Origin: Plicaturopsis crispa FD-325 SS-3
Taxonomy: Eukaryota; Basidiomycota; Agaricomycetes; Amylocorticiales; Amylocorticiaceae
Reading direction: 5' to 3'
DNA length: 64,000 nucleotides
Assembly (NCBI GenBank): GCA_000827205.1
Contig: KN832555.1
Location: forward strand, 311,015 to 375,014
Made by a program: the position numbers and the translations under genes. The notes under the pieces were generated by a model. That model worked only from the letters and a program-made list of their open reading frames with translations, was not told where the DNA came from and made no database searches. Positions 1 to 64,000 of the stretch are shown here, in pieces; the stretch's first letter is position 1, and each line of letters begins with the position of its first letter.

Positions 1-485
1 TTGCGGTGCTCCTCGAGAGCGATGCACCAAGGACCATTGGCGCCGCGCTGAGCACTTGGGGTGGGAGGTGCAGACGATGATGCGGCAGGTGAGTGACGCC
101 GATCCTGAGGCGTGTGCGGAAGATATCGGCTGGGGGTGGCTCGGCAGCGGCAACAAAGTGCGCGCTCTCATACTTAGAGAGATGTGAGTCGTGGTTCATC
201 TTTAGGCGGTGCAGACAATCAGAGGGAACGTACCTGTGTACTCCAGATGCAATGTATCCTATTCACCAATTTCATGCCAGGGCAGTTGTAGGGCAGGGCA
301 GTGATAGCGTAAGTAGAGCAAGCAACAAGAGAAACAGAACTATGGTTGTAAACGCAAGCTACGAGACGGACGCAAGTGAAGCTGTGGGGAAGCGTGGGAA
401 CAAGCGCGCCCAATGAGGCAACAAAATTTGTGAAATCCCGAATCTTCCGGGATCCGAAAGCGCGAACCCGGTAAATGCCCAGTAC
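1..485. other. no gene recognised at the left edge
   Basis: I see no convincing coding frame here. One 107-codon frame on the + strand (93-416) has no recognisable motif. It could include the tail of a gene lying to the left of the window. Confidence 0.3.
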
Positions 486-785
486 TAAGTTAAATTAATT
501 GACTGGACTGCGGATGTGCGACACGGCTGTGTGGCAATGTGTAGAATTTCTGGGAACAATTACAAGAGTGCTCCTGACCTCCAGAGGGCGTAGCAGTAAG
601 AATGATAAATGCGAGGGGTAGCTCGTCGTAATTTAAAGTTGACTGCGACACCCGGTGTGAGGCGCGTATCTCCCATGCCGATGCCAGACCACGATGGCAA
701 GTCATGCGAGAGTGACGAGGTGACCGTGACTCCGACGTCGTTCAAAAGAGGCGAGAACTGGATGTGTTTGCCGTCGATCCTAAAA
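486..785 (-). repeat. dispersed ~300-bp repeat, copy 1
   Basis: Read on the minus strand, this block matches 24743-25028 read on the plus strand almost throughout. Both begin near TTTTAGGATCGACGGCAAA and end near TTTAACTTA. Shared stretches include CTACCCCTCGCATTTATCAT and ACACATTGCCACACAGCCGT. The copies differ by substitutions and a small indel. Copy 1 keeps a 60-codon open frame on the minus strand (560-745), but I do not recognise the product. The family is unknown; no terminal repeats were seen. Confidence 0.75.
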
Positions 786-1453
786 TGAGATATGGCATAT
801 CCTGCATTATAAAGGTTCTGTCAAAGCTGAGCTGAAGCTGAGGAGAGGGCAAGATGACACGCGTCGAGGTCGCGACGAACAAAACGATAGCACTGTCATC
901 CGCTGCAGCTCTGAAGATCGTCGCTAAGATGTCGAGACTGTGGACACTGCAGCCACACGATCGCGTCGTCAGTACAGCCCTCCTGAGCGTGTAGGTGTCC
1001 ACGTACCTGCGTACTGTCCGTACGCCTGCTACGGATGCCATAAACTCGCGTGCATTGACGCGTAAAACGCGAGCCCGATAGAGGTGAAGCCTCGGCGTTG
1101 CCAGCGTATCATCGAGCTGTATGTCCTCAGATACCACTAGTCCGGTATTGTTGATGCGAGGCTTGCAGCTGCACGCTCTAAGATGAGCGCTAAAATTCGC
1201 TGGAGCCTGATATGGAGTATTGGCAAGACTTTCGGACGTCGACAGAAAGCGGCGCTGCAGCAAGTGGCGGCATTTTCCGAGCTCGCGGAGTTCAAAAGTG
1301 GGGACGGTACACGACGAAGTTCCAGTACTGGTGAGTGACCTTGTAAACCAAGTAAACAAGGTAACTTCTGCCATTTCTTCGTACACGCCTCAGGACTCTA
1401 CGACGCCGCATAACGACGCCGCATATCACGAATTCTAACACCGTTTGACGCAA
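786..1453. other. region upstream of SMC4, doubtful minus-strand ORF
   Basis: A minus-strand frame (742-1374 from its first ATG) stays open for about 210 codons but shows no domain and runs into the dispersed repeat. I treat it as doubtful. The stretch mainly serves as the upstream region of SMC4. Confidence 0.3.
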
Positions 1454-4400
1454 ATGCCGCCTCGAAGGTCCACGCGCTCTACGCGTGCCTCAATCGAACC
1501 AGAACCAGCACCCATCTCCGCCCCCAAGCGTAAACGCAGCACCTCTACCGCGGTCGAGGAGAAGGAAAATGCCGCACAGCCGCGTCGCTCGCGCACCTCG
1601 ACGCGTTCGTCGCGTGGATCGCTGCGGGACGTTGCAGAGATGGACGACGTGCCCGAAACAGACGAGGAGAAAGAGGAGGACGATACACCGCCGGTGAAGA
1701 GGGCTAGGCCGTCGCCCGAGGCGGAGGATAGCGAGGAGGAGGACGCGCCGAAGACTAAAGGCAGGAAGGCTGCACCCGCGAAGAAGGCAGCGCCTGCGAA
1801 GAAGGGTCCTGCGGTGTCGAAGAAACCGGCGACGAAGGTCGAGGAGGGGGAGGAGAGCGAACGGCCTAGGAGTCGTCGGGGAAGCAAGGCGAAGAAGGCG
1901 CAGGATGCGTCGGACGGAGAAGGAAGCGATGAGGAGGTGCCCCCGCCCCCGCCTAAAGGTCGTCGTGGAAGCAAGGCCAAGGCCACCGCGACAAAGCAGC
2001 CGGAGGACGATGAGGACGAGGCGGAGCAGCCAGTGTCGAAAGGCCGCCGTGCCAAGGCTGCGAAGGAGGCGGTGGTTCAGGAAGAAGAGGACGAGGACAG
2101 CGAGGAGGTCCAGCCACGCAAGAGAGGGGGGAGGCGCGCGCCCGCGAAAGTGAGCCAAGGGTCCTCGTCGGGCGCCTCGTCGTCCAAAAAGGCCGACGTC
2201 GACGAACCGATGGAGGAGCACCCGCCTGAATCTGACGAGGAGATCCCCATCATGAGCGGTCGCAAATCCAAGCCCGCAGCGCAGCGCAAGCCAGCATCGC
2301 CCCCGCAAGCCGAGGGCTCTGAGGCATCTGCGGAAGAGGAGGAGCAGTCGCTTCTCGATCCCCCCTCTGTCGAGGAAAAATCACTACTCGACCCCCCTGC
2401 CCAATCTGCGCCCGCCGCTGCAACGGAGCCCAAAGTGGAGGAACCCAAAGGTCCCAAGTCGCGTCTTGTCATCCACAAGATGGCACTCGTGAACTTCAAG
2501 AGTTACGCTGGCCGCCAGGAGATCGGGCCGTTTCACAAAGTAAGTTCGTGTCCATGATCTCTCGTAACCCCATAGCTGACCAGTATGCACACAGTCGTTC
2601 TCGAGTATCGTCGGCCCCAACGGATCGGGCAAGTCCAACACGATCGACGCGCTGCTGTTCGTTTTCGGATACCGCGCAAGCAAGATGCGCCAGGGCAAGC
2701 TCTCGGAGCTCATCCACAACTCCGCGCGACACCCCGACCTCGACGAATGCAGCGTCGAAGTGCACTTCCGGGAGATCATCGACCTCGTGCGTTCACGCCC
2801 CGTTCACCTACCTACCCACCTTCGTTTACTGATGTAGATACGTGTAGCCCGGGCCGGATGCGTACAAGGTCGTGCCGGGCTCGCAGCTGGTGGTCGCGCG
2901 CACGGCGTTCAAGAATAACTCGAGCAAGTACACTGTCAACGCGCGCGCGAGCACGTTCACCGAGGTGCAGACGCTCCTCAAAGGCCGCGGCATCGACCTC
3001 GACCATAAACGGTTCCTCATCCTCCAGGTGCTTATCTCCCTTCCCCCCCTTCCTCCTCCCAGATAACTCACGGACTTATGACAACAGGGAGAAGTAGAGA
3101 GCATCGCGCAAATGAAGCCCAAAGCGCCCACAGAGCACGAAGACGGGCTGCTCGAGTACCTCGAGGACATCATCGGCACGTCGCGGTACAAGGCGCCCAT
3201 CGAGGACGCGCTCGCCGGGATGGACGCGCTCTCGGAGGAGCGCGCGGAGAAGCTCGGAAGGCTGCGGCTCGTGGAGAAGGAGAAGAAGAGGCTGGAGGAG
3301 GGGAAGAGGGAGGCGGAGGGGTGGCTGAGGCTGCATAATGAGTGGACGCGCGCGCAGAGCAGGCTGTTCCAGTGGTACCTCTGGAAGTGTTTGGTCAATG
3401 ATGAGACTTATACTGCTAAAATCGTACGTGCTCGCTCGCTCGTGGTTCCGCTCGGTTTGGAAGATAACTCATGCTGCGATTTAGGCAGAGGCAGAGAAGG
3501 AGTTGGCGCAGGAGACCGAGAATAACAAGGACGATCTGACGCATCTCGAAATGCTGCAGAATCACTACGAAGAGCGTGGCAAGCTGTACGAGGTAATGCA
3601 TCCTTGCGGTCTATCAAGTACCATACAGGACTGACGATGCGCTCGTTGACAGGCAGTCAAAGCCGCTGCAGCGGAGGCTACGAAGGATCTTGCGGCGCAC
3701 GAGAAGGAGGAGGTCGGGCTCGATGAGCGCCGCAAACATGCTAACGGCAAAGCCAAGAAACTGAAGAAATCTCTGCAAGATGTAAGTCTTCATTGTCATT
3801 GATCCACGCTTTGAGCCAAGCTAATCACTGTACGGGGTATATAGGATGAGAAGGCTAAGGCGGAAGCCGTACGGGCTATCTCGGACAGCGCGGAGAAGAT
3901 GGAGCGCGAGAAGGCGAAGGTTGAAGAGCACGAAGAGAGCCTTGAGCGGGAGGAGAAAGTCCTCGAGGGGATCCGTGACAGTCTCAAAGGTATTATATCT
4001 GCCCCGCGTTCTCACACTTCCGCGTACTGACAACTTGACTACCGCGCACAGACAAGACCCAGGTTTTCCACGACCAGATCGAGGTCAAGCAGAAAGAGCT
4101 GCAGCCGTGGACGGCCAAGATCAACACCAAGCAGGCGGAAGTGGATGTCGCTACGAGCGAGCGCGATGCGCTGGCCAAGAAGGCAGAGGCGATCAAAGAG
4201 GCGGGCCGTGAAGCCAATGAAGCGCTGCAAAAGCTCCAGGAAGATCAGCAAGCCAAGGTATGTTTGGAGGACGTGCGAGGGCCAAAAGCGTTCCATACTT
4301 ATGTTGCATATAGATCGCCGAATTGGACGAGGTGAAGGAGAACAGGGCGAATTTGCAGACGGAGGTCAGAGAAGGACAGAGGAAGCTTAATGTAAGCCCA

Positions 4401-7326
4401 CCGTAGCTATCTATCCCTGTAAGTCATTGCTGACTTCCAAGTTCAGGAGACGCAAGCGCTCGTGCAGCAGCTGCGTACCAAAGCCTCTTCCTCCCGCCAG
4501 AAGGCCGAGGAGGCAAAGGCCTCGCAAGCTGCTAGCACCTCGCAGAACAAGGTCTTGGATAGTCTTACCCGCCTGAAGACCGCGGGGCGGATCTCTGGTT
4601 TCCACGTGAGTAACCCGTACCTTCTCCTTGTAGTCTCGCTTATACATGAACAGGGCCGCCTTGGGAGCCTTGGCACAATCCCGGACAAGTACGATGTCGC
4701 GGTCTCCACCGCATGCGGTGCCCTCAATAACCTGGTAGTCGACACCGTCGAGCAAGGCCAGAGCTGTATCGAGTACCTGCGAAAGCAGAACATCGGCCGC
4801 GCCTCCTTCCTCGTCCTCGAGAAGCTCTCGCAGACCAACGGCCTCGAGAAAATCGCCACCCCAGAGAACGTCCCTCGTCTCTTCGACCTCATCAAGCCGA
4901 AGGAACCTCGTTTCGCTCCGGCGTTCTTCAAAGGTGTGGGCAACACCCTCGTAGCGGACGACCTGGAGCAGGCGAACCGCATTGCGTTCGGAGGACAGCG
5001 CCGCTGGAGGGTCGTTACCCTCGCCGGACAGCTCATCGACTCCTCTGGCACCATGTCGGGTGGTGGAAACCACGTCGCAAGGGGCGGAATGAGCTCGAAG
5101 CTTGCCGCCGAGGCGGTTCGTCCTGAGACGCTCAGGGTGTATGAGCAGGAGAGCGAGGAGGCCAGTCAGCAGCTTGAGTCGGCGATACAGGAGCTGAGGA
5201 GGATAGAGAGCGAAGTCGAGGAGCTGGGGAGATCGGGTCCGCAATTGGACATTACCCTCGAGAAGATCGAACTCGATATCAAGAACGGCTCTAAGCGCAT
5301 CGCGGATGCTGAGAAGCGTGTGCGCGAACTGAAGTAAGTCGTTCGACCGTGTGTATGGTAGCGTGCGCTTATTTGCTCGGGGTAGATCACAGAGTAAACC
5401 GGACGCCAGCGACATCGCACGCATTTCCTCGCTGGAAAAAGAGATTGCATCTTCGTCGCGAGAACTTGAAGCCCTCCAGGAGAAGTCGGGCGCCATCGAG
5501 AAAGCCATCCAAGACCTGGAGAAAAAGATCCTCGATATCGGAGGCGCCAAGCTCTTGACGCAGAAATCCAAGGTCGACGGTTTGCGGCTGCACATCAACC
5601 TAGCCAACGACGAGATCACCAAAGCTGAAGTCGCGAAAGCCAAAGCCGAGAAGGACTCTGTGAAATTTGAGAACGCCATCACTGCGAATCGGGCGGCCTT
5701 GGACGAGGTCGAACGCGAACTGGTCGAGCTGAATGAACAGCTGGAGGAATGTCAGCAATATGTGACTAGCCTACGCTCGAAAGTCGAGGACGCACAGGCT
5801 GCCGCAGAAAATTCGAAGGAGGACATCGAGAAACTGAAGTCCGAGCTTGATGCAAAGACAGAGGAAATCCAAGCATTCAGGCAAAAGGAGGTCAGCAATG
5901 CCATCTTTCTTGCTCTAGCGATCATGCATTGACTTTATCAATGTCAGATGGAGCTACAACAGACCTTGACTGACTTGAGAAAGGAAGTCGCTGAAAATGA
6001 CCGGACGCTGAACCATTGGCAAAAAGAGCACGACAAGTTGAAGTTGGAAGAGATCGAGTAAGCTCGCCCTTATCTATCTCGTGTGTCTAGACTGATACTT
6101 TTGAAGTGATGATGACGAGGAGGACGAAGAGGAACGCAATGGCAATGAAGGCAATATCGATGCTGAACATGCCGAGGAGGATGCTGAGATGCGAGATGAC
6201 GGCGACGGGCCTCGGGTTAAATCCGAGCCTAGCGAAGGTGCTCTACGACAGAGGAAAGAAAGCCGTGAGGGCACGCCATCTTTCGAGTTACACATATACA
6301 GTGTTGAGGAGCTTTCTACCTTCAAGAGGCGGGAGATGGTTGCAGATATCGAACTTCTCGACGGTGAGTCTTTCATATCCCGGCCCGTTCATTATTCTAA
6401 TGCGTCTCTTGTCCAGAAAAACTGAAGAACGCGAAACCCAACATGAGCGTTCTCAAGGAATATCGCAAACGCGAAGAGGAGTTCTTGAAACGCGCCAAGG
6501 ACCTTGAGCAAATCACCGCTCTCCGCGACGAGCAGAAGCAGAAATACGATAGCCTGCGCAAGCAACGCCTCGACGAATTCATGACTGGCTTCAGCTTGAT
6601 TTCGATGAAGCTCAAGGAGATGTATCAGGTATGTCGCCATCCGCCGTGTCTGCGGTCCCCTCGCTGACGCTACCCAGATGATAACGCTTGGCGGGAACGC
6701 CGAACTTGAGCTCGTGGACAGCATGGACCCGTTCTCGGAGGGCATTATCTTTAGTGTCATGCCGCCTAAGAAGAGCTGGAAGAACATCTCGAATCTCTCG
6801 GGCGGTGAAAAGGTGTGCAACTACCCAACATTCTCCGGATCTTGGCTGAATATATACGGTTCAGACTCTGAGCTCTCTAGCTCTGGTATTCGCCCTTCAT
6901 GTTTTCAAGGTACGAGAACAGTCTTCGTTGATCAAACCATGTCCTCATGACCTGAATACAGCCGACACCTCTGTACTTCATGGATGAGATCGACGCTGCC
7001 CTCGACTTCCGCAACGTGTCCATTGTCGCCAACTACATCAAGGACCGCACGAAGAATGCCCAGTTCATCATCATCTCACTTCGGTCAGTCTACTTTCCTT
7101 GTTCCCTGCGTACTGTTTACTCATGCTGCCGCACAGGAATGATATGTTCGAGCTTAGCCATCGCCTCATCGGTATTTACAAGACAGCCAACGCCACGCAG
7201 AGTATGTGGCAATGTTCAGCTCCGATCCTTGCGCCGACATTTAACGTTTGTTATTCAGGCATCTCTATCGACAATCACGCGTTGACGACACTGCCTATAT
7301 CCTCTTCCACCAAAGCCAGCGCCTGA
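1454..7326 (+). CDS. SMC4: condensin subunit SMC4
   Basis: This is the structural maintenance of chromosomes ATPase of condensin, which pairs with SMC2 to compact mitotic chromosomes. About 20 exons join in frame to a ~1605-aa protein. Residues 1-340 are a long charged, low-complexity extension rich in K, E, P and S. The core begins with MALVNFKSYAGRQEIGPF. Walker A is GPNGSGKS (about 369-376), split off by the first intron (2540-2594). Next come KMRQGKLSELIHNS, typical of SMC4, then a long coiled coil, a hinge in the large exon 4654-5333, a second coil, the ABC signature NLSGGEK (about 1500-1506) and Walker B PTPLYFMDEIDAALD (about 1522-1536). The ATG at 1454 is the first in frame; the same frame is open slightly upstream but without an ATG. 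The family is usually 1,250-1,550 aa, so this copy is at the long end. Confidence 0.96.
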
Positions 7327-7422
7327 ATTATGTATGCTATTTTCTTGCAAGTCTATTACTTCGTATTCCTGTACCTGTATCATGTAGAAGTGTGTAATCG
7401 AGGATTTCTACCGTAACGTCGC

Positions 7423-8945
7423 CTACTTTCGCCAAAATGATTGCACCAACTCCCCAAGGCTCATATGCTCCCACTGCGCACCAATAGTACGTTCCAGATC
7501 GGAGGAAACGTCCTCGTTCGGGTAGCGCTCTGGTAGTAGTATCAGCGGATCTGCAACAAACCATGGATGTCGCAATGCTTCTGCTGCATGCAAACGCTGA
7601 TCAGGCGGATATACGAGAAACCGATGGAGAAGATCGAAGGCGGAAGGCGTTCGTTCGGCAGTGGGGAGGTGAGCGGTACCCTGCGCGGGCTTCTCGGATG
7701 GCGGGAGATTGGGAAGGAGCGACGACAAATCGACCGGAGGAACCTCCATAAACGTCAGTTTGGATGCATCTGGCAATTCTTTGAAAGTCTGTGTGGCGAT
7801 CAGGACTGAAGGGGCAAGGGGCACAAGGCTTGATCATACCGGCCATGTTTGTTCAGTAGGGGTCCCCAGTATTTTGAATATACTCCAAGCCAGTCCAATC
7901 TGACCGCGTTCAGCGTCGAACAGGGCATCTCTGCACCACACTGTATCGGGGTCATTGATATCCAACGTACGAGGTACGATGAAGGGGCCTAGCGATTTCC
8001 CGCCGTCACGGCCATCTTCTTCGTCTTCGTCGGATTCATCGTCCGCTGGACAGAGCCTCAAGGCGGTGAAGAAATCTGTAAGGGTCACGCCGAAGCTCCA
8101 AAGGTCTGTCGCGCGAGCATCATACGACTGGGGGCCGAACAGGAGCTCAGGCGCACGATAATGTCTTCGTGAACAACAGTCAGTATGCAGTGGCAATGAC
8201 TCTACGGAATGGCCTACCCTGTAGCGACATCAAAGTACATTCTATGGGCGTCCTCTGGCCACAGATCGTGGCGTTTTTCATCGTTGTTGTCCGTGTCTTC
8301 CCATGCAATACCGAAGTCGACCAATTTAACGCAGCCTTCGGCGTCGAGAAGAATATTTCCAGGCTTTATATCGCGGTGTGCGATTCCACGACGATGCAGA
8401 TATGCGAGGGCTTGGAGTACCTGGAATACAATGGACTTCACCGCGACGAGGAAACGAGACTCCTGGATGCTTGACTTGGAACCTTTATCCAGGGACAGCA
8501 AGCAGTAAGGAGAGAAATCAGGCAGGGACAGAAGCACAGTCAAAACAATGGGCTCGTAAGGCATCCAAAAGCGCAAAAGCGACGCTTCCTTGTCAATGTC
8601 ATGGCCGAGAACTTGTATGACCTACGAAAGGCTTAGAATACATCCACGGAGTAGGTAAAACATTCTGCACTCACGTTGACATGCGACAAGCTCAGCAGAA
8701 TACGCAGTTCCTTCCGGATATCATGTGGCGCTTTGGAGAATTTGCGACGTATTGTCGCCGATTTGATAGCTATCCATTGCGGGTGGTTCCCTTGTGACAC
8801 GACCTGGACACAGGAAACAGTTGACACGGGGCCCTCTCCTATGATCGTCGGTGACCCTATAAACTAAATCACTAGGTAAGCATGCACATAAAATAGTACA
8901 CTGTAGCAGACGTACAGTGAAAGGGTATTTTCCCTCGGTGTCCAT
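7423..8945 (-). CDS. CMGC-type protein kinase, CAK1/Csk1-like
   Basis: Ser/Thr kinase. Five exons (8945-8916, 8863-8675, 8621-8218, 8164-7840, 7788-7423) give about 437 aa. The glycine-rich loop reads IGEGPVSTV (18-26). The ATP-binding lysine is in WIAIK (K44). The catalytic loop is HRDIKPGN (155-162) and the metal site DFG is at 175-177. The activation segment ends in [11 protein letters not shown], as in cyclin-dependent-kinase relatives. An acidic insert ([10 protein letters not shown]) sits in the C-lobe, and the C-terminal lobe includes [20 protein letters not shown]. The usual CDK PSTAIRE helix is not evident, which fits the divergent CDK-activating kinases of fungi. That assignment is inferred from overall character, and another CMGC subfamily is possible. 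It is convergent with SMC4, with only about 100 bp between the stops. Confidence 0.85.
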
Positions 8946-9440
8946 GATTTAATCCTCAGGTGGACAAGCTAGTTGGCAATGGTACCTCGACGCGCTCCAA
9001 GCGCTCGGCCTGTCACGTTCGCGCGCGCTGCCGCGTCCAATTCTTGACAAATGTCAAGTACTAGTGGCCAACTTGTTCTGGAGAGATCTTTCTGAACAAT
9101 CTGCTTCGAACGACAATCAGCGGAGGAGAAATGTTGAGTTCGTGTACTGACTTACGTTCGTGGATCGAGAGATCTGTCGCTGGCCTCTATCCGATACTCG
9201 AGTGAGCTCCGACGCCGCGGCGCTTGCTTTCAGCATCCCTTCATTCCGACGACCACGAGCATAAGGGGCGCAGAGGCTCCGGAGGACTGCGCTCTTGGGT
9301 GAGACTTCAAGTTGTATCTTGGACAACCTGTTGAAGTGACTACATATGGCTGACGCGACGAGCTGGGGCAGGGCTTTCTGTCGGTGTGGATAAGGCGCGT
9401 TGACCGAAATTCACCTGCGCGCCACTTGCAGAGCATTCTC
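8946..9440. promoter_or_regulatory. divergent intergenic region
   Basis: About 500 bp separate the start of the kinase (-) from the F-box gene (+), so it should hold both promoters. No gene and no clear regulatory motif was recognised. Confidence 0.35.
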
Positions 9441-11104
9441 ATGCATCGCTGCCTAACGATTCTCGATGTACTCCTGGTCATATTCGAATCGCAGGGGATT
9501 ACGAGCCGCGACCTTTCGCGGCTAGCCAGAACGTGTACGACATTCTGCGCGCCAGCATTGGATATACTCTGGCGCGGCCAGGAAGGGCTCTGTGCCCTTC
9601 TCGAGTGTATGCCGCCGGATCTGTGGAACATTGGAACATGGGAGCATGAACCGGGTCTTGGTGGGCCTCCTAGAAAGCACATGGTACGCCTGTATCAATA
9701 ATCTATACGTCGGTGCACTTATTCATCTCAATTTAGACATTACGGAGGCCTATCGTTGCCAATGACTGGACGAGATTCAAGTTCTATGCCAACCGAATGC
9801 GGACTCTTGACTTGGGAAGAAGTGGGAGTGGCGTTATTCTTGACCTCTGGGATTCTAGTGCGCTGTTGGCTGCCCCCGAAATACCTGCGATGCGCAACAT
9901 CAAAAAGCTCAGCATCGACCTCGGTGCTCCGAACGGTGTCTTAATGTGGTTTCGACTGATTGCTAGGGACCGCATCGTCACGCTCACAATCTACAACTAC
10001 TACTTCGGGGCCTACTCCGAAATGGGCACTTCCTTCCTATCGAATATGCCAGCTGCGTTGCCGAACGTCAGAAAATTCAAAATAAGCTATGAGCTCGTCG
10101 GCACAGCAGTCATTCAGACCGCCTGCAATGGCTGGCCACAACTCCATAAATTGGTGGCAGACGACGTAGACCTCTCTGCGACGGCTCTGTTGAGTCTTTC
10201 CGCGTTGCCCAAGCTCTCCATGCTCCGGTTCGATTGGCACGGGCTTCCCGAGGACCTTTGGGAACTATCCAGAGCGCCATCCCAACATCGTTTCCCGGCG
10301 CTCCGTAGGCTCGTCATCTATCTCCCCGACGAGTGTACATTGGACACCTGCTGTCCACTCCTGGCCCTCTCGAAATTTCCGCAGCTGGAAGAAATAAACT
10401 GTTTCGAAGAAGCCGAGGAAGGCTCAGCAAACTCGGTTTCAGCCTGGAACCTCTTGTTAACGACGTTGGGGAACGCGTGCTCTCCCACTACCATAAAGAA
10501 AATTAACCTTGGTGAAGAGAGTAAACCCGAAGCTGACCCCCCGGCTTCTTGGAGTCCTACTCCACTACTAGATATCGCGTCGCTGGAGCCTTTGCTGCCC
10601 TTTCGCCACCTTGTCGAATTTTCTTGCTCCGCCTACTTTGCATTCGACTTGGGCGACGCCGATGTCGAGAAAATGGCACGCGCTTGGCCCTCGCTGAACG
10701 TCCTGGAACTTGCTTATGATTTGTGGGGCTGGAGAAAGCCATCGAGGATCACCATTAAAGGACTGATGTCCCTCATCCGCCTCTGTCCGGATCTAGCCAG
10801 GCTGTCTATCGTCATCAACGCCAGTGCGGTCAACATTCCCTTCCCAAACGACCTTCCAGTACCGGCGAACGACAAGCTTATCACCATTGCCCTCCAGAAC
10901 TCCGAGATCGACGATCCATCAGCCATCGCTGCCCTATTTTCCACCACACTCCCCAACCTTCGTTCCATCAAATACTGGTGCGGGACGCGGCCCATATCAG
11001 ACATCAGCCCTACAGCGCAAGAGATAGAACAGTACCGCGCTCGATGGGCGGAAGTAGAGAAGGTCTTAAGCTCTACCGACGGTCATAACGCCCTTGGACG
11101 GTAG
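9441..11104 (+). CDS. F-box/LRR-type protein, copy 1
   Basis: Two exons (9441-9683 and 9737-11104) give about 536 aa. The first 45 residues form an F-box-like helix bundle: a short hydrophobic start (CLTILDVLLVIFE) followed by LSRLARTCTTFCAPALDILW. The rest has the leucine-spaced layout typical of the large F-box/LRR-type families of mushrooms, with LSMLRFDWHG and ARAWPSLNVLELAYD as examples. Such proteins are expected to be substrate receptors of SCF ubiquitin ligases; no substrate can be inferred. The nearest relative in the window is 22995-24655, with the same intron position and parallel motifs (DWTRFKFYANRMRTL versus DWQRFKFYADRMRTL). The start is the ATG opening the conserved MHRCLT.. 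block, also present in the paralog. Confidence 0.8.
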
Positions 11105-11426
11105 GGTCACCAGGCGTAGGATCCTAGGAGTGTCAATTATAAACTACATACCACTGAATATTGACCGAGTGCACCTACACCTCTAAGGACTTGATACAAA
11201 ACCGCGCCGTTCCATACTTAGTACTAGAGTGCAGCATTCGCGTGCATGTGAGTTGTATGTGAGGTATAGATTGGTTCCAAGCAGTCCACCAGATACGTAG
11301 CACATGCCTCGAAGCAAAGAATCGTGAAGATTGGATTTAGGGTATATAAACGAAGTTTACAGACGTGGACTCAACGACTGCCACACCCCGTCCAGAAAGT
11401 GCAATTGGGACTTGGACGACGCGCGA
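11105..11426. other. convergent intergenic region
   Basis: About 320 bp between the stop codons of the F-box gene (+) and the DUF2235 gene (-). I see no gene here; it should hold both 3' ends. Confidence 0.4.
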
Positions 11427-13749
11427 TCAATCCACCCAAGTGGGTTCCACTCGCCACTGCGCCCTGGGTTTGTAAGGCCCGACCTTCCTCCCCTTGTGGT
11501 CAATCAAATCTCCGGCGTCCATTCGAAGCTTTACCGTCCGGTGGAGTTTGACACCCTGTCTCTTTTGATTGGGGATGACGCGGCCCCGACCCATGTTTAC
11601 CCTGGACAACATATACAATGAGGGACAGCAAATGAGCCAAGACAATTGTTATAACTCACGAAAACACTTTCGCCCAAGAATCGTCGTCCTTCTGGAATCT
11701 CTGCCTCTGAGGAATGACCTCGAGCAGCCACCATCCGCGCGCCAATGAGAGTTGGTCGAACATGGGGCTATACGCGTCCAAGAGGTCTTCTTCCTCCTCG
11801 CTGACGAAGTCATTACAATCCGGATGAAGGAGCGTTCCGGCGAGTCCCATGCCGCTCGCCGACCGCTGGGGCACGACGTGTGGGTTTTTTCCGGGCGGAA
11901 ACTCCGTAACAGGCGGCGGTCGCGGCTTTACGATGGGGTACAGCGTCGCGGGATCAAGACCGACGGACTGGAACATCCCTCGGTGGAAAAGAATGCCGGT
12001 ATTGAGGAGAAAACACTGCCTGATCATCCACCGGAGCGGAATACGGGCAAGACTGTGGCGGGTGCCATTCACAACCGAGCCTCCCCCAACATCTGTGCAG
12101 ATATTTATGTTAGCATCAGCGGGATATCTCGAGTCCGAAATCGGTGCGAACCAGTATGGCATCCGGCAAACCAGACTTCTTCGACATCGGTGGAAAACTC
12201 CAATGACGACGGGTACGTTTGCTCAAGGCCATGCATGTCGTGGATCTTTTTCCTAATACTCCTTGGCATTTCTCCTTTTCGAACCCCAAGTGTGTGGTCC
12301 TTCTCAATGGAATGGACCCAATGATTGGCGTGGAAGCGTGAGCGCCGTTCGTCGAGCGAAATGGCGTGACGAAAATATCGCACATGGGTGTTCGACTTGA
12401 CGAATGGCAGGAAACGCGGGACTATACCTACGGAGCCTACCGTATCCCTGCGCGTGAGTGCGGTGGTGAGAGCGGTTCAAGAAGGGAATAAAAAGTTAAG
12501 GATTACCATGTACCAAGAAATTCAATGTCGACGTCCATCGAAAACGCCTTCTTGAAAGCACTGCTTTGTTTCCAACCCAGCTCGTTGTCCGACGAGTACA
12601 TCTTGTACGCGAATGGTACTTGTTGATGATTACTTGCGGGAAGTAGCCCAACCTGCGCTCTCATTATTATTTGGATCTACTCTACTTGCCTCTTGGTGAC
12701 ATACCTTGTGGATCCTAGCCGTCAAGTCGATGTATAGTCAATGGTGATGCATGGCCGACGCAAGTGAATTAACGTACATTCCTGCCAAGGCCCTATGGAG
12801 TTGCATCACGTTAGTGTGAAGCAAGTACATTGCGAGCGCTTTGAACTACTCACCTGGCGGTGTAAGCACCGCGAGAGAAACCAAATATACAAATTTTGTC
12901 GCCGGCTTCATCTGTTCGGGTACTATGTTAACGATCGTCGTGGACAGCGAGGGAGAAAGACATACAATGCTGCATGAGGAATTCGTATCCGCCTAAGCCA
13001 AACCTGATCAAGATGGGCGTTGGATTTATAAGGACATGTGTACCTACCCATGACGTGCGCGTCAAGGTGTATTCCAATCATCACTGTATGAGCGACCTTG
13101 GAGGTCAAGAGAAAGCCATGTACTTTGACGCGTACGTACTGTCAATAGTCTTCGATAGATTGGCGTTTGCGGGGGTGGCAATCTGAGGAATGGTATATGT
13201 ACCAATTCCAGCCTTCCGTAGAGAATCAGGCTACAGGACAACATATTAGTCTCGCAGACGTACCTGATAATACACCTGCGAGATATTCCAAAATGAGGCG
13301 GTAATTAGTATTTGATTGGGCAGCATCCGCCGTCCGGTATACGCGCCATTTGCTGACTACGGTCATCTTTCTTCAACATGGAGAAGAACTGAACAACATT
13401 AGAGTTCTAACGAAAGCGAAAGTCAGCAGAATTTCACGCGTCTAATGTTGCAACGAACATCGCCATCTGGTTGACTGGTTAACGCGTGATGCTATCTGGC
13501 AGTGCACAACAGGAGATGCTCACCGAATTGGTCCCCCGTCCCGTCAAAACACAAAACGAGTGTCCTTTGCGAGTGGTTGGGCGGAATAACGTCGTCGAAC
13601 ACGTACCCCGACTCTGCGCTTACGGATGCCTGCGGAGAATAGGTCTTAGGGAATCCATGTGCGCCATCCTCGCTAACGTCTGCCGGCTTATGCCTCGACG
13701 TTAAGGTGTTGGAGGCGCTGTCGGCAAACGGGTCCTTCAGAGCAGACAT
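11427..13749 (-). CDS. DUF2235 alpha/beta-hydrolase family protein
   Basis: Fourteen exons join in one frame to about 524 aa. Diagnostic blocks in order: RTLVLCFDGTGDQF, SNVVQFFSMLKKDDRSQQM, AGIGTYT, GGYEFLMQHY, the nucleophile elbow GFSRGAYTAR, ALAGMIHKVGLLP, TWDTVGSVG, EEVWFAGCHTDVGGGS, and the C-terminal block VNMGRGRVIP. This is the T6SS phospholipase-like (Tle1/DUF2235) hydrolase fold with Ser in GFSRG and an Asp in the TDVGGG segment. Lipase or esterase activity is inferred from the family, and its substrate is unknown. Exons of 8 nt (13459-13466), 12 nt (13264-13275), 10 nt (12705-12714) and 15 nt (12778-12792) are needed to restore the domain. The intron after SQQM (from 13346 downward) must use a GC donor. 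I chose the ATG at 13749 because upstream frame has no ATG. Confidence 0.88.
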
Positions 13750-13960
13750 GGCAGGGGCAGAGTGCAAGGACTGCTGCTCAATGTCGACTTATTCAGGATA
13801 GTTCCTTGTGACAGCTGGCTGGGTATCAAGCGACTTGATTGTCATTCGTGTGCACTGCCCGAGCAACGGAGCCGAAAAGAATCCTAGATTTCGGACAGCG
13901 CGAGTTAGTCTCCTATGCTGACCTAATACATTGAGTATGATAGTCGATACTCTGTATAAG

Positions 13961-15439
13961 GTCTGCCCCAACTAAACGGTGGCGCGGTGGGGGGGTACAT
14001 GTTCGGGATTCGGATCCTTCCGCCACTGCTTTCCACTCTGTGGACTCTCTGTGGCATGGCTCTCCCGACCTTATATCTTATCGATAATCTCGCAACCTCA
14101 CGAAAACGCTCGAGACTCGGATACAACTTCGTGTATAAGTGTTTCTGTGAAATACATCATCATAGTCAACAGTATGCATTTTGAACATGTCACATCAGCC
14201 TATAACGCAGCACTCGGGGTCGTCGCGAAAAAGCCGCAGCGTCTCCGCGTTGTGCTCCGACGACACGAGCAAATTCCATATGCGAACACGGACTAGCCGC
14301 TTCGCCCCCGGTGCCATGTTGTGCCAAAGGTAAATAGCAACTCGAAATCCGAGATCGATCATGAGACTGCGTAGGAAACAGCTTTTTGGCCGTCCTTGAT
14401 CGCGATGTCGGGGAAATTGAATCCATCGAGGCTATGGCTGAGCTCATGAATCATGGTGCGTACATTGCGTCGTTCTGTCGGTAGTCGCAAAATCTTGTAA
14501 TGACCTTCGCGTAGATGGAGATTTGCGACGACAGCTTAAGTATCGTTTCCTAGCGCAAGTGTAGCGGTTCCTGTGACGATCCGCGTATGCGATGGCGCGC
14601 GTTTCCAGATGGAGTACGTCCGGTTGGACGATTTGCGGAAACCGCGACCCCACGGTACCAAGACGTGCACCTCGTCGAAGCCCAAAATCACCCAGTTTCT
14701 CAAAAACCCCTCGTCTTGAAGGATGGGAGCAAATTCGTGTGAAGTGAGTCGTTCGGGGTTACGAGCACGACCGAGAACTGACACTGCCGAATCTCTGTGT
14801 GCAGGTCACGGCCCATACGGCGTGCAGCCAGTATGTCCTCGCTGTTCAGGGCAACGGCATTAATGCCCAGCTCATGTATTTCGATTACCTGGGGTTTAGT
14901 GCGTGATTTAGCTTCTACAGGGCTCCCAATATCTTCTCCTTTGACTTACCTGAGTATTGCCCAGCTCAATAAGCGGGCTCACAATTATTGCAACTGGCTT
15001 GCGGGGGAGAATACGCTGAGTGGACGCATCTGGCAGCGGGTGGCTCAATAGATACCAATATATTAATATGGGCCCGTAGTATATGGCTGTTTTTCCTCCC
15101 CCGGTAGCAACGACTGCAAGGAGAGGAGTGCCGTCGAGTATGTACCCCCAGGCTTCGATTTGAAAGTCGCGAGGCCCGTGCGTCCACTGTGGTAGTCGTT
15201 CCCGAAAAATCCGGCGTAGAGGGTCCTGCCGTTCAGTTGGAGCCAAGATGTGTTTCCTACCGCAGGAGCAGCATCGCGACTCATGCACTCATGAGCGCAG
15301 ACGCGACGCGTCAATATTGAGTCAAATCGAAAACAAATGTTCAAGTCCCATTGACCACATGTACCGGTCCGACCATCGCCGATGACTAAAATTAGGAACA
15401 TGTACCCCCCCACTGCGCCACCGTTTAGTTGGTACAGAC
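13961..15439. mobile_element. 1.48-kb element with 44-bp terminal inverted repeats
   Basis: The left end (13961-14004) and the reverse complement of the right end (15396-15439) match over 44 bp with three mismatches. Both begin GTCTG, continue with CCAACTAAACGGTGGCGC and GTGGGGGGGTACATGTTC. Matching stops abruptly inside these ends. The flanks both read TAAG (13957-13960 and 15440-15443), a possible 4-bp target-site duplication, though four bases may be chance. The interior holds a decayed RecQ-like helicase on the minus strand and no transposase that I can see, so it looks non-autonomous or degraded. It lies between the DUF2235 and Zn2Cys6 genes. Confidence 0.75.
14190..15288 (-). pseudogene. 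decayed RecQ-like DEAD/DEAH helicase
   Basis: Helicase blocks occur in order on the minus strand: FQIEAWGYILDGTPLLAV with Walker A ATGGGKTAIYYGPIL, VAIIVSPLIELGNTQ followed by an intron, AVALNSEDILAARR, ERLTSHEFAPILQDEGF, the DEVH box LGFDEVHVLVPWG, RIVTGTATLALGNDT, LHLREGHYKILRLP, and a domain-2 block with HNAETLRLFRDDPECCVIG. The pieces fall in different frames: one shift before ERLTSHEF and an in-frame stop after GNDT, so it cannot encode a whole enzyme. It resembles the multicopy RecQ-like helicases common in mushroom genomes. It lies wholly inside the terminal inverted repeats. Confidence 0.8.
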
Positions 15440-15804
15440 TAAGCGCGAGTTCCACAAGCGCGTCAAGAGGATATACTAGCAGCCCCGAGCTGCATACATA
15501 GCGTGCATAGTAGTTCCAGTCTAAGGCAGTTTCCATACGATACCAAGTCAGCTTTAACCAAGAAGGATCTGCGATTGACGGAGGAAAAACTTTCGATTTT
15601 GCGATAATTTGCCCTTAATATGGTTAGGTTTGACTCTAAAACTCAATTTTCGCGGGGAAATGAAGCGCACTCAGGGGCCTTCAGTACTCGGCGCCTCGTT
15701 CCTACCTGCTATCGACTCTATGTAAAGCGCTCGTAGCGATTCACGACGTATCACTCACCTCTTACGCGTAATAGAAACGACTCTCCTCGAAGACGTGTCT
15801 TGAG
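15440..15804. other. intergenic, upstream of the Zn2Cys6 gene
   Basis: About 365 bp between the right TIR and the transcription factor start. No gene seen; presumed promoter of the downstream gene. Confidence 0.35.
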
Positions 15805-18800
15805 ATGGCAGGTGGTGATTCGGAGGACCATACCCGGGCAAGGCGTCGTCCAGGACGGGCGCCTACTTCGTGCGCAGAGTGTCGAAGGTACGTAGTCCTC
15901 GCGAGCTTGAAGTACCCTGGGACTTTCTAAGCCCAGATCATTTCATTCAAAGACTTAAACTACGATGTGATCGAAAAGTCTGCAATTTCCATCTAGGATC
16001 TTTTCAGGAGACCAGTATTAATTCGACATACCTTAGGTACCTTGCGCGACGTGCGTGAAGAGGAAGTGCGACTCGATATGCCCAGATGGTGTGCCGTACG
16101 AATGTCCCATAGCATCGCAGATGCTGATTTCGGCACAGGCTGTCTCACTAGTATCAAAGGCAGTCGGTGAGCTTGCATCACCGACAATTGAACGCGATTA
16201 CAATGTATCCCCGCAGTCTCATCCTCGCAAACACGGAGGAATTGCATGAACAAATACAGCGTCTTCAAAACCGCGTTCAGGAGCTTGAGGCTGCCCTCTC
16301 TACTCTTCAGGCGCGTGTCGCAGATGGGCCTCATCCGCTGTTGGTTCATAGAGATCAATCTCCCGAATCAGATGTCCCCGCGGCACGGGTAAGGCACCAA
16401 AATTCCCATACACCCCCCTCGGGTAGTGCAAGTCCCATGCTGGACGAGGGCGACAACCTCGTAGACAATTTTGGTGCGAATTCTTTTCATCGGTTTGTTT
16501 CAAAAGATTTCATCTGTTTCCCAGGTACCCTCACCATTGGACCTAGCGGCGAGATGGAATTCTTCGGAAGAACCGCACGTTCAGACGTACGTCTCTGCTG
16601 TCGAATTCTACACTCAGGAACTTATATGTTCATAAATCTATAGTATCTTGTCCAGGTATTACCCCCCTTCGTGTGTGGACATATCATTTACTAACTCTAT
16701 CCTAAGGCCTCACAATCGAAACCCGATGCATTCCCCGGAATGCTCCCGCATATTTCGGACCGCATGCAGCGCGCATTCAAGAATCTGAGTCATTCATCTG
16801 TAGACATAGAGATAGGGCCAGAAGTAATGGGACTACTTCCACCACTTCCCGATGCACTGAAGATGTGCGACATATACCTAGAACATGGACGATACCTGTA
16901 AGTCATTTCGCCCAAGAATATGGAATCTTTCGACGTGTATTAATCTTCGCGTATAGCTGGACACCTATTACACGCGAGGAACTTGTAGACGAGATCATTC
17001 CGAACACGTATAGCACCAAGTGGGCTTCAATATTACATTGCCTCATCGATTTCCTCTAACTTACCTCCTTTGAAGGTCTTTCGAATCGCAAGACAAACAC
17101 ACACTGTCCCTATTGTTTTGTATCTTCTCCTTGGCAGCTCTTATGGATGAAACACGTCCTGCTTTCTCCGTTGAAGCGCACGAATTCTATATCATCTCGT
17201 GTGTTGTGTTTTCGTTCTTGTTATCATGCCAGCAGACGACAACGCGAAGCATACAAGCCTTGGTAAGCTTTTCCAACCTGGGGTACACCAACAATGCTCA
17301 ACTCGTCTAGGTACACATGTCATACTATCTAGACCTCAGTGATATCGAGGAGAAAGGATGTGCGATGGCGTGGTTGCGCGCTGGGCACGCCGTTACCACG
17401 AGCCACATGGTGTGCATGACAAACCTCTCTAGTGTGGATCATGTGCTTATGTTTCTTATACCGAATAGATTGGACTACGTAGGTGTTTGCATGGTCTATT
17501 GGCTGGATGGCTCACAATTGTGCCAATTAGACACGAGCAGCGCTCGGTGGAAATTCCCGAAAGCCGTCTCTGAGAAGCGCAGTCGCACTTTTTGGATAGT
17601 GTATCATCTAGATACGTGGCTGGTAAGGCGCCCACCCCTCCATTCAATCTGGAGGTCATCAACGTTGAACGTTGCGTTGATAATATAGAGTTTCTCGTGC
17701 GGTCGACCACCAAACATATCGCCCGCTTACATCGACTGCGCTCTTCCGGAAGACCTCGACGAGCATGTTGACGATGACGGAAAGAAGCAAATGGGATGTA
17801 AGTGTCCTCACATTCTCATCTACGTCGCTGGAGATTGAATCTACGCAGTTCACATGTGGACCTGGAGGTATACATCTCTTTTACAGAAAGTGATATCTAC
17901 AGCGTGGGGCGCCACCATACCGCCGTACGAGTCCATCATCGAATTGGACCGCCAGGTGCGCGAGTTCCATGTCCCGCCACATCTGCGACCCTCGCAAGTG
18001 GACCTTGCTCCGTGGGTAGCTATGCAGAAATGGACTGTATTGAGCAGCAAAGAAACCAGTGCGCGTTTCCCTCGTTTCATATTCGGTGTACCTTTCCGGA
18101 CTGACTACGGGCGGATAGCACTGCTGCACCTTCATCGGTCATATTTCGCGCAAGCCCTGAATGACAAGCCACACGATCTGACGACGCATAAATACGGGCC
18201 GTCGGTGATGGCTGCGTACCGCTCTGCATGGCGTCTTATTGAAGGAATCCAGTGCCCCATGAACAATGCGGCGCCCTTGATTGCGAGATCAGCACTTGCG
18301 TGGAGCCAGGTCTTGAGCGCTGCGGTACGTCTGTCATCACTCACTATCTGAATACGAACTCACGAGGATTTTAGATTGTCATGTGTCTCCTAGCGACGCG
18401 GGCACCGTGGTCTAAGTTGACAAAATCAGGGTTAGAGCAGTTGGACCGCTTGCTAGAGCTCGTTGAAGAGGCGGCACCGACCTCCAAACCAGCTGCACAA
18501 AACCTGGTATGCCAGCTTCTACCATAATTGTCTACAGCTTACTTATTATCCCGACCCGCGGGTGCATAGGATGCGGTCCAGAGACTGCAGCGTAAGGCCC
18601 ACGAAGCTGCTGACTTCTCCCAAACGCATATGCCGACTGCAGCACTGTCGCCCGCCGAGCTCGACCGTCTCGGCGGGAAGACTCACCTCATTTCCCGCCG
18701 TTCCAGATCTTCGGGCCCCTCGTCGTCTCCGAGCTCATATTCAAATGGCGCGAGCTCGACATATGCGCCTGACTTCAGCGCGATCCACCCCACCATCGTG

Positions 18801-19046
18801 CAAGACATGCGGATCTTCGATGGACTGGACTTTTCGAACATGAACGCCATTTTTGATTATCCTATGACTGATGTACCCGAGGCGCCTCCGCAGCCTACGT
18901 ATGGGCTAGGACATGGCCCGTTGCATCTAGGGGACCAGGTGCAGCAGCAGCCACAGCCTTCGGATTTTTATCTCAGTGGCCCGGGATACGATCCTCTTTC
19001 TCTGGATTCTGCATGGAATGCCTTCGTCGAGCAACTTGGTTTCTAG
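15805..19046 (+). CDS. Zn2Cys6 transcription factor with fungal-specific TF domain
   Basis: Fungal binuclear-cluster regulator. The first exons are 15805-15887, 15953-15977 and 16037-16088. They join to CAECRR-LKLRCDRK-VPCATCVKRKCDSICPDG, which supplies the six zinc-binding cysteines in the canonical spacing. Two further short exons give the linker SIKGSRLILANTEEL and a dimerisation coiled coil (EELHEQIQRLQNRVQELE). Downstream exons cover the fungal-specific TF region, with TFWIVYHLDTWL near 17605-17640 and APWSKLTKS near 18410. A Ser/Pro/Gln-rich tail ends SLDSAWNAFVEQLGF. Multiple introns lie between 16600 and 18600; I did not fix each one. The target genes are unknown; nuclear location is expected from the family. 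Confidence 0.88.
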
Positions 19047-19353
19047 GTCTTCTCAGGTCTTTAAGTATAATCGTGATGTACATATATATTTTCTGGATAT
19101 CCTAGCATGGTGACTGGTCCTTTCACTCATTGGACGGTTAATAGTACTTCACTCCCAGTGAAAATCGACTTGAAGCTTCACTACTCAGTACTCAGTAAGT
19201 TACTTGTGTCGGCCCTTTCACGGTCCAGTGTGAGGGTAATCCCGCAGTTGAGCGTAGCGTAGGTTTCTCAATTACAGTTATACAACAAAGCATATACATG
19301 CCGTTCCACTGTGTGCTGTCCAGCTCCAGTCCAGCCAATATTACCGAGAGCAG
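19047..19353. other. convergent intergenic region
   Basis: About 300 bp between the stops of the transcription factor (+) and HMG-CoA lyase (-). Nothing else recognised. Confidence 0.4.
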
Positions 19354-20610
19354 CTATAGCTTCGAGGACACTGGCTTGTCGCGCGACCGGCGCGCCTGAA
19401 TTGCGCGTCCTGCCCGGCTGGCGTTTTCCCGTCCAAGGACTCCGGAGATCCACGACCCAATCTCCACCACCTTCTCCAGTTCGATGTCTCCGGCAACTGC
19501 GTACTCCGATGGCGCCTCAACACCGGGGTATAGATAACTGGACCCCTGCAGCGCGTAGAGCAAGTCTTCGGTTGCAAGATTTCCAGTCGCGCCTGGCGAA
19601 TATGGGCAGCCGCCGAGTCCGCCCACTGACGCATCGAAGGTGCGCACCCCAAGCCTCAGTGCTGCAAACACATTTGCGATCGCCGTGCCAAACGTGTCGT
19701 GGAACTATGAATGCAAGCTGTAACCGGCACGGTGTGATGACAACGGATCTGGGACTTACATGTCCCGCAAGCCTGTCTACAGGAATATCTTTCGTCACCT
19801 CCTCAAGCAATGCCGCCGTGCTTTGAGGAGTGGCGGTACCCGTCGTGTCGCCCAAACTGACTTCGTAACAGCCCATGTCAAGTAATTCCTTGGCAACCTC
19901 CCGCACTCGACGTTTATCCACGCGTCCACTGTATGGGCATGTGTCTACAACACTCACATACCCGCGGACGCGCAGGCCACGCTGCAGGGCGTCATGGGCG
20001 ACAGGGGCAAGCGCGGCGAGGGATGCAGCGGTCGTCGTGTTCGTGTTCGCCTTGGTGAAGGCGTCGGTTGCGGCGGTAAAAATGGATATTTCGGATGCGG
20101 GCAAAGGTGACAGTGGAGAGGGAGACGCTGCGAGTAGCGAAAAGTAATTTTGGAGGCCGCGTGCGTTGGGGACGAGCACTTGGTAGTTCACCCCTGCAGT
20201 CTTCTTCATCTTCGTGAGGACTTCAGCTGTCCCGGCCATCTGAGTACCATTTCGTGGTCAGTATCCGTGAACTGGGCCCAAAGCAGAGAGAAAGCACGGT
20301 TGTGCATTTAGGTGCCATAGAAATGCACGATGTCTGCATTGACCCCTGACGGAGAGGACCACAGACCACTCACCTGCGGCACCCACTTCGGGCTCACAAA
20401 ACTCCCTGCCTCGATGGTCTTCAAGCCAGCAGCAGCGAGACGATCAATGAGCTCGACCTTCACATCGACCGGGATCGTACCCTTCTCATTCTGCAGCCCA
20501 TCCCGCGGACCGACCTCAACAATATGCACAGAGTTTTTCGTCGTCGCATAAGACCGACGTGCGTGCATCGAGGAGACACTGCGGGGCTTGGCAGCTCGTA
20601 GGCATTGCAT
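19354..20610 (-). CDS. hydroxymethylglutaryl-CoA lyase
   Basis: The enzyme cleaves HMG-CoA to acetoacetate and acetyl-CoA in leucine breakdown. Three exons (20610-20374, 20239-19760, 19704-19354) give 355 aa. Seen in order: an Arg/Ser-rich N-terminus (MQCLRAAKPRSVSSMHARRS) resembling a mitochondrial presequence, VEVGPRDGLQNEK (metal and substrate site), IEAGSFVSPKWVPQ, MGCYEVSLGDTTGTATP, HFHDTFGTAIANV (metal His), and the active-site loop VGGLGGCPYSPGATGNLATED with the catalytic Cys. The protein ends KPVSSKL, so the last three residues SKL match a type-1 peroxisomal signal. Dual mitochondrial and peroxisomal location is therefore possible, as for the human enzyme ending CKL. Confidence 0.95.
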
Positions 20611-21000
20611 GTTGAGAGTTATGGTGGTTTAGAATGGGTTAGGCGACGAGTGTCCTGGTCGTAGTACAGAACAAAAAGCGCGTCCGGTTATAAACCATTC
20701 TGCCAGTGTAACATGTCCAGTGAGTAAAAAATCACGGTTGTGTCGGGTGAGTACTGGGATGCGGGGTAAGGCCGACAGACGGCTTTCTTCGGAGCAACGT
20801 CCGTCCCCCTCGGTTACAGCGTTAAAAACTACCCGTCAATCTGCAAGTACAGTCGGAGTCCTAAGCGCCAAAAGGCGGAAAGTAAGGTCTACCTCTGCCA
20901 TTTCTATGTATGCAAGTGCGTGTGCGAGCTACTACGAAGGAGACAAGAGTGTCAGATGCATGGTCGTCGTGTTTGTCGTGAAAGTGAAGTTCCTCTACTC
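20611..21000. promoter_or_regulatory. HMG-CoA lyase upstream region
   Basis: About 390 bp between the HMG-CoA lyase start and the 3' end of the phosphotransferase gene, both on the minus strand. It should hold the promoter of the lyase. No distinct motif identified. Confidence 0.35.
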
Positions 21001-22777
21001 CTACTCTTTTTTTATTTCGCCCGCGTCCCTCCATACGCCACCACCGTCCTTCTTCCGTACAGTGAAGCATGCGATCCCCATATACTCCGTGATATCGCCA
21101 ATCACCAGCGTGCAGAAGCGGATGTACGCCGCAAGAGACAATGCGAGCGTCAGCCACACGTATACCGCCGCCCCTCCCGCCGTCGCCTGGATGATCGACG
21201 GGCGACCGAGCAGCGCCGGCAACGCCGCATCGAGAGCCCCGATGATGCTCCAGAGCCACATCCAGTCCCAGAGCGGGAACGCGGTCTTCGTGACGTGCGC
21301 GAGGATCATGCGGCCGACTTGGTGGGCGAACTGCAGACCCCACGCGCAGAGGAAGGGGACGAGCAGTGAGGAGTGCACGAGCGTCGATCCTGCGCAGTAG
21401 AGCCAGACCACTTGGAGGGCAGCGGAGAACGGGAAGGGGATGAGACGAAGCAGGGGCCGGAGGGCTGATTTATGCGCCTTGTGTACGTTAAGGTAGCTGA
21501 GCCTGCGCGTTAGGTAGTGTAAATATGACGAGGGGCAAACACCTTACCTAGATATGATGTTGTAGCCAAGTCCGACCGCCCCAAAAAGCATAAATGCCTC
21601 GTTCAGTTTGGCATCCGGCACGTACGCCAAGATGTCGGGGACGACTTGGTCCAAACCTGTAACCGTCCAAATGCTATTATCCCAAAATGCAGGGCCTGAA
21701 TGGAGGCATATTCATCAAGCTAAGTGCGTATTGACAACTGTAAAGAATACGCACCGTACAAGCCAGAGATCGTGTATATCACACATACGATGATAATGCC
21801 CTCTACGGGGCCAGAAAATTCAGCCAGGTAGAGCTGGCCTATACGTTGTGCGCAAGACAATCATTAGGAGGCCTGAGAGTGCTGATGCCCCATACAAAGG
21901 CGGGCCTACCAGTATGATATTCCTCCCATGTCGTCAGATAGAAATTTGCAAGGCTTGCGATTTGGGAGATCACCGTCCACCACGAACGGCCCAAATTTAA
22001 CGCACGAGCCGCTAGGATGACCTCCAGCTAACAGGGATACCATTAGTCCTGCATTTCCGATACTATTGTCCTGGTTTCCGCACGAACCGTTGTATTAATC
22101 GCATCGCAGCCTGGGAGTGTCTGTCGTTGTTACACATGTGGTCTTGACGGTGCGAGATAGAATGAGACGCACCGTGATCGAACATTTCTCCGAGCGGCCC
22201 CGCCATGCCTGTCCTTCTCGCTTGTTTGCTTTGATTCGCGTGTAAGCACATCGTATTTCACCACGGCACAGTACGCGTCGTACCCATCTATAGCATCAAA
22301 ACTCTGGTACAAGAACAACCCAGCACCCCATCTACGTTATGCGTCAGACGATGACACAATTCAGACGCGCAAGTAGTACTGACGTGAAATAGATCCAGTT
22401 GGGAGGCTCGTCCTTGGAAGCCCCATCTTTAGACGTTAAGTAGGCAGGGTCATAGTAAAGCAGCGTCAGAAAGTTCACGAAGACGATTGAGAGTCCCAAC
22501 AGCGTGATCTACAAAGTCAGAATGCCGACGATAAGTCTTATCTTCAAATATACTCATGGTGCGAACGCACGGTATTTGGGGCAATATTGAGAGGCCAGAG
22601 AGTCACGAACCAATTCCAGAACGGCGTCAAGACGTGCTTTGACAAGAGGGATCTAGGAGCATTTTTTTGACGCGCTCAGCGTTGTGCGATTATAAGAGGT
22701 GGTTGGACTCACTTGTCAACGCCTTTGTAGGAATACTTTTTTAGATTCGCGAGAGCATCTCGTGGAATATAGCCCAT
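21001..22777 (-). CDS. choline/ethanolamine phosphotransferase (EPT1/CPT1 type)
   Basis: Integral membrane enzyme of the CDP-choline/CDP-ethanolamine (Kennedy) pathway, transferring the phospho-headgroup to diacylglycerol in the ER or Golgi. About nine exons. The N-terminus reads MGYIPRDALANLKKYSYKGV, then SLLSKHVLTPFWNWFV and ITLLGLSIVFVNFLTLLYYD. The CDP-alcohol phosphotransferase motif DGx2ARx8Gx3Dx3D is complete: DGKQARRTG, GPLGEMFDHG, then CDAINTT, joined across introns. Several hydrophobic segments follow, such as GIIIVCVIYTISGLYG and FMLFGAVGLGYNIISR. The last exon (21411-21001) is rich in membrane segments and ends in a charged tail (EIKKE). Whether it prefers choline or ethanolamine cannot be told from sequence alone. 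Start chosen at the ATG opening the conserved MGYIP block. Confidence 0.92.
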
Positions 22778-22994
22778 AGCCACGTCTATCCTCCGCCCTC
22801 TGGGTAGCAGGAGGTAATTGTACAAGAACCTGGATGGCAAGAGTAGAGAACGAGAAATTTGGGACGTCGCCGAGGTTTGCTCTGACGTAATTCCATACCT
22901 GAAGGCTGAAGCCTCTCCTCCAGCGTCGTCCGAGTCCATCTGATCATTGCCTTTTGCTTCAAGTTGTCCACCAACCACCGCTACGCTAAGTACT

Positions 22995-24655
22995 ATGCAT
23001 CGTTGTTTAACGACATTGGACATTCTCTTCATCATTTTCGAGTACCAGGATATCGAAAACTATGACCTCGCATGCCTGGCGACAACGTGCAGAACCTTCT
23101 CTGGGCCTGCGTTGGATATCCTTTGGCGCGAACAGAAGGAACTCCCGGTTCTTCTCAAGAGCATGTCGTCAGATTTGTGGGGAACCCTTCAGCTGGATGA
23201 CGGATCTACGCGTCTAGTGAGTAACTACTGTACCTGGCATTTCGGAGCCATGTTCCAAGATTCATGTATCCCCAGGAGCTACAGCGACCCATTACCGACG
23301 ACGATTGGCAAAGATTCAAATTCTATGCGGACAGAATGAGGACCCTCCAGTTGTTCAGTAGCCTCGAGGGAGACATTGACTCGTGGGACTCGAGCGCGCT
23401 ACTGGCCTCTGCGCCAGGATTACCCGTCCTGCGTAATATCAAAACTCTCGAGGTCGAAGTACGTGCTCCGGACGGAGTTCTGCTCTGTCTCCGGCTTTTG
23501 TCGGGGCGTAGCATCGTCAGCTTGCGTCTCTTCCTAGGACTCTCTTCAGGTGCCGATGAGGGCGCGCCGTTCTCGGAGATGGGCGGATCATGCTTGCACA
23601 AGATCCAAGCCGAATGTCCCAATGTCCGCGCACTCTTTTGCGATAGATATACGATACCATGGCCCACTACGATCAATAGAAATTGGCCGGACCTGGAATC
23701 CTTCGTCTCGGGTCTGCTTTCTGCGGAGGCTCTGTTGGATCTTTCAACCTTTCGCAGCTTGTCCATGCTCCAATTTGAGTGGGATGGGTGCGAGGAGGAA
23801 GAGGAGACACTTTCGGAAGACGTGCACACCCAAGATCGATTCCCGGTGCTCCGTTCTCTGCACCTCGGACTCATTGGTTACACCACCATCCGCAGTGCCC
23901 TCCCAATCCTAGACCTCGCCAAGTGGTCACGACTGGAAGAGCTCGATATCGCCTGCTATCCGGCGCTTCCTCCACTCTACGTTCCGGACTGGGCACCTTT
24001 GACGCAAATGCTGCGCAGTACATGCTCGCACACCGTGCTCAAGAGCATAACCCTACGAGACGATGCCTGCTTCCCATCGACCCAACCTGGCCCTATTCTA
24101 CTCGAGATGCGGGTGTTGGAGCCTCTGCTTTCGTTTGGACGCCTCTTGGAGCTGTCTTGCCGCACATTCCACGTTTTTCATCTGGGGGATGCAGACGTGG
24201 CCAAAATGGCACGGGCCTGGCCTTCCCTCCGGAAGCTACATCTCTACACCGATTATTCTAGGCCATACCGTATGATTCCAATAAAATCCAAAATCACTGT
24301 CCACGGACTTGCGTCTTTGGTCTGCGGTTGCCCGGACCTTCAGGATCTGTCCATTGTCATCGACGCGACCACCGCCACCGCCTCCTCCACCGACGGCCTC
24401 ATGTCGTCGGCCGCGAATCACAAAGTCACCTACCTCGATCTCCAGAACTCGACGATCAGTGATCCAACGGCCGTCGCTGCCATATTCTCGGTCATACTTC
24501 CCAGCCTTCGCGACATCAGATACCTGAACGGGGATGTGTCGGACAATGACATGAGTCCTGCCGCGAACGATCTTAGGCGGTGCGCTCGCCAGTGGGAGGA
24601 AGTGGCTGCCTTGCTTGTTGCTGGCGCTCAAAGAGCAGATCAAGAGAGACCGTGA
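22995..24655 (+). CDS. F-box/LRR-type protein, copy 2
   Basis: Paralog of 9441-11104. Exons 22995-23216 and 23276-24655 give about 533 aa. The N-terminal F-box-like segment is MHRCLTTLDILFIIFEYQD followed by LACLATTCRTFSGPALDILW. The acceptor at 23275 is the only nearby AG that keeps frame and yields LQRPITDDDWQRFKFYADRM, parallel to copy 1. The body is leucine-spaced repeats, ending in a block (DLQNSTISDPTAVAAIFS) that matches copy 1 (ALQNSEIDDPSAIAALFS). It is probably an SCF substrate receptor; the substrate is unknown. It diverges from the phosphotransferase with a 217-bp shared upstream region. Confidence 0.8.
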
Positions 24656-24742
24656 ATATTAAGACGAGGTCGGTTCTTCTCTAGCTACGAATTTGGTGCT
24701 GCCTTTCGTTTTTATCTGCGTTGGTTATTCAGGTCGGCTTGG

Positions 24743-25028
24743 TTTTAGGATCGACGGCAAAGACATCAAGTTCTCGCCTCTTTCGAACGACGTTGGTGTG
24801 CCACGGTCGCCTTGTCACTCCCGCGTGAATTGCGTGGCATCTGCACGAGATACGCGCCGGGTGTCGCAGTCAACTTGAAATTGCCGGCGAGCTACCCCTC
24901 GCATTTATCATTCTTACTGCTACGCCCTCTGGAGATTGGGAGCACTCTCGTCATCGTTTCCAGAAATTCGACACATTGCCACACAGCCGTGTCGCACATC
25001 CACAACCGAGTCATTTGATTTAACTTAT
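24743..25028 (+). repeat. dispersed ~300-bp repeat, copy 2
   Basis: Inverted match of 486-785. It starts about 90 bp after the F-box stop and ends just before the 3' end of the split F-box gene. No terminal repeats or target-site duplication could be recognised. Confidence 0.75.
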
Positions 25029-25050
25029 TCAAAAGACAGGTCAAACTGTC

Positions 25051-28000
25051 TCATGTTGACGATTCTTCATCCGTCGCGATCGAATAGACATCGCTTTCCA
25101 TGCCAGAGTCATCTGAATCAGAGTCCTCCGAGCAAGAGTCCTCCCACGACCCATCGTCGTCCGACTCCTCAAACCTCTCAGACCCCTCATCCCAGAGATA
25201 GGGACCTGCGTCAATATCCGACAAGTTAGCATCGTCGCGCGCGTGATAAAGCATGTCGGCGCGGTACACGCGCCCATTGCGGTGGCAGATATGCACACCG
25301 GGGAACCGCCACTCAAAGGCCCCCAGCGCACAGCTCGGCGGAATCGCGCGGGAGATGCCGCGCAGGGTGCTCAGCCCGTCGTCGATAACGCGTACGCCCC
25401 TCAGGGCGGGCAGGTTTGCGGTGGTCAGCGCGCGGCGCGCGGCCGCGAGGTGGGCGGACTCGAGCGCGTAGCGCGACTGGATGTCTACCCATTCGATGGT
25501 GGGGTGCCGGAAGGGCGCGAGATGCTCTGTGCACGTCGCAAAGTGCCGCAGCACTGGAAGTGCATCGAGGACCTCCTGGAACCTGAAGGGTGAGGGCATA
25601 TAAGACGTGAGGCGGCGGCGCTGTGGCCAGCCGTACACGCCAAAGTACTCCACGCGTGCACCGTGGGCATGGCAGAACTGCGACATGAATGGGATGAACG
25701 GCCAGTCGTCATCCGCTGTGTGTGGATACTCCTTGACAGATAGGTATTTCAGTGCGGGCAGAGACCAGGCGTTGATGAGGGGCTTGATGCATCTTACACA
25801 TCCAGCAGCCGACCATTCGATGTGCAGGGTCTCCAGGCAACGCAGTTCTATATCGACTCCACAGGCCACACTCCGAGGTCGACCACCATCATCTAAAAAG
25901 TGAAAATCGCTCTACTCGCTGTTCTGCTAGCCACGAAGTCCTCAGCGCACGGCGGGGCATGTCAATTGCTCGTATTGCCGAGAAATACCTACACCAGTTG
26001 GCTCCAGCAACCTGGTGACCATCTTGGTGAAAACCGGTAGATGCAACGACGGGACTGTAGATGATAAATGCCTACGCCGCGAGCACTGCTAGGCTGTCCC
26101 ATTCCTGCACGGCATGTAGACTCGAGCAATGTACACCGCTTCATAGAGAGCAGGATGACTTGCTCGCTACCCGTGACAGAGAATGCGGCATGATCGATGA
26201 TCCCTTGCTACGGCTGCCCGAAAAACGGGCATACCGTGAAGGAGACACGACAGGCTGTTATTACCTGACCGACCCACCGAATTGGCAGGATCACAACGAA
26301 AAGGGTGCACAACTTGAGCTCATGAGGCCTGCAATATCGTGAGTCGACTGCCAGCAATGCGGTGGACGATCGCCCTCTCGGACTGTCCCGGGCAAGGTTT
26401 TCAATCGGGTAAAAGCGGAGAAAATACCGCGGCCAGCGAAATGACCACCGTATGCAGTCTGTGCTTATTGCGGCGCTACATTGCAGCGACCTGACGAGCC
26501 TTGGGAGTATCACTTATTACTTGCCAATCATGACTCCGATACATTAGAGAAAAGCGCCTATGGCTCGGAACATGTGCCATGGAATCTATCCCTTCACACG
26601 AGGGTCGGATCGCTGCCTCCTTTCGAGGGGAGGCAGTCATACATGACACGCGTGGACACCGACTTGTGGTTCGGTTGCAAGCTTCCAATGGATGTCAACT
26701 CCTCATTAACTTATTTTGACCTAGCACTTGCACGACGACTCGAAACGGCAGATACAGATGTGTCTGCTCTTTTGGTCGGGCTGAACCCAAGGTCCACGGT
26801 TCGCATTATACTTACCGAGACCAGAACACTGTCTACCTAACAGCTTTGGAAACTGATGTATCCGCTGCCGTCTGAGCTATCTGCAATGAATTGTGAAGTA
26901 TCCACGAGATACTGACTGTCTACGACGCAGAGGAACTCGAGTGCCTCACGGTTACCCCCAATGAGGACTATCATAGTAAACTGTGACAAGCTGGATAGAT
27001 GTGATGTTACTAGGATCTCTCATGTCCTCACCATGGAGACCCTGCGACGGACTGACGGTCTCAGCTTGCTAGTACCTGGATGCTGACGTGTTAAGTGTTA
27101 TACTAGGGGACTGGTATAGGACTCCTCAAGTGAGGTTTGCGTGGAGCTTTCCTGCCATACTGGCCGGGGTATCTAGGGGATGAGACGGGCTGCTCAGAGG
27201 GGTTCGGTGGGAGGGTGTCCAGGTATCATACAGCAGGCGCGCATGTATGTAGTCCGGAAAACCGGTAGTTCCGCGTTGGTACCGCGCCGGAATACACCTC
27301 CTCCTCCTCCTCCACCGCCCTTGTAGACGTAGGGGAGCTCGAAGGCTAGCGAGAGCAGAGTGGTGCGGACTGGCTGCAGTGCCGCGACGAGATCGCGTAG
27401 GGAAGTTATTGTATTCCCGCACTCGAGATGCGTGAGATTTCGAGCTGCATCGAAAGAGACCAGGAGGGTTGAGAATGCAGGCAGAGGAATTGACGGACCA
27501 CCTGTGACATCCCACTCAAAATTGCTGACGCGGGAGCAACGGCTCAGAACAGCAGTCAAGTCACTCTTGATAGCGTCCGTGGATTCCCGCGGGATGAATG
27601 CACATACTTTTATTTTGCGGACGGAGGACTCGACGTCGAAGGCGGAGGTTTCGAGGGTGCGTAGGAATGCAGATATCTGCCCCGGACGTCGAAATGTGAC
27701 ATCCTCGTATAGAATGTCCATCGCGACACTCCACCACGCCTTGCAGACCAGGACAAACGATTTCTTTGTCCGTAAAGTAAGGGACCAGGGGGAGTCCGGG
27801 CCACCGTACAAGCCAGGATCGAGGAATCCAGTCGGCGGTATGGCATACGAGAAGATGGCCCACAGAATCTCGTTTGGCAGGTGTACCTGGTGCGGCTCCG
27901 ACTGTGGGCGATAGTAAGTTCTTGCTTGAGTGTAGTGACACTGATTAACGCGCCTCCGAGACCGTGACAGCCTCGCGAGAACTGTCATGGTGTATCGCAT

Positions 28001-28217
28001 CATCATCTCGTTCATCTTCGTCAGTTCGAGACGCAAGTTGAAGATTTTCCGCTAGTCGCACGATATCCTCGTCCAATTCTTGGTTCCGCTGCACAGCATG
28101 AGCATGAGCGTGGGCATGGATCAGACCATGTCCTGCGTCGCATTTCGATCCAGGGTCCGCGTCGCGGTGGTGCTTAGAAGCTGTTTCACTAGCAATCGTC
28201 AGTCTGTACGGAACCAT
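25051..28217 (-). pseudogene. split F-box gene interrupted by ~1.4 kb
   Basis: The 5' half (about 28217-27290) has a coiled-coil lead-in (QELDEDIVRLAENLQ), an intron ending at 27902, then the F-box-like VHLPNEILWAIFSYAIPP and YGGPDSPWSLTLRTKKSF, VCKAWWSVAMDILYEDV. It reads to LLSLAFELPYVYK followed by a polyglycine tract from a GGA repeat. The 3' half (about 25880-25051) resumes with ELRCLETLHIEWSAAG and runs to FEWRFPGVHICHRNGRVYRA and an acidic tail. In the intact paralog 31857-33654 these two parts are contiguous (LLSLSFTVPP... LESLHMQW). So about 1.4 kb intervenes and the gene is probably dead, unless the interval is spliced as an unusually long intron (an AG precedes the 3' half). Confidence 0.7.
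25890..27240. other. unidentified sequence inside the split F-box gene
   Basis: No family recognised. A plus-strand frame at 26481-26840 is open (119 codons, with the internal ATG later) but shows no domain. I found no terminal inverted repeats or obvious target-site duplication at its poorly defined ends. Confidence 0.4.
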
Positions 28218-29413
28218 ACTTGCTCATTGCCAGAATTACTATCGCAGCCGTATAGATGGAAACTGAAGGCCGCTTAGAAGAGGTTTGCAGACAAATATGA
28301 AGGACAACTTGAAGCTGCACGCAATGCCAAAGGCATGGCCAGCCACGTGGTCATCGCCAGGTACAGTATCCTCCTCGGGAATCGGGATTTACTACCTCGT
28401 ATCCTCAAGCTGTCCATTTCATAGGGCTATCGACTTTCCAACGTCCTGCCAGCGCTCTCATACACCGTCTCAGGTCAACCGTCTCACTGGCATCTCAAGT
28501 CGTCAACGCGCGGCTGGTGCTCATGACATACTGGCATGTACAACACCTCTCAGGCGCTCTGCCGCGCCCACTTCTCGACAGTCCCATACCGACCAAATAC
28601 CGGCAGTCTCATACCGACGTCAGGCATCGAAATCACTCTGAAGACAAATGTCTCCCTCTATCTCAGCCTCCACCTCGAAGGAGAAATTTGCCGCCTAGGG
28701 CTCAACACTGCCCCCTCTCGTATGCTACAGCTCACTACGCTGAAAGTTTTGGCCAGGGCCCGCCTCAGATGATACGGATACGGATACCCCGGCGACTTCA
28801 ACTTACACGGACTCGGATCTGTCGCCCAACGGCTTTTATCACGCGTACTCCCGGCTATCGTATTGGCCGCAAAGGAGCGTTGTTGTGCAGAGGAACCCGC
28901 GCCCGCCTGTGGGGGAGGTGTACTTAGTTCGGAAAGGGCGCGGATGACGGGATTCGTTGGGGGAGCTTCATTCGTGGTGGAGTCTACGACAGGGCGACAT
29001 GGGGCATGTAGTCTGTCCAAAAGGTCGGCGAAGTGAAGATGCGGGCTCTGCATTCCCAGCCGCCGTCGAAGTTGCCTGAGGCGGAAGTTGCCCAGGAGGA
29101 CCGTGCGTCGTGAGTCCAAGGATATGCTTGTATGTCGGTCTTGCGGTGTCTTCGTTTAGTCACTGCGTCGCTCGATGCTGCCCATCAGTCGCGCTCAGCA
29201 TGGGAGAGACATGGGGCGTTGAAGCTTTGACGTGCACACGGTCCGGCTGAGGTCTTTCTTGTCTTTTCCTTCGTTAGCCTGCAGGCTCACAGTCCGCTGC
29301 GCTCTTCTCCGTAGTACTGCTTTTTGTGCATACGAGGATTGTAAACAAGATTGAATGCATCATGATCATTGCCATCGTCGTAGTCGTAGTAGTACTGGTA
29401 GATATCCAAACAC
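28218..29413. other. gene-poor intergenic region
   Basis: About 1.2 kb. A minus-strand frame at 28658-29119 (about 150 codons) lacks any motif I know. The rest shows no coding signal. Confidence 0.35.
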
Positions 29414-30357
29414 CTAAATCCTCCGTCGTCCAAGGCCGCATAGCGCCAACGCAGCCTTCATCATATCCTCGTCATCCGCCGCCTTCCCCTCCCCGCCCAT
29501 CGCTTTCCCAGACGCGTCCACCGCTTTCCCAGACGCGTCCACCGCTTTCCCAGACGCGTCCACACCCGAATGCTCCCCATCTCCCGCGTACACCGCCCGC
29601 GCGCTAAAGCTCCCCTTCGGCGTGACCGCCTCATGCGCGTCATCGTCCTCCTCCGTCTCGTCCCCATCGTCCAGAAGCCCCTCCACCTCGATCTTCTCCT
29701 CCCTCCGCCCACTCCCATTTCCATTCCGCGCCGCCGCAGCCGCGCACGCCCACTCCAGCGTCCGCGGCCGCGCGCGGCGCAGGTGGATCGGCGAGGACGG
29801 CGGGCTGGGCGGCGGCGAGGAGGGCATGCTCGCCCACAGGGGCAGCGGTGTCGACGCGTGAGCGCTGGGCGTGTACGTGTAGGTCCGCGACGAGGTCGAG
29901 GGGGTGCGCAGCTCGGACATGGTGGCGACGCGGTCGAGGGAGAGCGCGTGCTGGCGCCGCGTGGGCTCGGAAGGCGCGGCGCGGTGTTTGGTGGTGGTTT
30001 TGGCGCTGCTCGCGAGCGAGACTTTGCGTTCCGTCTGCCTTTTGTTTTGGAACCACACGGTCACGGACTTGGGGTCGCTATGTAAAGTTAGGACGCGTCA
30101 GCAGGCGCGTGGAGGTATGGTGTGAGAGTGGATGATGACGAGACGTACACAGCGGCTTCGCGCGCGACACGTTCGCGCGCCTCGCGCGTCGGGTGTGCGG
30201 TGGTGTGGTACAGGGCCTCCAGCATAGTCACCTGCGCGCTGGAGAACCGCCTGCGCGTGCGCGAGCTCGTCGTCGGGACGACGGTTGCGTCAGACGCGAC
30301 GCTTGTGCTGGAAGATGTGCGCGAGAGAGCGGGGTTGAGGCGGCGTGCAGAAGACAT
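29414..30357 (-). CDS. homeodomain transcription factor
   Basis: Two exons (30357-30149, 30077-29414) give about 290 aa. The homeodomain lies near residues 35-95: basic arm RTRRRFSSAQ, helix 1 VTMLEALYHTTAHPT, helix 2 REARERVAREAAV, and the recognition helix DPKSVTVWFQNKRQTERK, which contains the invariant W-F-x-N. The intron cuts between helix 2 and the recognition helix, a common position in fungal homeobox genes. The C-terminal half is Ser/Pro-rich, then acidic (DDGDETEEDDD), and includes three copies of DASGKAV/M. It is expected to be nuclear and DNA-binding; targets unknown. It is not obviously a mating-type HD1 or HD2 protein, since no partner homeobox gene is adjacent. Confidence 0.88.
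29501..29563. repeat. 21-bp tandem repeat in the homeobox gene (3 units)
   Basis: Three nearly perfect 21-bp units (CGCTTTCCCAGACGCGTCCA plus C) encode DASGKAV-type heptads in the C-terminal region. Because the unit is a multiple of three, gain or loss of units keeps the frame. Confidence 0.9.
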
Positions 30358-30905
30358 GGTGGTGGTTAGAGGAAGAGGAGGAGGAGGAGGAAAGGGGACG
30401 GAAGAGGGATGGGCGGTGGCCCGGGGGTATTTATGTAAAGTTGGCTATTGGCGATGGTGGGCGCACACTACACAGAAAACACGCGAGGCGCGATTTACAC
30501 GTGACACGCGTCCTCGACGAGCGTCAAACGTCGTCTTTTTCTCCGTTTCTTCCCAGTTTCCTTTGTTTTTTCTACGTTTTATAAAGTGCATTTACAATGG
30601 CCCTCGATGAAATGGTAGGGAACCAGGGTTTCCTGATGCGGTGGTCTCTGGGCTGATGCTAGGTAGCCAGGCGCAGTGTCCATGCAAGGAAATGTGACGG
30701 AGGACACGCCCAAAAGTTTGATACCCGCTCGCGCTGATCTCTCGAAACGGTCCCGTGAAGTCCAGGAGGAGGATCTGCGACTGGCGGGAAAGCTTGTAGC
30801 GCTCCGAGTTGACGACGGAGATGAAGTGCAGGCGTGTGTTGTCGGTTTCATCGCGAACAGGCGACAACTGATAATACCTGATCGCAGTCGAAACGGCACC
30901 ACAAA
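30358..30905. other. intergenic, homeobox upstream region
   Basis: No gene recognised. The 5' part should carry the homeobox promoter. The 3' part leads into the truncated F-box copy. Confidence 0.35.
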
Positions 30906-31573
30906 ATGCATCTACCAAACGAGATTCTGTGGACCATCTTTTCGTACGCATTACCGCCAACTGATTTTCTCGATCCTGGCTTGTACGGTGGCCCGGACTC
31001 CCCCTGGTCCCTTACTTTACGGTCTTGAATTTCTGCCGTACACACTGCAAGCGCGTGGAATACTTCCGCGTGCACTGCTGGCCCAACCACCGGCAAACAC
31101 TCCGCTCGTCCTCGACCAGCTCCCGGTGCTACGACATCTAGCGGTCCGCGCACAAGATTTCGAACCTCTCACGCACCCGACTCTCGAATCGGTCGTCCTT
31201 CGAAATGGGACGCCTGAGCGTTATACGCTGCGAACTGAGTGACCGCCTCCACTCCGCCAGCCCTGAAGGGGGGGCGCGTCATCGACGACGGGCGTGCGAT
31301 TCCGCCAAGCTACGCGCTGGAGGCTGACCCCGCTCTCGAGTGGCGGCTCCCTGGCGTCACCACAAGGAGCGCATATGCCACCGGAAGGAGCGCGTGTACC
31401 GGCCGGAAATGCTGTATGATGGACGCGACGACGATGCCCACGATGTGGGTCCTTACGTCTGGAAGGATGGATCTCAGAGTTCGGACCAGTCGGACGACGT
31501 ATCATGGGAGGATACTGGCACGGAAGACTCTGACACGGAAAGCGATGTGTATTCTACGGATGAGGTGTTATAG
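30906..31573 (+). pseudogene. truncated F-box paralog with internal deletion
   Basis: It begins MHLPNEILWTIFSYALPP, then DFLDPGLYGGPDSPWSLTLR. Nearly 60 bp here are identical to the split gene at 27782-27840, which points to a recent copy. The whole middle is missing, and the text jumps to the C-terminal blocks LPVLRHLAVRAQDFEPLTHP, GGRVIDDG, RAIPPSYALEADPALEWRLP and ICHRKERVYRPEMLYDG in shifting frames, with a stop after the first block. It ends in the family's acidic tail (VSWEDTGTEDSDTESDVYST). Confidence 0.75.
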
Positions 31574-31856
31574 ACTCTGTAATTCACAGAGGAGTTGAAA
31601 GCGAAATGGCCGAGTGCCAGTGCGACGCCGCGGGGTGCGCACGTGGCAAATCCCTGGACAAGCGCTCACTGCGGCGGCAGCGTACTTGCAAGCCCCATAT
31701 TCTCCGATCCAAGTCTCACATCTCAACCGCTCTTGTCTTAACTACTTGAAAACATCTATGCCATACACTCGTTTCTAAGTACCGCAGCGCAGCACAGAGC
31801 TGAAGGTACACTGGACACAGCAGGTGAGTGACCGACCCCTCCTTAAGCGAAGCGCA

Positions 31857-33654
31857 ATGGATCAGTCGGAATTGGAGCAAGTACGTCGCGAATCTATCCA
31901 CCGAACAAATCACCCAACCTTCATTGCAGCTTAGCCTAGACGCGTTCCTGCAAATTCACGGGAGTGCAGAGCAATTTGTTCGAAAGCTCAAGAGCGTCAA
32001 CGAGAATCTACTCGCGAAGAACAAAGAACTCGTTGCCACCAATGAGGGACTCGTGCAGCAGACGCAAACCTTAGCCCAGGAAGTTCAGTCCTTGGCGAGC
32101 GGAAAGCTGGCCGTAGAGAATAGGGAACTCGTCGCGCGAAACGAGGAGCTCATGCGACGGACTCAAGCATTGAACGAGGAAGTGCGCGCGTTCACGGAGA
32201 GATTCCGCGAGCAGGCAGGGCAACTACAGGTGAGTGGCGTGCACAGTCTTGTCGGGATGACTATCAAGCCCACTCCACAGGCGAAAATATACCAGCCCAA
32301 TCTACCCAATGAAATCCTCCGAATGATCTTCGTCTACGCGATCCCCCCATCCGAGTTCGTCGACCCAAACCTGTATGGCGGCCCCGAGTCACCGTGGTGC
32401 TTGACTTTGCGGACGAAAAAGTCGTTGACGCTGGTCTGCAAAGCGTGGTGGAGCGTCGCGATGGACGTTCTCTACGAGGAGGTGGCCTTCCGTCGTCCGT
32501 GGCAAATCGCAGCATTCTCGCGCACGCTAGAGACATCCCTATTTGACTGCTGCTCTTACGTCCGCAAGTTTGACGTCGCCTGCCTCCTCGCCCTGGATTC
32601 CATAGCCTCTATCGAAAGTGATTTGGCCCAGATTCTTTGTCGCTGCACTCGTATCACCCAGGTCAGATGGAACCCCTGCTTGGACGACGGGGTCGCGCCG
32701 GGACACCCATTCGATCGCGTCTGGCACCCCTGGCCTAATTTGAACCTTACCCATCTCGAATGCGGTCCTACAGTCGATTTTCCGAGTCTCGCGGTGGGAT
32801 TGCAGGACGTGGGCCGGACTCTGCTGTCGCTGTCCTTCACAGTCCCCCCAACCAGATCTGACACCCCGCCTATTGATGTGCGGCTCGACCGACTAGAGTC
32901 TCTCCATATGCAGTGGCTGGAGCAGCTCGAGTACTCCCACCTTGAAAGTATCACGACACAGTGGTCGATGCCGCAGCTCAAAGCACTCACTGTCGACAAC
33001 AGCGCGTATTGGCGCAAAAGCACGGTGCTGTGGCTGGAATTCTGCCCCGCCCTCATATCGTTCTGCAAAGCGCACGGCAAAGGTATCGACTATCTGCGCA
33101 TCCACGTCCAGAACGTCCTCTCGCCGGAGGGGATCAAGATGCCATCTACGGACGATTACCAGCCGATCTTGGACGCGTGCCCGAGCCTGCAGCATCTGGT
33201 CCTCGACGCCAAGAGCGGTTCGCCCCTCTCCCACCCGCGCATACAGTGGGTCGACGTCGAATGGATGGACGCCGAGGCGAGCCACGGACCGGAGTCGAGC
33301 GGATACCTCGGGCTCATGCTGAACACGAAGCGCCTGCCGTCCCTGAAGGGCGTGCGCGTCATAGACCGGCCGCTGCACTTCATCCGCGACCTCCCCCGGA
33401 TGGTGCCGCCCCAGTACATGCTCGGTGAACACACGGATTTCGAGTGGCGATTCCCTGGTGTCCACATATGCCACAGGAAGGGGCGCGTGTATCGCGCGGA
33501 CATGCAGTACCTCGAAGACGAGGAAGATAGCGACTATGAGTACCCATCTGCCGACTCCTCTGCCGATGACTCCGCGGAAGACTCTTCGTCGGACGAGGAC
33601 GATGACTACTCGACAGACATTGGGAGCACAGGATCTACGATGGGCGAATCATAG
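31857..33654 (+). CDS. F-box-like protein with coiled-coil N-terminus (intact copy)
   Basis: Exons 31857-31880, 31930-32229 and 32281-33654 give about 565 aa. The short first exon (MDQSELEQ) is supported by the related gene at 54509, which has the same layout (MDSNSESEQ, then an LxLxA exon). Residues about 9-105 are a coiled coil (NENLLAKNKELVATNEGLVQ). The F-box-like domain starts at NLPNEILRMIFVYAIPPSEF and continues YGGPESPWCLTLRTKKSL, LVCKAWWSVAMDVLYEEV. The remainder is leucine-rich, then FEWRFPGVHICHRKGRVYRA, and a strongly acidic tail of D/S/E. It is the best intact member of a local family. It is probably an SCF adaptor; the coiled-coil plus F-box arrangement is the family's own trait. 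Confidence 0.85.
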
Positions 33655-33882
33655 AATGCGAACCTCAGGTGAAATCGGCGTTTTCGTAGACATTTTGCTG
33701 CCCGTGTATAACACATCTTTCTGGGATGACGCACTGCATCTGAGCGGACTGAACATACCAAGGCAGAATTAGATTATCGTTGTTAACTAAAGAAGGAAGA
33801 AGAGTATCTAAATGGGCCTCTATCAGTCATCTTTGAGGTGCATGCAATGTGTTGTCGATAGGCAGTAAAGGAGGGCTTTCCC

Positions 33883-35701
33883 TCATTCCGCTTGTGCAAG
33901 TGCACCCAGTGTGCGCTTCAGAGTAGCAAACTTTGTTTCTACCGCTACGCGTGCGTTGTTTGCAACTTCGAGCGACGTGGACACTGCGAAGACAGACGTT
34001 CGAAATTGACACAAAAGCTGAATGAAGAGGATGGACGCACAGCGCAGTCTCTCGTCCACGGCAGCGTTGAGCAGTGTACCCAGCTCGCGAATAGCTTCAT
34101 CCCGCTCACGAATGGCTTCGGATAGTCGACGGGCTCCGGCCTCTCGAGCTCTCTCAGCCTCGTCGCGCTCGCGCTCAGCGGCCTTCTGCGCCTCGCGGGC
34201 AGCTTGGAGCGATTCGAGGATGATGCGGACTGCGGGGTAACAAATATGAGCATGTGAGGCCACTACAGTAGGTAGCAGATGCTTACTGTGATCTGCTAGG
34301 ATGTACTGGGAAGAGTTATCTGAGTCCTCAGATGTTTTCGCATCAAGGAAAATGTCCACATCTTCAGTTTTTACCTCCGACTTGATGTTAGTGGACAAGG
34401 GTACGTGTTCTTCTTCCTCTAAGTTTGCGGTATCGCTGCCCGCGCATGATCCTACGAGGTTGGGCTTCAGGTATGTTCAACTCAGGGAAGATGCAGCGAT
34501 ACTTACTGTATAAGCTCTCCAACTCTGATTCGGTTTTCTGCTTCTTAGACGAAGTACTTGCGTGCAGCTCGGAGGACGAGTCGGGAAGCTTCCGTTTTGC
34601 ATTGTCAAGATGCATGATTTCTGCGAAGGCGGCGCTGAGCAATGAATGATACTTACTTATAGGCAACGGCAAGCTCAGTGTCCTACCTTTTTTGACGGAC
34701 TCAATTTGAGATATTGCCGTGAGCTCCGAGTCGGTACCTGCTGTGCCGCATTTCGAAGAGTCGCCGACAAGCTTGGAAAGCCACTCAAATACAGCAGGTG
34801 AGAATGTTGCACCCGTTGCAGCATCTCTCAGGACAGCCTGTTCGACCTGGACTTTTCCTGAACAAAGTCAGTATGTTCATCCTCTGGATCTGATAGGCAA
34901 CCCATACCTCCGTTCTCTTTCGAGAGAAAGATAGCCGTTTCATCTGGCTTGACAGCATAGAATTCAGCCGGATCATTCATGAGAACGGTGTTATCTGCCC
35001 CGGAGCCTGTCTCGGCCACGAATTCGGGATTCCTGGTGTCATTTGAAGATGGTTCTCGCTCTCCGAGTCTCCAAACAACACGGGCAGAGTCAGTCTCGTG
35101 GAGGGTCTGGCAAATTTTTGGATCAAGTAGATTACCACCAGCGAATGGCTTGCTGCCAAGTCCAAGCTGGCGAACCTACAGTTGTTGCCGCACGTCAGCA
35201 TGCATCCTTTCTGCTGCACTATAGAATTACGCACTAAGCGTCTCTTCTCGCGGTGGGACGCCTGCGAAGACGCGGTCCGCACCTCAGTGCTGGCTTCCCG
35301 CTGAAGGCGGAGGAGGCGTTCAAAGGGTAACTGAAGACTTGGATACATCTTGGAACGCTCCAGGGCTACACTGATCAGTGTCTCCATCTACAGATTGTCA
35401 GACAGTTGTATCGGATAGAATATAGTGTTACTCGCATTCGACACCTTCTGTGTAGCTTTGCCATCGTAGAAGCGGTGAACGTCATCAAGGAGCTGTTGTA
35501 TGCGGGGTGTGGTATCCCGCAAGTCCTCAAGCTGCAGTTCGTCCAGTCTTTGCAGGGTCTCTGGGGCTTGGAGAAATTTCATGACTGCTTGATTTGTTAG
35601 ATACTCGGCAACCTTGACAGTTAGGATAGGATTAGGGACATACGCTCGCCCGTGGCAGCAGCCTTTGCCTGCTTCTTGGCCCGACGACCCACTGGCAGCA
35701 T
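33883..35701 (-). CDS. coiled-coil nuclear-type protein, unrecognised N-terminus
   Basis: About eight exons join in frame. It starts MLPVGRRAKKQAKAAATGEL, continues MKFLQAPETLQRLDELQLED, SVALERSKMYPSLQLPFERL, VRQLGLGSKPFAGGNLLDP, DNTVLMNDPAEFYAVKPDET, TFSPAVFEWLSKLVGDSS, then a basic stretch (AKRKLP, SSKKQK) and an acidic linker with NIKSEVKTEDVD. The C-terminal coiled coil (LESLQAAREAQKAAERERDE, ending VETKFATLKRTLGALAQ) matches the C-termini of 37093-38606, 49227-50758 and 50973-52566. The N-terminal two thirds differ from those genes. I do not know the function. Lysine-rich stretches and psi-K-x-E sites suggest a nuclear, possibly sumoylated protein; that is inference. Confidence 0.65.
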
Positions 35702-35954
35702 GCTTCACTGGCAGGTCTTTCTAGGCAGACAGTCAGTGCACCATGCCAGAATTGGGATGTAAAGACATAGCTGACGAGAAGCAAATGATAGATGTGAGCC
35801 TCGAGGGCTCTCGAGGGCCGGGTCGCGTCCGTCGCGTCGTCGCGTCGTCAACATCCGATAACCGACAGTCTCTTTCGCCGCTGGGAAGTGCGACTAAGAA
35901 GTCCAGTCGTACAACAAGATCATTCGAGCAAGGGAGAGTACCAAGTCTGATACA

Positions 35955-36705
35955 TACTTATGTCTACGCAATACCGGCGGCCCGAATATACACCGCCGCG
36001 ACCAGCAGACCCGCCCCAAAAGCGACGAGCAGCTTCATCTCCTCCGGCACCCTAACGCGGCGCTGCGAAACAGCCACAACCGCCTGCTTTTCATCCTTCA
36101 CCGCCACCTTCCCATCCTTCCCCTCCCGCTCGTCCGACGCCAACCAGCTCTTCCCCCCGCCCTCGAGGCTCGCCGGTGGCGTCAACGGACGATTACCAGC
36201 CAATCTTGGACGCGTGTCCGAGCCTGCAGCATCTGGTCATCGACGCCAAAAGCGGTACGCCCCTCTCCCACCCGCGCATCCAGTGGGTCGACGTCGAGTG
36301 GATGGACGCCGAGGCGAGCCGCGGACCGGAGTCGAGCGATTTCCTCGGGCTCGCGGAGATGCTGAACACAAAGCGCCTGCCGTCCCTGAAGGGCGTGCGC
36401 GTCATAGACCGGCCGCTGCACTTCATCTGCGACCTTCCCCGGATGGTGCCGCCCGACTACATGCTCGGTGAGCACATGGATTTCGAGTGGCGATTCCCTG
36501 GGGTCCACATATGCCACAGGAAGGGCCGCGTGTATCGCGCGGACATGCAGTACCTCGAAGACGAGGAAGATAGCGACTACGAGTACCCATCTGCCGACTC
36601 CTCTGCCGATGACTCCACGGAAGACTCTTCGTCGGACGAGGACGATGACTACTCGACAGACAGTGAGAGCATGGGATCTACGAGGAGCGACTCATGATAG
36701 AATGC
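35955..36705. repeat. two-source chimeric duplication
   Basis: Bases about 35955-36175 copy the 3' end of the pyridoxamine-oxidase-like gene (38968-39215), with small deletions. Bases about 36180-36705 copy the 3' end of the F-box gene (33148-33665) at very high identity. The join lies at GGCGTC/ACGGACGATTACC near 36178-36185. The F-box part keeps an open frame to TDSESMGSTRSDS (36697). The oxidase part keeps, on the minus strand, the membrane tail KLLVAFGAGLLVAAVYIRAA. Confidence 0.9.
36182..36697 (+). pseudogene. 3' fragment of F-box paralog
   Basis: An open frame of about 170 codons begins TDDYQPILDACPSLQHLVID and ends in the acidic tail. It lacks the coiled coil, F-box and first LRR part. 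It is an almost exact copy of the C-terminus of 31857-33654, so the duplication is recent. No promoter or start of its own is evident beyond a chance in-frame codon at the junction. Confidence 0.85.
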
Positions 36706-36734
36706 GAACCTCTGGGGACTTCGTACTCGTGTAA

Positions 36735-37092
36735 GTATTCTGCTGGTGTGTATCATACTACATAGGAAAAAACTAACTAGCTCACGCCGTAATTCTGATT
36801 ATTGAAGAAGATGTACATTCGAATTCTTGAACGGTGTTCATGTAGGAAATGTCTACCTCAGTTATCACCATAGCCAGCTGATGTGTAAATGCACTTTCCA
36901 ACGAGCCCAATAGAATAGACGTTCACGATTTTCGCAAACATTTGCGGCAGCATGCGTAGGGAGTATGGAAATAGTCATACTCGTCGCCTACATGCACTGG
37001 CACGTACTGAAGAAAACAATGGCCCGTCGTCCAGAGACGTAGCTGGTGGGAGGCAGAAGGGGTTTGCTTGAGCCACAAGGACTCAAGGTACG
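36735..37092. other. intergenic
   Basis: No gene seen. AT-rich relative to its surroundings. Confidence 0.35.
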
Positions 37093-38606
37093 TCACTGGG
37101 ACTCTGTGATCGTACGGACCAGGGTGTCCTTTAGTGCAGCATACTTCTCCTTTTCTGCTAAACGAGCGTCCTCTGCAGCCTTAAGCATCGCGGAAACTGC
37201 AGAGATATTAGGTAGTTGGCGAGTGTCACCGAAATCGCACGAAGATAGCGGACGCACGGTGGGTATTCTCGTCCTGAGACGCTCTGAGCAGCGTCTCGAG
37301 CTTGCGGATCGTTTCGTCCCGTTCGTCGCGCTCGCGTTCAGCCGCCATCTGCGCCTTGCGGGCATCGTGAAGCGACTCGAGAACGGTTCCGACTGAGGGG
37401 GTAAGGCAAGTTTGAGCATGCAATCAATACCCTATATCAAGAAAAAACGTGTACTATGCTCCGCCAGGACGTGCCCAGATGGGCTGTGTTGCGCGTCCGC
37501 AGACGGACCTGCGCCGTCCCACAAAGTGATATCCACATCTTCGTTCTTCTGCTCAGACTTGATATTGGCAGATGCGGAGGTCGAATTTTGCTCGGTGGCA
37601 TCATCGGAGATTTCATGATTGCATTCCGCGGGGTGCACTGAGTCCTGCGCGTTAATGGTAGAAGTGCGCACAGGGGACTGCTCGGCATTTGCGTCATGGC
37701 TGCCCTCAGACTGGGATGAACCTAGGGGCGCCTTCTCAGTTTCCCCATGCCAGAGGGAGAGCAAGGATGCATGAGTTACCGGGTTCAGTCTCCTCCGCTA
37801 TTTTTCGCTTTTTGAGGGGCGGACCAGATTGGGAATGTAAGTCTGACTCTGGTAGCTTCCGTATAATGGCGGAGAATTTTTTGATCCCTTGTATAAAGGA
37901 TGAATAACTATTGGCAGACCAATGAATATATCTGACCTTTTTTGACCCACGAGTTTCTCGATATCGCGATATGCTCGGTGATCAGCCACGCCTTCCGTGG
38001 TACATCGCACCGTGCTTGAACACCCCACACAAGTTGGCCAGTGGGATAGATCCAAAGAAGCACGTTGTCAATGAGGGGGTGTCGAGTCGTAGCGGGGTCG
38101 GCACGTCTGCGGCTCCCATAATACCCATCTTCCTTTGGCTGCCAATGGTGGTACCGACTCCATTGAGCGAGATCACGGTAGTACAAGCAGTACCGCCTTG
38201 GATTCAGATCGACGTATATATCCCCGGGATACCCAATATCATCCGGCGGGGGGCCCCGCCCGTGCATCTCGAAGTAGTGCACAGTGGCCGACCCGCGAGA
38301 AGGCTGTGATTTACGACGTTTGCCCCACGGTGGTGGCTCACTCAGGAAGGGTACGATGGGCCTATACGGGTACCCTTCTGGCGGCCAAGATGCTGGATCT
38401 TGGCCATCGCCGAAACCGAGCCGGAATGTCTTCAGCTTGACCTTGATGTTTGGCTGGATTTTCGAGGTCGGTTTGGGGTTGTCAAGCCATGGTAGCGGGC
38501 GCTGATCAGCGGTATTGCTCTTTGCCTGGGCAGGCCGCAACAAATTGATTCTTTGGAATGTACGTTTCCGAACAGGACCACTGGATGCCCGGTTTGGCGG
38601 TGACAT
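37093..38606 (-). CDS. YPGDIY-domain coiled-coil protein, member 1
   Basis: First of three genes sharing an N-terminal domain I do not recognise. Start at the ATG giving MSPPNRASSGPVRKRTFQRI. Domain blocks: RPLPWLDNPKPTSKIQPNIK, WPPEGYPYRPIVPFL, VHYFEMHGRGPPPDDIGYPG, DIYVDLNPRRYCLYYRDLAQ, TRHPLIDNVLLWI. An intron with donor GTCAGA follows, at the same place as GTCAGT in the paralogs. The next exon carries a nuclear-localisation-like GPPLKKRKIAEE, then an acidic linker (NIKSEQKNEDVDI). A coiled coil (LESLHDARKAQMAAERERDE) and a final exon (VSAMLKAAEDARLAEKEKYA ... TITESQ) close the protein. Function unknown; a nuclear scaffold or regulator is a guess from layout only. About five exons. Confidence 0.75.
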
Positions 38607-38981
38607 GGCTTGCGAGAGGAGATGGCGACTGCGCCCCAATCCATAGGCGCCGGCGTGCGCCGCGAGTCTGTTCGATGATCGCACGTATTGGCGGCTCAAT
38701 TAATCACCGTATTGAACGATATCAATGAAAGACATCCAATACATACATGGGTACCCAGGACGAGTAAACGGGATAACACCAAGTTCAAGACTTCAAATTC
38801 GTCGCGTTGTCGCCTGGCGCTGATGGGCCGAGCTTCCAAAAGTAACAACCGTCAACAAACGGTGGCTGTACCTCAGGCTTGCCTCGTGGTCAGAGTGATA
38901 ACCGAAGAAAACAAAATAAGTACAACCGTAGCATGATTGAGGAAGCAAAAATACTCAGTGATACTTGAGTGATACGTATAC
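38607..38981. other. intergenic
   Basis: About 375 bp upstream of member 1 and downstream of the oxidase-like gene. It should hold the member 1 promoter. No gene seen. Confidence 0.35.
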
Positions 38982-39965
38982 CTACGCGATGCCAGCAATT
39001 CGAATATACACAGCCGCGACCAGCAGACCCGCCCCAAAAGCGACGAGCAGCTTCACCTCCTCCGGCACCCCAGTGCGCTTCAAAACAGCCACAGCCGCCG
39101 GCTTTCCATCCTTCACAGTCTGCACCCCGCCCTTCACTGTCTGCTTCCCATCCTTCCCCTCCCGCTTGTCCGCCGCCAGCCAGCTCTTCCCCCCGCCCTC
39201 GAGGCTCGCCGGCGGCGTCTCCACCGCGTGCCCCTGCAGCATACCAGGCAAGCCGTCGAGGCTCGTCGTGTTCTCCTTCGCCCAGTACGCCTTGAGCCCG
39301 TCCACCGCAATCCCGCCCGCCGCAGCCACGTCGCGCGCCTCGAGCTTCGACATCCAGTTCACGAGCGAGACACGGTGCGCTTTGAACTCGTACCGCGGGA
39401 TCGCGTACCCGCACGACTGCCATCAAGGTTAGTATTTTTTATGGTATTGATGGAGGATTGAGGTGGAGATGGAGAGGGGACGCACGGAGCCGACTTTGTA
39501 CACGTCTACGACGATGGCGCTGCGTGTGCCGGGCTTCCGCGCCGCCGCGGGCACGAGCGCGTTATACTCGGGTGAGCCGTACTCGTGCACCGTCCCTGTG
39601 CATGTGAGCGGCGCACACATACGACAAGTGAGTGGCGCGCATCATATAGTGCATATAGACGGCAGACGCGGTGGCGCACCTCTTCCGAAGAGCCGCACGA
39701 TGCGCGGGGGGGCATCGAAGGCCTGAAACATGATCGTGATGCGCGCGTTCTCGCGCAGGTGCGCGATCGTCTCCGCACCGCTTCCTGTGAGGTCCTCGTA
39801 CCACACACGGCGCGTGTCGACGACGTGGAACGTGCCCGGGAGGCTCTTAGGCGAGACGTTCACGTGCCCGTCCGCCTTGAGCGGCGCTGAGGCGACCCAG
39901 AAGAGCTTTTGCTCGCGGATCCAGGGGATGAGTTCGCTGGGGATTTCGGTGGAGAAGGCGCCCAT
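38982..39965 (-). CDS. pyridoxamine 5'-phosphate oxidase-like FMN-binding protein with C-terminal membrane anchor
   Basis: Three exons. The N-terminal split-barrel flavin-binding fold begins MGAFSTEIPSELIPWIREQK, then FWVASAPLKADGHVNVSPKS, VWYEDLTGSGAETIAHLREN, RITIMFQAFDAPPRIVRLFG. The second exon carries GTVHEYGSPEYNALVP and ARKPGTRSAIVVDVYKVGS. The third begins SCGYAIPRYEFKAHR and has a linker with the Lys-rich KREGKDGKQTVKGGVQTVKD. A C-terminal hydrophobic segment, KLLVAFGAGLLVAAVYIRIA, looks like a tail anchor. The catalytic role is unproven; fungal members of this family are mostly uncharacterised. Its last ~220 bp are duplicated at 35955-36175. Confidence 0.85.
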
Positions 39966-40700
39966 GGTGGTTGGTGGTCGCGGTATAAGTACAGAGAGTG
40001 GGATGGGTACGGTACTAAGTATCTGCACGAAGATGAGTATGTAAGTAGGATGTCGGTCCGACAAGGTGCGTGACGCCATGGCGGAGTCAAGAGCACCTTC
40101 ATCAGCTGCTGCGACCTTCCTTCATCATTGCGACATTGGCGCAAAGTGCGCTGAGAAACGATAAATGACAAGTACTTTGTAGGTCCCTGTTGGTCCCGCG
40201 ACGAAAGCGCGAACGAACAAGCGGCAGGTAGCATACACCGTAATAAGGGCAGAACATAAGACGTGCCAATCCGTATCATAAGTAAGAGGAATGGGTGAGG
40301 GAGCGCGAGTGTGCACTGCGCGAGGATATGCAGCACATGTACATATGCGATGATGTCCGATACTGTGACACGGCAATCTTCTCCCGCCGTCTACGTCGCG
40401 TAGGTAGCATGCCCGGCTTGAAGCACAGCCAGACATTCCTCGAGAACCGTGTCGGCGTCGAAACTTTCCAGCGGATAGAGAGGACGAGCACACAGAGGGA
40501 GAAGGCGCGTGCCATGGAAGATGCGCGCTAGATCAATCATCAACTTGAAGCGCGAGGGGCGTGCAGCATGTCGCCGTGCGGTGGCCCATCCACGGCTCCA
40601 GTGAACGACATGCGACGTAGTCCGATACTGGCTTGAAGCACGGCCAGATATAAGAGGGACAGCGGGCGGGACAGCGGGCGAGACTTCAGTCCATACGGCG

Positions 40701-40740
40701 TGCAGGCACTCGAATCGTCGTGCAGGCACTCGAATCGTCA
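40701..40740. repeat. 20-bp tandem repeat (2 units)
   Basis: TGCAGGCACTCGAATCGTC(G/A) occurs twice in direct succession. A 12-bp repeat, GGGACAGCGGGC, is doubled just upstream near 40656-40680. Confidence 0.85.
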
Positions 40741-41723
40741 TCGCCAGCTAAGTCGGAGAACGATAGATACACAAGCCGCGGGAGGCGTAGTGTCCCTTCG
40801 TGTCGTACCGGTACGTGCGCCTGTGTGTTGCGACAGATACGAAGGAGAGGGGACGAATGCTTCTCTCTGCTGTATCTCGCTGCGAGGAGGATACAGTGCG
40901 CGAGGAGGAGCCTCTACAGTGCACGATGTAGTGCGCCGTGCATTGTGGAGCCAAGGTCCAAGTAGCAGAAGGGAGCTGTCGAGCAACGTAGCAATATACG
41001 CCACCCGTGACCGTACCTGCCATGCGGATCGCCCGAATGATCCAAGGATATCGCCCCGTGACCCCACTACATATCGTACTCCGACCGGGTAGCTGGACCG
41101 CTCCTGGTGTTGAATTGGCCTCTCGTGTAGCAGTGTTGAGATGGTATCCAGGGAAGAGGGCGTCGGCTGGTGTTGGAAAGGCGGTTGGAGGTGTTGGAAG
41201 GGACATGATTGAATTGACTGGGGAGCGCAATTTACGTGCCGTCGAAGATGGGCACGCCCGTGCGTCGCGGGCTTGCGCAATTCAGATCTCTGGGCTTATA
41301 CAGTTCAAACCTGTCGCCCCTGCACAATTCAAACCACGGGGCCCGTATAATTCAACCCTCCCGGATCCTACGCGGTACACACCGCGAGAGTACGCCGGAG
41401 ATGCACTGCAAACGTACAAACAATATACACAGCGAACCCACACACAGTATACGCCGCGCGCGTACATGCGCCGTACGCCGCGAGAAGTGAGGACCATTGA
41501 GACAGGATGTGAACAGAGGCCGTCGAGAGCGGTGGGCGTGGGCGGTAGTGAACAGAGAGTATCAGCGTCGTAGTGTAGTGAGCATCAGCGGTAGCGAACA
41601 GAAACCATCGTCCGTAGGGAGGCGTCCGTGAGGAGTAGAGTGTATCAGCCATCGCAGTGCAGTCAGCGCTGGCCCTTGAGAACGCGAGAACAGTACCCAT
41701 CGGCCGTCGTCAACTGGCGTATC

Positions 41724-41773
41724 GGCCGACAGGCGTAAGCTCTATGTAGGCCGACAGGCGTAGGCTCTACGTA
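41724..41773. repeat. 25-bp tandem repeat (2 units)
   Basis: GGCCGACAGGCGTA(A/G)GCTCT followed by A(T/C)GTA occurs twice, head to tail. Confidence 0.85.
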
Positions 41774-42240
41774 GGTCGCCGGTTCCCCCAAGAGGTAGCG
41801 CCAAGTGGTCTCCCGGGAGTGGTTTGAGTGCTGCAGAACTGCAGAAGGTTAGATGCTGGAGCAGATTGAGTGCTGTCCTTGGTGCTGAAGATGGTTTGAT
41901 GCTGTAAAAGCTTGAGGGCTGAACAAGCTTGAGTAATTACTAGAGAGGGAAGATTGAGTGCTGGAGAGAAGTAAGGGTCCGTGATGGAGGGGATCGCCCA
42001 GAAGATGGAATGAAGCATGAAGGAACGGGAATGAAGTGCGGGGTGTGGGGAGGTGGGGTAATCGCATACTAGAACGAGAAGGAGGACCAGCAGCCGGGGC
42101 GAGGTCAAGCAGCCGGTGTCATGACGAGCAGTTGCCTGGATGAACTGTGCAAGCAATTCATCCCATACCGGGTGCAGCTGCTCCCACGCCAGTAGACGGA
42201 ACGCAGAGCATACGCAGACGGAACGCAACCTGCACCACGG

Positions 42241-42522
42241 CACGATGACACTCACACGAATTCCGACACGGTTGTCAACGATGTCGGAACGAAGGCCAAG
42301 GATGCCGACATTGCCGTCAACGATGTGGACACGAATGTCAACGATGCCAACGCGAAGGGCAACAAGGTCGACACGAAGGTCAACAAGGTCGACACGAAGG
42401 TCAACGAGGTCAACACGAACGTCCACGATGCCGACACGGCTAGCAACGATGTGGACACCAAGGTCGACAAGAATGCCAATGATGTCAACACGAAGGTCGA
42501 AGATGTGGACGCGGCGTCCTAG
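42241..42522 (+). repeat. degenerate 21-bp minisatellite encoding heptads
   Basis: Roughly a dozen units related to GTCAACGATGTGGACACGAAG. In one plus-strand frame (to 42522) they read as heptads such as VNDVDTN, VNKVDTK and VNEVNTN, with hydrophobic residues at repeating a/d-like positions. The central units (42361-42410) are nearly identical. Antisense it reads as VDLVDLR-type repeats. I cannot say which strand, if either, is translated. Confidence 0.8.
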
Positions 42523-44210
42523 AAGGCTGACACGGTTGTCAATGTCAATACCGGACAACATGGAGCACGCACGAAGTTCGAACAAGTAGGCGGAACGGAT
42601 CAGAACAAGACAGCGGATCAGAAGGTAGACGCGCACGATGACGAGACAGACAAGCGCGTTTAGGCCAATGGGTGTGTGTGCGCGACTGGCCGACGAAGGT
42701 GCACGGAGGATGCTCGACGCACGTGTGCAGGCTGGACAAACACGCAACGATACTGCACGACGCGTAGGCGCGACGTCGGCGAATGATATGGGGCAAACAC
42801 ACAGTACCAGTGCCAGTGCTCCTTCGCATCGAAGCGTGGCGGGAGTGCTGGGGAATATCAGTGGGTCGACACGAAGTCGTACGTCTCCGAGCGATGCATG
42901 AGCAACCAGTCGGCGGATAATAAAAGAGCAACTATATGCCGGACGAAGAATGGGCAAGGAGTCGGCGGCGGATAATGAATGATCAATAAGTCGCCGTGCA
43001 GCATCGTGTATATGAATGGGAAACGGAGGGCTTATCTGTGCTCCGCCAGAGCGTCGAGGATGATGTTCTCCCGCCGCAAGCGAAGCGGAGGAGACGGGAA
43101 GGCCGCGGGTGAGCGCATAGTGCAAAAGGAGGAAAGAAAGGCGAAACGATGACGAGTGGAGGCAAAGAACAAGGAAAGAACGCTAGTAGGTCCAGAAGGA
43201 AAGTACGATAGCGAGCGTAACAGACAGACGCGCCAACGAAAAGCATCCTGCCTCAGCTTGAAGCATCGACGCTCCAGCGTGAGGCAGATAAAAGGACAGA
43301 CGTACGAGTACAAGGGACAGATATCTGATACGCTGGTGCATAGGACCACTAGAGCCGTACCATCGCTCCAGACCTGTGCATGTGCAAGGAACTAGGGACC
43401 TAGCACGGCCAGACGAGACTGTCTTGGCCATTGACGAGGCCCTTGGGAAGGTGAACATGCTCCCATGGATCCAGGGAAACCGATGAGCTCACACGAAAGG
43501 CAAGATCACCTCGCCCACCTGGGAAACAGCCAAGGTTCGTTGGAAATGAACTCGAACAAGAGCAAGGGAAGCTCTAGATTTTAGGGTTGCCCCAATGGCG
43601 CCGAGAGTGGGGATTGTCATCGAGAACACGGACAAGAACGGGAAAGGGATGATGGAAAGACAGAACGTAGAAGGCAGAGCACGATGGACGGGTGGGACGG
43701 GCGTACGGGGGTTGCTGCAAACAGCAGTCCATGACGCAAGGGTCGACAGGCGCAGAGAATGATTCAGACGTGGGAGGTGGCCGTACGCGTTATCGAGTCC
43801 AGTCTAGAGCGCAAAGACGAAAGGGCGGGCGCACGGGGGCTGCTTGAACAGGCCGTCATAGCGCAGGCCACGCCACAAGCCCGGTCAACGCTGCGCCCAA
43901 CGACGAGCTCGCTAACCCCTAAAGCGGGCGTAGAATAGAGTTATCGTGGAGCCGGACTCAATAGCACGCGACCTTACCTCCTTCTTTTCATTCTCGCTGA
44001 TAAGCAAAACGAACCATCGACAACAGACTCTTTCACCCGCTCTGCTCTTTGTCGTTGGTCCCCCCCTGCGTTCGTTCCCTAGGTAAGTGCTGTGTCCAAG
44101 TCGCTGGCTAGGACGGGCATTGATCCCGGGGGGTGTAGACGCAACGCTATACGGCTGGTCCATTCATCAATCCGACCAATTTTTGGGGAGGTAATCGTAT
44201 CGTATTGGCC

Positions 44211-47200
44211 ATGCCCTACGCCGTCCCCGCGCACCACCGTTCCCGCTCCTTCGACGCACGCCCCACGGGCCCTGGAGCGTTCTCCTCCCTCGGCCACCTC
44301 CCCCGCCGCAAATCCTCCTCAGGCTCCTCCGCTGCCCCATCATCGTCCTCCTCCTCGTCGCACGCATCACCGCAATCGAATTACGGCACATACCCATCCT
44401 CGCCCTCCCCACACTCGCCATACGTCCTCCCGCGACTCAAGCTGCGCAAACCCATCTTCACGCTCGACGATGACGAGGACGAGGACGAGGGCTCGAATAT
44501 CATCCTCGAGGACGACGACTGCGATGACGAGCGCGCTGTGCCATTCCCCCGCGCCTCCCCTTTATCTCCACCACCCGTATCCGCCGCACCGCCCGTGCGT
44601 TTCCCCACCCTCTCCTCCTCCCGCCCTTCCCGGCCCTCCTTCCAGCGCGCAGACTCCCCCCTACGACCGACATTGCCGAGAACGGAGTCGACGCCCTCTC
44701 CGCGCCTCCCCTCAGCACCGACGCGCACTAGCTCGTCGCTGTCGTTGAGCAATGGGAAGCCGATATACTTGTCGAATGGGAAGCCGCTCAAGTCGTCGTT
44801 GAAGAGTAGTAGTAGCACGCCGGCGCTCGCCGACTTACCCTCCTCCTCCTCCCATCCTTCCTCCTCCTATACCTCCAATACCTCGAATACGGACGCTGGT
44901 CCCAATACCACTGCGTCTAGTCCTGGTGAAGTAGGTGGTGTAGGAAAGGGCAGTGGACAGGAACACCGCCGCGCCATCCACCTGCGCGTCCAATCCGCCC
45001 CCTCCACGCCCTCCGCGCGCCCCAAGAGCGTGCACTTCGCAGAGAAAGACCGTGGCCTCGAGGACGTGCGCGTCTTTCGGCGCGGGGCTGTGCCCGCTAG
45101 CGTCGGCTCTCTCGCTAATGGGGGAGGCGCTCATAACGGTGAGGGAGGGGCGAGTGATAACGAGGGTACGAGCGGAGGGGAGAGTGGTGGCGAGGGAGGG
45201 GGAAGTGGGGGAGGGGAGGATACGGATGCGGATGAGGAGAGGTTCCCGTTCCCGCGTATGCCTGCTAAAGAGGTGAGGGTGAACGAGGAGAGGTATGTTA
45301 TAGATGCAACGGCATCGTCGCCCGTCCCCGCTGCGCCGCGCAGCTGGGAGGGGGTGAATGTTTTGTTGGAGCGGGTGTGGCTTGCGTCTCCCCATAACGA
45401 GGGTAGAAGCGAGCATGACGAGGAAAGTGAAGCGCCCTTACTGCACGGAACCATTCTCGTACGCAACCTCGCATTCGCCAAATCCGTCGCAGTGCGCTTC
45501 ACAGCCGACGCGTGGCACACCACCTCAGAGGTCGGCGCGCGCTGGGAGGCCTCTCTCCCCTCTTTGCCCCTTCCCCTTTTGTACGGTCACCACCGTTCCC
45601 TTACTATGGGCGACCTCGTCCTTCCTCACAATAGCACAGGAGGAGGGAATGGGAGAATAGAGGGAGGAGGAGGAGAATGGGACCGCTTCGCCTTCCGCCT
45701 CCCCCCCTCTGCGCCCTCCACCGTCCGCCTCGCCGTGCGCTTCCTCGCGCCCGAGGTGGGAGGGGAGTGGTGGGATAATAATGGGGGGAGGGATTATGTT
45801 GTTGCTTTTAGACGCGATCTTGGTAGTGGGGAGAGGGTGGAGGGGGTGAAGGGGAGGAGAGAGGTGGTTGTTAGCGCGCCGGCTGGTACGTCCCCCTTTT
45901 CCTCTATACATGCTAGAAGAGAGGATACTGATGTGTGGGGGTAGCACCGCGCACGCGCGTGGAACAACCGCTCCCGCTGCCTCTTCCGCTGCCGCGCCTG
46001 AGGGGGGTGGCGGCACCTGTCGTGTCGCCTGTCGTGTCGCCGGGTGTGGTGTCCTCACCGCCAGTCGCGGTGTACTCAGCGGGTGGGTTGGCGTCGCCAT
46101 CCATCCTGTCGCCACCTGTCCTGTCGACACCAGCTGCAGTATTCTCGCCAGCTACGGTAGCGGCGTCGTTGCCGACGCCTGCAGCGGAACTACCGACACC
46201 TGCAGCAGAAATGCCGACTCCGGCCACGACGTCGTCCTTGCCAGTGCCTGCGCCGATCCTCTCGCCTACGACAAACCTTGCCGCGCCTCCGACGTCAACG
46301 TCTGCACCCGCGACGACAACGACGAAACCACCCTCACCCACGTTGTCGAAGTTGTCCTTCGCGCCGGGCCACTACGTCCCGCCCAGTGTGCCCTCGCGCG
46401 CGCCTGTGCCTGCTGTGTTGCGTGCATCGCCATCGGGTACATTGTCGAAAGACACGACGACGGGGAAGGACGTGGCGTCGAGCTCCTCCGCGCTCATCAC
46501 ACCGCCCGCAACGCCAGAGGAACGACGATCCACTGCATCACCCACTTCCACCATGCATCGCGCCGCGTCGCCAGAAGCAGTCATATCGCCCGCCGCACGT
46601 GCCGAAATATCGCCCGCTGCGCAAGCCGTGCTATCCCCGACAGTCGCGCGCCCCGCACTGCCGACGTTCACCAGCTCGATCTTGCCCGCGTCGACGAGCG
46701 CGAGCGTCGTGGTGCCCACGTCGACGCCCCCGTCTGCTGTCTTGCATACGCCCACATCGCATGCACACGCATCGCACGCACACGCGACGCACGCACACGC
46801 GCATGCACGCGGGATGGCGCTTCATTGGCCGTGGGGCGCGTCGTCTTCGCCGCCTGTGTCGTCGCCGCGGACTGAGTCGCCATCGCCGCGCGTGGACTCG
46901 TCTTATGCACCCGCAAATCGCGTTGACTCGCCCTCGAACGTGTCGTCCTCGCCATCGCCCGTGTACACATCCCCAACGCCGGCGCCCTCGCCCAGCCTCA
47001 ACGCACCCTCGCCGCCATCCACTACCACTACCACGCCTGCCGACGCGTCGCCCAATTCTACCCCTGCCGATGCGTCGCCCAACCTCGACGCGCACGCGCC
47101 GAACCTGGACGCCCTCTCGAACGTACCCTCCCCGGGCCTCAACGTACCCTCACCGGGCCTCAACGTACCCTCGCCGGGCCCTAATGCAAACCCGCAGAGC

Positions 47201-47299
47201 CTGGACACGGACAGCCTGTACCAGGCGTTCGTGCGGCAGTGGTGCTTCGCGCAGAGCCCGGCGCCGCTCGGGCCGACGGCGGGGGTGTTGGTTGGGTGA
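44211..47299 (+). CDS. protein phosphatase 1 glycogen-targeting subunit with CBM21 domain
   Basis: Exons 44211-45885 and 45945-47299 give about 1009 aa. The N-terminal third is Ser/Pro-rich with LPRLKLRKPIFTLDDDEDED. A PP1-docking RVxF-type motif is in RPKSVHFAEKDRGLEDVRVF (KSVHF). The CBM21 carbohydrate-binding domain follows: VLLERVWLA, LHGTILVRNLAFAKSVAVRF, DAWHTTSEVGARWEAS, WDRFAFRLP, and WWDNNGGRDYVVAF. The second half is very Ser/Pro/Thr/Ala-rich and ends in the conserved SLYQAFVRQWCFAQSPAPLG. This architecture matches the fungal GAC1/PIG1/PIG2 regulators that bring PP1 to glycogen synthase. Start at the first ATG in frame (the frame opens six bases earlier without ATG). A His/Ala-rich stretch from ACGC repeats lies near 46760-46810. 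Confidence 0.9.
47120..47182. repeat. 21-bp tandem repeat in the PP1 regulator (3 units)
   Basis: Units AACGTACCCTCNCCGGGCCT(C) encode NVPSPGL three times near the C-terminus. The unit length keeps the frame. Confidence 0.9.
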
Positions 47300-49226
47300 G
47301 CTCGCGACGTGCGCGTTGGGTGAATTTCCGCAGACCTAACACGGCTGCGCGAGGAGGCAGAGAAAGGGTATAGAGGAGGTATATAGAGGAAGTAGAAGTA
47401 GAGAGAAGTGGACTTTCACATATCGTTATCCCGTTCCGTTCTCTCGTTATCCCGTTTTCTTTGGTCTTGGTCGTTCTTGGTTGCATCCCCCCACCGGCTT
47501 TTTCTTGTTTCTTGTTTTATGTTTTTTTTTCTTGGGTTCACGCACTCACATCCACCCCGACTCATATACATATCCCTTTCCCCCCACCCCCGACTCGTAA
47601 CGACAGCGCGCACGGACACTCAACAACGATAGATATTGTATGCGCCGCGGACGTTTCCCCTCTCCATCTCATCTTTCCCTTTCCCTTTCGCTTGCTTGCT
47701 TTTCCTCTCTTTTTCGTTTTGCACGCGCGCATATACCGACGGACGTTCGCGCACCACCACACAAAAGGCCGCCCCGCCACTGCTGGCCAAATCTACACCA
47801 TCCCCACACCAGGCGCCGTCGCCCAAAACCAAAAACCCCAACACAAAACTCAAACACAAAAAATGACACAACTCGGAATATCATTATCGCCCCCCTCCGC
47901 CCTCTCCCGAGCCATATACACGCCGGCCTGTACAACAACAACAGGTTACAGTTACAGCGCCCATAAACGCCTCCGCCCTCCTTTCCCTGTACCACCACCA
48001 TCACCGCCTTCATACCGCCGGATTTATTGCTGGCGCGCCCATACCGTGCTCGCCCGCTGCTCCTATCGCGACCCTATACCGCGCTGCTCATCCATCGCGG
48101 GCTCTCGCTAGCCCCTCTCGTTCCTCACTCAACAACGACATCGACATCATGCATCCATTCATCTGTGTACCACCATCATCAATTAAGCTCACCGACCAGG
48201 CTCGTTCGCTCGCTTCGCTTTTCACTGTCTCCCGTCATCCCTATCGCCCGCGCCGTTTAAGCGGTTGTGTGGCGTCATTTACCGTCACCCGTGCGCGTCG
48301 TTTACCGTCACCCGTGCGCGTCGTTTACCGTCGCCCGTGCGCCGACATTCACATTCGCCCGTGTGGCGTCGTTTCCAATCACCCGTGCTACATAGATCTG
48401 TCATGCCATTTGGTCAATTAGTGTCCTCTTTCTCTTACATACTTATCGTGGGCTGCGCATGCACGGAATACATTGGGTTATCTTGATGAATTTTCGGGTC
48501 GCATTTGTGAAGATACAGTGAGCGTCTGTTGAAAAGGTCAAGAACAGATTCCCGAGACGCTGTCTCAATCTTACGCCCCCAGTGGCAAGCCCTGTATCTG
48601 TTAGCTACTTGCTTGTGGGTGGCATTGACGGGCTCACGTAGCATTTTCGCCGTGGGACCTACAGGGACCTACAGGCAGTAGCACAAGGACTGGCACTCAG
48701 TACTCAGGTTGAAAAACAAATAAGCTGGACGAGTTTAGGGGAGAAGGTGCAAGTCGTGAGATGGCGCTGACGAACAACGAAATCAAATTGAGTACCGCAA
48801 CAGACAAGATATCCAACACCAGCATCTGTCGTGGTTCTAGCAGCTCCCAGGCTCAGGCGCTCAGCTAGCTTGAGAGTCGTCAGTCGTATTCCTCGTCTTC
48901 GTCAAAGATCTAGTAAAGTACTAGGTATATCGAAAAGGTGCGCACAAGGCAAGTATGAGCGTTTGGGATTCTGCCACGTGCGCCGTGCGGACCCCGCGGC
49001 GCACGTAGTTGCCGTTTACAAGATGGACTCGAAATTTCTTTCTAGTAAGTACTAGTACTACTACGATCACACCGCTGAGCGCTCAGACTTCCAGCGCTGT
49101 CCCATAGCCAAAATCTCAGTCTCCAGCTGCGACACGACATACGTACGCCTGGGTATCTGCCAACGTCGACACCGTCCGACATCGTACCACGGTCGCAGTC
49201 TCGCAGTCGCGACCTGACTCGGAGTC
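47300..49226. other. gene-poor 1.9-kb region
   Basis: Pyrimidine-rich 47.4-48.1 kb, with frames open only because of low complexity. No domain found on either strand. The last few hundred bases should include the promoter of the following coiled-coil gene. Confidence 0.45.
48272..48388. repeat. 23-bp tandem repeat (about 5 units)
   Basis: Three close units of GCGTCGTTTACCGTCACCCG plus TGC (48272-48340), then two diverged units. Intergenic. Confidence 0.85.
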
Positions 49227-50758
49227 ATGGCCAAAGCCACTACGGGGAACGATCTGCCATTACCTTGGATCGACAACCCCATCCCATCCTCCAAAATCCA
49301 GCCAGACGTTAAAATTCAGCTGCGGACGCGAGACATATTGTTTGGCCCCGGGTATAAGCGGGATGTATGGCCGCCAGTAGGGTATCCATACCGGCCTATT
49401 ATCGTGACTACATACTCCTCCAGCAGTGGGCCCGACATTGTTTTAAAGTCACCTTATGGCACCTTACACTACTTCGAGATCCTTGGCCAGGGTGACCCTC
49501 CGTCTGATATTGGTTATCCCGGGGATTTATACGTAGATCTAACCCCGAGAAAACACCGCATACATTACCGAGACCGGACGCGGTGGAGACGATACTCTCC
49601 GCCAACCCTCGCGGAGGAGCCCAGGGCCGATGGACGCGTCGGCTGGATTCCAACGTATGTCAAGGTCACAGCTACTTGTACTCGGCATCCGTTCGCCGAC
49701 GAGTTCTGTGTCTGGATTGACAGAGAGGGTATAGGGTGGTCGGAGAGCAACAATTGGTCACTGCTGGAGACTTTATGGCGTCAGCGATTCAATGCCCGTC
49801 GGGTAACCGACGAGCACGCTGCGCTGACGCGTGTCCGAGATCTCCAAGATGGTCAGTCGATGTGTTCGCAAGTCATCATTCGTCGCTCATCAGTATATAC
49901 GTACACAACCCGTCTCAGACTACGCAAATAGGAAAAGAGACCTTGCATTGGATTCAGCCTCGGCGGCACAGTCAAGTACACCCTTCAAAAAGCGGAAAAT
50001 CACCCTAGACAGCGACGAAAGTGAGCGTTCTTCCTTTCATCTGAGGGGAGCCGCTTACGCGATCTTACAGGCTCATCCGAGGACGGCGATGGCGCGAGTT
50101 CTACGCAGAACGACGAGGATGCCTCTGTAGACGCGCCCGAGCCTGACGCTGCACCAGAGGAAACTCATCATGATATCCTCGACGATAACAACGAGGAAGA
50201 AAGTGCGCCACCATCTACCGATATCACATCCGAACAGAAGCCCGAAGTATGCATGGATAAAAAGCCCACCAATATGGGCGCAGCTGCAGACACGGTGATC
50301 TCGTCTGAAGACATCCTCGTGGAACACAGTGCGTTTTGTTCGTCTGCGTGCATATGTTTCACGTTCATGTTTTTTTCCTCCCATCCCAGTCAGCAATGTT
50401 CTCGGCTCGCTCAAAGCTGCCCGCGAGGCGCAGAAGGCAGCTGTGCGCGAGCGCGACGAGGCCAAGAGCGCGCGAGAGGCGGAGGCGCGTCGTCTATCTG
50501 ACGCCGTCCGTGAGCGGGATGAAATTACGCGCGAACGGGACAAAGCCATCCGCAAACTCGAGACGCAGCTCAAAGCCTCTGAGGACGAGAAAACGCGTCG
50601 TGCGCCCATTCTTCCCTGTTATTTTTCCAACACTCATCAAATGTGTCTTCGCAGTCTCCGCGTCACTTAAGATCGCAGACAAGGCTCGTTTAGCGGCGGA
50701 GAAGAAGTATGCTGCACTAAAGGACACACTGGCTGGTGTACTTGCTGCGTCCGAGTGA
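49227..50758 (+). CDS. YPGDIY-domain coiled-coil protein, member 2
   Basis: Exons 49227-49851, 49919-50020, 50071-50328, 50390-about 50599 and a last exon ending 50758. The unknown N-terminal domain reads LPLPWIDNPIPSSKIQPDVK, WPPVGYPYRPIIV, LHYFEILGQGDPPSDIGYPG, DLYVDLTPRKHRIHYRDRTR, TRHPFADEFCVWIDREGIGW. The second exon carries the basic TPFKKRKITLDSDES. A long acidic exon follows (DEDASVDAPEPDAAPEET), then the coiled coil (VLGSLKAAREAQKAAVRERD) and a closing exon (ASLKIADKARLAAEKKYAAL). Intron positions match member 3, so the two are a tandem pair, about 215 bp apart. Function unknown. Confidence 0.8.
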
Positions 50759-50972
50759 GGTGGCGTCGTGTAAGAAGTGCGCTTATCTGTCTACACTGAG
50801 CACTGAAGCCTGCTCCCAAAATCGATGCGTTTCAGGCCTAAACGACTGTGATAAGTCCGCGGGTTTCCCGCGGAACGAAAACTTCGGCCAAAATTGAAAT
50901 GGTGCCTTGGACTCTCACCACCTGCTGTGACTGTAAATACCCCCTTTTCCGCTGCCACCTCCCAAGCTGCCT

Positions 50973-52566
50973 ATGTCTGACTCATCTGGACCCCACTCGG
51001 AAAGCGACTCGGATACACCGCAGCCCAATGCGGTGAACATGGCAACACTGACGCTGCCCTGGCTCGACGCCCCTAAACCAACCTCGAAAGACGGTCGACA
51101 GGAGTTCAAGATCAAACTGAAGCAGTGCCCGCATATCTATATCGGCGAGGGGCAGCTGCGACAAACCTGGCCACCAGCAGACTATCCGTATCGGCCCTAC
51201 GTTGTGACTTCGCGCGCCGTCACCTGTGCGATCACTCTTCCACTGAAAAAGCCCTATGCTATCTTGCACTACTTTGAGATCCTTGGCCAGGGCGACCCTC
51301 CGCATGACATCGGCTATCCTGGGGATATATACGTGGATCTGACCCCGAGAAAGTATCGCTTACATTACCGCGACCGGACGCAGTGGAGACGCTACTCTTC
51401 GCCAACCCTCATGGAATCACTTTCGTCCGACGGTCGTGGCTACATTCCTCCGCAGTTTTTCAAGAAAATCGGAGATGGCACTCGGCATCCGTTTGTCCAG
51501 GAGCTGATTCTCTGGATCGACAAAGACGGTGTAGGGTGGACGAAGAACGACGACGAGTTGATGCTACAAACTCTATATAATCGACCATGGATGTCGCGTG
51601 GACCCACAGAGCATGCTGCGCTGGCGCGTATCCGGCATATTCAAGAAGGTCAGTCGATGCATTCGCGAGTCACCGTTCACCGTTCATCATTCCGTGCATG
51701 CACAGCCGTCGCAGACTTCAAAAATAGCAAGAGACCCCTCGCTTTGGACTCGGCTCCGGCAGAACAATCAAAAACACCCTCCAAAAAGCGGAGGATCGTC
51801 CTGGACAGCGACGAAAGTGAGTAATTTTCCTTCAAATGTGGTAGGATTTGCTGACACGATCTCACAGGCTCATCCGAGGACGGCGATGACACAAATTCTG
51901 TGCAGGACGACGAGGATGCCTCTGTGGACGCGCCCGAGCCTGAGGTTGTACCAGAGGAAACCAATTTCGATATCCTTGACGATAAAGAAAATAGCGCATC
52001 GCCATCTACCGATGACACATCCGAACAGAAGCCCGAAGTATGCACGGAGCAAAAGCCCCTTAATGCGAGTGCAGCTGTAGACACGAGCGTCCCCTCTGAG
52101 GACAACCTAGTGGAACACAGTGCGCTTGTTTTTCTTTGCGTGCATATGCTTCACATTCATATATTTCTCCACTCCCATCTAGTCGGCAACGTTCTCGGAT
52201 CGCTCAAGGCCGCACGCGAGGCACAGAAGGCGGCTGAGCATGAACGGGATGAAACTAAGGGCTCGCTCGAAGCGGCTGTTTCCCAGCAGTCCGCGGCCAT
52301 CCGCGAACGGGACGACGCTCGGCGAGGACGGGATGAACGTGATAAAACTATCAGCGAGCTGCAGACTTCGCTCAAGTTTGCCGAGGATGAAAACGCGCGA
52401 GGTAAGTTCACTGTTTTCGCTTTCTTTGCGTCTTTCATCTCGAGCATCTGTCGTCCCACTCCCAGTTGCCGCAGCGCTTCGACTTTCCGACCAGGCGAAT
52501 CTAATGAGGGCGGAGAAGCGTTCCAAACTCAAAGAGGCATTGCTTGCGCTAGCACAGAGTCTTTAG
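50973..52566 (+). CDS. YPGDIY-domain coiled-coil protein, member 3
   Basis: Tandem partner of member 2. It starts MSDSSGPHSESDSDTPQPNA, then LPWLDAPKPTSKDGRQEFKI, WPPADYPYRPYVV, LHYFEILGQGDPPHDIGYPG, DIYVDLTPRKYRLHYRDRTQ, TRHPFVQELILWIDKDGVGW. The first intron splits a codon after HIQE (GTCAGT donor), then FKNSKRPLALDS, TPSKKRRIVLDSDES (basic, nuclear-type), an acidic exon (DEDASVDAPEPEVVPEET), the coiled coil (VLGSLKAAREAQKAAEHERD ... RGRDERDKTISELQTSL) and a last exon ending LALAQSL. All parts are in frame, so it looks functional. Function unknown. Confidence 0.8.
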
Positions 52567-52917
52567 GTTCTCTGTTCGGGCTTGTCCAGGATATACACAC
52601 AGGGCCGGCTTTCGTAACGGCCACTTTTCATCACTTCCCCCGGCGCGGTAGTCTTTCCATGTATGTGATTCATTTCTGTCTTATTGCTAGTAGAATCCTA
52701 CGGGTTGTTCAAACGTTCGGGGCGCTTAATCATTGAAGGAGGCGTTATAAGCACTTAAGCGTTTAGTACGTTTAGTAGCAAGACACGTCCGAAACACGCT
52801 ACAGCCCCAGGGAGTCTTCCCCTTCGAAAACCTCGTCGTCCCAAGACTCGCCGCCCATCAAGTACTCATCTTAGTACGAGATTCCGACAAAGGTAGATAC
52901 TGTCCGTCCTGAGAAGA
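52567..52917. other. convergent intergenic region
   Basis: About 350 bp between the stops of member 3 (+) and the F-box copy (-). No gene seen. Confidence 0.4.
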
Positions 52918-54509
52918 TTAATGGGAGTCCGACTCGGTTCCACTGGCTCTATCCTCTCCGTCATAGTACTCCATGTCCGCACGGTACAGACGGCCCTGTC
53001 TGTGGCGTACGTGAACTCCAGGAAATCTCCACTCGAAGTCCGCGTCCTTGTCCAGCATGTAATGAGGAGCAACGAGTCTGGCAAGCTCGGCAACAGCATG
53101 CAGCGCTGGGTCTACGGTCCGTACGCCCTTCAAAGACGGCAAGTCGAACTCGGTGACAAACTGCGCGACGAAACGACAATCCGGACTGAACGGCGACTCC
53201 AAGTCGATCCACTGGATCTTTGGGTGCGTGAGGGGGATGGAGAATGATGGGTTGATAAATAGATGCCTCACGTTGGGGCATACATCCAAGATTGGCTGGT
53301 AGAATGACCACCGGCATCTCGGAGTCGTGGGATAACCAAGCATACGGATGGAGATGTAAACAATGTTTTGGCCGTGAGCTTGGCAAAATGCAACGATCGA
53401 AGGGCGGAGGGCTATGAGCCTATCAGTGGACGGATCCGCGCGACTAGTCATGGCAAATATTTTCAGGCATGGCAGCGACCAGTGTGTGGTGATGCACTGG
53501 AGTGTAGATTCCTTCCACAACCATTCAATGTGAAGGTTTTCCAGTCGATCCAATCGAACAGCAGGTGTTTCATCTGGGGCAGTGGGGGGAAGCACAAGGG
53601 AGAACGATACCAGAGTTTTGCTGACAGCCTGCAGTCCGATGGCGAGTGGCAAGGCCCACTGAACTGTTGCATTCGAAATGTGTGAGGCTCGAGCTGGAGC
53701 AGTGGGTCCAGAGACGGGTAAACAGTAAATCTGGCGTCTCATAATCGTCGAAGTGAGGATTCCATGTGAGCTCGGTGATTTGTGGGCAGCCGCTGAATAT
53801 TCGCGCCAAGTCGCCCTCGAGATCGGCTACGAGATCGCTGTTCAAGAAGCAAGCCACGGAAACCTTTCGAACGGATGACCGACAGTCGAACATCGATGTG
53901 TCGAGGGTGTGCACGAATGCTGGAATCTGTTCCGGACGACGAAACACAACCTCTTTGTAGAGTATGTCCATTGCGGTGCCCCACCATGATTTGCAGACAA
54001 GGGCAAGCGACTTCTTAGTTCGCAAGGTCAAGCACCACGGCGACTCGGGACCACCGCACAGGCTGGGATCGACGAACTGAGATGGGGGAATGGCATAGGT
54101 GAAGATCATATGGAGTATTTCGTTCGGCAGGCGTATGTGGGCCTGGTAAACGCTCTCCTACAAGGTATGAGTGATCATTGGTTTCGATTTTGCACGACAG
54201 AGCCACTGGAAGAATCATGTAGGACTACCTACCTGGTGCATGCTGGTATGGTCGTTGGATCCCTCGGGCAGTGCGCGTATATCCTGGGTGGATTTTTGTA
54301 CAAGTTCTTCGTTCCTCGCGACAAGCTCTTTGCTCTCCGCGACTGGCCTTTCGTTCGATATTGTTAGTTTCCGAACGACCTCATCTATATTTCCGTGTAG
54401 ATGCAAGGATGCGCGTAGGCCAAGCTACGATGAAAGGGTCAAATCAGTAGCAGATTCACGGGATAGAATCTTTCAGCCATACTTGCTCTGATTCTGAGTT
54501 AGAGTCCAT
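52918..54509 (-). pseudogene. F-box-like paralog with one frameshift
   Basis: Same layout as 31857-33654: short first exon MDSNSESEQ (54509-54483), coiled-coil exon (GLRASLHLHGNIDEVVRKL, ARNEELVQK), then RLPNEILHMIFTYAIPPSQF, GGPESPWCLTLRTKKSLALV, SWWGTAMDILYKEVVFRRPE. The reading continues to SLTHFECNSSVGLA, after which the frame shifts by one base near 53655-53672 and resumes PLAIGLQAVSKTLVSFSLVL, LDRLENLHIEWLW, VRHLFINPSFSIPLTHPKIQ, FEWRFPGVHVRHRQGRLYRA to the stop at 52918. The intact paralog has no intron there. So this is either a young pseudogene or a sequence error; otherwise complete. Confidence 0.75.
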
Positions 54510-55198
54510 TGTGTTGGCAGCGCCCCCTTGCAGTGGCTCTGGTATGTTACGATCTCTATTCATCGACCCTTTTTCGTTCCAATGTGCGCTGCATATCACT
54601 GTCAGTACCTCGCGGGAGGAAAGGTTTGGGTGTTATTGGGACTCACAAGGATGAACTGAGTCAAACGCGTGGAACGAGTTTTCATTGAGGTGCAGCAACA
54701 ACCATGCGATGGTCAACCGCGAACCACGCCGTTGAGTCGTGGGCCTGCGCCACGTGTGCTGTGATATCACCGTATCGGGGGTTTCCTTGGGGCTGCCTAC
54801 AGAATGGAGGTACGACGGTACTTGTTGGTGTCCGTCTATGGCTAGGAGACACTAAGGCTTTCCCAGGTTTTGCTCCGGTCCAGGTTGAAGCCTTGAAAAG
54901 AGGCTGTATTCGATCTGTATTAGTATTGATACGCGGAACATGCAAAATGCTGGCACACCAGCACATATATAATCGATTGCAAGACCAGACGCCGTCCCGA
55001 AAACCGCTCTCCCTGCCCGCTATCCCAGCTCGAGAGATCCAGGCGGTTGAGCATTGCACCGTCCATCGAAAGATGCCTTGTCCATTGGATAGTACTGTGT
55101 CCGTCGAATACTCCTCTCCATCCGAGGCTAACGTCTGATTGCAGGAGGGCGCGAAGCATGAATGCAGAGTGTCTTAACAGCAAATACAGCAACGTGTC
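54510..55198. other. intergenic
   Basis: A 144-codon plus-strand frame (54704-55138) has no motif and overlaps an antisense frame. I do not count it as a gene. Confidence 0.4.
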
Positions 55199-55924
55199 CT
55201 AGTCCCCAGAGTACTGCAGAATGCAAATGTCGCGATTATGTGGATTCTGCGCGTTCTTCTGGTGCCTCCGCTTGTTTTGGAACCTGGGCACGCACAACGT
55301 CAACTCGCCATCGCAGGTCGAGTGCACGTAAGTAAACAGGCATAGGACGCACCAGATTTGTACACTCCGAGGTGTCATGTAGAGCTCCTCGGCAAGCCTT
55401 AGCCGCTCGCGCGTGCTCGGGAAGGGCGATGCTGCGAAAGCCTTGTTCAGGACGGCGAGCTCGTCTTCGTACACGCGGCGGCCCTTGCGCTTTATGAGAT
55501 CTTGTATTGTGTTGAATCGAGGTCAGTAAGCGTGCACTTACAGCGTGAATGGGCGACGTACGAGGCGGTATTTGACGAGGTGGCGGGTCGGCATTTGGTA
55601 TAGTCCCGGTTCGAGGTTGAGGCGACTTTGTTTGTTCGCCGGTGTCCCCAGACGATGCTAGCGACGACGACTCGACTGGAATGGCCACGCACCGCTGAGC
55701 GTCCGCTTCGATGGCTGCTGAGCGGGTAGCGTAAGCGACTAAGGTCGAATGCCACGTAGAGATAACGTTGAGTATTACTCACGTCTTCTCCGCGACGCCT
55801 CAAATCCGTCTGGCACTTGGTTTGGGTGCTCCGGGCGGTTGCATTGTTGGCGATAAACTTGGAGAGCAAGTCAGTAAAGTCCAGAATGACATGCAAATCT
55901 ACTCACCAGCACGGTATTGAACAT
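55199..55924 (-). CDS. short homeodomain protein
   Basis: About five exons. It starts MFNTVL, then NNATARSTQTKCQTDLRRRG, then (after an acceptor at CTCAG before CGGTGC) VAIPVESSSLASSGDTGEQT, a Pro-rich linker (NADPPPRQIPPRTSP), and the homeodomain: KGRRVYEDELAVLNKAFAAS, PFPSTRERLRLAEELYMTPR, SVQIW joined by an intron (GTGCGT donor) to FQNKRRHQKNAQNP. The W-F-x-N recognition-helix signature is intact. The protein ends only about 20 residues after the homeodomain, so there is almost no C-terminal region. The exact join before the homeodomain is uncertain. It is likely nuclear; targets unknown. Confidence 0.75.
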
Positions 55925-56548
55925 AAGCAGAAGCTGAAGATGTCAGGACTCGTGGATCTGGTAGTATGATTTTCCCGTGGCTATTTTGTCTGAACAATCC
56001 GACCATTATATAGAGATAGGTATAGGCAATAGGTAGGAGCTGTAAGCCGTCCAGTCAGTGAGTTCCAGACATTGGATGTGGTTCAAGAATTAGAACTAGT
56101 TAGTGAATGAGTCGACGTACATGTCGAAGACGGTCAACGTAACATAAGTGATCGTCTTGTCGACTGGTGTTGTTCCAAGAACTCTCCGGGACTCGCCAGG
56201 ATTGTCACTCACCACCGGAAACGCACCGTGTACCATCGAAAACGCTGCACTCGCTGCGACTTGACTGTACTTAAGTACATCTGGATCCGGGGATGAGTTC
56301 TATGCGAGACCTCATATCCGGGCCAATTTCTCTGTTTTGATGAAGGTTTGTACTGCGCGGCATTGTGACGCGTTTTTGCCGGCCCTAACTTGCCCTTATT
56401 AGGTGACTTACCTTGGACATACCGGCGCGCGTGTCGTCGTAGAATACTGAGCGTATTGCGGCACCTACTTGGGCGACGTGACAATAGTATCATGTACAGA
56501 TGTGTACCTCCAGCGTGATGTCTTGAAGTCAAGATCTCACCCACACAC
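55925..56548. other. intergenic
   Basis: About 620 bp between the homeobox start and the 3' end of the first dehydrogenase. No gene recognised. Confidence 0.4.
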
Positions 56549-57586
56549 TCACCAGGCTATTACTTTGCCTGTGTGGTCAAGGAATGCGCCGCCCATATTC
56601 TCGCGCGTCGCTTCGTCGACCCTTTCCAGCACGCCCTTGGCGCTCTCTTCTACAGTAATCCTCGCAAATTTGCTCAGCGTTGGGACCGCCTTCGCTGCCT
56701 CTTGCGCTATTCGAACCGTCAGCATATGCTCGACGCACAGTGTCATTGCCAGTAAAATTACGCACCACCTTCGGTCGCGACTCCTCCCGGATGCAATGCA
56801 AAGGAGACTAGCGGCAACAGCGTTTCAGCCGTAAGCAAGATGCTTTTTCGTAGGGCTTGGCCGGAGACTCACTGAAGCCTGGGTTCTCAGCGTGGATCTT
56901 GCGTGTTATGTAGTTCACCGCAGCCTTCGAGGCGCCAAGGGCAACAAACTCTATAGGCGAGTTTGTGCCGATAGTGATGCTCCCCGAGATGCTGGATATC
57001 ACCACAAATTTGGGAGGTTGCGGGGCGGCCTGGAGCAGCGGGTATAGCGCCTGAAAAAGCACGAGCGGGCCTATGGCATTGACCTGTCCGGATGCGATTT
57101 AGCAATGTCACCAAGACTGGCCGCACCTGCAAAGACACTCACCTCGAAATGCCGCCGCACATCTTCGGCGGGTGCTTTGTGGACGGGCGCCCAGGTCTCA
57201 GCGATCCCTGTAAATCATCTCAGGACTACTAGTGCATGCCGGTCAGTCGAGACACTCGCCGGCATTGGCGATGATGACGTCGACATGGCCCGCAACCTTC
57301 TGCACGAGCGCGGCAGCGGCTTGGTTGTCCTCCTCATTACCCGACGTGAGCTTCACGACGTGTAATTTTGCGGGATGTTCTGTCGCGAGCGCCTGCAAGT
57401 TCTTGGCAGCAGCGGGGTCGCGTGCACCGGCAAATACGACTACGTCGTCCCGGAGAACGAGCGACTGGACGATTCCAAAACCTGGGCACAAGTTATTGTT
57501 GGGATACAAATATCATACTAAGACTCGTCAGACGTACCTATGCCGCGGTTAGCGCCAGAAACGAGATATACGGTGGCTGGAGACAT
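56549..57586 (-). CDS. short-chain dehydrogenase/reductase, ketoreductase-like, atypical active site
   Basis: About five exons. The Rossmann nucleotide-binding start is MSPATVYLVSGANRGIG, the glycine motif being split by an intron. Then VVVFAGARDPAAAKNLQALA, HVDVIIANAG (the NNAG-equivalent), VNAIGPLVLFQALYPLLQAA, FVVISSISGSITIG (catalytic Ser region) and EFVALGASKAAVNYITRKIH, then ALHPGG and a C-terminal block ending LDHTGKVIAW. Where relatives of the norsolorinic-acid-ketoreductase group read YGASKAA, this one has LGASKAA. The usual catalytic Tyr is therefore Leu, while the Lys is kept. That suggests altered or lost activity, or a rearranged catalytic residue. Substrate unknown. Confidence 0.88.
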
Positions 57587-58160
57587 TGCAGGGTAATAAC
57601 AGAGAGAAATCAGTTCGCGTTGAAGAGGCTCTTAGACGTCTATTTGCCTCCGCTTTAAATGATGCTTGCTGTTGATGATAGCAGGAGGATAACAATCTGT
57701 GCAAGATGCCAGAAGGACGCGCACGAGCAAGCCGGTCACCACTGGTGCTTAGTATTCAAAAGCCACGCGGCGCTGCGGCACCTCATGATATAAGTAAGTA
57801 AGTACTTACGGTGCTTTATAAATAAAGGTACACGTACTGCAAGAGACTGCAAGCGTTCCACGTTCCACGACGAAGATGTGGCTGCTGAATCCTCAAATTT
57901 CGTAGTCAGCGATGCCTCCGCGACTTCAACGGAAAACAAATCAGATTGAAGTGTTCGATCTTACGCGTCGGGACGGGCAAACCTGCAATGATGGGCAGCT
58001 TTCTCTGAGGTTCCCTCAGCCGAAGGGATTCCGCAAACGGGACCCACAGCAAGTACGCGGCCTGGGGCAGAAGTCAGCTGCCATTATATGTCCACTGCGA
58101 CTCACATGAAGAGAGGGCCCAATGACGCATGTATTCAGCAAAGATGAAACGGCAGAGGAT
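57587..58160. other. intergenic
   Basis: About 570 bp. A small plus-strand frame from 57912 (MPPRLQRKTNQIEVFDLTRR, 65 codons) shows no domain and is not counted as a gene. Confidence 0.35.
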
Positions 58161-59387
58161 TTATATCAACACATCCCATCTGACCTCGAATACACGGTAC
58201 CCACTCTCGTCCGCCCTCCCAACACCGTCGATCCGCCCCACCTCGTCCCTACTCCTGATGACAAGTCCCCCTTCTCGCCGAACACCAAAGACGGCATCGA
58301 CAGTCCCCGCCAGGCCGCCATGGCGCCCCGTTTCCCGCACAGGAATCGCGAGCCAAAACACGCTCTCCGGGGACCGCCGCAGAAAGCGCTCCACACACGC
58401 CTTGATCCACACCGCATGCAGCGGATCGTAGATCACGTCCGCCGCCAGCAGCACGTCGAACTCGCCGCCGCCACCAAACGCCCCGGGCGCCTCCCAGTCG
58501 AGCGCGCACACGTCGATGGGCGTGGCGCACGCGTTGGCGGGGGCGCTGACGTTGCGGCGGAGGTTCGCGAGCACGTCGGCGTGGTAGTCCGTCGCGACGA
58601 CTGACGCTGCGCCGAGCTTGGCGGCGGCGATGCTGAGCAGGCCGGTGCCCGCGCCCAGCTCGAGCACGCGGCGTGCGCGGAATGCGGACGCAGATGCGGG
58701 GGAGGCGCAGAGGCGCGTGGCGAGGATGATGGAGGCGGCCCAGCTCTGCAGGCCGACGCTCGTGTGGTCTGTCTGCGAGAGCGGCGCGTCGTTCAGCTCG
58801 ACTGTCACCGGAGGCTCGTTGTCCGTCGGAGCACGCGGGAAGGAAAATTGGCGGGTAATATGAGGAGGTGCTTCGTCTTCGGGTGATTCAGTATTTCGAG
58901 AAAAACGCGCGAGGAGAGTACAGGCTGCGTCGACGGTTTCAAGGCATTCTTCCTCTGTCGACGCGGCGTCGGAACCGCCGGCAGCTGACCAGGTGTCGGA
59001 GCGTGATATGAAGCCTGTTAGCCATTTCACAGCAAACGACCGCTCGTACGCGTCAGTACGTAACATGTCTGCATCGACATCGAGCTCATCTGCGCAGTCA
59101 TCTCGCGGCGAGACGACGACATCAAGGATGGTATCGTCCTCGTTCTCGTCATCATCCTCGGCACTGGCGTATCCAGAGTCTGGGGGTCCGTCCAGACGCT
59201 TTAGCCGATGCACAGGATGCAGCGCATGTTTCGGGAGGGACAGCGAGATCGTGTTTAACGCCGGAGCGGGACCAGGGAAGTAAAGCATCTCGAGATCATG
59301 CAGGGCGCACTCGATCTGTGCGCGCGCGTACTCATGGAGACGTGCGAGCGGGGGCAGCATGGCCGTAGGCGACTTGAGCGCGGGCAT
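58161..59387 (-). CDS. family-16 (seven-beta-strand) protein methyltransferase
   Basis: Intronless, 408 aa. The N-terminal half is helical with an acidic patch (DDDENEDDTILD). The SAM-binding core begins at TSVGLQSWAASIILATRL. Motif I is VLELGAGTGLLSIAAAKLGA, followed by VVATDYHADVLANLRRNV (acidic residue after strand 2). The strand-4 motif is DVLLAADVIYDP. This pattern is that of the Methyltransf_16 family, which methylates lysines of proteins. The N-terminal extension fits the EFM2/EFM3-FAM86 branch that acts on translation elongation factor 2. The substrate is inferred from family only. It diverges from GON7, with about 300 bp between the two starts. Confidence 0.88.
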   Translation of the reverse strand: MPALKSPTAMLPPLARLHEYARAQIECALHDLEMLYFPGPAPALNTISLSLPKHALHPVHRLKRLDGPPDSGYASAEDDDENEDDTILDVVVSPRDDCADELDVDADMLRTDAYERSFAVKWLTGFISRSDTWSAAGGSDAASTEEECLETVDAACTLLARFSRNTESPEDEAPPHITRQFSFPRAPTDNEPPVTVELNDAPLSQTDHTSVGLQSWAASIILATRLCASPASASAFRARRVLELGAGTGLLSIAAAKLGAASVVATDYHADVLANLRRNVSAPANACATPIDVCALDWEAPGAFGGGGEFDVLLAADVIYDPLHAVWIKACVERFLRRSPESVFWLAIPVRETGRHGGLAGTVDAVFGVRREGGLVIRSRDEVGRIDGVGRADESGYRVFEVRWDVLI

Positions 59388-59688
59388 AATCGTGAACGAT
59401 ATCGTCTGCTGTATAAATTCTATGTTGCAAGCAGTTATTACTTGCTCGAGATCTAGGATCTATGAGGTCTATCGCAATTCCGGGGTATGAGTCTAGAGAG
59501 TATCAGCAAGTAAAGCTCTAGTAGTTGAAGCGCAAAGGCGCGGTCGGTTATCGTGCAAGGACAGGCATCGTTGGCGACGTGGTGGTTGGAGGGCAAGAGT
59601 AAATTTGCGCCGGGTACGGAAGTCACATACCAGTCGCCGTCACGCGTCCGTGTTCGCCGCTGGTCGTGTATCCTGGACGGTAACAACG
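59388..59688. promoter_or_regulatory. divergent promoter, methyltransferase / GON7
   Basis: About 300 bp between two divergent starts, so a shared bidirectional promoter is likely. No distinct motif identified. Confidence 0.4.
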
Positions 59689-59982
59689 ATGTCCTCCGCA
59701 ATCACAATCTCATATGATCTACATCCTCCTACCGGGGTCGCAGCCCCCAGTGGTCTGAGCACCACCAAAGCACAAGAGTTCGCGGTGAAGCCGAGCGAGG
59801 GGCAGAAGGCGTACTATGAGGCGCTGCAGGTCGCATTGAAGCAGGCGAAGGAAGCGATCGGGGAGGATCTGACAGCTTGGAGAGACGCGGTTGGAAGCGG
59901 AGAGCGGGATAAGGAGGGCAAGAAACCCCCGAAAGAGGATGAGGACGACGAGGAGGAGGAAGAACTCGAAGAAGAGGTGTAG
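59689..59982 (+). CDS. GON7: EKC/KEOPS complex subunit Gon7
   Basis: Single exon, 97 aa. The pattern AQEFAVKPSEGQKAYYEALQ, VALKQAKEAIGEDLTAWRDA followed by VG and an acidic tail matches the fungal Gon7 family. Gon7 is a small accessory subunit of the KEOPS complex, which makes the N6-threonylcarbamoyl-adenosine of tRNAs and affects telomeres. The C-terminus is strongly charged (KKPPKEDEDDEEEEELEEEV). The family is typically 90-125 aa. The ATG at 59689 gives MSSAITISYDLHPP; an in-frame extension upstream lacks conservation signs. Confidence 0.85.
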   Translation: MSSAITISYDLHPPTGVAAPSGLSTTKAQEFAVKPSEGQKAYYEALQVALKQAKEAIGEDLTAWRDAVGSGERDKEGKKPPKEDEDDEEEEELEEEV

Positions 59983-60157
59983 CCATCGAAGGTCTGTACA
60001 ATCATCTCCCCGAACGCTCGATGATCTTGACGGATTCGTTCCAACATACAGAGCTCGAAACGCACCGCTACGTCGTATTAAAACAAGCATTATAGCCATT
60101 ACAATTCCGTACAAGTAGATCATCCGCTAATGTCTACGTTCAATGAACGGGTACTTT

Positions 60158-62317
60158 TCACTGAGCTTCCATCATCTCCTCCGGGGGAGGACCGCCACCG
60201 CCACCCTGCTCGCGGTCTTTCCGGGTCGCTTGAACGACATCGTCGACCCGCAAGAGCATGCGTGCAGCCTAAAGATAACGCGATCAGTATATATTCGCCT
60301 TTTCACGGACGTATGATGTTGACGAACCTCGATGGCAGTTTTGAAGGTTTGGATCTGAGCGATGTGACTTTAAATGACTACTCGACGAGCGCAGAACAGA
60401 ACGGACGCACCTTTACGCTCGCAGACTCGTAGAGACCGTACTCTTTCATATCGACGATCTTGCCCGTCTCGCCGTTGACTCCCCAGGAGTGCTCGCCGTT
60501 TGCATGCTTCGCCTGAAAAAATAATGAGCCCTGGCACAGAACAAAAAACATAACACAAGCGCACCCGGAGCTCGGTCAATACCCGGATAGCATTCCCACC
60601 ACTGTTCTGCACCAATGTTCTCGGTATAACCTCCATCGCGTCAGCGACGGCGCGGAACGGCCACCCCTCGACGCCAACGATGCTCCGTGCCTTTGCCTGC
60701 AGGCCCACGCTCACAGCCATCTCTGTCGCTCCACCGCCTGGCGCGAGCATTGGGTTGAAGACGACATTTCGCGCAACAGACATCGCATCTGCGAGATTGC
60801 GGTCGATCTCGTTGAGGATGTCTTTTGACGGCCCGCGGAGGAGGATCGTGCACGCTTTTGGCGTGGTGCACTCGGTAAGGAATGTGAAGTATCTACAAGC
60901 AAAGGAGTTGACCGTAAGTGAAGCAGGATGTAGTATGGGAGGCGGTAGCCGTACTCATCGCCAATTTTCTCGATGTTGAAGAGACCGCACTTCGTCCCGA
61001 TGTCAGATTCCCGGAGGTCTTCAATCCGATTAACGATTGTCGCCCCAACGGCAAGTGCAATACGGTTGTTGTCGGACTTGCGGACACGACGGAGGGCGGA
61101 GACACCGGCACGCTCGAAAACAGCTTGCGCAAGGTCTGCGCGTCGAGCGCATTAGCGGAGACACTATGACTAGGATGGGATAGACTCACCGGAGACACCC
61201 TTCTCAGTGATGACCAAATCGGGCTTGAACTCCAAGATTTTGTTCGCGAGTGCTTTCACCTGCTCCTCCTCAATGTCCTGCGCGCGCGACCAGTCGCCCT
61301 CCTTCGAAAACTCCATATTCGTCTGGGACTCTCCCTTTTTGTACTCCAGCGGGCAGTCAAGGAGGACGATCCTTGGGTTCACGATCCGCCTGCGCATGTT
61401 CGGGTGCGTGATGTCCTTGTTGAGCATCACGCCGTTCAGCACGCGGCTCTGCTCAATCTCGCCGCCGGGGACCTTCTCCACGCGCGCGTAGCGCTTGATG
61501 TCGACGGTCTTCATCCCGCCGTCGTCCTGCGCGACGGTGCGCACGGCCTGCAGGGCGAGCTTGCACATGAGGTCGGACCAGCGCATGACGAATTTCGTGC
61601 CGATCGAGGTCTTGATGAGCGCGAGCATCTCTTCGTCGTTGGACGTGTCGATCGGGACCGATATCCGTTTGATGATTTCGAGGGCCTCCTTCAGGGCTTT
61701 GTTGTAGGCCGAAATAATCACGACGGGGTGGATGTCGCGCTCGAGTTGCGATAACGATTGCGCGAGGATTTCTCCAGCTGGTTTGGGATGGATTCGTGTC
61801 AATGGTGATATTTTCCCGAAAGTTTGCAGACGCACCTAGGATAATCACGCTAGTTGTCCCATCACCGCACTCCTCGTCCTGCGTGCGACTCAGCTCGATC
61901 ATGTTTTTTGCGGCGGGGTGAGCGACGTCAATTTCACGGAGAATCGCGTTTCCATCGTTCGTGAGCCTGTCGTCCCACGTATGAGACCAGTGCTGCACGG
62001 AGTAGGACTGAAGGACTCACAATATGCCTCCCATAGGATCTAAAATCATTTTCAGCATCGCCTTTGGGCCCAAACACGTCCGAATAACATCGGCGACGGT
62101 CTAATGTGCAAGCGACGTGTTCATCAGAGGCTCGATTGTGCGATGAAGACCAAATGCACGCACTTTTGCGGCAGTAATATTGGACGTCTGCGCCTTCCTG
62201 CCAGACTGCCTCTCCGGCGCCGAGTCTGCATGGATTATTGTTAGCATGACACGGGCATCGCACCACAGTTCCGCACGCACTCATAACAAAAATTGGGGAT
62301 TGGCCTGGGGCTTGCAT
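60158..62317 (-). CDS. CCT3: T-complex protein 1 subunit gamma (CCT3)
   Basis: Subunit of the cytosolic group II chaperonin TRiC/CCT, which folds actin and tubulin. About nine exons. It starts MQAPGQSPIFVM, then NSAPERQSGRKAQTSNITAA, TVADVIRTCLGPKAMLKMIL, DPMGGIL, NDGNAILREIDVAHPAAKNM, the ATPase motif DGTTSVIIL, AGEILAQSLSQLERDIHPVV, EYKKGESQTNMEFSKEGDWS, ANKILEFKPDLVITEKGVSG, VFERAGVSALRRVRKSDNNR, KACTILLRGPSKDILNEIDR, VVFNPMLAPGGGATEMAVSV, and GVNGETGKIVDM with a tail PPPEEMMEAQ. GGGATE and GDGTT are the conserved ATP-site motifs. Expected length (about 550-560 aa) fits the family. It is transcribed convergently with GON7. Confidence 0.95.
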
Positions 62318-62665
62318 GATGGCTGATATCTCGTGGACGGTGTCGTGAGCCTTGAGGTCAAGTTTCAAGAGATGAGGGACGCGTCCAAGTATTTCCTTAG
62401 GTAATTCTTATCTTAGGTAATCAGCGTGCGTAGAACGCGTCCGCCTTGTCGCGTCGCGCCGCGGCTGTTCTCTGCACTGATGACCTCTTGCCTGGCATAC
62501 CTGCCTGATCTATGCCTCCCAAGGATCTGGTATGTGGACTCCAGAATCTGAGCAGAGTCTCCCTTTCTGCAGGTCTCAAATCTATGGTCATTTTAACAGG
62601 TCCCACACATAAAATACAGGGTCGGGAACGAGAAGAACCGGAGAGCACAATCGTGAAGAGACATC
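62318..62665. other. intergenic, upstream of CCT3
   Basis: About 350 bp between the CCT3 start and the 3' end of the next minus-strand gene. It should carry the CCT3 promoter. No gene seen. Confidence 0.35.
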
Positions 62666-63770
62666 TCAGCTAGAAACAAATCCGTCAACATCCGTCTTCG
62701 CTCCAAATTGGCCCCATTCGTCCAGTATGGACTTCTGCGCCTCCAGATATGTCGCGACATTCTCCACAGCGTCGTCGCCCAACGGGAATCGCTTCGGAAG
62801 CCCCGTCTTTCCCTTAAACGGCCCTTCAAGCGTTGCAAGATCGACGAGTCGCTCCGCCGCTTTCCTGACATCCCCCCGCTCCGTTCCCGCTTTCGCGATG
62901 AACCCGTCATGCCAGGCGTGCGCACCGTCGTAGCCTTCGATGTGTTTTGCAGGCTCTGGAGTGCGTCCCGGCTGCCCGACAGCCGTGCGGAAGGCTCCCA
63001 GCTGCGGTATGCATCAATCACTGCACGATAAACTATATGGCGTAGGGCATTTACCGTCACAGCGGTTACTTTTACTCCCCATGGTGCAAGCTCCTGCGCC
63101 CACACGTCCGAAGCGCCTGGATTATCCCTGCGGTCAGTAATTCCACTCGAGGATTTGATTCTGAAGTAGAGGGCGTACTGTCGACGGCTGCCTTAGCGGC
63201 GCAATATATGCCTCCACCGGCGATGTTGAGCAGTGCACCCTGAGACGATATATTTATGATCGTGCCCGATCGCCGCTGGCGAAAGTGCGGCAGGAAGGCA
63301 TTCGTGAGCGCGAACACGCCGAAGAAGAGCGAGTCAAACTGGCTTCGCGCCTGCTCAAGGCTATCGTACGGCTTCAGCCCCGTCCAAGTACAAATCACGA
63401 CTCGAAGGTAAGCGCACCTAATCTCCTCGAGCGCACCGCCTTGCAGCCATCCTGCGTTGTTGATCAGGACGTCGACGTGCCCGTACACGCGAATAGCGCG
63501 TTCAGCGAACGCCTGCAGCTCCTCCTCTGGAGCCGTCACGTCGAGATGCAGGGTGCTCGCGCCTTTGCTTTTCAGCTCATCGAGTGCTTCGATTTTGCGC
63601 GCGGTCGCGATAACACGATACCCTTTCTCCAGAGCAGCTGTTGACGGCTATGTTAGTCAGGTGCGAACCAAAGGGGGGAAGTAAGCGGTAATCTCACCGA
63701 GCGCAAGGTCTTTCCCCAAACCACTGGAGCACCCACTGATAACGAAAACTGCGGGTCCGGATCCAGACAT
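62666..63770 (-). CDS. short-chain dehydrogenase (retinol-dehydrogenase-like)
   Basis: About five exons. It starts MSGSGPAVFVISGCSSGLGK with the TGxxxGxG-type cofactor motif (SGCSSGLG), then LEKGYRVIATARKIEALDEL, STLHLDVTAPEEELQAFAER, HVDVLINNAGWLQGGALEEI, FGVFALTNAFLPHFRQRRSG, TIINISSQGALLNIAGGGIY with the active-site YCAAK (Y and K present), and LAPWGVKVTAVT. The final exons give the tail EGPFKGKTGLPKRFPLGDDA ending DVDGFVSS. The Arg in TARK favours NADP(H). The substrate is unknown; mushrooms have many such genes. It appears intact. Confidence 0.85.
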
Positions 63771-64000
63771 TTCGCGAGGTTGAGGTATTAGCAGCTAAAG
63801 ACGTAGAACTCAAACTATGCAGTCAGTGTGTATTGCAAGAGATGCTGTGAACTTTTACTGGTGCTTACTTGTACTTATACTTTACACAGTTGTCTTGTGG
63901 AGTCTAGCGACTCGGACTCCGGAGTCTGGAGAAGAATCTACATAAAATAGTCCGCGGATGACCTATTTATAAGCAGGCCTGCCGCAGTGACGCAGCCCTC
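63771..64000. other. right edge of window
   Basis: Upstream region of the dehydrogenase. No gene recognised. Confidence 0.3.

Follow-up and report, generated by a model that had tools for sequence, protein, structure and literature searches.

Paralogous genes with a YPGDIY domain and a predicted coiled coil in one stretch of the Plicaturopsis crispa genome

The stretch of Plicaturopsis crispa FD-325 SS-3 analyzed here (64,000 nucleotides of contig KN832555.1, positions 311,015 to 375,014; hereafter, the window, whose coordinates are used throughout) contains genes that an initial annotation described as three paralogs of an undescribed family. What kind of protein do they encode, and why do diverged copies share one locus? 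GT-AG splice models confirm all three genes at the positions first given. Gene A, also defined by alignment, spans 38606-37093 (-) and encodes 412 aa (exons 38606-37937, 37842-37780, 37721-37455, 37392-37258, and 37196-37093). Gene B spans 49227-50758 (+) and encodes 432 aa (exons 49227-49851, 49919-50020, 50071-50328, 50390-50599, and 50655-50758), and its tandem neighbor, gene C, spans 50973-52566 (+) and encodes 449 aa (exons 50973-51648, 51715-51816, 51868-52119, 52183-52401, and 52466-52566). Matching intron positions had been reported, and in these models each gene indeed has five exons and four introns at equivalent positions, all of phase 1. The domain reading frame of gene A is uninterrupted over residues 1 to 223. 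Judged by tblastn, the similarity among the three is far above chance level (E values of 1.9e-130 and 4.5e-99 for B and C, and of 1.4e-28 to 1.9e-48 for pairs involving A).

The shared N-terminal domain is borne out by identities to C of 51% (B) and 40% (A). In the domain alignment of A, B, and C, 64 of 240 columns are strictly invariant, DIGYPGD included; the earlier description of invariant blocks is nevertheless slightly overstated, as B has LPWIDNPIPSSK, C has WPPADYPYRP, and A has HYFEM. The aligned core lies at 51252-51593 (+) in C, 49452-49784 in B, and 38291-37992 in A, and its motif in C reads HYFEI.G.G.PP.DIGYPGDIYVDL...W..Y...TRHP...LWI...W. Whole-protein dN/dS is 0.37 for B-C (95% bootstrap interval, 0.27 to 0.49), 0.38 for A-B, and 0.32 for A-C, in pairs that are paralogs with exchanged segments and, in several cases, near saturation at synonymous sites. 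For the core block, the ratio falls to 0.10 for B-C (0.02 to 0.29) and 0.14 for A-B (0.06 to 0.30), while A-C gives no estimate, dS being infinite; this arose in 2 of the 15 comparisons, and resampled sets affected by it were left out of the bootstrap. The core blocks are thus not neutral, as the argument from conservation to selection had anticipated, and all three appear to be genuine genes on which selection acts.

No known domain had been recognized in these proteins, and this agrees with Pfam and NCBIfam, in which nothing exceeds a cutoff. Proteins A, B, and C match no Pfam family at E values up to 1. Among the domain cores, only the 53-aa core of B has a Pfam match, to DnaJ_C (PF01556; E = 0.027, 14.9 bits, cutoff of 26.6). 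NCBIfam yields two subthreshold matches only. The B domain matches a DnaJ model (E = 0.19, 10.7 of 338 bits), and gene D, a fourth gene described below, matches a metal-dependent hydrolase (E = 0.017, 14.2 of 567 bits). The pieces of D match only RHH_5 in Pfam, also below threshold (E = 0.088, 13 of 26 bits). PHROGs has no match for the three proteins, their domains, or the cores, and PDB sequences have none at E values up to 10 for the C domain, the whole-domain profile, or the core profile. Two patterns searched in 84,980 bacterial and archaeal genomes gave 38 and 47 matches, and in viral contigs 56 and 56 matches, with no confirmed relative in either set; a DNA-pattern scan gave one contig (L001), whose frame shows no relative. 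A corpus of 5.39 million texts contains neither YPGDIY nor GD(I/V)Y(I/V)DL, although papers seldom print such strings, and among the papers listed on orphan or expanded families of basidiomycetes, neither a title nor the opening of an abstract points to this family. By these comparisons, the statement that the domain is undescribed within Pfam, NCBIfam, PHROGs, and PDB holds. An origin from a transposon or virus finds no support: Pfam and PHROGs show no transposase, integrase, or virus family, and the introns are conserved.

The B matches raise the idea that the domain is a distant, peptide-binding relative of the DnaJ C-terminal domain. The likeness is a subthreshold G.G....G.PGDLYV-like stretch in B only, one of the three paralogs. 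Its scores are far below the cutoffs in both databases, A and C show nothing, Pfam finds no J domain in A, B, or C, the domain and core profiles retrieve no PDB sequence of any kind at E values up to 10, and no DnaJ structure is among the best 50 of 107 PDB matches found with Foldseek. Such kinship is hardly credible.

Structure prediction suggests another lead. The AlphaFold2 model of the 114-residue core has a mean pLDDT of 58.5 and is marginal, and therefore its Foldseek matches serve as leads only; for the whole domain, the pLDDT is 36.8. With only three intact domain sequences in the window, no fold is named. Among the 50 of 638 viral-model matches listed (E values up to 10), four have a probability above 0.9, with E values of 0.036 to 0.13; giant viruses account for three, with collagen-like or tail-collar proteins, and one is unnamed. 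Against the PDB, four of the top seven among the 50 of 107 matches listed (again at E values up to 10) are the collagen XVIII trimerization domain (E values of 1.9 to 4.2). The core could accordingly be modeled as a trimerizing beta module of the collagen or phage tail kind, in which case both the N terminus and the coil would assemble the protein. The motif G-PGD-IY-D...LY...W, of a general type familiar from phage and collagen-like proteins, would fit this. However, the resemblance of the modeled beta-meander to collagen XVIII and giant-virus proteins is weak, and no match to PDB or viral models among those listed reaches an E value of ≤0.001. Furthermore, no collagen repeats are seen in the sequence, and sequence searches do not exceed the reversed control: in tblastn against 50,697 phage records, the 53-aa core of C found one record (E = 5) and that of A none, versus five records (best E = 0.5) for the reversed control. 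The PHROGs search is empty as well, and a collagen- or tail-like module, although suggested by the fold matches, seems quite unlikely. Two Serratia phages among the phage records (E = 0.3, 32% of the query) were treated as chance matches.

Downstream of the domain, gene A carries a KKRK patch, an acidic linker, and a short coil, and the basic patch and acidic linker attributed to all three genes are present in each. The patches read PLKKRKI (A), FKKRKI (B), and SKKRRI (C), followed by DSDES in B and C; the linkers contain 18 (A), 27 (B), and 28 (C) acidic residues, with 7 basic residues in each. A charged C-terminal helix with a heptad rhythm is common to the three. Its coil segments are free of proline, and the heptad periodicity of hydrophobicity (P = 0.014 for A, 0.0005 for B, and 0.0065 for C) supports a predicted coiled coil in all of them. 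This part of the initial annotation stands least firmly for A, in which the strongest period is 3.03, compared with 3.5 for heptads. Patch, DSDES, linker, and coil would also suit a regulator of chromatin or transcription in which a chromatin partner or DNA would be the target of the N-terminal domain, while the linker and coil assemble a complex. That role had been offered as a guess, which draws solely on the NLS-like patch. A basic patch with an acidic linker is a common combination, and the three proteins match no Pfam family at E values up to 1 and no PDB sequence, so that a chromatin regulator appears unlikely.

The segments of these genes differ in their histories. A and B nearly share the coil, and B and C nearly share the linker. 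Between A and B, codons for the same residue differ at 10 of 52 positions in the coil versus 41 of 75 in the domain; the corresponding coil counts are 32 of 57 for B-C and 25 of 39 for A-C, and the B-C linker has 16 of 80. Fisher tests give P values of 2e-5 to 9e-5 for the A-B coil contrasts and 0.006 for the B-C linker versus the domain, uncorrected and for regions picked after the dN/dS results. The codon comparisons show A, B, and C to be mosaics, with coil and linker segments exchanged between copies.

We tentatively favor, as quite possible though short of probable, the reading that this is a gene array with rapid turnover whose products are oligomeric and probably nuclear and combine a fixed linker and coil with a changeable N-terminal recognition module, a function that we infer. 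The fixed C-terminal part would comprise the basic patch, acting as an NLS for nuclear targeting, a flexible acidic linker, and a coil that oligomerizes through self- or cross-association. The N-terminal module would recognize a partner or ligand, and the array would persist through N-terminal swapping while the coil stays interchangeable.

The count of three paralogs is correct for A, B, and C, but the list was incomplete, as the window also holds gene D and a frameshifted domain relict. The C-terminal half of D lies at 34620-33883 (-) (exons 34620-34507, 34451-34287, 34229-34041, and 33983-33883), as placed by tblastn against B (E = 2.5e-24) and by an alignment of the four C-terminal halves. 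It carries a basic patch (KKQK), a linker, and a putative coil, with introns in the same order as in A, B, and C, and this half is all that D shares with them. The putative N-terminal half occupies 34621-35701 (-), where the gene model is uncertain and the YPGDIY domain is not detectable. The D stretch NDPAEFYAV, compared with YPGDIYVD, was dropped, as no D position is among the top eight minus-strand places (the lowest scoring 32.0). Gene D may be partly dead.

A blastn self-comparison and the profile place D and A in two tandem units of 3.04 kb each, which overlap by 2 bp at their junction. Unit 1 (33145-36183) contains the C-terminal part of an F-box-like gene (F3), D, and a truncated TM gene; unit 2 (36182-39219) contains an F-box fragment (F4), A, and a TM gene. 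The unit ends remain 81 to 92% identical, which argues against the view that the N-terminal half of D simply decayed neutrally after the duplication, and that view was dropped. Between the N-terminal interiors of D and A, identity is 0.432, versus 0.392 to 0.429 in 20 shuffles. At the sequence level, these halves thus show almost no detectable similarity inside well-conserved duplicated flanks, although they may have a distant origin in common.

Het and idiomorph loci are characterized by differing centers in conserved flanks, by copy turnover and segment exchange, and by local paralogs. The D/A array resembles them in its different central sequences, and the YPGDIY array as a whole resembles them in its copy turnover, segment exchange, and local paralogs. 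It differs from fungal het loci in that no Pfam het domain was found in A to C (E values up to 1) or in the D pieces (E values up to 0.1). As a long shot, D and A could be ancient idiomorph-like alleles of one polymorphic recognition gene, joined by unequal haplotype exchange, with a common coil, an almost entirely different N terminus, and an F-box effector partner, in which case the locus would be a candidate for nonself recognition in mushrooms. Conserved duplicated flanks that enclose unlike N-terminal halves would suit a candidate locus for basidiomycete somatic incompatibility, the mechanisms of which “remain completely unknown” according to a passage of one paper that also treats the polymorphism of het loci (PMC8229728).

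The relict, a frameshifted YPGDIY core at 28720-28866 (+) (the start is approximate; 28866 is the scored end), has a frameshift-tolerant score of 64.3, compared with maxima of 48.3 in 60 shuffled strands and 42.8 for 60 column-permuted profiles. Without frameshifts it is not significant (six-frame HMM score of 7.6, with up to 9.7 in 10 shuffles). These scores show a dead copy of the domain, disrupted by frameshifts. A weak domain match at 12681-12737 (-) was dropped, its score of 37.7 being inside the shuffled range.

Local amplification of taxon-restricted genes is a known phenomenon, and the copies could be ordinary lineage-specific duplicates, weakly constrained and without a recognition role, with the F-box genes as passengers and the mosaicism as routine ectopic gene conversion. 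The relaxed whole-protein dN/dS of 0.3 to 0.4 is consistent with this, as are the turnover seen in the relict and in truncated copies of both families and the presence of five F-box copies in the window. However, the core block is strongly constrained, and the D and A N-terminal halves have almost no similarity between conserved flanks, both of which need more than drift; ordinary duplication is possible but less likely than not. What is specific to this locus is its anatomy: the core is constrained yet nameless in Pfam, the N-terminal half can be exchanged, the coil interchanges among copies, and an F-box gene recurs nearby.

In the favored reading of a recognition array, the tail-to-tail F-box gene may be either a functional partner, through SCF-type degradation of, or via, the coil protein, or a duplication passenger, the pairing then being passive. 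F3 (31828-33651 [+]), a 608-aa open frame, lies tail-to-tail with D and was assigned by PF12937 (E = 6.7e-4) and its tblastn family. F4 (36161-36718 [+]), tail-to-tail with A, is a C-terminal part only, with 92% DNA identity to 33145-33672. F5 (52813-54514 [-]), tail-to-tail with C, matches PF12937 (E = 4e-6) and, in two frames by tblastn, residues 9 to 316 and 321 to 608 of F3. With a PF12937 cutoff of 24.3 bits, F5 is above (26.9), and F1 (23.7) and F3 (19.8) are just below; in Pfam, no F-box is matched by the YPGDIY genes. Gene C separates B from F5, and the relict stands without an F-box pairing. The pairings of D and A with F-box copies stem from one duplication.

The initial annotation's observation of a family sharing a "YPGDIY" N-terminal domain is confirmed and extended. 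Splice models from the sequence yield three intact genes, A (38606 to 37093, minus strand; 412 predicted residues), B (49227 to 50758, plus strand; 432 residues), and C (50973 to 52566, plus strand; 449 residues). In all three, five exons are separated by four introns, which are all in phase 1 and sit at equivalent sites, in agreement with the matching intron positions described earlier. Across their N-terminal domains, 64 of 240 alignment columns are strictly invariant, and the strongest conserved block reads HYFE(I/M).G.G.PP.DIGYPGD(I/L)YVDL.PR...YRD...W.RY. The domain is followed, in the order already noted, by a basic patch, an acidic linker (18 to 28 acidic versus 7 basic residues), and a charged, proline-free helix with a 3.5-residue hydrophobic periodicity, for which A is the weakest case because its strongest period is 3.03. 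B and C lie head to tail, 214 bp apart, and their introns keep 49/66, 36/49, 49/60, and 35/55 aligned bases (shuffled means, 0.54 to 0.58), the fourth, at 0.64 identity, being near its own shuffled mean of 0.58. This above-shuffled similarity indicates that the pair is a fairly old yet recognizable tandem duplication.

Conservation across the copies had been taken to imply selection, and dN/dS (Nei-Gojobori method) is indeed non-neutral in the shared block. The figures, which are rough given the high synonymous divergence and the exchange of segments between copies, are 0.37 (B-C), 0.38 (A-B), and 0.32 (A-C) for whole proteins; 0.10 (B-C) and 0.14 (A-B), with an infinite dS for A-C, for the core, the most conserved block of the domain; 0.43, 0.21, and 0.31 (same order) for the entire N-terminal domain; 0.48, 0.48, and 0.56 for the linker; and 0.21 (B-C) and 0.47 (A-B), with an infinite dS for A-C, for the coil. 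These ratios point to constraint on the core and a loose linker.

As before, no known domain was recognized: the whole domains and proteins of A, B, and C have no match in Pfam, PHROGs, or PDB sequences. The cores likewise match nothing in PHROGs or PDB sequences, and their one Pfam match is sub-threshold (DnaJ_C, E of 0.027, B alone). NCBIfam gave sub-threshold matches only, and searches of phage sequences did not outperform a reversed control. AlphaFold2 models from the three sequences have a mean pLDDT of 36.8 for the whole domain and 58.5 for the core, which is modeled as a small beta-meander. Foldseek returned nothing for the core model at E ≤ 0.001; among the matches listed, those of highest probability were mostly giant-virus collagen-like proteins, and the collagen XVIII trimerization domain appeared at an E of 1.9 to 4.2. 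Similar GD(I/V)Y-D...LY...W proteins, annotated as hypothetical, presumably occur in mushrooms.

All three proposed paralogs are real, but the count was incomplete, as there is a fourth C-terminal half and a fifth, dead copy. The former, gene D, was found by tblastn at 34416 to 33886 on the minus strand (E of 2.5e-24 versus B); the four exons of this half are all open, follow the order seen in the paralogs, and encode a KKQK patch, a linker, and a coil. No YPGDIY domain was detectable upstream of this half in a frameshift-tolerant core-profile scan, in which no D position was among the top eight minus-strand places (lowest score, 32.0). In an insecure trial model, the first exons of D encode a different, seemingly helical sequence with no Pfam match above the cutoff. 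The dead copy is a frameshifted core at ~28720 to 28866 (plus strand). Its score in the frameshift-tolerant scan is 64.3, whereas the best of 60 shuffled strands reached 48.3 and the best of 60 column-permuted profiles on real DNA reached 42.8; by plain HMM search it is indistinguishable from shuffled DNA. Near this relict, 29417 to 30097 (minus strand) has a partial homeodomain match (PF00046 positions 40 to 57; E of 5.7e-4; 20.1 bits versus a cutoff of 22.9).

What stands out most in this study, at a single locus, is an apparent tandem duplication whose middle has changed. Window self-comparison matches 33145 to 33672 with 36182 to 36718 (92% identity; the end of an F-box gene) and 35954 to 36183 with 38972 to 39219 (81% identity; a small gene whose end resembles a membrane anchor). 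The latter gene, duplicated at 38982 to 39422 and 35964 to 36236 (both minus strand), upstream of A and D, respectively, ends in a hydrophobic LLVAFGAGLLVAAVYIR stretch. Since the repeats join at 36182 with a 2-bp overlap, the units 33145 to 36183 (3,039 bp) and 36182 to 39219 (3,038 bp) are most simply explained by a single tandem duplication. The outer left carries the full F-box gene and the outer right the fuller membrane-anchor gene, with a truncated copy of each at the junction. When the units are aligned globally (100-column windows; three shuffled interiors averaged 0.40 to 0.41), identity drops at and beyond the F-box stop, from 0.95 to 0.69 and 0.51; it is 0.48 to 0.77 over the C-terminal exons of the coil gene and 0.32 to 0.57 over its N-terminal half, and rises again to 0.75 to 0.88 at the membrane-anchor gene. 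The N-terminal halves of D and A, aligned alone, agree at 497 of 1,151 columns (0.432; 20 shuffles, 0.392 to 0.429), barely above chance, so that a faint common origin is possible. Neutral decay since duplication fails to explain a middle so different between flanks so similar, unless both flanks were homogenized later. One possibility is an exchange that joined two haplotypes whose alleles differed strongly; the other is a later replacement of one middle.

The copies are also mosaic, as measured by the codons that differ while encoding the same residue, in regions defined after the dN/dS results. Differing codons number 10/52 in the coil and 41/75 in the domain for A-B; 16/80 in the linker, 32/57 in the coil, and 40/100 in the domain for B-C; and 25/39 in the coil for A-C. 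Region contrasts have uncorrected Fisher P values of 2e-5 to 9e-5 (0.006 for the B-C linker versus domain). A separate alignment including D gives coil differences of 10/52 (A-B), 25/39 (A-C), 34/58 (B-C), 18/43 (A-D), 24/63 (B-D), and 27/47 (C-D). Because the A-B value is lowest, A and B seem to have been the latest to exchange coil sequence, although B adjoins C, and their likeness seems to reflect ectopic gene conversion or some comparable exchange.

Five copies of an F-box-like family were found in the window by tblastn with F-box open frames; two are truncated or carry internal deletions, and another is interrupted by a gap of ~1.5 kb. They lie at 27907 to 25147 (minus strand); 30885 to 31570 (plus strand; internally deleted); 31828 to 33651 (plus strand), tail to tail with D; 36161 to 36718 (plus strand; C-terminal part only, its end from the self-comparison), tail to tail with A; and 54514 to 52813 (minus strand), tail to tail with C. 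Such a neighbor is absent at the 28.7-kb relict, and C intervenes between B and the last copy. As the D and A pairings derive from one tandem duplication, the three pairings count as no more than two independent cases. By eye, the long translated frame of the third copy has a coil-like stretch ahead of the F-box.

The most probable reading is a presumably taxon-restricted family with rapid turnover, whose proteins are oligomeric, probably nuclear, and carry a changeable N-terminal module. A chromatin or regulatory role had been offered as a guess; a chromatin role is possible, without specific support. The boldest reading compatible with the data, a recognition locus, is quite improbable.

G+C content is 55% over the 64-kb window, and introns are short and GT-AG. 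Other genes encode an SMC hinge protein (4423 to 5334, plus strand), a PNPOx_N protein (39645 to 40121, minus strand), a CBM21 protein (44139 to 45941, plus strand), a lysine methyltransferase (Methyltransf_16; 58164 to 59459, minus strand), and a TCP-1 chaperonin (61173 to 61835, minus strand). The SMC hinge, TCP-1, F-box-like, and partial homeodomain genes, along with the short introns, are consistent with a fungal source, presumably a basidiomycete. An inverted repeat of ~300 bp (486 to 785 and 25027 to 24743) is 83% identical across ~24 kb, and no attached element was identified there. At 42196 to 42522 (plus strand), a possibly coding open frame consists of VNDVDTKVNKVDTKVN-type repeats, and the DNA itself is repetitive at 42264 to 42498.
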